Positions 1 through 36,345 of a stretch of DNA of 36,345 nucleotides are shown here, piece after piece. The position numbers and the translations under genes are program-made. The notes below the pieces were generated by a model, which did not search any database, was not told the DNA's origin, and saw nothing but the letters and a program-made list of their open reading frames with translations. Origin of the DNA: Thermovirgaceae bacterium. GTDB taxonomy: Bacteria; Synergistota; Synergistia; Synergistales; Thermovirgaceae. The DNA lies in NCBI GenBank assembly GCA_030656095.1, contig JAUSOU010000146.1, forward strand, positions 1 to 36,345, in the 5' to 3' direction. Numbering within the stretch: the first letter of the stretch is position 1; every line of letters begins with the position of its first letter.

Positions 1-109
1 CGACCTTCCCGGCGATCCTGCGAAGCGGATGGTCCCGTCGGATCCTTTCGGCAATGTTTATGTTGGTGTAAAAGATTTTGCCCTGATCCGGCTCCTGGAT
101 TCCCATCAT
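1..109 (-). CDS. Transposase N-terminus, IS1182-like (partial)
   Basis: An open frame runs off the left edge; 36 residues are visible. It starts at a double ATG (109 and 106) after an AGGGGG ribosome-binding site. The segment reads FYTNINIAERIRRDHPLRRI, which matches from memory the conserved N-terminal block of DDE transposases of the IS1182/DUF772 kind (FY-x-N-I-x-L-E-x-R-I/V-R-x-x-HPLR-x-I). The catalytic domain lies outside the window, so activity cannot be judged. The terminal inverted repeat would be expected between about 110 and 240 but I could not define it. It is unrelated to the tungstate operon to its right and transcribed away from it. Confidence 0.7.
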   Translation of the reverse strand, partial: MMGIQEPDQGKIFYTNINIAERIRRDHPLRRIAGKV

Positions 110-238
110 GGAGAACACCCCCTGGCAGTATCCATTTTACCGTAAATTACCCCTTTATTCCCTCATTTGCATCATTTGGGCAACAGGCCGTTAAGGGATG
201 ACATTATCATTGTCCCGCCACACACGCCTTGAGACTGC

Positions 239-278
239 TTGACCGAATATTTCCTTCATGGTATTTTTTCCATATAAT
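239..278 (+). promoter_or_regulatory. Candidate promoter of tup operon
   Basis: TTGACC at 239-244 is followed after 17 bases by TATTTT (262-267), and a better -10 box, TATAAT, sits at 273-278 with no good -35 at the usual distance. Either would start the transcript just ahead of the riboswitch. Which box is used cannot be decided by eye. Confidence 0.45.
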
Positions 279-283
279 TCAAT

Positions 284-378
284 AGCCTCCGAGCCAATCC
301 GCCTAAAGGTTTTCCCACGGCGGGGGGCCTTTGGGCGTTCCCGGAAACAGGAGCGCCTCCCGCGTTCGGAAAGGAGGA
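284..378 (+). promoter_or_regulatory. Moco/Tuco-type riboswitch aptamer
   Basis: The tupA leader contains the pieces I recognise from the molybdenum (tungsten) cofactor RNA motif. An outer stem pairs CCTCC (286-290) with GGAGG (373-377). CCGAGCC follows, then CCGCC (299-303) pairs with GGCGG (319-323) around AAAGGTTTTCCCA. An 8-bp hairpin pairs GGCGTTCC (334-341) with GGAGCGCC (350-357) around a CGGAAACA loop, and GGAAAGG closes the 3' side. In that RNA class the purine-rich GGAAAC-type loop is typical. Its position before a tungstate importer fits known placement. The family call is from memory of the motif; a covariance search with Rfam Moco_RNA_motif would settle it. Confidence 0.75.
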
Positions 379-381
379 AAA

Positions 382-435
382 GGACAATAGGCATTATTGT
401 GCCGTGTCCCCTTTACGCGGGGAGACGGTTTTTTT
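382..435 (+). terminator. Riboswitch expression platform: intrinsic terminator before tupA
   Basis: CCGTGTCCCC (402-411) pairs with GGGGAGACGG (419-428), with one mismatch, around TTTACGC and is followed by seven T (429-435). Upstream, ACAATA (384-389) pairs with TATTGT (395-400), and GGACA (382-386) could instead pair with TGTCC (405-409), which would break the terminator. This is the arrangement expected of transcriptional control by the preceding aptamer. Confidence 0.75.
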
Positions 436-482
436 GTGCGCGGAGCACGCTCCGTGAACTTATGGAACAGGAGTTGATTTAC

Positions 483-1307
483 ATGAAGCGCTTTTTAAAG
501 GTTTCGGTTCTGACGTTTCTTGCAGCAGCCATTGCTGTTTCCGCGGCATTTGCGGCGCCTGTACTGCGAATGGCCACGACCACCAGCACTGACAACACCG
601 GCCTTCTCGATGTACTTGCCCCGGAATTCCTTAAGGACACCGGAATCGAGATCCAGTGGGTATCGGTCGGGACAGGCAAAGCACTTGAACTCGGCAAAAA
701 CAAGGATGTCGATGTCCTTCTGGTTCACGCACCAGTTGATGAAAAGAAGTTTGTTGAGGATGGATACGGCGTGAACAGGCGTGAAGTCATGTACAACGAC
801 TTCGTCATTATTGGTCCGCCCTCCGACCCTGCCATGGTAAGGGGGAAGACCGTGAAAGAGGCTTTCACCGCCATCGCTGCAGGGAAAATACCCTTTGCGA
901 GCCGCGGTGACAAATCCGGCACCCACGTCATGGAACTGGACTTGTGGAAAAAGGCCGGCGTAGCTCAGCCGGAAAAGGAAAAATGGTACATTCAGACGGG
1001 ACAGGGCATGCTGAACACCATCAACATAGCGGCAGAAAGAGATGCCTATACTCTGACCGACAGGGGCACCTTCATCAAGTACGAGGACAACCACAAAGGC
1101 AACCCTCCGCTTGTTATTATCGTGGAGGGCGATGATGCTCTCTTCAACCAATACAGCGTTATCGCCGTAAATCCTGCCGGAGGGGAACATATCCGTTACG
1201 ATCTGGCCCTGAAATTCTCGGACTGGATGCGCTCTAAAAAGATCCAGAAGATGATAGGAGACTTCTCGCTCCTCGGAAAGCGGCTTTTCACTGCGAACGC
1301 AAAATAA
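483..1307 (+). CDS. tupA: Tungstate ABC transporter substrate-binding protein
   Basis: Exported binding protein that captures tungstate for the TupBC importer. The 274-residue product starts with MKRF and a clear Sec signal peptide (basic start, hydrophobic residues about 5-22, AFAA cleavage region). The mature protein opens with the TTTST-x-NTGLLD block typical of TupA and related PBP-like proteins, and has the VGTGKAL and DVLLVHAP stretches of the family. Start chosen at ATG 483 because AGGAG lies nine bases upstream; the frame stays open further upstream through the riboswitch but without coding character. It is the first gene of tupABC, controlled by the upstream aptamer/terminator. Tungstate rather than molybdate is inferred from the TupA-type sequence. 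Confidence 0.92.
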   Translation: MKRFLKVSVLTFLAAAIAVSAAFAAPVLRMATTTSTDNTGLLDVLAPEFLKDTGIEIQWVSVGTGKALELGKNKDVDVLLVHAPVDEKKFVEDGYGVNRREVMYNDFVIIGPPSDPAMVRGKTVKEAFTAIAAGKIPFASRGDKSGTHVMELDLWKKAGVAQPEKEKWYIQTGQGMLNTINIAAERDAYTLTDRGTFIKYEDNHKGNPPLVIIVEGDDALFNQYSVIAVNPAGGEHIRYDLALKFSDWMRSKKIQKMIGDFSLLGKRLFTANAK

Positions 1308-1321
1308 CCTGCCCCCCATAG

Positions 1322-1368
1322 AGGCCCCCGCATCTCTCTAGAATGAGACCGGTGCGGGAGTCTCTTTT
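1322..1368 (+). terminator. Possible attenuating hairpin between tupA and tupB
   Basis: CCCGCA-TCTC pairs with GAGA-(CCGG)-TGCGGG between about 1326 and 1358, followed by TCTCTTTTG. The T-run is weak, so partial termination or a 3'-end stabiliser that keeps binding-protein mRNA in excess is more likely than a full stop. The 142-base gap otherwise holds only the tupB ribosome-binding site. Confidence 0.4.
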
Positions 1369-1449
1369 GTATTATATTGGGAACGCTACATGCCGGGGCC
1401 ATCGTCAACAACGTTTTCTATCAGTGTTTGAAAAACAGGGGGTTTTTTT

Positions 1450-2145
1450 ATGGACTACCTCAGCGAGGGTTTCAGTACGGCATTCAGGATCCTTTTTTCA
1501 GGTCAGGAAGAGACTTACAGCGCCATCTTTACCACACTAAAGGTCTCTACTTTTTCGATCATCTGCACGCTTGCCGCAGGGATACCGCTGGGGTTTCTGC
1601 TGGGATACTACAATTTCCCGGGTAAACGGACATGCCGCGCGGTCGTTGATACCCTTCTTGCCCTCCCCACAGTCGTTGTTGGCCTCCTGGTATATGCCTT
1701 CATATCAAGGAGCGGACCTCTTGGAGGCCTTGGGCTGCTTTTTTCCCTTAAAGGAGTTGCGATAGGCCAGTTCATACTGGCTCTTCCAATAGTGATCTCC
1801 CTCACGGCCTCCGCTACGGAACAGATGGAAAATACGATCCGTCTCACTCTGATGACTCTGGGAGCTTCGCCGAGCCAACTTGCGGCGAGTTCTCTCTGGG
1901 AGAGCCGCTATGCGGTACTTGCTGCGTCCATGACGGCCTACAGCCGCATAATCTCCGAGGTTGGAGTCTCGATGATGCTCGGTGGAAACATCAAGTGGCA
2001 CACAAGGACAATAACCACCGCCATAGCACTGGAGACGGGAAAGGGACAGTTTGCTGAGGGGATAGCCCTTGGGATTGTTTTGCTGGGTTTCGCCTTCACT
2101 GTCAATGCGGCCGTTTCCATTTCCAGAAGGAGGGCGTCGAGTTGA
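1450..2145 (+). CDS. tupB: Tungstate ABC transporter permease
   Basis: Membrane permease of the tungstate importer, 231 residues. Several hydrophobic helices are visible (about 32-52, 66-90, 98-125, 150-170, 200-222), and the EAA-type loop that contacts the ATPase appears as LGASPSQLAASSLWESR. The downstream segment SRIISEVGVSMMLGGNIKWHTRTITTAI has the E-x-G-x-x-x-M-x-G-G-N pattern typical of tungstate/molybdate permeases. The start follows a G-rich site (CAGGGGG). The stop overlaps the TTG start of tupC (TTGA), so the two are translationally coupled. Confidence 0.92.
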   Translation: MDYLSEGFSTAFRILFSGQEETYSAIFTTLKVSTFSIICTLAAGIPLGFLLGYYNFPGKRTCRAVVDTLLALPTVVVGLLVYAFISRSGPLGGLGLLFSLKGVAIGQFILALPIVISLTASATEQMENTIRLTLMTLGASPSQLAASSLWESRYAVLAASMTAYSRIISEVGVSMMLGGNIKWHTRTITTAIALETGKGQFAEGIALGIVLLGFAFTVNAAVSISRRRASS

Positions 2146-3167
2146 CTTCTATCTACGAACTCAGCAATGTAACCCAATCCTACGCCGGTCGGACCATTCT
2201 CGACATACGCAACATGAAGATCGTAAAGGGAAGCATCCTGGGAATAACCGGCCCGAACGGCAGCGGCAAGAGCACCCTGCTCAGGATCCTGGCCTTCCTT
2301 GAGAAACCCGGAACCGGTAAGGTTTTTTTCAAAGGGAAAGCTGTCCGTGAGATCGGAGAGGATCTCCGCCGGGAAGCCACGCTGCTACTCCAGGAATCAC
2401 GCCTTCTGAAGAGATCCGTCTTCGACAACGTCGCCTACGGACTCAGGGCAAGGGGGCTCGTTGATCATCTTCGTGAAAACGTTGCTCAGGCGCTCTCTCA
2501 GGTCGGACTCGATCCAGGGCAGTTCGCCGGGCGCGCATGGTTCGAACTCTCCGGTGGCGAAGCTCAGAGGGTCGCCCTAGCATCCCGGATCGTCCTGAAA
2601 CCAAAAGTCCTTCTGCTGGACGAACCGACCGCCAGCATCGATATCCAAAGTGCCCGGATAATCGCGAAGGCGATCCTGGAAGCCCGAGAAAATCTGGATA
2701 CCACCGTAATAATTGTAAGTCATGATCTTGAGTGGGCATACAGCGCGTCGGATGAGATAATTTCAATGCATTCCGGAAGGATCCACTCCCGGGGGCCGGA
2801 GAACATCCTGCAGGGGCCTTGGGAAAATTGCGGGGAAAACATGGTCTGCCGCCGTCTTGATGACGGGCAGACTGTTACTGTCCGGCAGCCCTCTCCCTCT
2901 CCCTCTACTGAGACGGCACTTCTGGATCCCGAGGACATAATCCTCTCCAAAGCGATCCCCGAACATATCTCGGCAAGGAACACTATCACAGGAAACGTCG
3001 TACGCATGAACCTCGAGAATGGAAAGGGGAGCGTCCTCGTGACGGTTCTTGCAGGAGGACAAACATTCACCTCCCGTATTACTTCGGATTCTCTGGCAAG
3101 ACTCAATCTTGTGCCAGGATCTCCCATTGCGCTTCTTTTCAAGGCGACCGCCATCCGTTGGGTTTAA
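2142..3167 (+). CDS. tupC: Tungstate ABC transporter ATP-binding protein with TOBE domain
   Basis: Cytoplasmic ATPase that drives TupB. Walker A GPNGSGKST is at 37-45, signature LSGGE at 136-140, Walker B LLLDEP at 157-162 and the switch His in SHD at 193-195. A serine/proline-rich linker (about 249-257) leads to a C-terminal TOBE/Mop-like domain (about 275-340, beginning SARNTITGNVVRM). In ModC-type ATPases this domain can bind the oxyanion, so feedback inhibition by tungstate is possible (inference). The start is TTG, supported by AGGAGGG upstream and by overlap with the tupB stop. Length 341 residues, longer than TupC proteins without the TOBE domain. Confidence 0.92.
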   Translation: MTSIYELSNVTQSYAGRTILDIRNMKIVKGSILGITGPNGSGKSTLLRILAFLEKPGTGKVFFKGKAVREIGEDLRREATLLLQESRLLKRSVFDNVAYGLRARGLVDHLRENVAQALSQVGLDPGQFAGRAWFELSGGEAQRVALASRIVLKPKVLLLDEPTASIDIQSARIIAKAILEARENLDTTVIIVSHDLEWAYSASDEIISMHSGRIHSRGPENILQGPWENCGENMVCRRLDDGQTVTVRQPSPSPSTETALLDPEDIILSKAIPEHISARNTITGNVVRMNLENGKGSVLVTVLAGGQTFTSRITSDSLARLNLVPGSPIALLFKATAIRWV

Positions 3168-3230
3168 AAGATACCGGAGAGCCGGGCAATGTTGAGTTAT
3201 ACTCGAAGTGACGGTGAGGGGGGAGTCTGC

Positions 3231-4250
3231 GTGAGCTTGACCAGGATTCTCGGAAAAAACCATCTTGCCAATATTCTCCGGATGCCTGATGTAATCGATG
3301 CAGTTGAGTCAGCCTATGTCGCCCATTTTGCGGAACCCTCGCAAACCTTGGCTTCCTCCACCGCAATTGAAGGCATCAAAGCCGGTTTCTCACTCAACTC
3401 GGTCCTGGGATTCTCGGCGGCACTCAATACAGCAGCAATATCTGTGGCCGCCACAAAGCAAGGTCCTTCGTCATCTTCAAGAAATTCTTACTTCTCCTCT
3501 GTTTTTCTTCTTTTCGACAGTGAAAACGGCGAACTTCAGGGGATCTTTGACGGACGTGAAATAACGCTTCTCAGGGCAGCCGCTGCATCCGCAATCGCGG
3601 CAAGGCTCTTCGCCAGAAAAGACGAGAAGACAATGCTTCTGATCGGCTCTGGAAGCCTGGCGACATCAATGGTCAAGGGTTCGGCCTACTCGCTCCCTTC
3701 TCTCAAACAGATCTTAGTGACGGGCAGGGATCCAAGGAGATCGGAGCATTTCGTCCTCACCCAGTCGATCCGTTATCCTCATCTTCGTTTTTTGGATTTC
3801 CCCATTTTTGATCTTCAGGAGCATGCCTTGAATTCAAGATATATAGTAACCGCGTCCGCCTCGGAGACACCGTTTTTGAAAAAAGAGTGGCTTTTGCCTG
3901 GAACGCACATCACCGCGGCTGGAGCAAATTCGCCGCTCAAGCAGGAGCTCGACCAAGGGATAATTTCATCATCCGGGGTTTTTGTTGACGACAAAAAACA
4001 GGCAGCCTTGATAGGAGAGTGCCGGGTTGCGGTGGAGAGCGGCCTTATAGGCTACGGCGATATGACCGAGATCGGCGGAGTTCTCGCAGGTAAATCGAGA
4101 GGAAGAAGGGGGGAGGATCAAGTCACTGTCTTCGACATGACCGGAAACTCTCTCGAAGACATTATGGTAGGGCGCCTCGCATTGAAGCGGGCGGCCTACC
4201 GCAACACCGGAGAGGTTCTTGAAATCATCCGCGAGCCGGACACCGCCTGA
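3231..4250 (+). CDS. Ornithine cyclodeaminase / mu-crystallin family protein
   Basis: NAD(P)-dependent family whose members include ornithine cyclodeaminase, alanine dehydrogenase and ketimine reductase. The 339-residue protein has the dinucleotide-binding turn GSGSLATS and the preceding substrate-domain block DGREITLLRAAAASAIAARLFAR, which mirrors the LT-x-LRTGAAS-x-VA-x-K-x-LAR motif of the family. The KVN-type loop is only loosely matched, so the substrate is unclear. I chose GTG 3231, which has GGGGGAG seven bases upstream; an ATG at 3189 in the same frame lacks a site. It lies 63 bases after tupC without a visible terminator and may be co-transcribed. An amino-acid metabolism role would suit an amino-acid fermenter. 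Confidence 0.8.
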   Translation: MSLTRILGKNHLANILRMPDVIDAVESAYVAHFAEPSQTLASSTAIEGIKAGFSLNSVLGFSAALNTAAISVAATKQGPSSSSRNSYFSSVFLLFDSENGELQGIFDGREITLLRAAAASAIAARLFARKDEKTMLLIGSGSLATSMVKGSAYSLPSLKQILVTGRDPRRSEHFVLTQSIRYPHLRFLDFPIFDLQEHALNSRYIVTASASETPFLKKEWLLPGTHITAAGANSPLKQELDQGIISSSGVFVDDKKQAALIGECRVAVESGLIGYGDMTEIGGVLAGKSRGRRGEDQVTVFDMTGNSLEDIMVGRLALKRAAYRNTGEVLEIIREPDTA

Positions 4251-4282
4251 AGAGTCATTCCGGAGAAAAAGACGCCTGGTCC

Positions 4283-4768
4283 TCAGCTGAATAAACGCTG
4301 GAGCCAAGGGTAATATGTGCCGAAGGCCTTTGGGGTCAGGCAGAAGACCATATAACTCCCCATGGCGACACAGGACTGGATGACCGTCAGGATGTCCTTT
4401 CTGTTTTCACGCCTCGCAATGAACCCCAGGGCTCCTACGCAAGCGACAAAGGCTACAAGGTGATAACCCCAGCCTGTGCCGGAGCCCGCCTCCCTGATCG
4501 CCTTGAAGGTCCTCAGAACACAATAGGCTCCCCACCCAGCCTGTATATAGGTCTCTCCAAGGAAGAGCACGCCCTTGAGCGGGTACCAGACGAGAGGCCT
4601 GAACGCAGGCGGAAGCTTGTCGAACTCTCCCAGGGGTGTTTCCTCCGGGCGCTCCTCCTCCTGAAAAAACCGGCTGACCATGACTACCGGCTTCTGGATG
4701 CACCAGGTGTAAAAAAGGGTGAATGTTACAGCTGAGGCGGATATTGAGAAAAAGAACAAAGCAAGCAT
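4283..4768 (-). CDS. Hypothetical small membrane protein
   Basis: I do not recognise this 161-residue protein. It begins with a hydrophobic segment (residues 1-25, rich in F, S and A) that could be a signal anchor. A charged stretch EEERPEETPLGEF follows, then three hydrophobic segments (about 60-80, 100-116, 128-146). Four membrane spans are likely, which would put both termini on the same side. The start is supported by AAGGAGTG upstream. It follows the terminator of the 58-residue gene and converges on the cyclodeaminase-like gene, so it is probably a single-gene unit. Confidence 0.7.
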   Translation of the reverse strand: MLALFFFSISASAVTFTLFYTWCIQKPVVMVSRFFQEEERPEETPLGEFDKLPPAFRPLVWYPLKGVLFLGETYIQAGWGAYCVLRTFKAIREAGSGTGWGYHLVAFVACVGALGFIARRENRKDILTVIQSCVAMGSYMVFCLTPKAFGTYYPWLQRLFS

Positions 4769-4831
4769 GACGACACTCCTTCCGGAAGGTGCTTTCAGGG
4801 AAAAGATTCCTCGCCAATACTATAACAAAAA

Positions 4832-4860
4832 AATAAAAAAGGACCCCCTTTGGGGAGTCC
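4832..4860 (-). terminator. Intrinsic terminator after the AlaX-58 aa unit
   Basis: On the minus strand GGACTCCCC pairs with GGGGGTCC around AAA and runs into TTTTTTATTTTTTT. It ends the transcript of the alaX-like and 58-residue genes. Confidence 0.85.
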
Positions 4861-4874
4861 CTGGATCTGTGTTG

Positions 4875-5051
4875 CTATCCCTGATCGGTGCAATATTGCG
4901 CGAGTTCGTGGACAAGGAGTGTCTCCCTCCATTGCGGGTGAGCCGGGGCTTTGTTGCCATCGAAGAGGAGATCAATGCTCCCCTGCGGGTAGACCGCTGC
5001 CGGCCCGTTTACTGTCTCTTGCCTTCGGACAACCTTGAGATCGACGGCCAT
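4875..5051 (-). CDS. 58-residue hypothetical protein
   Basis: A small soluble protein of 58 residues starting MAVDLKVVRRQE. The start at ATG 5051 has GGGAGGAAAG a few bases upstream, which is better placed than the upstream in-frame ATG. No signal peptide, cysteine pairs or known motif are visible. The segment INLLFDGNK-like stretch (SIDLLFDGNKAPAHP) and an acidic/amphipathic C-terminus are all that can be noted. It lies 61 bases after the AlaX-like gene and ends just before a strong terminator, so a shared transcript is likely. Function unknown. Confidence 0.65.
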   Translation of the reverse strand: MAVDLKVVRRQETVNGPAAVYPQGSIDLLFDGNKAPAHPQWRETLLVHELAQYCTDQG

Positions 5052-5112
5052 GTGTCTTTCCTCCCTTTCAATAACCAATATCCTTGCGTGATCAATAATG
5101 CCATAAAGGTAA

Positions 5113-6288
5113 CTATTTGTCAACTTTTATTCCAACTGCCTTCTTCCATTCCGAAATCGATCCGCATCCGGCGACACCCTGTACCCAGTCTGCGGAACCC
5201 CCGCCCCTGGCCTCAAGCCAGGGGCTGGATTTCAGCACTTCCCGGAGATCGACTCTGGTTTCCTCTCCAGCCGCCAGAATAAACCGGGTTTTTCCTCCGC
5301 CTTCCGGCGGAGAGAGAAAAAGAAAAATGCTTTCCGGATGGTCCTGCAAACTCCTCCTGACCGCGCTGACTGCAAGGTCGGAGGGGAAATTATCCATGGA
5401 AAATATATATACCGGATAATCGATCCCGCCTGCAGCTTCCCAGGGCAGAACAAGAAAACGGCGGGCCTTTTCAAGGTTTTTACCCATATCGCGGCGCTCG
5501 TCCTGCAACTTCCTGATAACGACGGGGAGAGTATCCTCGTCGCACCCGACACTTCTCATCAAAACCCTGATCACCCTGCTCTGCCTTTCAAGAACTTCCT
5601 CCCTGTTTACTGTGAAACGAACCTCCCAATCCGGGGAGGAACCCTTGAACCCGGTAACAAGTAGCCCTCCCACAGCCCCGGTTGAAACCACGTGGCTGCC
5701 CGAGCATGCGATGGCATCGAAATCTTTTATGGAAACGACGCTGATACGCTCATCATCTACGCGATCCCACTTCACCTTCACTCCTATGAACCTTCCCGCC
5801 TCACCCCTGGAAAGTTCCTCCCTGGAGACCGGAATGTCCTCCGCAACAATGCGGTTCGCCACTTTCTCTGCCTCAAAGAGCTCTTCCCACCCTATCTCTC
5901 CGGAGTAGGTCATGTATATGGTGCTCTCATTCTCGCCTATCCAGACCTTCTGGACACTGAGCCCCCCGATCAGGTTTTCAAGGGCCCTGGACAGAATGTG
6001 TTCACCTGTATGCATCCTGGAAAATCTCAGGTTCCTGATCTCGTCTACGGAGGCTGTAACGCTGATGCCACTCGAAAGCTTCCCCTCTTTCAGGGCGATG
6101 GTAAGGATGTCCCCGCCATCTCCTCCGTGGCTGTCGAGAACATCGGCAAGGAAATCTTTGCCTTCAAGGGAACCGCTATCGCCCGGCTGACCGCCGCCGG
6201 AGGGGTGGAACAGCCTGCCGGAAATACGCACTCTTGCCCGTTTCCCTGATTGTTCGAGGATTTCCTCAATGCGAACCTCTTTTTTCAT
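5113..6288 (-). CDS. AlaX-type alanyl-tRNA editing protein
   Basis: Trans-editing hydrolase that removes wrongly attached amino acids (typically serine) from tRNA-Ala. The 391-residue product carries the editing-site motif FHPSGGGQPGD (27-37), the zinc site HTGEH (93-97) and CSGSH (195-199), all as in the alanyl-tRNA synthetase editing domain. The C-terminal third, after a helical linker, resembles DHHA1 and ends with a glycine-rich GGGSADWVQGVAG segment. It lacks the aminoacylation domain. The start at ATG 6288 is preferred because GGAGG lies just upstream; two other in-frame ATGs have no site. Divergent from acyP and probably co-transcribed with the 58-residue gene. Confidence 0.88.
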   Translation of the reverse strand: MKKEVRIEEILEQSGKRARVRISGRLFHPSGGGQPGDSGSLEGKDFLADVLDSHGGDGGDILTIALKEGKLSSGISVTASVDEIRNLRFSRMHTGEHILSRALENLIGGLSVQKVWIGENESTIYMTYSGEIGWEELFEAEKVANRIVAEDIPVSREELSRGEAGRFIGVKVKWDRVDDERISVVSIKDFDAIACSGSHVVSTGAVGGLLVTGFKGSSPDWEVRFTVNREEVLERQSRVIRVLMRSVGCDEDTLPVVIRKLQDERRDMGKNLEKARRFLVLPWEAAGGIDYPVYIFSMDNFPSDLAVSAVRRSLQDHPESIFLFLSPPEGGGKTRFILAAGEETRVDLREVLKSSPWLEARGGGSADWVQGVAGCGSISEWKKAVGIKVDK

Positions 6289-6363
6289 GTCTTCCTCCAT
6301 GGCTTTTTTTATCGTCTTCTCTGATAATACACTAACCATATTCTGGAGGGAGACCTTTCCTGC

Positions 6364-6651
6364 ATGAACGAACAAGCCTGCACGCGCGTGATCATATCGG
6401 GCGTGGTTCAGAAAGTTGGCTTCAGATGGAGAGCCAGGCAGGCAGCCCTGACACTGGGGCTTTCAGGGTGGATAAAAAACCGCCCCGACGGAAGCGTCGA
6501 GGCGGTTATCCAGGGTTCCAGGGTCTCAGTCGATGAAATGATCCGGTGGGTCCATATCGGCCCTGCGGGTGCCGAAGTCCGGGATGTCAGATTGCATGCG
6601 TGCGATTATGACGGCACCCTCCTGGACTTCGCCATATTGAGAGAAAACTGA
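6364..6651 (+). CDS. acyP: Acylphosphatase
   Basis: Small cytosolic enzyme that hydrolyses the carboxyl-phosphate bond of acylphosphates. The 95 residues match the whole family: VVQKVGFRWRA contains the phosphate-binding loop and catalytic Arg21, and GWIKNRPDGSVE contains catalytic Asn39. GGAGGGAG lies upstream of the ATG. It is a single gene, convergent with argG and divergent from the AlaX-like gene, with only 75 bases separating the divergent starts. Confidence 0.93.
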   Translation: MNEQACTRVIISGVVQKVGFRWRARQAALTLGLSGWIKNRPDGSVEAVIQGSRVSVDEMIRWVHIGPAGAEVRDVRLHACDYDGTLLDFAILREN

Positions 6652-6664
6652 CTACTTCCTGGAT

Positions 6665-7906
6665 CTACTTCGGCCCTCCGACCACTTTCAGCTCAAGGGT
6701 CTTTGACTTCTCTTCAGGGTGGACCATCCTCCAGAGCTTAACAGGAAGCCCCCATATTTTGATGAAACCGGCCGCCGCCTCGTGGTCGAAAGCATCACCT
6801 TCGGAGTAGGTTGCCATGGAATCAACATAGAGGGATTTTTCGGCCTTCACTCCAACAACCACGGAAGCGCCTTTATAAAGCCGAACCCTGACTGTCCCGG
6901 TGACATGCTCCTGGATGGAGTCGAAGAAAGAATCCAGCGCCTTTCGCAGTGGGGAGTACCAGTAACCGATATAGGTCAACTCCGCGTACTTGAGAGACAG
7001 ATCAGCTTTCGCAGCGATGATGTCCCTGGTCAGAGTCAGGCTCTCAAGAGCCAGGTGTGCCTGAAGAAGGACAACTGTTGCAGGGCATTCGTAAACTTCC
7101 CTGCTTTTGAAACCAACAAGCCTGTCCTCGATCATATCTATACGCCCGACACCGTGGCCACCTGCGACCCTGTTCAGTTCGGCAATGAGCGAAACTCCGT
7201 CCATCGGCTCTCCGTCGAGGGCTACAGGGATACCTTCTTCGAAGGATATCTCCAGATATTCATGCCGGTCAGGAGCTTTCCATGGATCAACCGTCAGGGT
7301 GAAGGCATCGCTGGGCGGCTCGTTCCATGGATCCTCCAGAGGGCCGCACTCTATCGAGCGTCCCCAGAGATTACCGTCAATGGAATAAGGGCTCTCGATC
7401 GTGACCGGCACTGAAATGTTGTTATCCTTTGCGTACTGGATCTCCGCGTCCCTCGAAAAATGCCAGTCCCTCACCGGGGCTATGACAGTCAGGTCGGGGT
7501 TGAGGGCGTTGGTGCAGACCTCTATGCGAACCTGGTCCTGCCCCTTTCCGGTACAACCGTGAGCAACAGCGACGGCCCCTTCCATCTCCGCGACCCAGGT
7601 GAGGTATTTCGCTATGAGGGGCCTTGAAAGGGCCGAGTTGAGCGGATATTTGCCCTGGTACATCGCGTTAGCCTTGAGTGCGGGCCATACCATCGTCTCC
7701 ACGAACTCCTGGCGAAGATCCATGACATAGGCGTTCACTGCTCCCACAACAAGAGCCTTATCCTTGACGGCCTCAAGGTCGACGTCTTGCCCTACATCCG
7801 CCGTAAAAGTAACCACATCGTACCCCTGATCCTGAAGCCACTTGACCGCCACAGAAGTGTCCAATCCGCCGCTGTAAGCAAGAACAACCTTTCCCTTGTA
7901 CTCCAT
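6665..7906 (-). CDS. argG: Argininosuccinate synthase
   Basis: Joins citrulline and aspartate with ATP in arginine synthesis. The 413 residues are the usual length. The ATP-binding loop AYSGGLDTSV is at the N-terminus, followed by typical blocks such as HGCTGKGQDQVR and the SPYSIDGNLWGRSIECG stretch. Its leader of about 380 bases carries a T-box with an AGA (Arg) specifier, so expression should rise when tRNA-Arg is uncharged. No argH is adjacent in the window. The promoter and leader make it a stand-alone unit. Confidence 0.97.
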   Translation of the reverse strand: MEYKGKVVLAYSGGLDTSVAVKWLQDQGYDVVTFTADVGQDVDLEAVKDKALVVGAVNAYVMDLRQEFVETMVWPALKANAMYQGKYPLNSALSRPLIAKYLTWVAEMEGAVAVAHGCTGKGQDQVRIEVCTNALNPDLTVIAPVRDWHFSRDAEIQYAKDNNISVPVTIESPYSIDGNLWGRSIECGPLEDPWNEPPSDAFTLTVDPWKAPDRHEYLEISFEEGIPVALDGEPMDGVSLIAELNRVAGGHGVGRIDMIEDRLVGFKSREVYECPATVVLLQAHLALESLTLTRDIIAAKADLSLKYAELTYIGYWYSPLRKALDSFFDSIQEHVTGTVRVRLYKGASVVVGVKAEKSLYVDSMATYSEGDAFDHEAAAGFIKIWGLPVKLWRMVHPEEKSKTLELKVVGGPK

Positions 7907-7932
7907 CCTGAATCCCTCCCTGGAATGAATAA

Positions 7933-7968
7933 CAAAAAAGCTCGCCCCTTCTTTCGAAGGGGCGAGCT
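7933..7968 (-). terminator. T-box terminator of argG leader
   Basis: AGCTCGCCCCTTC (minus strand, 7968-7956) pairs perfectly with GAAGGGGCGAGCT (7951-7939) around GAAA and is followed by TTTTTTG. The 5' arm overlaps the bases needed for the T-box antiterminator, so the two folds exclude each other. Confidence 0.92.
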
Positions 7969-7971
7969 ATA

Positions 7972-8178
7972 ACCCGCGGTACCACCCTAATTGTTCAGCC
8001 TCCCGGCCGACCTCTCACGGCTTTTCGCCGCTTTTTCCCTACTTGGCCGCATCAAAAAGCCTTTCTTCGGGAAGGGGCTCGGGGGCTCTATTCAGTCGGT
8101 CTCGGCGAGGAACGCTTTCAGCGGTTTGCATCCCCTCTCTGTCGACGAGCACACGACCTACTTTTCCCCGTCATCGCC
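7972..8178 (-). promoter_or_regulatory. T-box riboswitch (arginine, specifier AGA) upstream of argG
   Basis: The minus strand carries the T-box proper GGGTGGTACCGCGG (around 7974-7987). Upstream are stem I landmarks in order: ACGGGGAAAAGTAGG, GACAGAGAGGGG, CCGCTGAAAGCG and GAATAGAGCCCCCGAG. In other T-box leaders the specifier codon follows GAA-N (for example GAACTGGCAC for Trp); here that position reads AGA (8089-8087), an arginine codon, which agrees with argG. Uncharged tRNA-Arg is predicted to stabilise the antiterminator. The specifier was assigned by motif alignment, not by folding. Confidence 0.9.
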
Positions 8179-8252
8179 GCGTATATCGCGATCTCTGACG
8201 CAGAGAAACCAAGTCTTATTCGTCTGACGCGTCTTATACTGGCTGCAAACAT
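8118..8252 (-). CDS. Possible Arg-rich leader ORF within argG leader
   Basis: A 44-codon ORF begins MFAASIRRVRRIRLGF and holds ten arginines. Five fall in codons 7-13, three of them AGA, the same codon as the T-box specifier. A weak GAGG lies eleven bases upstream of its ATG. The ORF runs into stem I of the T-box and stops in it, so translation and T-box folding would interfere. It may be an attenuation peptide or simply an accident of structured, purine-rich leader RNA. Confidence that it is translated is low. Confidence 0.3.
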   Translation of the reverse strand: MFAASIRRVRRIRLGFSASEIAIYAAMTGKSRSCARRQRGDANR

Positions 8253-8295
8253 GTATGCACCGACCTCGCTGAAGTATCGTTCACCAATGGCGGAA

Positions 8296-8324
8296 ATTAT
8301 ACACAGGGGTTCTGTTAAAGTCAA
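8296..8324 (-). promoter_or_regulatory. Sigma-70-type promoter of argG
   Basis: On the minus strand TTGACT (8324-8319) and TATAAT (8301-8296) are separated by exactly 17 bases. This is the best consensus promoter in the window. It predicts a start near 8289, giving a leader of about 380 bases. Confidence 0.88.
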
Positions 8325-8365
8325 CAACAACCGTAACTCATTTCTCGTTACTCGTAAAATCAGAT

Positions 8366-8396
8366 TCAAAAACAGGATCTTTACAAAAGTCCTGTT
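8366..8396 (-). terminator. Terminator after surE
   Basis: ACAGGA (8395-8390, minus strand) pairs with TCCTGT (8377-8372) around a 12-base loop and is followed by TTTTTGA. It closes the long operon ending in surE, just before the argG promoter. Confidence 0.7.
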
Positions 8397-8429
8397 CTTG
8401 ATATTACCAGTCACGAGTTGCGGGCGATG

Positions 8430-9218
8430 TCAATTGCCCATTCCAAGCTCCTCAAAACCGTTCGAACGGAGACGATCGATGGACGGGTAATGTGTCATGT
8501 CCATGTGAATAGGGGTTATGGAGACAAATCCTTCCGAAACGGCCCGGACATCGCTTCCTTCGTCCATTACATCGTCCGGACGACCCGAGATCCAGTAGCA
8601 TGAACGCCCCTTGGGGTCCTTCAAAGAAGTGACCTTTTCCCTGTAGATCCGGATCCCCTTGCGCGTAACCCTGAACCCCCGAACGGCACTGCCGGGAATA
8701 TTGGGAACGTTTACGTTTAAAAGAATGCCTTCCGGAAATGGGAAATCCATGAGCCTGTGAAGGATCGAGACAACGGCCCCCGCGGCGGTCTCGTAATTTT
8801 CGTATTCGTCTCCCGGAACACAGTTGAGCGATACGGCTATGGAGGGTTTGCCGAGGAAGTGCCCCTCCATGGCAGCCGATACGGTGCCGGAATAGGTCAG
8901 GTCGTCGGCCAGGTTCGGACCTCTGTTGATCCCGGAGATGACCATCTCAGATTCCGGAGCAACGGTCTCCAGGCCGAGAACAACACAATCGGAAGGAGTT
9001 CCGTCGCTGGCGAACACCTTGATATCCCTGGAATACCCCCCACCCTCGATCTTCCAGATCCGGAGTGGTCTTGTCAAGGTAATTGCATGCCCGACGCTGC
9101 TTCGCTCCCTGTCGGGAGCAACGACACACGGACAATATCCCTTCGACTCCAGCGCGCCAGTCAGGGTAACTATTCCGGGAGCAAATACCCCGTCGTCGTT
9201 TGAAACAAGAATTTTCAA
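8430..9218 (-). CDS. surE: 5'/3'-nucleotidase SurE
   Basis: Metal-dependent nucleoside-monophosphate phosphatase of the SurE family, 262 residues. The metal-binding acidic pair is in ILVSNDDGVFAPG (Asp8, Asp9). APDRERSSVGH, SDGTPSDCV and SGINRGPNLADDLTYSGTVSAAMEG follow, the last being the hallmark catalytic block. It is the final gene of the eight-gene operon, 18 bases after the M50 protease. SurE is often linked to stationary-phase survival; here the context says only housekeeping. Confidence 0.95.
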   Translation of the reverse strand: MKILVSNDDGVFAPGIVTLTGALESKGYCPCVVAPDRERSSVGHAITLTRPLRIWKIEGGGYSRDIKVFASDGTPSDCVVLGLETVAPESEMVISGINRGPNLADDLTYSGTVSAAMEGHFLGKPSIAVSLNCVPGDEYENYETAAGAVVSILHRLMDFPFPEGILLNVNVPNIPGSAVRGFRVTRKGIRIYREKVTSLKDPKGRSCYWISGRPDDVMDEGSDVRAVSEGFVSITPIHMDMTHYPSIDRLRSNGFEELGMGN

Positions 9219-9236
9219 GAGAAAAGCCCCTTCCGG

Positions 9237-9842
9237 TCAGAGGATCATAAAAAGCAGGGCTCTGATTATAGGGCTCATAACAGTCTGAATGACCCCTAGA
9301 AACAGCAGGACCATAAGCACGAAAAAACCATACCTCTCCAGCCAAAAGAACCCTCCCATCCACTTGGGAGGAAGCAGTACATAAAGAAGCTTCGACCCGT
9401 CAAGTGGAGGTATCGGAATAAGATTGAAGACCCCGAGCCCAAGGTTGATGAGGACCATCAAAACGATAAATCTTCCAAGAGCTGGCACTGCCATAAATGG
9501 ACCAGGGAAAAATTTAACCAGAAACCCGCACAGAACAGCGGTAAGGAAGTTCCCCGCGGCGCCCGCGAGAGAAACGATTATCAGGTCCCGGCGGGGGTGC
9601 TTGAAATATCTCGGCTCGATGGGAATCGGCTTGGCCCATCCGAAACGGAATATCAGCAGCATAAGAGCCCCGACCGGATCCAGGTGAGCCAGGGGGTTCA
9701 GCGTAAGCCTCCCCCTTTTTGCGGCAGTGGGGTCGCCAAGCCTGTAGGCCGCGTACCCGTGGCAGAATTCATGAAAAGTAATTGCCCACAGAACGGCGGG
9801 CAGGCTAAGCAGAAGATCCCCCAGGGCAGGGAAATTGGACAA
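9237..9842 (-). CDS. Site-2-protease-like membrane metalloprotease (M50B)
   Basis: Integral membrane zinc protease of the short YwhC/RseP-like group without PDZ domains, 201 residues. HEFCH (residues 24-28) gives the HExxH zinc site within the first membrane helix, and NLIPIPPLDGSK supplies the third ligand in the NxxPxPxLDG motif. About five membrane helices are visible. The start is a TTG at 9842, two bases from the CCA gene's stop, with AGGAAG upstream; no ATG occurs before the zinc motif. Target proteins are unknown; intramembrane cleavage is inferred from the motif. Confidence 0.88.
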   Translation of the reverse strand: MSNFPALGDLLLSLPAVLWAITFHEFCHGYAAYRLGDPTAAKRGRLTLNPLAHLDPVGALMLLIFRFGWAKPIPIEPRYFKHPRRDLIIVSLAGAAGNFLTAVLCGFLVKFFPGPFMAVPALGRFIVLMVLINLGLGVFNLIPIPPLDGSKLLYVLLPPKWMGGFFWLERYGFFVLMVLLFLGVIQTVMSPIIRALLFMIL

Positions 9843-9843
9843 A

Positions 9844-12495
9844 TCAGTTCACTTCCTTTCCAGGTTCATTTCGGTTTTCGGGCAGATCAGCGGGAAAGTT
9901 CCCGACTATCCACTCCAGCTCATCCTCACGGGTTTCCACGCCTCCGTCAAGCCGGGCCATTTTCAATCCTGAAAGGATCATTCCTATTCGTGGACCCTCA
10001 TGATACCCCATCCCGATAAGATCCCTTCCTGTGAGCATAGGCTCCACCTTCTGAAGGCGTGTGAGATAGAGAAGTATCCTTCTCCTGACCCTCCAGCGCT
10101 CGGTCGTTGATGCCCAGAAAAACGCGGTTATCGGGCTGTATTCACTCAGGAACATGAATATATGCGACGGTTTCTTCTCCCCCCTTCCGCCAAGACTGTG
10201 CTCTGCTGCCCCAAGCTCAAAGAGCCCCTTTACGGCTATATCCCGCTCTCCCGGGGAGAGGTTGAGCCTGTCCAGGACCTTCAGGTCAACTCCGTCGGGG
10301 GAGTCGGCCAGGAGTGCCATAAGGGACGCGATCCAGGCCCTCTCTCCCATGTCCGGGATATCCCTCATCAGCCTCATTCTGAAGGCGTCCAGCCGCCGAA
10401 GGGTTCTCATCGCTCCCCTATCAAGCACAAGTCCCGGGAATACGGCCCTCCAGAAACCAAGAAAATTCAGCCGCCGGACGATCCCAAGGGTCCTTTCCTC
10501 AAGTAAGAGCGGTTCGATCTCGCTGCGAAGCCGCACTCCCGAGAGAAGGGAGAGAAGCCCTCCCTTGATGCAGTTTTCCAGAAGCCGCAGCGTGTTGTCC
10601 TCCATTTTGAAGCCAAGGCGCTGTTCCAGGCGAACCCCCCGGATGACCCTTGTCGGGTCCTCTACGAAACTAAGATTGTGGAGCACCCTCAGCATCCTGC
10701 CCTGGACATCCTGGCGTCCGGCAAAATAATCGACCAGCATCCCCCAGCTTGCTCTGGTTATGGATATGGCCATTGCGTTAACCGAGTAGTCCCTGCGGTA
10801 AAGGTCATGCTTGAGGGAGTCTATCGAAACCTGCGGCTGAGCCACCGGGTATTCGTAGAACTCGCGCCTGGCGGTAGCCACATCAACCTTGCGGCCATCG
10901 GGGAAAATAATTGTTCCGGTCCTGAATCTCTGATGGATCGCCACCCGGCAGCCATCCTTAACCCATGATTCCAGAAAGGCTACGGCATCCCCCTCTATGA
11001 CTATATCAAGATCCTCATTTGGCCTTCCGAGAAGCAGGTCACGGACAAAGCCTCCGACCACGTATGCCGCCACGCCCATACCGGAAGCCCTGTCTCCGAG
11101 TTTCCGCAGCAGCGCTGATACCGGCGCCTTAAGAAAGGCGGCCATGATCCCCGAAACTTTTTCGATCCATGGCATCTCCGGAGCCACGATCCTTGCCTCT
11201 GATGGAAGGGACCTTGGGAACAGCGCCCTCAGAATATCCGTCCGAGTCACTATTCCCAGGATCTCGCCGTCCCTGGTTACGGGGATCCGTCCGATGTTTC
11301 TGGACACCATCATCCGGTGCGCCTCTGCTACGGAGGCCCCGAGCATGATGGTCAGGGGATCCCCGGTCATATAATCCTCGACAAGAGCCGAGCCCAGACC
11401 GTGGATCTTTGCCTTGTCGAGGTCTTTCCGGGTGATGATCCCCAAAAGTTTTCCATCAAGCGCCACCGGCAGGGCTGCGTGTCCGTACCTTATCATCAAC
11501 CTGTAGGCTTCCTCGACCGATACTTCCGGGGATATCGCCATAACTGGACTTGTCATAACCTCGCTGACGGAAACCAGGGGCTGGATGGCCTGTTCAAGGC
11601 GGCCTTCCAGATCTGCGAGAACATCCTGGGGGACCACTCCAGTGAGCGTTACCGCCGCAGCCTGTGAGTGCCCACCTCCCCCAAGTGGCGAAAGGAACTT
11701 GGCAACGTCGATTATCTCCTCTCTCCCCCTGGCAACGACATAGACCTTTTTCTCCATCTGGACGGCGGCAAGGACCACATCCGCGTCGAAGTAATCCCTC
11801 AGGCGGTGGACAAATAGCGACAGGCCATCCACATAAACCGGGTTCGACATTGACGAAAGGACCACCTTGGCCCCGTGAATGTACCTCTCCCTTGCGTTTT
11901 CGATAAGCCTGTCAAGGATCCTGCGTTCCGAGCTGTCCAGGGGAAGTTCAATGTGCGCGGAGATCGCCGTCATATCCGCACCCAGGGCCTTGAGGCTTAA
12001 TACGGCCCGGAAATCTTTTTCCGATGTAGCCCCGAAGGTCAGGGCTCCTGTATCTTCGTAAATCCCCATGGCAAAGAGAGTCGCTTCCTGGGGAGATATG
12101 GCAATTCCCTCTTCAAGGAGTATTTCGACAAGAATCGTAGTTGTGGCGCCAACAGTCTCTATAACCGAAAAATCTGCATTAATGTCATCCTGGACGGCAG
12201 AGTGATGGTCATACACGTGAACCTCGAGGCCGGGGCGGCCGAGAATGTCCGCGAAGGAGGCGATCCTCGCCGGCGACCTTGCGTCCACGACGATAAGGGT
12301 CGTTATCAAGTCCATGTCTATCTGGCTTGGGGTGAGGACCTCCCATCTTCCCTGGTTGCGCTTGAGAAACTCCCTTACGTTGCGCCCCGCCGAGCCCGAA
12401 AAACAGGGCCTGGCTCCGGGGTAGAGCTTTGAGGCCGCAACCATTCCGGCAAGGGAATCAAAGTCGGCCCCGATGTGAGTTGTGATGATCTTCAA
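9844..12495 (-). CDS. tRNA nucleotidyltransferase/poly(A) polymerase fused to DHH and CBS domains
   Basis: An 883-residue fusion. The N-terminal DHH phosphoesterase domain has HIGADFD (7-13) and YDHHS (95-99), and its DHHA1 part has GGGGHSQA (272-279). Two CBS domains follow (about 310-367 and 372-427). The C-terminal half is a class II nucleotidyltransferase with VVGGFVRD (479-486) and the catalytic DLD after NE (493-497), followed by helical tRNA-binding domains. The enzyme should build or repair tRNA 3' CCA ends, or add only part of CCA or a poly(A) tail; DHH may degrade RNA or nano-RNA ends. CBS domains suggest adenylate sensing. The start is TTG 12495, overlapping the coaE stop as TTGA, with GGAGGG upstream; an ATG at 12549 is less likely. 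Confidence 0.9.
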   Translation of the reverse strand: MKIITTHIGADFDSLAGMVAASKLYPGARPCFSGSAGRNVREFLKRNQGRWEVLTPSQIDMDLITTLIVVDARSPARIASFADILGRPGLEVHVYDHHSAVQDDINADFSVIETVGATTTILVEILLEEGIAISPQEATLFAMGIYEDTGALTFGATSEKDFRAVLSLKALGADMTAISAHIELPLDSSERRILDRLIENARERYIHGAKVVLSSMSNPVYVDGLSLFVHRLRDYFDADVVLAAVQMEKKVYVVARGREEIIDVAKFLSPLGGGGHSQAAAVTLTGVVPQDVLADLEGRLEQAIQPLVSVSEVMTSPVMAISPEVSVEEAYRLMIRYGHAALPVALDGKLLGIITRKDLDKAKIHGLGSALVEDYMTGDPLTIMLGASVAEAHRMMVSRNIGRIPVTRDGEILGIVTRTDILRALFPRSLPSEARIVAPEMPWIEKVSGIMAAFLKAPVSALLRKLGDRASGMGVAAYVVGGFVRDLLLGRPNEDLDIVIEGDAVAFLESWVKDGCRVAIHQRFRTGTIIFPDGRKVDVATARREFYEYPVAQPQVSIDSLKHDLYRRDYSVNAMAISITRASWGMLVDYFAGRQDVQGRMLRVLHNLSFVEDPTRVIRGVRLEQRLGFKMEDNTLRLLENCIKGGLLSLLSGVRLRSEIEPLLLEERTLGIVRRLNFLGFWRAVFPGLVLDRGAMRTLRRLDAFRMRLMRDIPDMGERAWIASLMALLADSPDGVDLKVLDRLNLSPGERDIAVKGLFELGAAEHSLGGRGEKKPSHIFMFLSEYSPITAFFWASTTERWRVRRRILLYLTRLQKVEPMLTGRDLIGMGYHEGPRIGMILSGLKMARLDGGVETREDELEWIVGNFPADLPENRNEPGKEVN

Positions 12496-13340
12496 CTTCC
12501 CGTACCCTCCATAGCCCACAAAAGAACGTGCTTCGGGACGAATGCGCACTTTTGGACCGCGACAGGCAAACCGCCCCCCGGATGCACTTTTTCAAGCAAA
12601 GCCGAAACTTCTTCAAGGCTCCCCCGCCTGACGAAGGCGGAAACAAAAAATCCGGAATCTGGTATTCGAACCTCGGCGGCAAGGCCGCTTCCGCTGAGAA
12701 TTCCGCAGATCAGGCCAGCTTCATCGGCTGAAAGCTCACCGACGGAGATCAGCATTATAGAAGATGCCGCAAGAAAACGGCGCGCGAGATCCCTTGCCTC
12801 GCGCTCGAGCCTTTCCAGACTGCCATCGTTCGTCATCACGAGATCGGCCATGCCCTGTTTTTTGCTTCGCTCCAGAAGCCAGCGCTCACGCCTTATCATC
12901 TCTTCCGGACCCCAACCCCGTGATCTGTTCCGGGAAAACCTGAGTTCCATGGCAGCCTCGACGTAAACCGTCAGATCGATCCATTCCGGCACTCCATTCT
13001 CGAAAAGGAGAGGGATCTCCGCCACAACCCATCCGTCAAGGCGCCTGACCCTTTCGGCCATTATCTCCCGGACCATCGGATGGATGGCATCGCAGAGCCA
13101 GCGGTATTCGGTCTCGTCATCAAACACTATGCGGGATACGGCAGCGTGGTCGGGCATTCCGTCGCCGGAGAGGATCACGCGCCCCCATCTCCCTGTGGCA
13201 AGCGATATCACCTCTTCCGTTTTCCAGAGTTCCGCGACAACGGCGTCGGCGTCCACCACATGTGCGCCCGCGGCCGCCCAGATAGAGGAAAGGGTGGATT
13301 TACCCGCCCCAACGTCTCCGGTTAGGCCAACCGCCAGCAT
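12492..13340 (-). CDS. coaE: Dephospho-CoA kinase with CutA-like C-terminal domain
   Basis: Final step of coenzyme A synthesis: phosphorylates dephospho-CoA. The kinase part (1-192) shows the P-loop GDVGAGKST (8-16), DADAVVAELW, the H-P in CDAIHPMVR and the EIPLLFE block. The product has 282 residues while CoaE is normally about 200. Residues 194-282 form an extra domain whose pattern (MLISVGELSADEAGL, AAEVRI, VHPGGGLPV, LLW near the end) resembles the ferredoxin-like fold of CutA. It would have a shortened central hairpin and lack the usual HPYE-P motif. Start ATG 13340 has GGAGGAGGG upstream and lies 41 bases inside pcrA. Confidence 0.88.
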   Translation of the reverse strand: MLAVGLTGDVGAGKSTLSSIWAAAGAHVVDADAVVAELWKTEEVISLATGRWGRVILSGDGMPDHAAVSRIVFDDETEYRWLCDAIHPMVREIMAERVRRLDGWVVAEIPLLFENGVPEWIDLTVYVEAAMELRFSRNRSRGWGPEEMIRRERWLLERSKKQGMADLVMTNDGSLERLEREARDLARRFLAASSIMLISVGELSADEAGLICGILSGSGLAAEVRIPDSGFFVSAFVRRGSLEEVSALLEKVHPGGGLPVAVQKCAFVPKHVLLWAMEGTGS

Positions 13341-15282
13341 GAGAACCCTCCTCCTCGCCCCTGTCTTCGGTGCTCTTGAATTCATCGGGGATCTCCCACA
13401 AAAACCTTGAAAAACCGTTGCGCTGGATCGTTCCGAAGAGGACACGGCTCCGGGCCGCTGTCATGTAAAGCCGCTCCTCCGCCCTTGTCATTCCCACGTA
13501 GCAAAGGCGTCTCTCCTCTTCCAGGGTATCGGGGTCGTCCATGCACCTGTAATGAGGAAATATCGTCTCCTCGAGCCCTGCGAGGAATACTACGGGAAAC
13601 TCCAGTCCCTTTGCGGCGTGGAGGCTCATAAGGCTTACGCGTTCGGTATCTTCGTCGATAAGGTCAAGATCGGTTACCAGCGCGATCTCCGCAAGCATCG
13701 TCTCCAGGCCCCCTTCCGAAGTGGTCACGGAAAGAAGCTCGCGGACATTCTCCGCCCGCTCCCTCCACCCTTCCGGGTCGAACTTTCTGAGTTCGTCCTC
13801 ATAGGACATTTCCAGCATAATGTAATCGATCACCGCTGGTATCTCGGTTCGCATCTCAAGTATGCGGCACATATGAAGCGCCAGTTCGCAGATCCCCTGT
13901 TTCGCCTTTCCCGCGAGGCCGGCTCCGTTTTGGGAGATATCCTTCCAAACCAATTCGGCAGGGATTGCCCGGTTTCCGTCAATGTACTCACCTGTCTTTT
14001 CCAGGCTCTTCTTTCCAAGTCCCCTTGTCGGGACGTTGCCTATCCTTTCAAGAGCCGCCGAGTCGACGGGGTTGACGGCCAGCCGCATGAACGCTATCAC
14101 GTCCTTGACCTCCCGCCTCTCGTAAAAAGCAGTTCCGCGGACGATCCTGTAGGGGATGTCGTTCCGGAGGAGGGCTTCTTCGTATTGGCGGCTCATGGCA
14201 TTTATCCTGTAGAGGATGGCCATTTCCTTGAAGGGAAATCCTGTTCCCCGGAGCCTCATTATCTCCCCGGCGGCAAAGGCAGCCTCCTCCCTTTCGTTCC
14301 TCGCGAGGAGGACGTGTATTTTCTCTCCGCCCGCCCTCGAGGTCCAGAGTTTCTTGGGTTTTCTTTTCGAGTTGTTCCTGATCACCCCGTTTGCCGCGCC
14401 CAGAATGTTGCCTGTAGAACGATAGTTCTGCTCGAGAACGATCACCTTTGCTTTGGGAAAATCCTTTTCGAAGTTAAGGATCATATTCATGTCCGCGCCG
14501 CGCCAGCCGTAGATGGATTGATCGGGGTCACCCACAACCATGATATGTGGGTCTTCACCGGTAAGCAGTTTCAGGAACATGTACTGGGGGCGGTTTACAT
14601 CCTGGTATTCGTCCACCAGGATCCATTCGAAGCGTGCCCTTTCCCGATTCAGCAGTTCTCGGTCGTTAAGCATAAGATGAAGAGGAAGAACGAGAAGATC
14701 GTCGAAATCGGCCGCCCCCTGGCGAGCCAGTTCCTGCTGATATTTCGGGTAGATGGAATCCACCGGGAATTCCAGTACCCTTGGAACAAGGAGCCTCTGA
14801 TCACCCTCCGCCTTGGCCCTCGATATGCCTTCGATGATCCATCCCGGCTCAAAGCGCTTCTGATCTATGTCCAGGTCCTTCATTATCCCCTTGACCAGAG
14901 ATCTGACATCGGAGCGGTCGAAAATGGTTGAAATTTTCCTTCGAGCTATCCTTTCGAGATCTTTGGAGTTTCTGATCAGAAAACGAAGACCGAATGAGTG
15001 GAATGTGCCGATATCCAGTCCTTTCAGGTCTGTGCACAGAAGTTTCCGCACCCTCTCCTGCATCTCGCGTGCTGCCTTGTTGGTGAAAGTGACAGCGAGG
15101 ATCGAGGAAGCGGGTACTCCTGTCTCGGAAACAAGCCAGGCAAACTTATGGGTCAGCACCCTGGTCTTGCCGCTTCCAGCCCCGGCCAGAACGAGCAAGG
15201 GGCCGGAACAATTCCTTACAGCTTCGGCCTGGGTCTCGTTCAGCGATGCGATCAGTTTCTCTCCTGCGGGAGTTATCGTCAT
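13300..15282 (-). CDS. pcrA: UvrD/PcrA-type DNA helicase
   Basis: Superfamily 1A 3'-5' DNA helicase for repair and replication. The 660 residues carry the Q motif LNETQAEAV, Walker A AGAGSGKT (33-40), DEYQDVN, GDPDQSIYGWRGAD, QNYRS, SLHAAKGLEF and YVGMTRAEERL. It is shorter than typical PcrA (about 720-740), mostly through a brief C-terminal tail. The start at ATG 15282 forms an ATGA overlap with the hypB stop and has GGGGGAG five bases upstream; upstream in-frame ATGs are inside hypB. Its 3' end overlaps coaE. Confidence 0.94.
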   Translation of the reverse strand: MTITPAGEKLIASLNETQAEAVRNCSGPLLVLAGAGSGKTRVLTHKFAWLVSETGVPASSILAVTFTNKAAREMQERVRKLLCTDLKGLDIGTFHSFGLRFLIRNSKDLERIARRKISTIFDRSDVRSLVKGIMKDLDIDQKRFEPGWIIEGISRAKAEGDQRLLVPRVLEFPVDSIYPKYQQELARQGAADFDDLLVLPLHLMLNDRELLNRERARFEWILVDEYQDVNRPQYMFLKLLTGEDPHIMVVGDPDQSIYGWRGADMNMILNFEKDFPKAKVIVLEQNYRSTGNILGAANGVIRNNSKRKPKKLWTSRAGGEKIHVLLARNEREEAAFAAGEIMRLRGTGFPFKEMAILYRINAMSRQYEEALLRNDIPYRIVRGTAFYERREVKDVIAFMRLAVNPVDSAALERIGNVPTRGLGKKSLEKTGEYIDGNRAIPAELVWKDISQNGAGLAGKAKQGICELALHMCRILEMRTEIPAVIDYIMLEMSYEDELRKFDPEGWRERAENVRELLSVTTSEGGLETMLAEIALVTDLDLIDEDTERVSLMSLHAAKGLEFPVVFLAGLEETIFPHYRCMDDPDTLEEERRLCYVGMTRAEERLYMTAARSRVLFGTIQRNGFSRFLWEIPDEFKSTEDRGEEEGSHAGGWPNRRRWGG

Positions 15283-15932
15283 CTTTTCTCCCCCAGCCAT
15301 CTGGAGAGAAGCGCCTTCCACTCCTGCATTCCGTCACCCGCGGTCGCGGATATTTCGATCTTTTTCGCATTCGGATTCAGCCTCGACACGTCGCCCCAGA
15401 AAAGCTCTCTGTCGAAAGGAATGTGCTTGTTAAGGTCGATCTTGGTCAGCAGCACCGCCCCCGCTTCACAGAAAAGATGCGGATATTTCAGAGGCTTGTC
15501 GGGCCCCTCCGGCAAGCTGCAGACAGCTACCTTATAATCCTCGCCAAGGTCGAATTCCGCCGGACAGACAAGGTTTCCGACATTCTCGATGAAGACGATA
15601 TCGACTTTGTCCAGCGCCAGTTCTTCAAGAGCCTTCTCCACAAGGTGCGCCTCAAGATGGCACCCTCCGTGAGTGTTGATCTGTACGGCCTGTGTCCCGG
15701 TGCGGGCTATCCGCTCCGCATCTCTCGATGTGGCGATGTCTCCTTCGATGACGGCCGAACGGAGATCCGTTCCCGCAAGAGTGGATTCCAGCAGTGTCGT
15801 CTTCCCGGCCCCGGGAGATCCTATCAGGTTGACCATAAGAATTCCTCGATCCTTCAGATCACGGCGCAAACGGTTTGCGATCTTTTCATCGGCCGCCATT
15901 ACAGATTGGCGAATGCTTATCCTTCGGGGCAT
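15279..15932 (-). CDS. hypB: Hydrogenase/urease nickel incorporation GTPase
   Basis: GTPase that drives nickel insertion into [NiFe] hydrogenase (and sometimes urease). The 217 residues show the P-loop GSPGAGKTT, the metal-site Cys-His pair in GGCHLE, CPAEFDLGE, and the G4-like motif LTKIDL. It lacks the N-terminal histidine-rich nickel store and the N-terminal CxxCGC motif seen in some homologues. Start ATG 15932 has GGAGGATC upstream and lies 47 bases inside hypA. No hydrogenase structural genes appear in the window, so its client must be elsewhere. Confidence 0.94.
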   Translation of the reverse strand: MPRRISIRQSVMAADEKIANRLRRDLKDRGILMVNLIGSPGAGKTTLLESTLAGTDLRSAVIEGDIATSRDAERIARTGTQAVQINTHGGCHLEAHLVEKALEELALDKVDIVFIENVGNLVCPAEFDLGEDYKVAVCSLPEGPDKPLKYPHLFCEAGAVLLTKIDLNKHIPFDRELFWGDVSRLNPNAKKIEISATAGDGMQEWKALLSRWLGEKR

Positions 15933-16272
15933 CCTGATCCTCCACCTCCACTGAATCTATATCCAGCTCCATGCCATGGGTTATCTCCGAGTCGCTGCTG
16001 CCGCATTTCGGACAGGAAAAGAGCTCCTCTTCCCAGGCATAACCACAGGCTCTGCATCTCCCGGCAAGCGGCAACTCGATTATCTCCAGTTCAGCGCCCT
16101 CGAGTGCGGTACCTTCCGCAGCCACCGAGAAGGAGAACTTCATTACATCGGGGATCACCTGGCGCATCCTTCCTATCCTTAAGGTCACCCTGCTAACCCT
16201 GTGCCAGCCGTTCTTTTCAGCATGATCTGCAAGAAGATCTATGATAGATTTCACAAGCGAGAGTTCATGCAT
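15886..16272 (-). CDS. hypA: Hydrogenase nickel metallochaperone
   Basis: Nickel-binding partner of HypB. The 128-residue protein starts MHELSL, with the nickel-coordinating His2 directly after Met1, which fixes the start at ATG 16272. The structural zinc site is formed by CRACGY and CPKCGS. A tail of about 25 residues after the usual end (rich in acidic residues) is slightly long for HypA. The start overlaps the end of the molybdopterin oxidoreductase by 8 bases and the end overlaps hypB. Confidence 0.94.
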   Translation of the reverse strand: MHELSLVKSIIDLLADHAEKNGWHRVSRVTLRIGRMRQVIPDVMKFSFSVAAEGTALEGAELEIIELPLAGRCRACGYAWEEELFSCPKCGSSDSEITHGMELDIDSVEVEDQDAPKDKHSPICNGGR

Positions 16273-18166
16273 TTTCTCTTTTCCCACCGGCGGCAGATAT
16301 AAAGACATTGTTTTCATGAAAGGGGGCCCCGTACCCCGGGCTGGCCATCGGAAGTGTCAGCGAATTGACCCCGGCAATGCCCTGTCTGACAACGCAAAAA
16401 TCATCCCCGACGCCGGGATCACTCCTCACAACCGCCTTCATGGAACCGCTGCCCCCTCTGATGATAACCCTTGAGCGATCGACAAGACCCAGAGCCGAGA
16501 GATTTTCGGGCGATAGAACCACCTCGGGAACGCCGGCATTTTCCGAGGACGATCCTGCGGTCTGTCCGTTGATATATCCGGCCACGTGAACAGTCACCAT
16601 CCTGAGTCCCCTGGAAAAGGGTGACTGCTCAGGGGTCTTTTCCGGCATTCTCGCTACCGCGTGCCCATTCCCCCATGTCTCCGGCTCATTCCAGGAGTAT
16701 ATCCCCTCAGAGATCCGCTTAATCCGCTGGTCGTCAAGGAGGATTCTGTCCATCTCAATGCGCTCTCTTTCGAGATCGGCGTTGATCCCCATCTTCCGGG
16801 CCAGGCCACTGAAGATCTCAAGATCGCTTAATACACCCTCCGGTGGATCCACGGCCTTGACGGCCCGGGAAAGATACTGGTGCCACCAGGAACCCCTCCA
16901 GTCGGGCCCCTCTTCAAGGAACATGGACGCGGGGAGCACCAGATCGCTCATATGTGCGGTCTCCGTCATGAACAGATCGACGCATACCTTGAAGGGGATA
17001 CGGGACATGGTCTCCGCGAAAGCTCCCGCGCAAGGAGACTGTTTTGCCGGATTCCCTCCGCAGAAAACTGCGACGCCGAGGGGCGGGCTGATATTTCCCC
17101 GTGAGTACCAGGATGATACCGGCATATTTCGGATAACAGGGGAGGTCCGTAAAAGCGATCGCGGAAAGAGGGTCATCTCGTCCTTTCCGAAGATAACTCC
17201 CCCTCCGCGTTCCTCAAGACCGCCCAAAAGGACTGAAAGAGCGGCAAGAGCGTGGAAAGTGTCGGACCCGGCCAGATATCTCTGGATGCCGTAACCGGGG
17301 TATAGGGCCACCGGCCTGTTCTCGATAAGCCAGAGGGCAATTTCATCGATCTCATTTTCCTTGAGGCCCGTGCTTTCCAGGGCGGCACTACGGTCGAGCC
17401 CCGAAAGCATGGCCTCGAAGGCCGCCGGATTTGAGACATTATTTCTCCAGGAGCCACAAACAGCCCCAGTTTCCAGAAGTCGTGCGCAAAGCAGGATGGC
17501 GAGCGATCCGTCACTTCCTGGGCGGACCCGCCACCAACTGTCGGCGATCCGCGTCGTCGCGGTCTCCCTTATCTCTATTGCAGCCACGCTTCCCCCTCTG
17601 TTCCTGAGGTGCCCTATAAGGGGAAGAAGGTGCGTGTTCGTCTCAGCCGCATTGCGCCCCCACAGCAGGACTCCCATGCTGTGAGAGGAGATATTATCCG
17701 GCAGCATCACCGGGGTAAAGCCGAACGTTTTTTTAAGCCCCGCTACTCCCGCCGCGCCGCACAGAGATCCGATGGTCGTCGTGTAACCCCCAAGGGTCGC
17801 AAAAACATTTCCGAGAAGATTTTTCGAAAAATACAGCGAACCGTAACCCCGGGAGAAAAAAACCGAGAGCGGCCCCCAGCGCGAGATGGAGTCTTCGGTC
17901 TTATTTGCCCAAAGGGACCATGCCTCATCCCAGGAGATCATATCCCAGGAAGAACCGTTTCTGCGGAGGGGGGTTTTAAGCCGGGAGGGGTGCTTTCTGA
18001 CGAGATCCCAACGTGCCCCCTTGGGGCATATAAAGCCTCCTCCAAGCGGAAATTCCGGATTCGGCCCAATGGACAGAGAGCCGCCACTTTCCTTTCTGGC
18101 CAGGAAGGGACAGGCATCAGGACAATCATAGGGGCAGGCTGTCGGAATGGAGTTTTCCAAAGTCAT
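16265..18166 (-). CDS. Molybdopterin-dependent oxidoreductase with N-terminal [4Fe-4S]
   Basis: Large catalytic subunit-like enzyme of the DMSO-reductase superfamily using a bis-MGD Mo or W centre. Four cysteines C11, C15, C19 and C47 match the C-x3-C-x3-C-x27-C [4Fe-4S] motif. A possible metal-ligand cysteine is C136 in GSLCGAAG; no in-frame TGA for selenocysteine is present. At 633 residues it is short but includes the C-terminal dihydropterin-binding domain (ending near YGAPFHENN). No signal or Tat peptide, so cytoplasmic. No electron-transfer partner subunit is adjacent. The substrate is unknown. GAGGTGA lies just before the ATG. First gene of the operon with hypAB. Confidence 0.85.
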   Translation of the reverse strand: MTLENSIPTACPYDCPDACPFLARKESGGSLSIGPNPEFPLGGGFICPKGARWDLVRKHPSRLKTPLRRNGSSWDMISWDEAWSLWANKTEDSISRWGPLSVFFSRGYGSLYFSKNLLGNVFATLGGYTTTIGSLCGAAGVAGLKKTFGFTPVMLPDNISSHSMGVLLWGRNAAETNTHLLPLIGHLRNRGGSVAAIEIRETATTRIADSWWRVRPGSDGSLAILLCARLLETGAVCGSWRNNVSNPAAFEAMLSGLDRSAALESTGLKENEIDEIALWLIENRPVALYPGYGIQRYLAGSDTFHALAALSVLLGGLEERGGGVIFGKDEMTLFPRSLLRTSPVIRNMPVSSWYSRGNISPPLGVAVFCGGNPAKQSPCAGAFAETMSRIPFKVCVDLFMTETAHMSDLVLPASMFLEEGPDWRGSWWHQYLSRAVKAVDPPEGVLSDLEIFSGLARKMGINADLERERIEMDRILLDDQRIKRISEGIYSWNEPETWGNGHAVARMPEKTPEQSPFSRGLRMVTVHVAGYINGQTAGSSSENAGVPEVVLSPENLSALGLVDRSRVIIRGGSGSMKAVVRSDPGVGDDFCVVRQGIAGVNSLTLPMASPGYGAPFHENNVFISAAGGKRENA

Positions 18167-18210
18167 TCACCTCAGGATTTTCAGGATCGAAAAGGGCTTT
18201 ACGGCAAACT

Positions 18211-18246
18211 GAAAAACAAAGGTGGGGCCGCAAGGAAGACCCCACC
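18211..18246 (-). terminator. Terminator after hpf
   Basis: GGTGGGG (minus strand, 18246-18240) pairs with CCCCACC (18227-18221) around a 12-base loop and is followed by TTTGTTTTTC. It separates hpf from the following operon; the 44 bases after it hold no clear promoter, so some readthrough is possible. Confidence 0.8.
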
Positions 18247-18286
18247 ATCTGCAAAGGAATTTAGAGGGATTTTGGAGGATCAGATC

Positions 18287-18829
18287 CTATTCCTCCGGGA
18301 CAAGAAGCCCGTAACCTCCGTCCTTCCTTCGGTATACAACGTTTACGTTCCCGTTATCACCATTCCGGAAAACGAAGAAAGTATGGCCGAGTAGATCCAT
18401 CTGCATGGTGGCCTCCTCCGGAGACATGGGTCTGAAGGGGAATTTCTTGGTCTTGACGATCCCTTCAGGTTTCTCCTCCGGTTCGGAGACCTCGTTGACA
18501 AAACCTTCGATCTCGAACGACACATCGATTGACTTCATGCGCGCCTTGTCCTTGAGGAACGACTTGTGCTTTTTGATCTGACGCTCGATGCTCTTCAGGC
18601 ACTTGTCGAACGCCTTGCGAATGTCAGGAGCATAATCCTCTCCCCGCATTATCACCCCGTTCACATCGGCAGTGATCTCGACTACGTTCATTCCCCGGTT
18701 GAAACTGACCTCTACCTGGGTGTCCCGGATGCGGTCAAAAAACTTCTCAAGCTTGATGAGTTTCTTTTCCATGTAATCCTGGAGATCGTCCTTCAGTTCG
18801 GCATTGCGGGTTACAAACCGGACATCCAT
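18287..18829 (-). CDS. hpf: Long-form ribosome hibernation promoting factor
   Basis: Binds the 30S decoding region and dimerises ribosomes to 100S particles in slow growth. The 180 residues have the N-terminal S30AE/YfiA domain (MDVRFVTRNAEL to about residue 100) and the C-terminal dimerisation domain (KTKKFPFRPMSPEEATMQMDLLGHTFFVF). Start at ATG 18829, with GGGGGAAGAG just upstream; an in-frame ATG eleven codons earlier lacks a site. It is a single-gene unit with promoter and terminator. Confidence 0.95.
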   Translation of the reverse strand: MDVRFVTRNAELKDDLQDYMEKKLIKLEKFFDRIRDTQVEVSFNRGMNVVEITADVNGVIMRGEDYAPDIRKAFDKCLKSIERQIKKHKSFLKDKARMKSIDVSFEIEGFVNEVSEPEEKPEGIVKTKKFPFRPMSPEEATMQMDLLGHTFFVFRNGDNGNVNVVYRRKDGGYGLLVPEE

Positions 18830-18877
18830 GGCTCTTCCCCCATTCTTGCGTGTCATATACATAACTGTCCTGAGGAT

Positions 18878-18906
18878 ATTCTATCACCAGGAGAACGCGC
18901 GCACAA
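18878..18906 (-). promoter_or_regulatory. Promoter of hpf
   Basis: Minus strand TTGTGC (18906-18901) and TAGAAT (18883-18878) are 17 bases apart, with a TGA triplet making an extended -10. Position is right for hpf. Confidence 0.65.
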
Positions 18907-18924
18907 CGACTCTACCTGTTTATC

Positions 18925-18984
18925 AATGCATTTTGCATTTATGAAGGCGGCATTCTCGTTTCGCTACTGCAAATGCCCTATAAT
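18925..18984 (+). promoter_or_regulatory. Aminotransferase promoter region with palindrome
   Basis: TATAAT at 18979-18984 is a good -10 box; the -35 region is weak. About 45 bases upstream lies ATGCATTTTGCAT (ATGCA-TTT-TGCAT), a short palindrome between the divergent hpf and aminotransferase promoters that could be an operator. Confidence 0.4.
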
Positions 18985-19044
18985 TTAAAAAATGAAAGGG
19001 TCTTTTGCAGTTATCATTCTCTTAAGAAATGGAGATGACAGTAT

Positions 19045-20241
19045 TTGAAGATTTCCGCAAGGGCATCCAGAATGGAACCTTCCGCGACCTTGGCGGTTGT
19101 TGCGAAGGCCAAGACTCTTAAGGCGCATGGTAAACCTGTAATATCATTCGGTGCGGGCGAACCGGACTTCGACTCCCCTCCGGGGGCGGTCAGATACGCC
19201 GAGAAGGCGATCCGCGAGGGACAGACCCACTACACCCAGTCCAATGGTCTGCCGGAACTCAGGGAGGCGGTCAGATCCTACTACTCAAGCCGCTTTCGCC
19301 TCGATTTCAGGGCTGAGCAGATCATAATAGGAGCAGGAGCAAAACCGCTTTTATACGAGACACTGGTATCCCTTGTCGATCCGGGGGACGAGGTGGTGGT
19401 ATTTTCCCCCGCCTGGGTCAGCTATGTCGAGCAGATCCGTCTTCTGGACGGACACGAGGCTATCGTTGACACCACGGGCACAGGGTGCATTCCTGACACC
19501 GCTATTACCAGAAAGGCTATAACCCCCCGAACCGTCGGCATTCTTATCAACACACCCAACAACCCCACAGGAGCCGTTTACGGAGAAAAAACTCTCCGCG
19601 AGATCGCCTCACTGGCCATTGAGAAAGACCTCTGGATCATTTTCGACGAGATCTACGAACGGCTGACATACGGCTCCGCAACCCATCTCAATCTTCTTTC
19701 GCTAGTGCCGGATGTCGCCGACAGGACGATCCTTATCAACGGCGTGAGCAAGGCGTTTGCAATGACCGGCTGGAGGATCGGGTATGCCCTGGCCCCCGAT
19801 CGAATAGCCGGCAAGATCGGGGCCGTACAGGGGCACCTGACATCAAACGCCTGCTCCATCGCTCAGTGGGCGGCGCTCGGGGCTTTGCGAGAGGGTGAGG
19901 CCGACGTCGTCAAGATGCGGGAGGAGTTCTCGAACAGGCTGAATCTCATGGTAGATTCCCTGGGCAAAATGCCGCACATCGCTTTTACCATACCCCAAGG
20001 GGCTTTCTACGTCTTCGTGGACATCCGCAAGACGATAGGAGGTTCTTTCGACGGTCGCGTTATCAGGGGCGATGGCGATTTCTGCGAGGCGCTTCTGGAG
20101 AGCGAATATGTGGCCGCTGTTCCGGGCAGCGCCTTCGTTGCTCCGGGTCACATAAGGTTGGCTTATGCCAACTCCGCGGAAGAGATCCTTGATGGAATGA
20201 AAAGGCTCCACCGCTTCCTGGACCGGATCGTGCTACCATAA
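19045..20241 (+). CDS. Class I/II PLP-dependent aminotransferase (aspartate type)
   Basis: Fold-type I aminotransferase of subgroup I-gamma/1b, like thermophilic aspartate aminotransferases. The 398 residues include GAGEPDFDSP, TPNNPTG (with Asn172), DEIYERLTYG (Asp201), and the PLP-binding lysine Lys236 in NGVSKAFAMTGWRIGY. The usual substrate range is aspartate, and sometimes aromatic or prephenate; exact specificity cannot be read. Start is TTG with GGAGATG upstream. A stand-alone gene ended by a bidirectional terminator. Confidence 0.9.
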   Translation: MKISARASRMEPSATLAVVAKAKTLKAHGKPVISFGAGEPDFDSPPGAVRYAEKAIREGQTHYTQSNGLPELREAVRSYYSSRFRLDFRAEQIIIGAGAKPLLYETLVSLVDPGDEVVVFSPAWVSYVEQIRLLDGHEAIVDTTGTGCIPDTAITRKAITPRTVGILINTPNNPTGAVYGEKTLREIASLAIEKDLWIIFDEIYERLTYGSATHLNLLSLVPDVADRTILINGVSKAFAMTGWRIGYALAPDRIAGKIGAVQGHLTSNACSIAQWAALGALREGEADVVKMREEFSNRLNLMVDSLGKMPHIAFTIPQGAFYVFVDIRKTIGGSFDGRVIRGDGDFCEALLESEYVAAVPGSAFVAPGHIRLAYANSAEEILDGMKRLHRFLDRIVLP

Positions 20242-20286
20242 AATGAAGGGGCATCCGCCGCTACGACGGACGCCCCTTCATTTTTC
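20241..20286. terminator. Bidirectional terminator between aminotransferase and frr
   Basis: AATGAAGGGGC (20242-20252) pairs with GCCCCTTCATT (20272-20282), followed by T-runs on the plus strand and TTTTATGG on the minus strand. It serves both convergent genes. Confidence 0.88.
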
Positions 20287-20295
20287 ATGCCTACG

Positions 20296-20853
20296 CTAAT
20301 CCTCGAGGATCTCCTTCTCCTTGACTACCATTATCTCGTCGATCTTCTTGATGTGCTCATCTGTGGTCTTCTGAATGGATTCGAGAAAATCATGCATTGA
20401 ATCCTCGCTGAGGCTGCCGTCTTTTTCCATCTTCCTGAAGACGTCGTTAGAGTCTCGTCTCAGGTTTCTGATCGCCACCCTCGTTTCCTCCGAAAATTTC
20501 TTGACCAGTTTCGAAAGTTCCACGCGGCGCTCTCCGGTCAGTTCCGGGATGTTCAGCCGGATGTTCTCGCCGTCCACCGACGGATTGATGCCCAGCGAGG
20601 AGGCCTGGATCGCTTTTTCAACGGCCTTGACGGCCGTCTTGTCCCAGGGTGTTATGACTATCTGCCTGGCGTCTGGCGTCGATATCGTTCCCAGCTGGGA
20701 CATCGGGGTTTGCGTCCCGTAATAGTCAACCTTGATGTCGCTGACCAGGGCCGGGTGCGCCCTGCCGGTCCTGATGCCAAGCAGCTCTTTTTTAAGGTGC
20801 TCGACCCCTTTTTCCATCTTTTCCTTCATCCTTTTGATCTCCAGTTCAGGCAT
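20296..20853 (-). CDS. frr: Ribosome recycling factor
   Basis: Splits post-termination ribosomes with EF-G. The 185 residues equal the usual length. The block LGIRTGRAHPALV and the C-terminal NLRRDSND region are diagnostic. ATG 20853 was chosen because AGGAG is eight bases upstream; two upstream ATGs overlap the ribosome-binding site. Its site lies within the end of pyrH, so the two are coupled. Confidence 0.97.
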   Translation of the reverse strand: MPELEIKRMKEKMEKGVEHLKKELLGIRTGRAHPALVSDIKVDYYGTQTPMSQLGTISTPDARQIVITPWDKTAVKAVEKAIQASSLGINPSVDGENIRLNIPELTGERRVELSKLVKKFSEETRVAIRNLRRDSNDVFRKMEKDGSLSEDSMHDFLESIQKTTDEHIKKIDEIMVVKEKEILED

Positions 20854-20858
20854 TCTCA

Positions 20859-21581
20859 TCACTCCTTTTCATGATGGACAATAGTTCCAACCTGCTTTCC
20901 AAGGATCAATATGTCCCGGAGCGTACCCTCCTTGAGAATGTTGGCAACCAGAATAGGGATCCGGTTTTCCATGCAGAGGGAAAACGCGGCGGCATCCATA
21001 ACCTTTAACTGCTTCTGCAGCGCTTCCAGATAGGTGATCCTGGGAAGCATCTTTGCGCCCGGATTCTTTGCCGGATCCATATCATATATACCATCGACCT
21101 TTGTTGCCTTCAACAGACAATCGGCCGATATCTCCGCGGCCCTGAGGGCAGCGGCGGTGTCGGTTGAGAAGAAGGGCGATCCCGTTCCGGCCGCGAAAAT
21201 GACGATCCTTCCCTTTTCCAGGTGCCGGAGCGCTTTCCTGCGGATAAAGGGCTCGGCCACCTCACGCATCTCGATTGCCGTCTGAACCCTCGTGGGAACT
21301 CCGAGCCGTTCAAGGACGTTCTGCAAGGCGAGGGAGTTTATCACTGTCGCGAGCATTCCCATGTAATCCCCCTGTGCCCTGTCAAGGTCTCCGCCCTCGA
21401 TCTGGGAGCCCCGGAAGATATTTCCGCCTCCAACGACCATGGCGATCTCAAGGCCGTTTTCCGACAGGGCAGCTATCTCCCTGCAGATCTTCCTGATGGC
21501 ATTCATATCAAGACCAAAAGAGGAATCGCCTGCCAGAACCTCTCCCGAAAGCTTGAGAAGAACTCTGCGATAGGAAGCCAT
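20859..21581 (-). CDS. pyrH: UMP kinase
   Basis: Hexameric bacterial UMP kinase making UDP for pyrimidine synthesis. The 240 residues include [54 protein letters not shown] and ATKVDGIYD, all diagnostic. ATG 21581 has GGAGG eleven bases upstream; a GTG four codons earlier is possible. It sits in the usual rpsB-tsf-pyrH-frr order but is separated from tsf by a strong terminator. Confidence 0.97.
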
Positions 21582-21615
21582 AGTAAACAACACCTCCAGA
21601 ATTGTCAGCGGCAGG

Positions 21616-21650
21616 ATAAAAAAGGGGCGGGGTTGGATCCCCGCCCCTTT
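21616..21650 (-). terminator. Terminator between tsf and pyrH
   Basis: A perfect 9-bp stem GGGGCGGGG/CCCCGCCCC with a 6-base loop is followed by TTTTTTATCC on the minus strand. It would end most rpsB-tsf transcripts before pyrH-frr; the short remaining gap (about 35 bases) leaves little room for a promoter. Confidence 0.88.
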
Positions 21651-21656
21651 TCAAAA

Positions 21657-22250
21657 CTATTCTCCTATCGTGAAACGGGCGAATCTCCTTACAACAATAT
21701 TCTCGCCCATTTTGGCTATCTCCTGCACTACCAGATCCTTTATCTTCTTCTCCGGATCCCTGATGTATTTCTGCTCCAGCAGGCAGCTCTCCTCGAAGAA
21801 TTTCGCTATACGCCCCTCTGCGATCTTGTCGACGATCTGCTCCGGCTTCCCCTCGTCAAGAGCCTGCTGGCGGTAGATCTCCTTCTCTCTGTCAAGGTCG
21901 CACTGAGGTACTTCCTCTGACGTGAGGTAACTTGGGCCGGCGGCGGCGATGTGCATGGCGATCTCTTTGCCCAGCCCCTGGAACTCATCGGTTCGGGCAA
22001 CGAAATCCGTCTCGCAATTCAGCTCAACGAGCGTGCCGATCTTGCCGTTTGTATGAATATAACTGAAAACCCGCCCTTCGGAAGCTGTCCTTCCGGCTTT
22101 CTTGGCGGCTTTGGCGAGTCCTTTCTCACGCAGATAATCAACTGCCTTTTCCAGATCGCTGCAACACTCGGAGAGGGCCTTGCGGCAATCCAGAACACCG
22201 GCTCCCGAGCGGTATCGAAGTTCCTTTACTGCATCAAGATCCACAGTCAT
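21657..22250 (-). CDS. tsf: Elongation factor Ts (short form)
   Basis: Nucleotide exchange factor for EF-Tu. The 197 residues are the short Thermus-like form rather than the roughly 280-residue E. coli form, with one core subdomain. Visible motifs are LRYRSGAGVLDCRKAL (the EF-Ts signature 1) and VELNCETDFVAR (signature 2, with the TDF tip contacting EF-Tu). GGAGG precedes the ATG, three bases after the rpsB stop. Confidence 0.96.
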   Translation of the reverse strand: MTVDLDAVKELRYRSGAGVLDCRKALSECCSDLEKAVDYLREKGLAKAAKKAGRTASEGRVFSYIHTNGKIGTLVELNCETDFVARTDEFQGLGKEIAMHIAAAGPSYLTSEEVPQCDLDREKEIYRQQALDEGKPEQIVDKIAEGRIAKFFEESCLLEQKYIRDPEKKIKDLVVQEIAKMGENIVVRRFARFTIGE

Positions 22251-22253
22251 GTT

Positions 22254-23099
22254 CTAGGCCTCCTTCCAGCCCTTGCGCTCCAGCAGCTCCTTGTCGACGA
22301 TAACCTCTTCGACCTTTCCAAAATTCTCGTGGATCTTGTCGGTCTCCTCGAGAACGGCCCTCTTTTCGTCTTCATCGGACTCGGAGACTGCTTCGGCCTC
22401 CTCCTTGATGCCGTCTTCACCCTGGCGTCCCTCGATGACCGCAGATGCCATCAGGCCTACGATCAGCTTGATCGCCCTTATGGCGTCGTCGTTCCCGGGG
22501 ATCGGGTAGTCGATCAGGTCGGGGTCGCAGTTCGTGTCTACAATTGCAACGATAGGGATCCCAAGTTTTCTGCCCTCGAGTACCGCGATGTCCTCGCGTT
22601 TGGGGTCAACGATTACAAGCGCATCGGGGGTATCTCTCATGTCCTTTATTCCGAAAAGATATTTCTCCAGTTTCGCACGGTCTTTGGCGAAACCGACTAG
22701 CTCCTTCTTGGTCCATTTTGTCGAGCCATCAAGAAAATCAGGAGTGTTGAGCTCGATCATCCTGGCAATTCTTTTCTTGATGGTCGGGAAATTCGTCAGA
22801 AGACCTCCGAGCCAGCGATGGGTGATGTAAAACTGTCCGCTGCGGATTGCCTCATCCTTTATCGTTTCCTGTGCCTGCTTTTTGGTTCCTACAAAAAGAA
22901 CGCTTCCTCCGCCCTTGGAGACCTCTCTGAGAAAATCATAGGCCTTTTCAAGACCCTTGACCGTCTTCTGAAGATCGACGATGTAGACGCCGTTTCTCTC
23001 CGTGAAAATAAAGGGCTTCATCTTGGGATTCCAGCGCCTTGTCTGGTGGCCGAAATGCACTCCGCACTCCAGCAGTTGTTTCATGCTTACTACTGCCAC
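22254..23099 (-). CDS. rpsB: 30S ribosomal protein S2
   Basis: Small-subunit protein S2, 281 residues. The N-terminal [20 protein letters not shown] and later [18 protein letters not shown] and DPKRE blocks are diagnostic. The C-terminus is extended by about 50 residues rich in Glu/Asp/Lys (after EGRQGEDG), longer than E. coli S2. Start is a GTG at 23099 six bases after AGGAGGGG; an ATG five codons on is the alternative. Confidence 0.96.
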
Positions 23100-23212
23100 C
23101 TGTTTCCCCTCCTTGAAATGGTTTTCCCTCCGCGACCTTCAGCCGACTGCGGGATCCGCCGTTAGGGGCGGACACCCCCGCTTCCGTCAGATCGTGTGTG
23201 TGATAAGGGCCA
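23100..23212 (-). promoter_or_regulatory. rpsB leader, possible S2 autoregulatory RNA
   Basis: About 110 bases of leader separate the promoter from rpsB. The minus strand contains GGGGGTGTCCGCCCC, and CGGCGGATCCCGC, which can form GC-rich hairpins. S2 leaders often bind S2 to repress the operon; I could not match a named S2 RNA motif, so regulation is inference. Confidence 0.35.
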
Positions 23213-23218
23213 CAGGGG

Positions 23219-23248
23219 AGTATATCACAGGTCAAGATTGACCGGCAA
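23219..23248 (-). promoter_or_regulatory. Promoter of rpsB-tsf
   Basis: Minus strand TTGCCG (23248-23243), 18-base spacer, TATACT (23224-23219) with a TGA extended -10. Confidence 0.6.
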
Positions 23249-23315
23249 CAGTTTGTGGAATACCATATACTCCGTATACCTACTTTTTACATATATGCTT
23301 TGGGGGGAACTTTTG

Positions 23316-23636
23316 ATGGTCAAGATGTCGCTCATCGAACAGTTGGAAAACATGAAGCCAACTCAGAAAGCCATGCTCAACAGACTGAAACGCGTAGAGG
23401 GACAGCTTCGCGGGATACAGCGGATGATCATCGAGGAAAAACCATGCCAGGAAATTCTCCTTCAGCTCTCCGCTGCAAGAAAGGCAATGCAGAACGCCTG
23501 CATCGAGATACTCAAGAGCTACGTCAAGAAATGCCTTGCTGAATCTCGATCGCCGGACATGGAAGAACTTGAAAAACTCATCGCCACCCTCATAGACATA
23601 GCCCCTATTCCCGCTTCCCGGGATCAGGAATCCTAG
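23316..23636 (+). CDS. CsoR/RcnR/CstR family transcriptional repressor
   Basis: Small all-helical DUF156 repressor, 106 residues, starting MVKMSLIEQ after a GGGGGG tract; an ATG three codons on is possible. The helix block LNRLKRVEGQLRGIQRMI is diagnostic for DNA binding. Cys44 and Cys73 are 29 residues apart, as in CsoR (C36/C65) and CstR. The intervening copper-ligand His of CsoR, four residues before the second Cys, is Tyr69 here. That pattern argues against Cu(I) sensing and fits a persulfide-sensing CstR-like role, with an extra Cys62 nearby. No target operon is adjacent; it is divergent from rpsB. Confidence 0.85.
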   Translation: MVKMSLIEQLENMKPTQKAMLNRLKRVEGQLRGIQRMIIEEKPCQEILLQLSAARKAMQNACIEILKSYVKKCLAESRSPDMEELEKLIATLIDIAPIPASRDQES

Positions 23637-23678
23637 AGATTTATCTTTTGGTGGTCGGATCGACCCGGAGGATGTCCA

Positions 23679-24158
23679 TCACTCTTCCTGCGGAAGCAAA
23701 AGGCCCAGGAGTTCGCCTACAGGGAAGGACTTTCCAGTAACTGTATCGACGAGGCTTCCCCCGGAACGGATCCAGACCTTCCAGCAGGCCCGGGCCTCGG
23801 ATTCTCTTGCCATAACATGAGAAGACCCGGCCAGGGCTCTCCACCCCTCCCGCCCTTCCGATACTCCCGCGCTCTCGGCGCTTGAAACTGCCCGGTCTAA
23901 TGCGACGTTCACGGGAAGTTTGCGGCCCTTTGGCTCTCCCCCGGCTATCTTCGGGACATTTTTAGCGGCAACAATGGAGACTCTTCCGCCCACCGCCTCA
24001 ACGATCGCCATAACTGTCTTGTACTCGGGCCTGGCAAGAAGGCCCGTGGTAAAAATCTCTAGCGGCACAATATATACCGGCTGGAGGAAGAGCTCATCCT
24101 GACCGCTCCATTGGACTGCTGGAACTAAATGGCCGCAGAATTCCTTGCCTGTCGCCAT
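23679..24158 (-). CDS. Hypothetical 159-residue protein
   Basis: I do not recognise it. The product starts MATGKEFCGHLVPAVQW after GGAGGGAAAAATT. It is soluble, with no signal peptide or membrane span; residues 40-75 look like an alternating beta/helix (YKTVMAIVEAVGGRVSIVAAKNVP) and the C-terminus has two tryptophans and GGSLVDTVTGKSFPVGELL. It follows the SRP RNA terminator. In many bacteria this locus carries dnaX, but there is no resemblance. The frame continues upstream through SRP RNA and tRNA genes, which is accidental. Confidence 0.7.
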   Translation of the reverse strand: MATGKEFCGHLVPAVQWSGQDELFLQPVYIVPLEIFTTGLLARPEYKTVMAIVEAVGGRVSIVAAKNVPKIAGGEPKGRKLPVNVALDRAVSSAESAGVSEGREGWRALAGSSHVMARESEARACWKVWIRSGGSLVDTVTGKSFPVGELLGLLLPQEE

Positions 24159-24172
24159 AATTTTTCCCTCCA

Positions 24173-24196
24173 TAAAAAAGCGACCCCTTGCAGGGG
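24173..24196 (-). terminator. Terminator after SRP RNA
   Basis: CCCC-TGCAA-GGGG on the minus strand, then TCGC and TTTTTT. It partly overlaps the terminal stem of the SRP RNA. Confidence 0.65.
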
Positions 24197-24294
24197 ACCC
24201 AGCGCTCCTGCTGCACCAGAAAGGCCATATACCGCTGCTCCCTTCCGGGCCTGGCGGGGTTTTATGGACTTTCGTCGCACAGGACTGGATCCCC
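24193..24294 (-). ncRNA. ffs: Signal recognition particle 4.5S-type RNA
   Basis: RNA of the protein-targeting particle that binds Ffh. The diagnostic apical domain CAGGCCCGGAAGGGAGCAGC is present in the minus strand (CCGCCAGG-CCCGGAAGG-GAGCAGCGG), and GGGATCCAG at the 5' end pairs with CTGGGTCCC at the 3' end, giving a hairpin of about 102 bases without an Alu domain. It lies just downstream of a tRNA-Ser, a common neighbour. Confidence 0.93.
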
Positions 24295-24314
24295 AGCAAA
24301 AAATCGCCAAAGTT

Positions 24315-24402
24315 TGGCGGAGAAGGAGGGATTCGAACCCACGGGACGTTGCCGCCCAGACGCTCTCCAAGCGCCCGCCTTCGACCACTCGGCCACTTCT
24401 CC
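24315..24402 (-). tRNA. tRNA-Ser (GGA)
   Basis: A class II tRNA of 88 bases including encoded CCA. Acceptor stem GGAGAAG/CTTCTCC; anticodon stem GGCGC/GCGTC enclosing loop TTGGAGA, so anticodon GGA; long variable arm and T-arm GGGTTCGAATCC. It reads UCC/UCU. Confidence 0.96.
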
Positions 24403-24429
24403 ATTAGTCAACACTCAGTATATCAAATA

Positions 24430-24523
24430 TGGCGGAGAGAGTGGGATTTGAACCCACGAGACGGCTCATCACCGCCTAGACGATTTCGAGTCGCCCGCCT
24501 TCGACCAACTCGGCCATCTCTCC
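24430..24523 (-). tRNA. tRNA-Ser (CGA)
   Basis: A class II tRNA of 94 bases with encoded CCA. Acceptor stem GGAGAGA/TCTCTCC; anticodon loop CTCGAAA between GGCGA and TCGTC gives anticodon CGA, reading UCG. Long variable arm with GGCGGTGATGAGCCG. The first 48 bases overlap the 3' end of tadA on the same strand. Confidence 0.96.
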
Positions 24524-25003
24524 AACCTGCTCCCGACCCTTAATGCGGCGGGCCTGAAAGAACTCCCGGAGCATTTTAGCACATTCTTCCGCGAGAATAC
24601 CACCGGTTACGATGCACTGATGATTCAATCTTTTGTCACGCGGTATGTCGTAAAGAGTACCGCATGCTCCCCAGTGGAGATCCCTCGCCCCGAAAACGAT
24701 TTGCCTCACCCTTGCCTGAACCATGGCGGCAGCGCACATAGGACATGGCTCCAGAGTCGAATAGACAATGCTCTCCTCCAAAAGCCATCTTCCGGTACTG
24801 GCAGCGGCTTCCCTTAGAGCCAAAATTTCGGCGTGAGCTGTCGGGTCATTGAGGCTCTCGCGAAGATTGTGTCTCCTGCCTTTTACGCTGCCGCCGATCA
24901 CTACAAGGGACCCGACAGGCACCTCTCCTGCCGCGACCGCGGTCAGCGCTTCTTCGATCGCAATGCGCATGAATATTTCATGTCTGACCCGCTCGCTATC
25001 CAT
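24476..25003 (-). CDS. tadA: tRNA-specific adenosine deaminase
   Basis: Converts A34 of tRNA-Arg(ACG) to inosine. The 175 residues have the zinc/catalytic HAE (57-59) and PCPMC (86-90) motifs and typical NHQCIVTGGIL. ATG 25003 has AAGGAG nine bases upstream. The last 16 codons are read from the sequence of tRNA-Ser(CGA), ending at TAG 24478-24476, so processing of the tRNA would cut the mRNA's 3' end. Gene order tadA, tRNA-Ser, SRP RNA is a conserved theme. Confidence 0.94.
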   Translation of the reverse strand: MDSERVRHEIFMRIAIEEALTAVAAGEVPVGSLVVIGGSVKGRRHNLRESLNDPTAHAEILALREAAASTGRWLLEESIVYSTLEPCPMCAAAMVQARVRQIVFGARDLHWGACGTLYDIPRDKRLNHQCIVTGGILAEECAKMLREFFQARRIKGREQVGEMAELVEGGRLEIV

Positions 25004-25044
25004 GCTGGGCAACTCCTTATCAAGTATACGGCGAGAATTGTATC

Positions 25045-25071
25045 AAAAAAGGGCCTCCCGAAAGAGGCCCT
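25045..25071 (-). terminator. Terminator of the exopolysaccharide operon
   Basis: GGGCCTC pairs with GAGGCCC around TTTCGG and is followed by TTTTTTGA on the minus strand, 23 bases after the BcsB-like stop. Confidence 0.9.
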
Positions 25072-25093
25072 TCATAATTGATGTGGGAGATCC

Positions 25094-27598
25094 TCAGCGT
25101 TTTCTCATGCTTCTGACGAGAGAAACGAAGAGCACAAACAGCACCAGGGATGTTCCCAGCGCGAATATGCCCACCGTGGTCCTGTCGCCGCGGAACCGCT
25201 CCAGTATCTTTTCGTACCACTGCTGCGGCGTTTTGGCCGACGGTTCCGGCTCCGGAGTCTCCAGGTAGAATGGAATAACACGGCCGTCCGGCGAGACCAG
25301 GCAGACATCTCCGCGAAGGCGTGCTCTGACAAGGGCATCGTTGAACATCTCGCCGTCGGGGATCGTCCTGGCCCACCCCATTACCAGAGACAGGCTGGAA
25401 TCCTTCTGGGCGAGAAGTTGGAAAATGGCGGCACTCTCTCCGAACTCCGGGACCACAGGGACACTCTGCCCCGAGATGATCCTGGCGTTCTTTGCATCGT
25501 ACCCCACTGAGATCGGGATACCCTTGGCAACTATCTCCGAAACCGGCGCGACTATGACCGAATGCCCCTCGGGCTTGTCCCAGGAGAAGGACGCCAGACT
25601 CTTGACGGTAAGGGAGAGATCCCCCAGGAGACTCTGCTGCCAGTTGATCAGGATATGCCCGAGTGAAGTCAGGGCGCTTCCGCTCACGTTGGGACTCAGA
25701 TAAACCGTCATAGTCTTGTCGGATATCGCGTAAGGAAGAAACTCGAGCAGGGGTGCTACACGCTTCAGGCTGTGAGGAAGATGGAGATACGAGGACTTGT
25801 CAACGACAAGCCAGGCTGCCTCTGTGAAGTTGTGCCCGCAGTCGAAGGTGTCGATATCGAGATAAGCCCTCATGTTGAAGTTGAGGAAATCTCCGCCCTT
25901 GAGGTCTTTCGGAACAGGTACAACCAGGCGCCCCTCCTCCGAGGTCGTAATTCCCAGGGGCACCGATTTTCTGGGCACATCATCGAAATCAACGGTCAGT
26001 GCAGACTTCCTCGCATTCAGCACCGGTGAGTGCCTGTATCGCAGGACTATCTGGGGTGTCCCCTCCAACTCCCATTGCGGGGGAATCCTGAAAGACATGA
26101 ACTGCTCGTGGCTGTAGGTTCCCCGGAAGACTACATCACCGGTGAACACTTCAGAGAAAGGAAGTTCCGCTTCCATTTCGCTCCTGACCTGTATTTGCGG
26201 AAGCGGCGTATTCAGAGCCAGGGATAGTTTCCTGACATTCATCTGTTCCTTGAGTTCGGGGAGCATCATTGCCCGGACCCCGAAACGGACGCCCTGGGAT
26301 GTTTCCGCTGTGATCAGGAGTCTCCCCTTGCCGAAGCTGTTGAGGAACGATGACAGGTAACACAACCCCTTTATGGAATCCGGGGTTCCGAAGGATTCAA
26401 GCACCGTCTTGGGCAGCTTGTCCTTCCTCCCTATATAGATGATGTGAAAGGTCGAAGCGATCTCCGGGGTTACCGCGCTCGCGGGAACGACGCGCGGCCG
26501 GAAATCCTTGAACCTGGACTTTCGGGCCCAGGAAATGAGCATGTCGAACGCCGCTTCTGCCTCTGCCGGCTCAAAGTCGTCCGGTATCACTATGACACTG
26601 TTGTCCTTGTGATTAAGGTTGTTCTCGAAGAAGGGAGAGGTGAAATTCATCAGGCGCAGATCGCTTCTGGGCAGGTATCGCATATGCACGAAGCTCTCCC
26701 GGTGAATTCGCATCCAGTTGCCGGGGTTGTCGATATCCTGGCACTGTTCATCTATGGACCTCATGTAACTGTTCAGAGTTATCGTGTTTGTCCCCTCCCC
26801 GAAATATTCGGGGCTCACCGGGATCTTGATCTCGCCCTTCCAGACGTTCTTTGTGTCCATTACGATAGTGTAGATGGGGTCGTTATTTACGCTGACCACA
26901 ATGTTGGAGAGCTTGGGGTTTGTCGTTTGGGAGTGGCTCAGGACCAAGTGTATATAGCTTCCGTCGAGAACCTTCCAGGTCGGGGAAATATCAACAAAAA
27001 AGGACTGGGTCGAAAAAACGCTGCCGACCGAAATATCAGTTGTGGTGAGCGTCGAGTTGAATGTCTGGGAATCTTTTCCGTAAGTCCCCGGAGCCGACAC
27101 AAGCCCTTGCGTGCCTGTAGCGGACGCAGGGGCGGAAACCTGCGCTTCGCTTTTTTCGGTCAGCTTGGGTTCGGCGGCCTGAGCGGCTCTTTCCGGGGAC
27201 AGGTCGAGGACGATCCTGTCCGGTTTCGAAAGAGCAAAGTGCTTGATCGAAACCCCGGGGGTCCTGAGGGCTATGCTGACTATTGTGTCGCTCCCCGAGG
27301 AGGTGGCGCGATAGGACAAAGCGGCCCTGTTAGACGGGAAATTTCCGGATGTCTCACGTGGACTCCCCGTCCTGACAGTCACTTTAACCTCGCTGTTGGT
27401 CTTGACCACTGAATACTCGGAGGTTCGGTCCAGATCGATCACTATTCTGGCTCCGTCCAGCTGCAGTCCTGTCCGGATGGAATTTACGGAGCACTCCCCC
27501 AACCATGGCGTCGTCAGAACCCCCAGAGCGAGAACTCCCGCAAACGTTAAGCACAAAATACCCCGGGAAAAATCACTGCCTGACAGCTTCACTATCAT
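25094..27598 (-). CDS. BcsB-like polysaccharide synthase subunit with AMIN-like N-terminus
   Basis: Periplasmic, membrane-anchored partner of the glycosyltransferase, 834 residues. A signal peptide (1-35) is followed by an AMIN-like beta domain (about 40-135: GARIVIDLD, DRIVLDLSP), a low-complexity Ala/Glu/Pro linker (136-185) and the BcsB body with FGEGTNTITLNSYM and a Cys in SIDEQCQD. A single C-terminal helix (near 805-828, VGIFALGTSLVLFVLFVSLV) precedes basic RSMRKR. In cellulose synthase BcsB guides the chain across the periplasm. ATG 27598 overlaps the glycosyltransferase stop by one base (TGATG). The frame stays open upstream inside the preceding gene but that part is not coding. AMIN domains bind peptidoglycan or envelope partners, so fusion here is unusual. 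Confidence 0.85.
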   Translation of the reverse strand: MIVKLSGSDFSRGILCLTFAGVLALGVLTTPWLGECSVNSIRTGLQLDGARIVIDLDRTSEYSVVKTNSEVKVTVRTGSPRETSGNFPSNRAALSYRATSSGSDTIVSIALRTPGVSIKHFALSKPDRIVLDLSPERAAQAAEPKLTEKSEAQVSAPASATGTQGLVSAPGTYGKDSQTFNSTLTTTDISVGSVFSTQSFFVDISPTWKVLDGSYIHLVLSHSQTTNPKLSNIVVSVNNDPIYTIVMDTKNVWKGEIKIPVSPEYFGEGTNTITLNSYMRSIDEQCQDIDNPGNWMRIHRESFVHMRYLPRSDLRLMNFTSPFFENNLNHKDNSVIVIPDDFEPAEAEAAFDMLISWARKSRFKDFRPRVVPASAVTPEIASTFHIIYIGRKDKLPKTVLESFGTPDSIKGLCYLSSFLNSFGKGRLLITAETSQGVRFGVRAMMLPELKEQMNVRKLSLALNTPLPQIQVRSEMEAELPFSEVFTGDVVFRGTYSHEQFMSFRIPPQWELEGTPQIVLRYRHSPVLNARKSALTVDFDDVPRKSVPLGITTSEEGRLVVPVPKDLKGGDFLNFNMRAYLDIDTFDCGHNFTEAAWLVVDKSSYLHLPHSLKRVAPLLEFLPYAISDKTMTVYLSPNVSGSALTSLGHILINWQQSLLGDLSLTVKSLASFSWDKPEGHSVIVAPVSEIVAKGIPISVGYDAKNARIISGQSVPVVPEFGESAAIFQLLAQKDSSLSLVMGWARTIPDGEMFNDALVRARLRGDVCLVSPDGRVIPFYLETPEPEPSAKTPQQWYEKILERFRGDRTTVGIFALGTSLVLFVLFVSLVRSMRKR

Positions 27599-28863
27599 CA
27601 CCCCGCCCTCTCCGTCTTTACCCAAAAGTCTCCACCTTTTCTGAAAAGCGACAAAAAGCCCTTGATAAGAGCGTTGAACATCACGAGCAGCCAAAGCTGG
27701 CTGTAGGTAAAATACATTACAAGGGCGACAGCCAGGTTCGCGATCCTGTCCTCGCCGGGCTCCGCCGTCAGCGAAATTCCCATCTCGATCACAAAAAGCA
27801 CCGCGGCGAGAAACCACAGAATATTGAAAGGGCCTTCCAGAACGATGTTTCCAAAGCCCGTCAATCCCAGCAGGAATATCACGAGCGAAGTCGTAACGCT
27901 CGTCAAAAACAGAAAGTAGATCAGAACCATGTAAAGAACATCCCAGTATAGCCGGAATTTGCCCCGAAAAAGCAGGGACAGAAAATACTTCCTCAGAACG
28001 TAGATGTTGCCCCTGGCCCACCTGGTGCGCTGCCTGAACCAGACTGACCATCTTTCCGGTTCCTCTTCCCACGTAACAGAATAGGGAACCATCTTTATGA
28101 ACTTTCCCGCCAAGTATATCCTGATGGAAAGCTCCGTATCCTCGGTAAGGGCTTTGGGATCCCAGCCTCCGAGTGATTTTATCAGGTCGGTCCATACCAC
28201 AAAATTCGTCCCCGGTATGGTCGCAAGCCGGTAAAGGCTCCACCTGCCAGCCTGCGTTGTCCACTGAAAGAAGATCGTCTCCAGATTGATAAACCTCGTA
28301 AGAAGGTTTCTGTCCTGATTGCGGGTTCTGAATTTGCCGATAACCGCTCCAAGAGTATCTCTGCCCTCTACAAGATTTCTGACCAGGTAGAGCAGAGCGC
28401 TCTTTTCGGGGGTGTTGTCAGCATCGTATACAGCTATTATCTCACCCGTTGCGTGCTCCAGTCCAAAATTCAGAGCCTCCGCTTTTCCCCTGCCGGATCT
28501 TTCTTTGGGGACCGTCAAAACCTTGACCCGGCCCTTTGAAGCGGCGCAGACTTTCTGGGCGATCTGGCCGGTTCTGTCGCTCGAGCCGTCGTTGATGCAG
28601 ATGATCTCGACTTTTCCGGTCGGGTAGTCCATTGAAGCAAGAGAGAGCAGGGTCTTCTCTATAACGGCCTCCTCGTTGTGGGCAGGGACGAGAACGGTAA
28701 CTGAAGGCAGTTCGCCGATGGGAGAGCTGTCAATCCGGCGTTTCTCTTCGGCCGCCACGATTGAATACCTGTAGCCGGCATAGGAGAGGATCACGTGATA
28801 AAGGAGAACGCTCCAGATAACTATAAGGCAGACAATGAAGATATAATCGAGCGGACCGATCAT
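27598..28863 (-). CDS. Processive family 2 glycosyltransferase (cellulose/PNAG synthase-like)
   Basis: Membrane GT2 that should polymerise a beta-linked glycan and export it, 421 residues. N-terminal helix 5-28; catalytic domain with DGSSD (92-96), DAD of YDADN (147-149), TED (240-242) and QRTRW (278-282), the processive-synthase set. Helices at about 306-335, 345-365 and 375-405 follow. There is no PilZ domain, unlike BcsA. The size resembles PgaC/IcaA and short cellulose-synthase-like enzymes. ATGA overlap with the preceding DUF2334 gene and one-base overlap with the BcsB gene. The sugar cannot be inferred with certainty; the DUF2334 neighbours favour an N-acetylated sugar. Confidence 0.9.
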   Translation of the reverse strand: MIGPLDYIFIVCLIVIWSVLLYHVILSYAGYRYSIVAAEEKRRIDSSPIGELPSVTVLVPAHNEEAVIEKTLLSLASMDYPTGKVEIICINDGSSDRTGQIAQKVCAASKGRVKVLTVPKERSGRGKAEALNFGLEHATGEIIAVYDADNTPEKSALLYLVRNLVEGRDTLGAVIGKFRTRNQDRNLLTRFINLETIFFQWTTQAGRWSLYRLATIPGTNFVVWTDLIKSLGGWDPKALTEDTELSIRIYLAGKFIKMVPYSVTWEEEPERWSVWFRQRTRWARGNIYVLRKYFLSLLFRGKFRLYWDVLYMVLIYFLFLTSVTTSLVIFLLGLTGFGNIVLEGPFNILWFLAAVLFVIEMGISLTAEPGEDRIANLAVALVMYFTYSQLWLLVMFNALIKGFLSLFRKGGDFWVKTERAG

Positions 28864-30383
28864 TCCCGGAACATCTCCCTTTTCTTGCGCCTTGTCTGGC
28901 GGAAATAAATCGCCCCAAGGACGATCGCCCCCGACACTCCCACGAAAAGGGGGATAAACCTGGTAAGCGGGACCTTGGTGAAAGCCAGTTGCCAGATGGG
29001 AGGCACCTCTACAACCTCGACAAGTGGATCTCCACCATAATCCTTCGCGCCCGCAAACTCAAATCCCCTATCCCTTATCTGCGGGATAAGCTCCCGGAGG
29101 TAGAGATCACCGGCAACATAAGGGTGATAGAAGAAACAGGCGAACGGATCCCTGACGATGCTGGTCAGGGTATCGAGCCGTTCGAGAATTGTTATTATCG
29201 ACATTTTCTCGGCGTCTGTGGCTATGTAGCCCAGCTGTTCGGGAAGAACAGTGAGTCCCTCCCGGGATTTGTATATTATGTAGGGAAAATCCTGGGAAAT
29301 GGTGTAACTTTCATCGGATATCATGAGAGATCCGGCGATGGTTCCGAAGTACTGCGTCAACTCCCTCTGAAGGCTGAGAGGCATATTGTAGTGAGGCGCC
29401 TCGAAGAGCTTGGGGTGCAGGCCCGCCTCCTTGAAAAGCCACAATCCGTACCGCATTCTTTCATGGAAGTACGCCTTCTCCTCGGGAATGAAATCGTCCG
29501 CATCGACATCCCAGAACTCGGACCCCTCCCCCGAAACCTGGTGATACTGGTGTGAGGTTCCATGCATGATGACCGTTCCGCCCATCCTTTCAGCCTTGAT
29601 CAAAACATCCAGCAGGGGCGGGTTGTCGATCAGTAGAAGTGCGCGCGGTGCGCCTTTGGCGTTTATGAAGACCGGAAATACCGCCATGGAAAAGGGCACA
29701 CCCTCACTGTAAAGGAAGTCTATAGAATCCTTGAGCCTTTTCAACCTCTCTCCGGAGTATGACGGGTTGATGTCCTCAAGCCTTACCATCGCCAGTCTTT
29801 TCGGAGAATGCGGCGCCTCCAGAATATCGTGAAGGACATCGGCCAGGATCCAGGCCGGAACCTCGAACATCGGGGCGCCATGGATCATCCAGCGGTTGCC
29901 TTCTCTCTCTATGAAGGGAACCGCTTCAGACGACTGGGACATCGCAACAAACGTCTTTCCAAATGTCTTTGACATCTTTTTTATGGAGAAGTCGTCCAGC
30001 CAGAAGCTTTTTCCTCTGTAGGTCACAAGATCGCATTCGTATTGTGATGGAAGAGCGCCAAGCCAGCGGTGTTCCCCGGCAAAGACTGTTATTCCGCTTC
30101 TCTTTTCCAGAGCGTTCCTGATATCCTCTCCGGGAACCGGCGAATCGTAGGACAGAAGAATAAAAACGGCGCCGGCTGAAATAATATCGCCGGGGTCGGC
30201 CTGGTCCAGACTTGCCGTTCTGGCATCATACTCCCTGAAATGCCCCAGCAGGTTGACAAGGGTGTTGGCGAAGGTCTCCGTCATGCCGTCATGAAGGACC
30301 AGCGCCGACTGAGCGGCGAAGGCTGTCCCGCATATAATGACGTTTGCAAAAAGAGCCGTTGCCAGGGCAAAGATCCTTTTCAA
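28860..30383 (-). CDS. DUF2334 membrane-anchored deacetylase-like protein (metal motifs intact)
   Basis: A 507-residue exported protein: signal peptide 1-23, C-terminal membrane helix about 472-494 and basic cytoplasmic tail. The centre resembles DUF2334, a divergent polysaccharide-deacetylase-type (NodB/CE4-like) fold. RLEDIN (201-206) supplies an acidic residue, HGTSHQYH (274-281) a His triad, and FEAPHYNMP a further His. Deacetylation of the nascent polymer outside the membrane is inferred. TTG start overlaps the preceding gene's stop (TTGA), with GGAGGAGG upstream. Paralogous to the next gene upstream, which has lost these residues. Confidence 0.82.
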   Translation of the reverse strand: MKRIFALATALFANVIICGTAFAAQSALVLHDGMTETFANTLVNLLGHFREYDARTASLDQADPGDIISAGAVFILLSYDSPVPGEDIRNALEKRSGITVFAGEHRWLGALPSQYECDLVTYRGKSFWLDDFSIKKMSKTFGKTFVAMSQSSEAVPFIEREGNRWMIHGAPMFEVPAWILADVLHDILEAPHSPKRLAMVRLEDINPSYSGERLKRLKDSIDFLYSEGVPFSMAVFPVFINAKGAPRALLLIDNPPLLDVLIKAERMGGTVIMHGTSHQYHQVSGEGSEFWDVDADDFIPEEKAYFHERMRYGLWLFKEAGLHPKLFEAPHYNMPLSLQRELTQYFGTIAGSLMISDESYTISQDFPYIIYKSREGLTVLPEQLGYIATDAEKMSIITILERLDTLTSIVRDPFACFFYHPYVAGDLYLRELIPQIRDRGFEFAGAKDYGGDPLVEVVEVPPIWQLAFTKVPLTRFIPLFVGVSGAIVLGAIYFRQTRRKKREMFRE

Positions 30384-31954
30384 CTGAAGAGATCCCTCCT
30401 CCGTCCCGCGGAGCGCTTAAGGTATATCATCAAAAGAAGCAGTCCCACGGCCGCCCCGAGATACAGAATCGCGTAGGCTGACCTTATCCCGATCCGCCTG
30501 GTCCTCTCGAAACCGCTGAGATCATCGATCTGCGCAATTCCATTGGCAAGAACCACACCCGAAGGAAGGTCGGGAGGAAATTCAGTGGAATACCCCTGCT
30601 TTTTCATCTCAAGGATAATAATTTCAAGCATCTCCACTCCAAGGGACGGGTCATAGGCAAACGACCCCAGGGCACCCCTGACTACAGTCATGTCAAGGCT
30701 TCGACCGAGAATGAGGGAAACTGTCTCCTGGGGGTTGTAGCGGGAAACATAACCCAGGTTCTCGGGCAAAAAAATCATGTTCCTGATTTCCGCCATAAAC
30801 GGCGGAACATAGGAAGCTTCCGACGTCATGTCACTCGTCTGCAACCTGCCCACATAAAGATCAAACCTGTCCCCGACAATATCCAGGAGACCGGGGGGCA
30901 GCTTGTAGGCGGGTGCCATGAAGCCGGAAGGGTGTATCCCGAGTCTGGAGGAGACGGTCAGTCCGTCGGCCATTCGCGTCCTGAGGACCTCCTTCCCGCC
31001 TGGAAGCGGATGATCGTTCTCAAAATCCCAGAACTCGGCCGCGTTCTCGTAGGGAATCCTGTGGTAGTTTCCCGCAAAGCCCCGCATGATGATCGGGACC
31101 CCCTGTTCCGAGAGGCGCCGAAGGGCTTCAGCGAGGGGCCTGTTCCTGGCTATCGTGACAAGCTTGCCCGTTCCCCCCTCCCAGTTGGCCGGGGAATAGG
31201 AGACCGCAAAAGGAACAGCCTGCTTCGACAGCCATTCCGTGACTTCATTCAGCCTGCTCGCGTCAAAGAAGGGGTCTATCCCGTCAAGGCGTACAAAAAG
31301 GGTTCTCTTCTTCCATCCGGTCCCCAGGGCGTCGTGGAGAAGGTCCGCAAAAACCAGCTCTCCCCCTTCCCAGAATGGAACCCCTGCAAAGAGCCAGAAC
31401 GATCTCTCCGGAATGTGGATGGCCAGGGGAACGGACCTTTGAAGGTCAGTGGCTTCAGCCAGGACTTTGGCGCCGCCCCCGGCCTCGAAAATAGCCGTCT
31501 GCTGCTGTTTTCCTGCAAAAATAGTCCTTTCTCCATATACGACGTGGTCAAAATCAAAGGGAACTCCCCCCCCTACGCGAATTCCGGGTGGTAGTTCTTT
31601 TGGTATTCCCGGTCCTGCCCACACGACGGGCCCTGAGTTTTCAGGAATGGGAATTTGGGAAACGCCCTCCAGGGTGGAAAGAATTACAACCCCGTCAAAA
31701 TTTTCCCCATCCTTCGGGACAAAATCTCCGGATCCCCTCACGACAACCTCTTTTGCAAAATGCGAAAGCAGCACGCGCATCATAAGTACCGGATCCGCCG
31801 TGCTCGATGGCAAAAGGTCCCCGGAATCGTGAACGAGGAGAACTCGGCCGACGCGGGACGATTTCGCCTGCGCGGGCTGAACCAGCGGAAGGGTCATCAG
31901 AATCGTAAGGAAAATCATTAAAGATCCCCAACAGGACCACCTAACCGTGGTCAT
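30380..31954 (-). CDS. DUF2334-like protein lacking metal-type residues
   Basis: A 524-residue paralogue with the same plan: signal peptide 1-30 (ending AQA), a DUF2334-like body, a C-terminal membrane helix and basic tail. The positions equal to the metal motifs have changed: RLEDIN becomes RLDGID (222-227), HGTSHQYH becomes RGFAGNYH (291-298), and APHY becomes APAY. It is therefore probably inactive as a hydrolase and may act as a scaffold, glycan-binding subunit or regulator of its neighbour (inference). Start ATG 31954, supported by GGAGGGATT; it overlaps the GGDEF gene by 14 bases. Confidence 0.8.
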   Translation of the reverse strand: MTTVRWSCWGSLMIFLTILMTLPLVQPAQAKSSRVGRVLLVHDSGDLLPSSTADPVLMMRVLLSHFAKEVVVRGSGDFVPKDGENFDGVVILSTLEGVSQIPIPENSGPVVWAGPGIPKELPPGIRVGGGVPFDFDHVVYGERTIFAGKQQQTAIFEAGGGAKVLAEATDLQRSVPLAIHIPERSFWLFAGVPFWEGGELVFADLLHDALGTGWKKRTLFVRLDGIDPFFDASRLNEVTEWLSKQAVPFAVSYSPANWEGGTGKLVTIARNRPLAEALRRLSEQGVPIIMRGFAGNYHRIPYENAAEFWDFENDHPLPGGKEVLRTRMADGLTVSSRLGIHPSGFMAPAYKLPPGLLDIVGDRFDLYVGRLQTSDMTSEASYVPPFMAEIRNMIFLPENLGYVSRYNPQETVSLILGRSLDMTVVRGALGSFAYDPSLGVEMLEIIILEMKKQGYSTEFPPDLPSGVVLANGIAQIDDLSGFERTRRIGIRSAYAILYLGAAVGLLLLMIYLKRSAGRRRDLFS

Positions 31955-32807
31955 ACTCGTAATCCCTCCTTGCAATGTTAAGCAAGGGGATATACTCTTC
32001 TCCATCCGCGGGGAAAGTGGCCGTGCCGATCCTGATTGTAAGGCGAATTCTTCTGAACTCCTCTCCCGCAGGGGAAATGTCCAGGTAAGGGAGGCGCTCC
32101 TTTACACGATCCGTCAGGATTTTTGTGCCGTCCTTTGGGGTGTTGGGCAGAACAAAAGAGAACTCGTCCCTTCCTATCCTGGACAGAAAGTCCTCGAGTC
32201 TCTTCATCCCCTTTAGCGTCTCAGCCACCTTCTGGATAACAAGTTTCTGGACGCGAAGACCGTGGACATCCTCGAGTTCCTCCAGAAAGGCGATCTTCAC
32301 AAGCATCACCGAGAACTCGCCGCCGTATCTTTTGCAGCGGGAGATCTCCTCAACAACCCTGAATGCGAAACGCTTCGCGTTGTCCAGGCCGGTCATCTCA
32401 TCGACGGCGACAAGATCCTCGATCTCCGTGCTGAGAGTGTTAAGCTTTTCGATGACACCATCGACCGACTCGTTGAGCGAGCCGCTGATAAAGGCCGCAG
32501 CCGGAACCGCCAGAAGCCAGAAAAGCTGGCTCGCCCCGATCAGAACGGGCTGCTGCAGCCAGAGTACGAGGCCGATCTTGATGGTGCCGTATCCGAAAAG
32601 AACTAAAAGGGCAACGATGAGGCTGCCCCGTAATCCCAGGGAAAGTCCTACGAACAGACACCCGGCCGTGACGATCGACATGACGTAATCCTCGAAGGGG
32701 ATCGAGAAGTTCATGAACTGCCAGGTAAATAAAACCATGAAGCCGCAAAAAGCCGCGGTGAGCTTGAGAAAAATGCTCCTCTTAAGGGCTCTTTCGGACA
32801 CCTGCAT
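31941..32807 (-). CDS. Membrane protein with degenerate GGDEF domain and intact I-site motif
   Basis: A 288-residue protein: about four membrane helices within residues 11-110, a short coiled linker, then a GGDEF-fold domain (135-288, opening with DEMTGLDNAKRF). The signature reads GRDEF (212-216) and the metal-binding D-x-D of the first strand is missing (VKIAFLEELED instead), so cyclase activity is unlikely. The inhibitory-site motif R-x-x-D (RLED, 203-206) is exactly five residues before the signature, as in c-di-GMP-binding GGDEF domains. A c-di-GMP receptor role, as for PelD, is inferred. ATG 32807 with GAGGGG upstream. Confidence 0.83.
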   Translation of the reverse strand: MQVSERALKRSIFLKLTAAFCGFMVLFTWQFMNFSIPFEDYVMSIVTAGCLFVGLSLGLRGSLIVALLVLFGYGTIKIGLVLWLQQPVLIGASQLFWLLAVPAAAFISGSLNESVDGVIEKLNTLSTEIEDLVAVDEMTGLDNAKRFAFRVVEEISRCKRYGGEFSVMLVKIAFLEELEDVHGLRVQKLVIQKVAETLKGMKRLEDFLSRIGRDEFSFVLPNTPKDGTKILTDRVKERLPYLDISPAGEEFRRIRLTIRIGTATFPADGEEYIPLLNIARRDYEYDHG

Positions 32808-32827
32808 CACACCCCTCTTGTTCGTCT

Positions 32828-33949
32828 TTAATTCCCGCTCCCCAAAACCGCTTCCATCGCAAGGAGCGCGATGAGGTTATCAAAAGCCCAGGCCGAATAC
32901 TTCCCTTCGCTCTCCTCATAGCACAGCAACCCCGAAAGGGCCGGTTCATCATTCCTGAAATCAAGCAGTCTGCCCAGCATCAGGAGGGCTTCTGTCTCCC
33001 TTCCGCTGTGGTGAAGAAACAACGCAGCCAGAGAAATAACGGAGATATTCTCATTACCATACCTGTCGAGCAGCTTTTCTGAGACAGCGGCCGAAGCAAA
33101 CGGATCAAACGTCCCGGGATGCACGAAACCCGCCTCCGCCAGATATAGAAGAGACATGGTCTTGCCGATAATCTCGTCGTCCTGGTCGGTCTCTTCGTAG
33201 GCGTTGGCGTCTGGGCGGAAGAGCCACCAGGGGGAATCGCGGCCCATGACTCCGGCCATGAGGACCCCGGACATTCTCTGCAGAACGGGAACCCACTCCG
33301 GGTCGATCTCTGAAAGCTGTCTCATGGCCATTATATCGGCGTATGCGAGAGTACTGGTGTCGTAAACCTGATCAACTCTGGCTTTACTTATGATGCCCGG
33401 TTTTTTCCAGGAGCATCCGTCCAACAGCAGACCGTCAACTACGTTGTATTTCAAAAGAGCCTCGCCTATGGACCTGGCCAGTTCGAGGTAATCGGGGTTT
33501 TCCCAACGCCTGTCGGCGAGGATCAGCGCTCTTGCCACTCGAAGATCGTCGACGGATGCGTTCCACAGCTCCGCGGTTTGGTGGTTTTCTTCGATCTTCC
33601 AGGGGAGAAGGCCCAGAGGGCCGATGAAAAAGGACTTCAGAAGCTTCACCTGTCGGTCGAAAGAGACCTTGTCCCCGCGTGAAAGGTGAAGCATCATCTC
33701 AAGGCCAACCGTCTCGGAAAGGAATGTCCTCTCCTCGGTATTGGTAAAAAGAAGTCCGGAAGTGCTCCTGAGACAGCCGTCAAGGCCTTTTAGTATCTGC
33801 CTCCTTGCTTCCTCCAGCTCACTTCTGATGGCCGCCTGAGGGAGGGGGGCGCCGCTGGCTTCGGGGCTGGCCTTGGTTATGTAATACACCCCCGAAAATA
33901 TGAGAATCAAAAACAAAAGAATTACCGGGATTTTTCTTTTTAAAAACAT
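32828..33949 (-). CDS. GH8-like glycoside hydrolase, membrane-anchored
   Basis: A 373-residue protein with a hydrophobic anchor (7-24) and short linker, then an alpha/alpha-barrel sequence of GH8/BcsZ type. LSETVGLEMM (77-86) aligns with SEGQSYGM, placing Glu79 at the general acid; ASVDDLRVARAL (131-142) aligns with ASDADLWIAYAL, placing an Asp at the base position. W and DDL motifs recur. Endo-cleavage of the operon's glycan during export is likely by analogy with BcsZ. Start ATG 33949 lacks an adjacent ribosome-binding site; GGAGG lies upstream across a 26-base hairpin. First gene of the operon. Confidence 0.78.
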   Translation of the reverse strand: MFLKRKIPVILLFLILIFSGVYYITKASPEASGAPLPQAAIRSELEEARRQILKGLDGCLRSTSGLLFTNTEERTFLSETVGLEMMLHLSRGDKVSFDRQVKLLKSFFIGPLGLLPWKIEENHQTAELWNASVDDLRVARALILADRRWENPDYLELARSIGEALLKYNVVDGLLLDGCSWKKPGIISKARVDQVYDTSTLAYADIMAMRQLSEIDPEWVPVLQRMSGVLMAGVMGRDSPWWLFRPDANAYEETDQDDEIIGKTMSLLYLAEAGFVHPGTFDPFASAAVSEKLLDRYGNENISVISLAALFLHHSGRETEALLMLGRLLDFRNDEPALSGLLCYEESEGKYSAWAFDNLIALLAMEAVLGSGN

Positions 33950-33989
33950 TTCAGGTGTCCGGCAGAAACAAGAAAGCCGGACTTCCTCC
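33950..33989 (-). promoter_or_regulatory. Ribosome-binding site separated from start by a hairpin
   Basis: GGAGG (33989-33985) is 35 bases from the GH8 start. Between them GTCCGGC (33982-33976) pairs with GCCGGAC (33963-33957) around a 12-base loop. Folding this hairpin brings the site to nine bases from the ATG. Confidence 0.6.
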
Positions 33990-34039
33990 CTTCCCGGGTT
34001 CTCTTTTAAGAATATCTTATATATAGAGTACCCCAGTTG

Positions 34040-34066
34040 ATTATACACTACATTTTGTGTTTTCAA
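34040..34066 (-). promoter_or_regulatory. Promoter of the exopolysaccharide operon
   Basis: Minus strand TATAAT (34045-34040) preceded by TTGAAA (34066-34061) at 15 bases, or ATTGAA at 16. AT-rich surroundings. Start predicted near 34032, about 83 bases before the GH8 ATG. Confidence 0.6.
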
Positions 34067-34075
34067 TCAATCTGA

Positions 34076-34091
34076 ATGCAACCGTTTGCAT
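34076..34091. promoter_or_regulatory. 16-bp palindrome, possible LacI-family-type operator
   Basis: ATGCAACCGTTTGCAT has six-base arms (ATGCAA/TTGCAT) around a CG-centred core, as in many LacI/PurR-type sites. It lies about 10 bases upstream of the -35 box of the operon. No regulator gene is adjacent. Confidence 0.45.
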
Positions 34092-34181
34092 AGGACCGGG
34101 GCCCCATTTTTGAAAAAGGCCGGGAAAATAGCCCCTTACGACTTACTCACTGCCCCTTCAGCATTTTGATCAAAGCGTTCT

Positions 34182-35693
34182 TCAGCGCGGGTTTTCGGTA
34201 GTTTCGGATTCCATTTCCCTGAGCTGCCTCTTGAGAATCTTGCCTGTGCTGGAAAGCGGCAGTTCCTGGACGATGTCTATTCTTCTGGGAACTTTGTAGT
34301 GGGCCAGATGCTCCTTGGCGAACAGGACCAGTTCCTGCTGCGTCACGTTTACGTGTTCATGCGGAACGACGAAAGCCTTGACCACCTCGCCGCTGATGGC
34401 GGAGGAGATTCCGACGGCCGCGCTCATCTTGACCGATGGGTGTGAGTTCAGCACGGTCTCAACTTCCTGAGGGTAGACGTTGAAACCCCCGACTATTATC
34501 AGGTCCGTCGCCCGGTCCAGGATCGTGATAAAACCGTCTTCGTCCAGTTTCACTATGTCTCCGGTGTCGAGCCAGCCGTCATGGAAACGCTCGGCGGTCA
34601 GATCGGGAGCACGAAAATAACCGGAGGTGACCGAAGGTCCCTTAACCCACAGAACACCTTCCTCTCCGGTCCGGAGAACGTTGCCTTCGATATCCCGGAT
34701 CTGGACTTCGTAGCCGGGAAGCGGCGGCCCTACGGTGCCCAGCTTTCTTGTCTTTTCGGAAGGATTGCAGGATACGACCGGAGAGCTCTCCGTAAGACCA
34801 TATCCTTCGAAGCAGATGACCCCCATCTCCTTGCGGATCCTGCCCTCAAGGGTCGGATCCAGTTTCCCGCCCCCGGTGAGGATATATTTGAGACTGGGGA
34901 AGGAAAGACCCTCCTTGGAAACGGCACCCATCAGAAAAGGGAGCATTGTGGGAACCGCTATCATGATACTTACTTCAGCTTTCTGAAGGGCTTCAAGAGT
35001 CTCCCTGACAGGGATGAACGAGGAGACTACAACCATTGGCAGCCCCCAGCAGAGAGGCAGGACGCCGCATATCGTGAAGCCCAGAGAGTGGAAGTTGGGG
35101 AGAACGTTCAAAAGCACACGGCCGCTCTCGAACCCCTCGATAGTCTGGTACACCTTGAGGGAGTTGTCTATAAGGTTGGCGTGGCTGACCTCCACAGCCT
35201 TGGGTGCGCCTGTGGTTCCCGATGTCGCGAAGATCACGGCGATCCCCTCGTCTTCAGGCTTAGTCATCCTGGCGATGAACATCGGCAGGGGCCCTTCCGG
35301 GGAGGCTATAACTGAAGGTATACCATTTTCCATAAGGACCCCGGCGAGGTTTTCCATCCCATCTCCGAGAACCGCGCCGATCGGATCGATATGTTCAGTT
35401 ATCTGAACGCTTGCGTTGATTCCGCTTCTTGCGTTGAGAGGAGCGATGGCTCCGCCAAGTCGCCATGCGGCCACGGCAAGGCTCCACAGAAGCGGGGAGT
35501 TGGGAAGAAAAACGGCGATGCGGGACCCTGGCCGGAAGCCGCTTTGTCGCAGGGATTCCTCACTCTCCCTGACAAGGGCCATAAATCCGGCTCCGCTCAT
35601 CCAGGAGCCCTTCCACCATACGGCGTGTGTTTCAGGATCCTTTGCAAGACGGCTGGAAATAATTTCATCGAGTCTCGAAAAACCACCCACCAT
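34182..35693 (-). CDS. AMP-dependent acyl-CoA synthetase/ligase
   Basis: ANL-superfamily enzyme that adenylates a carboxylic acid and passes it to CoA, 503 residues. The P-loop-like TSGTTGAPK (157-165), GYGLTE, WLDTGD and the C-terminal catalytic lysine in SSTGKILKR are all present. The length and sequence resemble medium/long-chain fatty-acyl-CoA ligases, but substrate cannot be set. ATG after GAGGGGAAA. It sits between the exopolysaccharide promoter and grdX with gaps on both sides, so probably its own unit. Confidence 0.9.
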   Translation of the reverse strand: MVGGFSRLDEIISSRLAKDPETHAVWWKGSWMSGAGFMALVRESEESLRQSGFRPGSRIAVFLPNSPLLWSLAVAAWRLGGAIAPLNARSGINASVQITEHIDPIGAVLGDGMENLAGVLMENGIPSVIASPEGPLPMFIARMTKPEDEGIAVIFATSGTTGAPKAVEVSHANLIDNSLKVYQTIEGFESGRVLLNVLPNFHSLGFTICGVLPLCWGLPMVVVSSFIPVRETLEALQKAEVSIMIAVPTMLPFLMGAVSKEGLSFPSLKYILTGGGKLDPTLEGRIRKEMGVICFEGYGLTESSPVVSCNPSEKTRKLGTVGPPLPGYEVQIRDIEGNVLRTGEEGVLWVKGPSVTSGYFRAPDLTAERFHDGWLDTGDIVKLDEDGFITILDRATDLIIVGGFNVYPQEVETVLNSHPSVKMSAAVGISSAISGEVVKAFVVPHEHVNVTQQELVLFAKEHLAHYKVPRRIDIVQELPLSSTGKILKRQLREMESETTENPR

Positions 35694-35710
35694 TTTCCCC
35701 TCTCTTTCTC

Positions 35711-35742
35711 AAAAAAATAGCCGCAACCTGCCGCAGGGCGCA
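35711..35742 (-). terminator. Possible terminator after grdX-like gene
   Basis: Minus strand CGCCCTG-CGG-CAGGTTGCG hairpin with an imperfect stem, then GCTATTTTTTT. It ends the grdX-like transcript ahead of the ligase. Confidence 0.5.
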
Positions 35743-35773
35743 ACAATAACCCCGATAAAAATTTTCTTTGTTC

Positions 35774-36175
35774 TCAGACACCTTGCAGAGCTATCTCCAG
35801 CAGTTGAAGATCCATAAAAGCCAGATCTTCTCCCCGGGGACCTTCTGCAGACAGGAAGACCATCCTGGAGAGGCGATCCTCAGCGCTTTGCACCAGGAGA
35901 AAATCCCTTCCGCTGCTGGACGATTCTTCGCTTTTATGAAGAACCAGCGACCGAAAAGGGTTCTCCATAAGCCGGCCGTTTGGGGGAAGAGGCGAGCTCC
36001 AGAGGACATACCCCTCAACAAGAAATTTTCCGGCCTCTCTTATGACATCAACCGGCGAGCCGTCCACCAACAGGGAGTCCGGATATTTTCCGAAAACGTT
36101 CGGGTTGTTGGTTACGATCAGGAATTTGTCCAAATGATCTCCTTCGTTGCAGGGTTTTAGCAGCAGGAGGTTCAT
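35774..36175 (-). CDS. grdX: GrdX family protein
   Basis: A 133-residue protein that matches GrdX, a small protein encoded with glycine/sarcosine/betaine reductase genes. Recognisable stretches are FLIVTNNPNVFGKY, VDGSPVDVIREAG, and HPL-like SSPLPPNGRLMENPFRSLVL. Its biochemical role is unknown. Start ATG 36175 follows GGGAGGAAGGG; the frame continues upstream into a group II intron but that part is not coding. No other grd genes follow downstream, so the rest of the cluster, if present, must lie beyond the intron or elsewhere. It implies Stickland-type amino-acid reduction in the host. Confidence 0.8.
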   Translation of the reverse strand: MNLLLLKPCNEGDHLDKFLIVTNNPNVFGKYPDSLLVDGSPVDVIREAGKFLVEGYVLWSSPLPPNGRLMENPFRSLVLHKSEESSSSGRDFLLVQSAEDRLSRMVFLSAEGPRGEDLAFMDLQLLEIALQGV

Positions 36176-36204
36176 TATACCCTTCCTCCCGACAGCATTG
36201 CCAC

Positions 36205-36280
36205 ATCGAGTAGGCTGGGGGAATTTCTTCCCCCGGCCTCTCACACCACCGGGCGTACGGTTCCGTACCACGGCGGTTCC
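36205..36280 (-). mobile_element. Group IIC-like intron, 3' end (domains V-VI)
   Basis: On the minus strand 36278-36245 is a 34-base hairpin starting AACCGCCG and ending CGGTGGT, the size and shape of intron domain V, with a CGC triad (G in G-U pairing) as in group IIC introns. It is followed by a second hairpin GGGGGAA-GAAA-TTCCCCC with a nearby A bulge (domain VI) and by CTACTCGAT, a fitting 3' splice end near 36205. The rest of the intron lies outside the window. The 3' exon begins about 30 bases upstream of grdX. Confidence 0.75.
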
Positions 36281-36345
36281 CTAAGCTGATATTCTTCGCT
36301 GCTTACCCAGTTCATCGACCAGACTGTACAATCCCAATTTGTCGA
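36281..36345 (-). CDS. Group II intron reverse transcriptase/maturase, C-terminal end (partial)
   Basis: The frame enters from the right edge and ends at TAG 36283-36281, immediately before intron domain V. Only about 20 residues are visible (ending KQRRISA); they carry no diagnostic motif. The call rests on position: intron-encoded proteins lie in domain IV, just 5' of domain V. Confidence 0.5.
   Translation of the reverse strand, partial: DKLGLYSLVDELGKQRRISA

Follow-up and report, generated by a model that had tools for sequence, protein, structure and literature searches.

The window analyzed here, the whole 36,345-nucleotide stretch of Thermovirgaceae (Synergistota) DNA, carries on its minus strand six tightly coupled genes (25094-33949) that very probably constitute the Synergistota version of the ydaJKLMN/pss exopolysaccharide (EPS) machine, in which a c-di-GMP-gated synthase would produce a partly de-N-acetylated amino-sugar polymer. 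Gene calls and domain profiles confirm the gene set proposed in a preliminary description of this DNA (Table 1). The same description had regarded the composition of the operon as unfamiliar, which does not hold: ydaJKLMN of Bacillus subtilis has both the set and the order (PMC13274460, PMC5422440, PMC7064775), and this is in substance the already named system with the same set whose existence was to tell against that view, with the related pssA-E (PMC4125290), rather than a cellulose or PNAG variant. What is new is the Synergistota form, a second DUF2334 gene and an AMIN extension of the BcsB protein; the rest of the gene set was already known.

Table 1. Features of the EPS operon, in order of transcription.
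Feature	Position	Strand	Evidence and remarks
ydaJ-like GH8-family hydrolase	32828..33949	-	ATG at 33949; PF01270
ydaK-like membrane protein with degenerate GGDEF	31941..32810	-	PF00990, 75 bits
D2, DUF2334 paralogue without metal-site residues	30380..32005	-	likely start 31954; PF10096, 72 bits
D1, ydaL-like DUF2334 with intact NodB-type site	28860..30383	-	PF10096, 131 bits
ydaM/pssC-like processive GT2 without PilZ	27598..28863	-	PF00535/PF13641, 103 bits
ydaN/pssD-like BcsB protein with N-terminal AMIN-like domain	25094..27598	-	PF03170, 115 bits
Intrinsic terminator at operon end	25049..25072	-	inverted repeat and T-run

Operon organization and distribution

The GH8-like and GGDEF genes are separated by 17 bp, and all subsequent neighbors overlap, by 14 bp (GGDEF/D2), 4 bp each (D2/D1 and D1/GT2) and 1 bp (GT2/BcsB). 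The BcsB gene likely starts at the ATG at 27598 rather than at the frame start at 28264, which is disfavored because it falls inside the GT2 gene. The terminator comprises a 9-bp perfect inverted repeat with a 6-nt loop followed by TTTTTT; this hairpin is absent from the list returned by a consensus scan. In B. subtilis the operon is under SigB control. A promoter scan gave no more matches than expected by chance. Recent foreign import, as judged by composition, left no signal, since the operon genes (52-56% GC) match the window (54%).

The B. subtilis order (ydaJ GH8, ydaK GGDEF, ydaL DUF2334, ydaM GT2, ydaN BcsB) is that of the window, where an extra DUF2334 gene is inserted between the GGDEF gene and the usual DUF2334 gene. 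The co-occurrence of these families in other genomes, proposed earlier as a check, is borne out: 27 Bacilli loci have the five families arranged in the B. subtilis order, with a split GGDEF gene in one of them (L044), as do 12 of the 20 Bacillota loci sampled, where three more end at a contig edge. Because this gene order recurs across phyla, the arrangement is not due to chance. Within the Synergistota, the operon is present in five of 188 genomes, a patchy presence that suggests transfer or repeated loss. The plain order with a single DUF2334 gene is complete in G075 and breaks off after GT2 in G067, and the gene order is rearranged in AUK227. An Atribacteria MAG (L041, one of 50 genomes of that phylum) carries only GT2-BcsB, up to the contig end, and could be a binning error. 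The window thus shares with ydaJKLMN the adjacency and order of its genes, a degenerate GGDEF protein with RxxD and four transmembrane (TM) segments, a PilZ-less GT2 and close homology; it has two YdaL copies instead of one, a feature that was not treated as defining because copy number varies within the Synergistota.

A predicted de-N-acetylase and a putative pseudoenzyme

A reading of both DUF2334 proteins as deacetylases stands for D1, a predicted de-N-acetylase retaining the Asp-His-His metal triad (D, HxxxH) and a catalytic-type His between an N-terminal signal and a C-terminal TM segment, with a Glu in motif 1 where CE4 and CE18 enzymes have the Asp catalytic base. It had to be altered for D2, which has lost every catalytic residue checked: its motifs read RLDG / RGFAG / APAY / YDP versus RLED / HGTSH / APHY / YHP, keeping none of the three metal-triad residues, and the protein has a signal/anchor and a C-terminal TM segment. 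The partly deacetylated polymer proposed earlier is plausible. The D1 model (pLDDT 91) has as its top PDB match the N-deacetylase/N-sulfotransferase NDST1, at a global TM-score of only 0.34, and the same search also lists CE4 deacetylases amid mixed other matches, with low whole-length TM-scores. The D2 model (pLDDT 82) retains the fold, with the deacetylase Agd3 as its top PDB match at a global TM-score of only 0.31. Sequence searches with D1 and D2 against solved chains returned no detectable match. Given these low global TM-scores, the assignment of a catalytic fold rests on domain and motifs.

Phylogenetic inference placed both DUF2334 copies in one Synergistota clade (D1 and D2 together, 100/99) among YdaL proteins, with D1 (100/99) and D2 (96/86) forming separate clades, which points to a single old duplication within the Synergistota lineage. 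Two DUF2334 genes are found in three of the five Synergistota operons (the window, G058 and AUK227) and one in G075 and G067, and no tandem DUF2334 genes were detected in 399 sampled Bacillota genomes (up to three candidates scored per genome, with a positive control run). Loss of the metal site is also seen in several single-copy YdaLs, with at least five changes overall; Kurthia, Lysinibacillus and others retain such dead single copies. Because the site is lost in single-copy proteins too, these repeated losses suggest a non-enzymatic role for YdaL. A literature search on DUF2334 returned only marine-metagenome work that, by title and abstract, is unrelated to EPS.

D2 might instead be a degenerating gene on its way to being lost. 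Its long branches in the tree, its low identity between genomes (28-29%, compared with 45-47% for D1) and its absence from two of the five Synergistota operons speak for such decay. Nevertheless, in three genomes that belong to three different families the D2 frame is open, over its full length in the window and G058 and as far as the contig end in AUK227; its predicted fold, signal and TM segment are all kept, it overlaps the neighboring genes, and dead single-copy YdaLs persist elsewhere. We therefore consider decay unlikely, and D2 most likely a pseudoenzyme that serves as a scaffold or guides the polymer without catalysis. A broader proposal, which we offer tentatively as one we would not yet favor, is that DUF2334/YdaL is primarily structural in Yda-type synthases, serving polymer guiding or assembly, with de-N-acetylation optional; the Synergistota duplication would then have split these jobs between a D1 enzyme and a paired D2 pseudoenzyme, with the AMIN-BcsB protein linking the complex to the diderm cell's peptidoglycan.

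The GGDEF protein and the GH8-like hydrolase

The GGDEF protein has four TM segments and, as first described, a degenerate motif (GRDEF), together with an intact RLED I-site. Among its homologues the I-site RxxD is kept in 44 of 44 and the GGDEF motif in 0 of 44. EPS requires the receptors YdaK and PssE, which bind c-di-GMP at their I-sites (PMC7064775, PMC5422440, PMC4125290), and the window protein is a predicted c-di-GMP receptor. The earlier suggestion of an EPS system that responds to c-di-GMP, and in which a GGDEF relic takes the place of PilZ, is very probably right. Conceivably, the protein is not purely a receptor but still a weak diguanylate cyclase that supplies the synthase locally, since its motif is the least decayed of the homologue set and retains DEF. 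We regard this as very unlikely: the motif is lost in every homologue, including the nearest (DTGEF in G058, DEAEF in G075 and SEGEY in G067), and YdaK itself is reported not to synthesize c-di-GMP (PMC5422440). The host genome encodes four further GGDEF proteins with intact GGDEF motifs.

The GH8-like protein, identified by profile search (PF01270, 28.3 bits; cut-off 24), has one N-terminal membrane segment (TM 7-25). Its SE-motif Glu and the first Asp of its DD motif are invariant in 45 of 45 homologues.

The synthase and its BcsB partner

The GT2 shows 44% identity to B. spizizenii YdaM and, over its length, 42-48% to the Bacillota YdaM proteins, and the D, DxD, ED and QRxRW positions are invariant in 48 of 48 homologues. 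The protein carries no PilZ domain, as previously remarked, and none was detected elsewhere in the genome (89% complete), where a search for BcsC also found nothing. The described AMIN-like/BcsB fusion is confirmed, with an N-terminal AMIN domain (PF11741) scoring 22.2 bits (cut-off 20.5) and a C-terminal TM segment. AMIN is also present on BcsB in G075 and, as an AMIN-like region below cut-off, in AUK227; it is absent from the six Bacillota YdaN proteins checked. In G075 an SLH/porin-like gene directly follows BcsB; it has no counterpart in the other loci, and we make no claim for it as an outer-membrane exporter. None of the operon genes in the window encodes such an exporter.

A cellulose (Bcs) or PNAG (Pga/Ica) variant would account for the BcsB domain, for PgaC/IcaA being the best NCBIfam model for the GT2 and for cellulose synthases being its best solved structure matches. 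The scores make this extremely improbable: PgaC/IcaA scores 155 bits (cut-off 422), CelA 80 (cut-off 699) and no BcsB equivalog model more than 47 (cut-off 750), PilZ and BcsC were not found, and the operon has no PgaB-type gene. Pel was rejected on the absence of PelD/PelF/PelG-type domains among the operon proteins searched. A distinct, previously undescribed EPS system that converged on Yda/Pss without deriving from it, for which the second DUF2334 gene and the AMIN domain (neither in the Bacillus operon) and the rearranged AUK227 order might speak, appears largely refuted by gene order and trees, and deserves hardly any credence given five homologous families in the same order, two Synergistota loci with the plain set, a GT2 this close to YdaM over its length and DUF2334 copies nested among YdaLs.

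Proposed mechanism and implications

In the Yda/Pss-type machine that we favor, the YdaM-like membrane GT2 would polymerize an amino-sugar polymer and extrude it through the inner membrane, with the YdaN-like BcsB protein as its periplasmic partner. Through its RxxD I-site, the YdaK-like protein would bind c-di-GMP produced by enzymes elsewhere in the cell and turn the synthase on, as the counterpart of PilZ in cellulose synthase; we infer this activation from the B. subtilis and Listeria work. Anchored D1 may de-N-acetylate part of the emerging chain, the GH8-like protein may trim or release it, and D2, after an old Synergistota duplication and loss of its metal site, may serve as a non-catalytic scaffold or polymer guide. 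The gene set, its order, the motif states and the phylogeny are read directly from the sequences; what the polymer is, whether it is deacetylated, what D2 does and how the chain crosses the outer membrane are inferred. Counting against this mechanism are export across the second membrane, for which the operon encodes no exporter and the genome search found no BcsC, together with the low D1 and D2 TM-scores and the Glu in place of the base Asp.

On this reading, the EPS machine known from Bacillus and Listeria, with its c-di-GMP-binding I-site, now extends to the phylum Synergistota. YdaL would constitute a natural experiment in which the metal site is repeatedly kept or lost while the gene stays in the operon, and the Synergistota, with both states side by side, make the need for enzyme versus scaffold directly testable.

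Comparison with known systems

The Bcs and Pga/Ica systems have the processive GT2 family and the BcsB domain in common with the window, which differs from them in having neither PilZ nor BcsC and in missing every equivalog cut-off. Agd3 (CE18) and NDST1 are the best solved structural neighbors of D2 and D1, respectively, at low whole-length TM-scores. Agd3, NDST and PelA (CE21) share with D1 the NodB-type D / HxxxH / H site, and the substrates of Agd3 and PelA are amino-sugar polymers that are exported (PMC7229062, PMC12022489); D1 and D2 differ from all three in synthase context and in showing no detectable sequence match to solved chains.

The pssA-E operon of Listeria monocytogenes resembles the window, by its published description, in its GT2 (PssC), BcsB protein (PssD) and I-site GGDEF receptor (PssE), a degenerate GGDEF protein that binds c-di-GMP with a Kd of 0.79 uM in a system where EPS is c-di-GMP-activated (PMC4125290). 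In contrast to the window, pssE comes last, giving a different gene order, and the glycosidase lmo1913 sits in a separate operon (PMC4125290), whereas the GH8-like gene of the window lies inside the operon. The Listeria polymer is ManNAc-Gal (PMC5422440).

From B. subtilis ydaJKLMN, the window differs in carrying DUF2334 twice, one copy having a dead site, in an additional AMIN-like N-terminus on BcsB, and in a host in the Synergistota rather than the Bacillota, with a GT2 of 44% identity. It shares with that operon the five families and their order, the four-TM RxxD GGDEF relic, the PilZ-less GT2, the BcsB partner, the membrane DUF2334 protein and the GH8-type hydrolase (PMC13274460, PMC7064775, PMC5422440).

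Identity and distribution of the operon

Profile annotation of the reading frames recovered, at the coordinates and on the strand listed below, all six genes of the exopolysaccharide operon proposed in the preliminary description. Neighboring genes are separated by a 17 bp gap or overlap by 1-14 bp, and the operon flanks vary between the genomes whose loci were compared. Judged by gene content and sequence, this is an operon of the ydaJKLMN kind, which in Bacillus subtilis encodes GH8, GGDEF, DUF2334, GT2 and BcsB proteins.

Features of the window and of compared loci
Sequence	Position	Strand	Feature
Window	33949-25094	-	Operon, in order: GH8, GGDEF, DUF2334 (D2), DUF2334 (D1), GT2, BcsB
Window			Perfect 9-bp hairpin and T-run downstream of the operon's last stop codon
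Window			D1 and D2, each: N-terminal signal-like segment, one C-terminal TM helix
Window			GGDEF protein: four TM helices
Window			BcsB protein: signal-like segment, C-terminal TM helix
Window	275-392	+	Molybdenum/tungsten cofactor riboswitch RF01055, 72.5 bits
Window	258-3167		ABC-transporter set preceded by RF01055: binding protein, permease, ATPase with TOBE
Window	9844-12549	-	901-aa protein with DHH, CBS and poly(A)-polymerase/tRNA-nucleotidyltransferase domains
Window	23679-24404		241-aa ORF
Window	24193-25012	-	tadA-like deaminase gene, then two tRNA-Ser genes and small SRP RNA; tadA frame overlaps first tRNA-Ser gene by ~50 bases
L064 (G075, Synergistota)	2559-5719	-	SLH-domain porin-like protein and 569-aa protein without Pfam family, after operon
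L041 (MAG labelled Candidatus Atribacteria)	2-3241	+	GT2-BcsB end of operon on a short contig; GT2 56% identical to window GT2 over the part held
L039 (Sporosarcina koreensis)	12450-13382	+	Extra GGDEF gene, intact motif, directly after ydaJKLMN-type operon

Elsewhere in the window, the mechanical start of the ORF takes in the riboswitch, so the binding protein probably begins further downstream; the 241-aa ORF is probably spurious, since it spans RNA genes.

A GT2-alignment scan of named genomes returned Bacillus, Tumebacillus, Paenibacillus, Kurthia, Lysinibacillus, Exiguobacterium and others, with the order GH8-GGDEF-DUF2334-GT2-BcsB in 27 loci by profile annotation (the GGDEF gene is split in L044). 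A DUF2334 protein (E <= 1e-15) was found in 27 of 399 sampled Bacillota genomes; among the 20 loci read out, 12 held the full order, three were truncated at contig ends, among them L093, which gave no GGDEF match, and five placed DUF2334 outside such an operon. The GT2 was present in five of 188 Synergistota genomes. G075 and G067 carry the plain single-DUF2334 order, that of G067 ending after GT2, the window and G058 share the doubled form, and AUK227 is rearranged (D2-GT2-BcsB-GH8-D1). The Atribacteria locus is the only one in 50 genomes of its phylum and is for this reason attributed to transfer or mis-binning.

The DUF2334 pair and metal-site loss

D1 retains the motif 1 Asp, both His of HxxxH and the late His, and the corresponding D2 motifs read RLDG, RGFAG, APAY and YDP. 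AlphaFold2 models were good (pLDDT 91 for D1, 82 for D2). The best solved-structure match of D1 was the N-deacetylase/N-sulfotransferase NDST1, with CE4 deacetylases lower in the list, and for D2 it was Agd3, a polysaccharide deacetylase from a fungus, the CE4 pseudoenzyme BA3943 being among the other matches; since whole-length TM-scores to these best matches are only 0.34 (D1) and 0.31 (D2), the models suggest a deacetylase-type modular protein and no more.

In the phylogeny, the D2 sequences (window, G058, AUK227) form one clade (support 96/86) and the D1 sequences of the five Synergistota a second (100/99), the two being joined with support 100/99; an outgroup tree gave the same grouping (D2 clade 91/87). 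This topology indicates that a single duplication, inside the Synergistota lineage as sampled, gave rise to the pair, D2 being absent from two operons.

The metal-site triad is also lost in single-copy YdaL proteins of Kurthia, Lysinibacillus, Metasolibacillus, Rummeliibacillus, Savagea, Pseudogracilibacillus, B. xiamenensis and a near relative, Bacillaceae SAS-127 and two further Bacillota. Loci with such a single-copy loss, in several Bacillota lineages and with the operon otherwise kept, include L036, L037, L038, L040, L042, L044, L050, L091 and L092. On the tree, the triad must have switched between the intact and the lost state five times or more; L093, which scored as lost but is truncated, was excluded from it. 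In B. subtilis, YdaL is reported to be essential for EPS (PMC13274460, citing earlier work). Taken together, these observations suggest that YdaL proteins may have a non-enzymatic role, enzyme activity being optional.

Predicted c-di-GMP reception

The window GGDEF protein reads RLED-FLSRI-GRDEF at its motifs. The RxxD I-site is kept in 44 of 44 homologues and the GGDEF motif in none; the one exception in the alignment is an ordinary extra GGDEF gene adjoining one operon. The extra Sporosarcina koreensis gene is possibly a dedicated cyclase. In YdaK, both c-di-GMP binding and the interaction with the cyclase DgcK depend on the I-site Arg, and EPS production depends on the I-site (PMC7064775, PMC5422440); Listeria PssE binds c-di-GMP at 0.79 uM (PMC4125290). 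By homology and motif, the window protein is a predicted c-di-GMP receptor. Its draft genome (1.92 Mb, 89% complete) yielded six further GGDEF matches, four with an intact signature in the retrieved frames, and no PilZ match.

Envelope and polymer

AMIN domains direct periplasmic proteins to the cell envelope, and the Synergistota are diderm; envelope targeting by AMIN would suit such a host. AMIN scored above the Pfam cut-off on the BcsB proteins of the window and G075, AUK227 had an AMIN-like match below it, and Pfam gave no match in six Bacillota YdaN proteins or in G058, the latter making the domain call only moderate. The operon contains no outer-membrane exporter, and a search of the window's genome did not detect BcsC. 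The genes downstream of the G075 operon, not seen in the other Synergistota loci, are a possible outer-membrane partner.

The nearest model of the GT2 is PNAG synthase, at a score far below that model's cut-off. Listeria makes a ManNAc-Gal polymer (PMC5422440), and the material produced through B. subtilis ydaJKLMN is GSL-1-reactive (PMC13274460). The window's genome encodes a member of the UDP-GlcNAc 2-epimerase family; its presence would permit UDP-ManNAc to be made but is no proof of it.

The initial observation of the operon is sound, but its presumed unfamiliar composition is not: the system itself is already known from B. subtilis and Listeria, and it is the Synergistota form, with its predicted enzyme-pseudoenzyme DUF2334 pair, that constitutes a new variant.

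Follow-up and report, generated by a model that had tools for sequence, protein, structure and literature searches.

The closest described systems to the locus reported here are the Pss system of Listeria (pssA-E plus pssZ) and the YdaJKLMN system of Bacillus subtilis, both of which couple exopolysaccharide (EPS) formation to c-di-GMP through a membrane protein. PssE (Lmo0531) of Listeria monocytogenes binds c-di-GMP with a Kd of 0.79 uM, two per molecule, and EPS requires PssE (PMC4125290). YdaK of B. subtilis binds c-di-GMP with a Kd of ~1 uM, and the substitution R202A or D205A abolishes EPS (PMC5422440); PssE and YdaK are both positive effectors (PMC4125290, PMC5422440). YdaK has four TM helices, c-di-GMP alters its whole GGDEF domain in HDX, binding of the ligand lets it contact the cyclase DgcK, and the protein clusters with YdaM and YdaN (PMC7064775). 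In the Bacillus operon YdaJ is a glycosidase, YdaK the receptor and YdaLMN the EPS enzymes (PMC13274460). A further receptor is PelD, of Pseudomonas aeruginosa and B. cereus; the B. cereus protein binds c-di-GMP via R363, D366 and R395, of which R395 is required (PMC7112168). The BcsA-PilZ cellulose synthase and the clostridial CcsA likewise comprise a GT2 with a membrane partner under c-di-GMP control, and their receptor is the PilZ domain of the synthase itself (PMC7710045). No c-di-GMP target in the phylum Synergistota was found in the literature searched.

We analysed a window of 36,345 nucleotides, the whole stretch of contig JAUSOU010000146.1 of a Thermovirgaceae bacterium considered here; all window coordinates below are on the reverse strand unless stated otherwise. 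One gene (31941..32810) encodes 289 aa from a GTG start, and we place a probability of roughly 85% on its product serving a Pss/YdaJKLMN-type exopolysaccharide synthase as c-di-GMP receptor of the PssE/YdaK type; its Pfam domain, its orthologues and its match to PssE are part of the evidence. The initial annotation had used an alternative start, an ATG at 32807 that gives 288 aa, and residue numbers counted here from the GTG are higher by one. Hydropathy and Pfam indicate a layout of four predicted N-terminal membrane helices followed directly by one GGDEF domain. The membrane region covers approximately residues 10-113 (32472..32783), with hydropathy segments at 12-31, 41-62, 46-86 and 88-109, and the degenerate GGDEF domain, delimited by Pfam and alignment, covers residues 131-289 (31944..32420), the Pfam GGDEF match lying at residues 135-280 with 75.4 bits (cut-off 23.8). 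The chain ends in ...EYDHG and the C-terminal end typical of cyclases is absent; PssE and the Bacilli relatives also stop here, with ...EYDV as their chain end. An AlphaFold prediction of the receptor from a two-sequence alignment had a pLDDT of 48 and a pTM of 0.24.

Neither of the features of an active cyclase, GG(D/E)EF and the metal aspartate, is present in the receptor. Alignment places GRDEF (residues 213-217; 32160..32174) as the remnant of the motif, and exactly five residues (FLSRI) separate it from the preceding RLED (residues 204-207; 32190..32201), whose R204 and D207 form the primary I-site. As reference positions we take PleD D327 to be the metal site, N335 and D344 to be guanine contacts and R390 to be an I-site residue, with WspR R198 presumably a residue of the secondary I-site. 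At the positions of PleD D327, N335 and D344 the receptor has K/E/K (K172, E180 and K189), the first-strand DxD having become KIA (K172, A174), and the 27 ordinary cyclase domains used for comparison, the majority encoded by genomes of this phylum, have D in 27/27, N in 27/27 and D in 26/27. K172 (32295..32297) thus replaces the metal-binding aspartate, and the same lysine is found in all five orthologues from the phylum as well as in PssE. The third I-site residue is R235 (32106..32108), which corresponds to R390 of PleD and to R395 of B. cereus PelD, and R161 (32328..32330) aligns to WspR R198 of the secondary I-site. Judged by these residues, the GGDEF domain is catalytically dead and keeps a complete I-site.

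Since GGDEF domains carry RxxD as a rule, with R in 26/27 and D in 27/27 of the ordinary cyclases, its presence in a single protein is weak evidence for a receptor. Among 188 genomes of the phylum, five, its own included, encode an orthologue of the window protein (E <= 1e-20), and they belong to several families; the other four orthologues share 44-48% identity with the window protein over their full length. R161, R204, D207 and R235 are invariant in all five, and the metal aspartate is K in every one (D 0/5). The guanine-contact positions have N in 0/5 and D in 1/5, the motif glycines are present in 0-1 of the five, and the equivalent of E371 is retained throughout (5/5). At the GGDEF motif itself the five read GRDEF, DEAEF, SEGEY, SEGEY and DTGEF, four different forms, with the least decay in the window protein. 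The RxxD evidence becomes strong because the site is kept in 5/5 orthologues while GGDEF has decayed to four forms. The reading of the initial annotation from the letters, namely a GRDEF signature with the first-strand DxD lost and RLED five residues upstream, is thereby upheld, as is its view that the I-site was conserved and the active site lost; the alignment that it had proposed, with RxxD expected to be more conserved than GGDEF, gave just that result.

Using the GT2 of the operon as the query, the same synthase type was found in genomes outside the phylum, and in three of these (G239, G367 and G263) the GT2 has as its neighbour a degenerate, membrane-anchored GGDEF protein in which RxxD is present and the GGDEF motif is not. 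With the G239 protein as tblastn query, matches were obtained to Listeria records filed as plasmids in PLSDB, one of which encodes a membrane protein, DUF2334, GT2, BcsB and a 'diguanylate cyclase', the published pss order. The last of these proteins carries DKDDA at position 208, preceded by RTSD, and is the published PssE/Lmo0531, as identified by the DKDDA motif at 208 (PMC4125290). By BLASTP the window receptor and Listeria PssE are 26% identical (E 1.7e-17) across a 239-residue match that takes in part of the membrane region, while the window GT2 is 46% identical to PssC over 415 residues and the BcsB-like protein matches PssD at E 7e-14. A tree of GGDEF domains united 13 of 15 PssE-like rows in one clade apart from the 27 cyclases (support 95/94), in which the five from the phylum join the Bacilli/Listeria group (support 94/98); branches are long and the branching order inside the clade is not firm. 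The G367 and L. plantarum rows sit on very long branches and are not part of the clade. Among all 15 rows RxxD is present in 13 and the metal aspartate in none, and conservation of R204 with D207, of R235 and of R161 is 13/15, 13/15 and 14/15, respectively. Scanning named genomes with a profile of the five orthologues brought up only bacterium 42_11, whose contig and G061 are one and the same DNA, and a GGDEF protein of the ordinary kind from Azoarcus. Because the profile E-value does not split the PssE-like family from cyclases, some of which outscore PssE, we relied on operon context, GT2 identity and the tree. Common descent of the receptor and PssE is supported by the BLASTP match and by the clade, subject to the long branches. 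Two PssE-like membrane proteins beside a related GT2 have lost RxxD, one in an Enterococcus faecalis record (L075, 8914-9774) and one on a Lactiplantibacillus plantarum plasmid (L077, 5979-6836), and c-di-GMP signalling may have been lost in those lineages.

The gene order in the window is GH126 glycosidase, GGDEF relic, DUF2334, DUF2334, GT2 and BcsB. We take YdaL, YdaM and YdaN to be the DUF2334, GT2 and BcsB-like proteins, so that the order equals that of ydaJKLMN, with one YdaL gene in B. subtilis versus two DUF2334 genes here. The glycosidase, of YdaJ/PssZ type (32831..33949, with a probable M start at 33949 and a frame open to 34066), bears the Pfam name GH8. Among solved structures its best matches are the GH126 proteins CPF_2247 (3REN; E 3.8e-16) and Listeria PssZ (6R2M; E 1.7e-10); true GH8 enzymes score much worse, at E ~1e-3. 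A GH126 survey includes 'bacterium 42_11' and a 'Synergistetes bacterium' outside Firmicutes (PMC7479077). DUF2334 protein 1, a 541 aa frame (30383..32005), is deacetylase-like but has lost the metal motifs, with RLDGIDP and IMRGFAG where RLEDINP and MHGTSH are expected; both motifs are intact in DUF2334 protein 2, of YdaL/PssB type (28863..30383, 507 aa). The tandem genes possibly encode a pseudoenzyme/enzyme pair. Listeria PssB, too, is without the deacetylase metal motifs, and differs in this from DUF2334 protein 2. The GT2 polysaccharide synthase, of YdaM/PssC type (27601..28863), is followed by a BcsB-like protein with an AMIN domain, of YdaN/PssD type (25097..27568); both assignments are based on Pfam and the Listeria matches. 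Four of the five orthologue loci show the order glycosidase, receptor, DUF2334 (one or two) and GT2, followed by BcsB on contigs long enough to include it, and the fifth contig (G061) stops inside DUF2334. No c-di-GMP riboswitch was found in the window, and the stretch directly preceding the operon shows neither a terminator nor a sigma-70-like promoter.

The window protein therefore resembles PssE in its membrane helices and degenerate GGDEF domain, the five-residue spacing from RxxD to the dead motif, K for the metal aspartate and a chain end in ...EYD, and its operon resembles pss in DUF2334, a PilZ-less GT2 and BcsB. The differences are a sequence identity to PssE of just 22-26%, the position of pssE as the last gene of the Listeria operon with pssZ outside the pssA-E region, and PssA, which Listeria has and which was not found in the window operon. 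YdaK, compared via published descriptions rather than sequence, shares the four TM helices and the dead GGDEF, and its I-site residues R202 and D205 have nearly the same numbers as R204 and D207. The clostridial Ccs system was considered and rejected as a match, as CcsA has a PilZ domain and CcsH/I are acetyltransferases.

The genome of the host (G000) appears equipped for c-di-GMP turnover. It contains seven GGDEF matches, six besides the receptor, and 13 HD-GYP matches, and it is therefore very likely that c-di-GMP is made and degraded; given 13 HD-GYP against seven GGDEF and no EAL domain in the genome, breakdown seems to rest on HD-GYP alone. Pfam finds no PilZ domain on the window GT2, as the initial annotation had stated, nor in the whole genome, which is 89% complete. 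That annotation had also suggested that the protein may be the only c-di-GMP input to the polymer machine. It is probably the input of the PilZ-less GT2 and, as far as domains can be recognised, is the only c-di-GMP receptor within the operon; the genome has one MshEN domain, another c-di-GMP-binding fold, outside it. Most likely, the predicted receptor has lost c-di-GMP synthesis, kept sensing, and switches on a surface polysaccharide machine. In the mechanism that we propose, carried over from PssE and YdaK by homology, other GGDEF proteins of the genome would provide c-di-GMP and the receptor itself would make none. The ligand, probably as a stacked dimer, would bind R204, D207 and R235 of one GGDEF domain together with R161 of another, and binding would change the shape of the domain. 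The membrane helices would relay the signal, and the GT2/BcsB synthase would then begin polymer synthesis and translocation.

Several other explanations were weighed against a PssE/YdaK-type receptor. An active diguanylate cyclase with an unusual motif one residue from the canonical form would accord with the D, E and F retained in GRDEF, and an AGDEF enzyme of Vibrio is reportedly active (PMC3974145). This is nevertheless very improbable, as K172 sits at the metal aspartate and E180 and K189 at guanine contacts where 26-27 of 27 cyclases have D/N/D, the orthologues carry DEAEF, SEGEY and DTGEF, and the C-terminal end of the GGDEF domain is missing. An unlikely but somewhat better candidate is a structural synthase subunit free of ligand control, with RxxD retained because folding needs it or simply through inheritance. 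RxxD is indeed found by default in GGDEF domains (26-27 of 27), and the E. faecalis and Lactiplantibacillus PssE-like proteins that lost it presumably still serve their operons. Against this, RxxD, R161 and R235 have stayed fixed while nearby GGDEF residues drifted among orthologues less than 50% identical to the window protein, and I-site mutants of YdaK are non-functional (PMC5422440).

The initial annotation had described the protein as PelD-like, which holds for the mechanism, a dead GGDEF with an I-site, and fails for family membership, the homologues being PssE and, judged by its operon and described properties, YdaK. PelD shares with the receptor the logic of membrane helices, a degenerate GGDEF in a polysaccharide operon, and RxxD plus a third, downstream arginine (PMC7112168), and yet it has a GAF domain, works with PelE/F/G, and no sequence relation to the receptor was detected beyond the GGDEF fold. 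No GAF domain lies between helices and GGDEF in the window protein, and PF16963 (PelD_GGDEF) did not match it, reaching E 0.24 in one of ten family members. No PelD structure was among the profile matches listed for the receptor, which extended to FimX and DosP. There are no pelE/F/G neighbours, the operon instead holding GT2 and BcsB, and it is scarcely credible that the protein is a genuine orthologue of PelD from a Pel-type system. It is improbable as well that the receptor acts on the synthase as an inhibitor instead of an activator; the direction of control is not readable from sequence, but the relatives PssE and YdaK are positive effectors (PMC4125290, PMC5422440).

Under the preferred reading, a PssE/YdaK-type receptor, the gating of a PilZ-less synthase by a dead GGDEF domain with a live I-site reaches beyond Bacillus and Listeria into a phylum far removed from theirs. 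The receptor principle is known from those two genera, and what is new is its presence in a quite different phylum. The orthologue alignment yields a clean residue-level prediction, and the relatives without an I-site offer a natural control for a ligand-free role of the domain. More tentatively, and with considerable doubt, a synthase system and receptor described so far in single-membrane bacteria may be used here by an outer-membrane phylum, the polymer being exported without a BcsC-type channel, perhaps via an SLH-anchored porin such as one next to bcsB in a relative. No BcsC C-terminal domain was detected in the host genome. In genome G071 (L041, 2753-4210, reverse strand) the neighbour of bcsB encodes a protein that has an SLH domain and weakly matches a porin; it is a candidate outer-membrane route for the polymer.

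Elsewhere in the window, a Moco riboswitch is located at 275-392 on the forward strand, and a small SRP RNA with two tRNAs (24193-24523) lies just downstream of the polysaccharide operon. On an Acinetobacter variabilis plasmid (L076; 7992-9245 and 11934-13079) a GT2 with 41% identity to that of the window, and with no GGDEF relic, is encoded near UDP-GlcNAc 2-epimerase (wecB), a context hinting that GT2 proteins of this type may build a ManNAc polymer, the product reported for Pss in Listeria.

Follow-up and report, generated by a model that had tools for sequence, protein, structure and literature searches.

Does a mobile intron that settles immediately in front of a gene alter the fate of that gene? 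The question is raised by the stretch of DNA analysed here (hereafter the window), which is the entire contig C139 (36345 bp) of a draft genome (G000; 169 contigs totaling 1.92 Mb, with a completeness of 89%). The contig breaks off at position 36345 within a minus-strand group II intron, and a gene of the grdX family adjoins the intron. Introns of class C begin with GUGCG, carry domains V and VI (D5 and D6) with a bulged A, and end in AU. Two publications describe them as inserting directly behind rho-independent terminators, with little effect on host genes (PMC8919778, PMC4424553). According to the second of these, bacterial copies without an ORF are uncommon and almost always accompanied by related introns, which may supply proteins to them in trans (PMC4424553).

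Here we describe the end of the intron in the window, its sister copies, and the corresponding site in a congener (G001) that lacks it, together with copies in a second genome of the same family (G004). Our reading, which we hold to be very likely, is that a mobile group IIC-like intron was inserted by reverse splicing between the terminator of grdB and the promoter of grdX. From sequence comparison, the order of the locus would be terminator, intron, promoter, grdX.

The window ends within a group II intron

The presence of an intron at the end of the window is confirmed. Three features describe it.

36205 to 36345, minus strand: 3' part of the intron, up to the contig limit (identical 141 bp at the end of contig C131)
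36205 to 36280, minus strand: domains V and VI; the 3' splice end is base 36205, and base 36211 is a bulged A of branch type (RF00029 match and fold)
36281 to 36343, minus strand: probable final 20 codons of the maturase, DKLGLYSLVDELGKQRRISA, and its stop codon, truncated by the contig end (translation and alignment)

On the minus strand, 36205-36278 is matched by the full length of the Rfam model Intron_gpII (RF00029). The score, 34.2 bits (E 3.1e-5), is under the curated cut-off of 40 bits, and the match is absent at the gathering threshold. The bases 36280-36205 of the same strand fold into a D5-like and a D6-like hairpin of -43.8 kcal/mol (z -5.5), a stability reached by none of 200 shuffles. 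The bulged A of the D6-like hairpin (36211) lies seven bases before the intron's 3' end at 36205, and the 3' exon begins at base 36204. The window copy thus possesses domains V and VI, a 3' end in AY, and a bulged branch A, as expected of a group II intron, and similar D5 and D6 domains are present in maturase-bearing introns of the same order. The final 141 bases also form the end of C131, without a mismatch, and the final 100 occur on contigs C21 (98% identity) and C126 (93%) as well. Fold, family match, and repeat copies agree on a 3' splice end upstream of grdX, where an earlier note, made from the sequence alone, had placed it. The base that follows the splice site is G at grdX and C or T at the remaining 10 of 11 such ends in three genomes, and IBS3 pairing may consequently have been lost at the grdX copy.

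Judging from translation and alignment, bases 36343-36281 probably encode the end of the intron's maturase. The tail DKLGLYSLVDELGKQRRISA matches the C-terminus (DRMGLVSLLD) of the annotated ltrA of an Azoarcus plasmid, with one of 300 shuffles scoring equally, and both C-termini sit immediately before D5. This was the only one of five maturases tested for which the tail aligned at the C-terminus, and no Pfam family was found for the 20-residue tail. A degenerate-codon scan of the genome contigs for this tail returned six stretches. In one (L104) the match lies inside other genes; L104, L105, L107, and L109 matched no Rfam family at the gathering score; and L106 is apparently the same record as contig C121 of G004. 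On this last contig (L062, 1-219) lies an intron copy with a maturase ORF that seems to have lost internal parts, short pieces of it standing side by side.

Two other RNA features were observed in the window: a Mo/W cofactor riboswitch (RF01055) at 275-392, with 72.5 bits, and a bacterial small SRP RNA at 24193-24523, beside two minus-strand tRNA genes with long variable arms.

Sister copies, complete and decayed

Contig C126 of the same genome begins with a complete copy of 641 nt (positions 1-641) without an ORF, which starts with GTGCGCCC (GTGCG) and ends in CTACTCGAT. The Rfam models D1D4-3 and D1D4-1 match it with 121.3 and 63.6 bits, and both also match three of the four maturase-bearing loci scanned in the order (L111, L119, and L120), the fourth (L121) being matched by RF00029 only. 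The GUGYG 5' end and domains I-IV are accordingly seen in this sister, the grdX copy being cut off by the contig end before these parts. On C21 lies the 3' part of another copy, apparently ORF-less as well. Searching G000, G001, and G004 for the end patterns gave 11 matches for the 5' end and 11 for the 3' end (CTACTCGAT), while the sister intron used as a query found no match in G002, G003, G006, G007, G008, or G009.

Several copies have unusual surroundings or are strongly reduced. On C131 (8036-8044, L005) the intron follows a permease-like gene in antisense orientation, and the intron end provides the final codons and the stop (ATC GAG TAG) of this 332-residue frame. On G001 contig C62 (4975-5028, L059) a terminator-like hairpin is followed by a remnant of 54 nt, in which the intron's first ~24 nt are joined to its last ~30 nt, by deletion or as an assembly artefact. 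Two 5' stubs lie in mid-contig after hairpin-like sequence in G000, one of 29 nt (C85:4529-4557; L053 1501-1529) and one of ~20 nt (C2:5244-5263; L132). Stubs without a 3' side would be the opposite of what incomplete reverse transcription is expected to leave.

The existence of such decayed copies (29 nt on C85, ~20 nt on C2, and 54 nt on G001 C62), together with a contig that ends after 141 bp of intron, raises the possibility that the grdX locus holds a decayed 3' fragment instead of a whole intron. We regard this as unlikely. The break coincides with the end of C131, with 141 identical bp on both contigs, as a longer shared repeat would give, and the maturase-like frame stays open up to the end of C139.

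A further possibility concerns the source of mobility. Neither RVT_1 nor GIIM domains were found in the G000 assembly, and GIIM was also absent from G001 and G004 (the RVT_1 search covered G000 only); GIIM is present in nine of 180 genomes of the order. Taken at face value, these results might mean that in the genus of G000 and in its near relative G004 the intron family is without a maturase of its own, and that ORF-less or remnant copies reached many terminators with the help of an outside maturase acting in trans or of no maturase at all. There is a small chance that this is so. The lack of maturase domains is explicable by a fragmented assembly in which the copies of a repeated element were collapsed.

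An intron-free site and a preference for terminators

Comparison with an intron-free relative, which the earlier note had proposed as a check, was made possible by contig C104 of G001, a member of the same genus. This contig reads grdB, terminator, ATGGCAATGCC...TATAATG, grdX, and acyl-CoA ligase. Its grdB matches the glycine reductase selenoprotein B model with 610.6 bits (cut-off 602.2) as well as PF07355, and the hairpin between grdB and grdX (-24.6 kcal/mol, z -5.1) ends in TTTTTT. The window counterpart reads intron-GTGGCAATGCTG...TATAATG, grdX, and then the same kind of ligase.

34182 to 35693, minus strand: AMP-binding acyl-CoA ligase-like gene 3' of grdX (PF00501; counterpart in G001)

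Alignment of the two loci puts the insertion point immediately after the run of T at the homologous site, such that the junction falls at the end of the terminator. A grdB-like frame was also recognized by eye in the sequence upstream of grdX in G002, G003, G006, G007, G008, and G009.

The 5' exon of the grdX copy was also sought through the grdB genes of G000 itself, but it did not turn up. The closest to that of G001 is on contig C162 (88% identical), with a second copy on C56 (59%). On C162 the grdB stop adjoins an insertion sequence, and the combination of terminator and intron is not found there. This insertion sequence (L095; 1-219 and 13350-14809) contains a long transposase frame, begins at the grdB stop codon, and by eye has the end repeat AGGAGTCTGTCGG inverted at both ends; the two ends of the contig overlap by 64 bp inside the transposase. 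The interval between grdB and grdX in G000 may hold the insertion sequence as well as the intron.

The sister copies have the same type of neighbor as the empty site. At all seven intron starts whose 5' exon can be read (G000 C23 and C85; G001 C48, C62, C95, and C175; G004 C147), a terminator-type hairpin lies directly ahead of the intron, with T-rich bases in between, and these hairpins, drawn from three genomes, have z values of -3.3 to -8.7 (200 simple shuffles each). The count leaves out G001 C22, with no intron sequence after the pattern (z -0.5); G000 C126, which begins at the intron and so lacks a 5' exon; and G000 C2, with one mismatch and a stub of ~20 nt, whose apparent hairpin was judged by eye and not folded. 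It also leaves out a counter-case, G004 C162 (7430-7500, L061), where an intron 5' end stands without a terminator hairpin (z 0.1). That 5' end abuts an apparent ORF remnant of another copy, and the end is rearranged.

Insertion right behind an intrinsic terminator, a trait of class C, is thus seen through the G001 site and the seven sister starts. Both give good, if indirect, support to two proposals of the earlier note, namely that the intron is IIC-like and that its 5' exon may be the terminator of the upstream gene. The G001 terminator ends where the 3' exon begins.

The start of grdX and its candidate promoter

The effect of the insertion on grdX depends on where this gene and its promoter begin. 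Four features are proposed downstream of the splice site.

35774 to 36133, minus strand: grdX, with TTG as the likely start and the stop codon included (NF038093; G001 frame)
36139 to 36144, minus strand: ribosome-binding site AAGGAG (sequence; same motif in G001)
36174 to 36179, minus strand: proposed -10 hexamer TATAAT, 18 bases from the -35 (invariant in six of six aligned leaders; present in the window and eight of nine relatives)
36198 to 36203, minus strand: TGGCAA, a -35-like hexamer of the candidate grdX promoter, beginning after the first base of the 3' exon (leader alignment)

Read from the ATG at 36175, the frame has 133 aa and matches the NCBIfam model GrdX (NF038093) with 55.4 bits (cut-off 40), while no Pfam family was found for the protein. 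The model score above its cut-off and the grdB upstream in the congener identify it as a member of the GrdX family. The ATG at 36175 was rejected as the start. It overlaps the TATAAT; the corresponding frame in G001 reads G-Y-N after a stop codon, without an ATG; and in G007, G008, and G009 the bases after TATAA form no ATG. The NF038093 match begins at residue 19 of the ATG-started protein. A TTG at 36133-36131, preceded by AAGGAG at 36144-36139, is likely the better start in both the window and G001, to judge from these alignments. The distance of about 30 bases between splice end and grdX start given in the earlier note fits the ATG, which is 29 nt away, and does not hold for the likely TTG start, at 71 nt.

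The motif TGG(C/A)AA-N18-TATAAT is shared by all six aligned leaders (the window, G001, G002, G007, G008, and G009) and, with G005 added, by the window and six of the nine relatives examined. G003 and G006 have the TATAAT without the first hexamer, and G017, from another family, has neither. In the window's 36345 bases the motif occurs once, counting both strands. The -35 hexamer is weak, matching three of six positions of the consensus, and a scan for consensus promoters gave no site by its own rule, the TATAAT at 36174-36179 included. In six motif-bearing relatives the 72 bases ahead of and into the motif fold with -26.4 to -36.2 kcal/mol, compared with -15.2 in G006, -15.8 in G003, and -4.9 in G017 (over 55 bases), all values being single folds without shuffles.

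This arrangement bears on a further suggestion of the earlier note, that the insertion may separate grdX from its promoter or from the rest of a grd operon unless splicing restores the link. Separation from the promoter is not supported. The promoter-like element lies entirely within the 3' exon, beginning one base past the splice site, and a cut between grdX and its promoter was accordingly rejected. Hairpins already stand between grdB and grdX in the congener and in five further relatives, and the intron therefore adds little separation. From the order of these elements we consider it likely that the intron has little or no effect on grdX.

An influence on expression, whether by blocking read-through from grdB or by making grdX dependent on splicing, has a few points in its favor: the intron and grdX share a strand, grdX may also receive read-through, and in G017 grdX stands close behind a grdB-like frame with no strong hairpin or TATAAT, which makes co-transcription plausible in some relatives. 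It is nevertheless improbable, given the strong hairpin that already divides the genes in G001 and five more relatives and the intact promoter-like element in the 3' exon. An assembly chimera at 36204/36205, with a repeat end joined to grdX, is conceivable in a draft of 169 contigs with contig ends within repeats, yet very improbable, as the junction coincides exactly with the intron end CTACTCGAT, found at 11 places in three genomes, and with the point where the terminator of the homologous locus ends.

Discussion

The preferred reading, an intron seated between the grdB terminator and the grdX promoter, suggests the following course of events. Reverse splicing would have placed a IIC-like intron right after the rho-independent terminator that trails grdB and right before the grdX promoter, the grdB terminator thus serving as the 5' exon. 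Transcribed from its own promoter 3' of the intron, grdX would be expressed independently of splicing. The intron would be present in read-through transcripts only, where splicing would rejoin the terminator and the grdX leader. A full maturase copy would reside somewhere in the cell, and its loss from the assembly would be due to the repetition of the element.

With its intron-free site for comparison, the locus is a clear illustration of how class C introns come to be tolerated. Between a terminator and the promoter that follows there is probably little transcription, and the element can therefore sit ahead of a glycine-reductase-associated gene with no need to splice. The analysis also corrects the likely start of grdX and indicates a promoter-like element conserved among near relatives. 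Among the best title matches in the literature, none dealt with group II introns of Synergistetes/Synergistota or with such introns at grd genes.

Three known cases invite comparison. Like the ORF-less introns described beside maturase-bearing kin in an excerpt of PMC4424553, the family includes a complete ORF-less copy (C126) and a 3' part of similar appearance (C21). It differs from them in that searches of G000, G001, and G004 yielded no GIIM domain, which fragmentation can explain. The ltrA intron of the Azoarcus sp. KH32C plasmid pAZKH (NC_020548.1) is 77.2% identical to the first 349 nt of the C126 copy, with a similar maturase C-terminus, similar D5 and D6 domains, and a hairpin and T run before its GTGCG; it belongs to another phylum, has a full annotated maturase, and lies behind fba. 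With group IIC introns in general, as portrayed in excerpts of PMC4424553 and PMC8919778, this intron family shares a location behind terminator hairpins, a probably limited effect on host genes, the GUGCG start, D5 and D6 with a bulged A, and the AU end, and nothing of substance differs from those accounts, the slot between terminator and promoter being a particular landing place. Insertion behind terminators with limited effect on the host is already established, and this locus is an instance of the ordinary behavior of class C introns.
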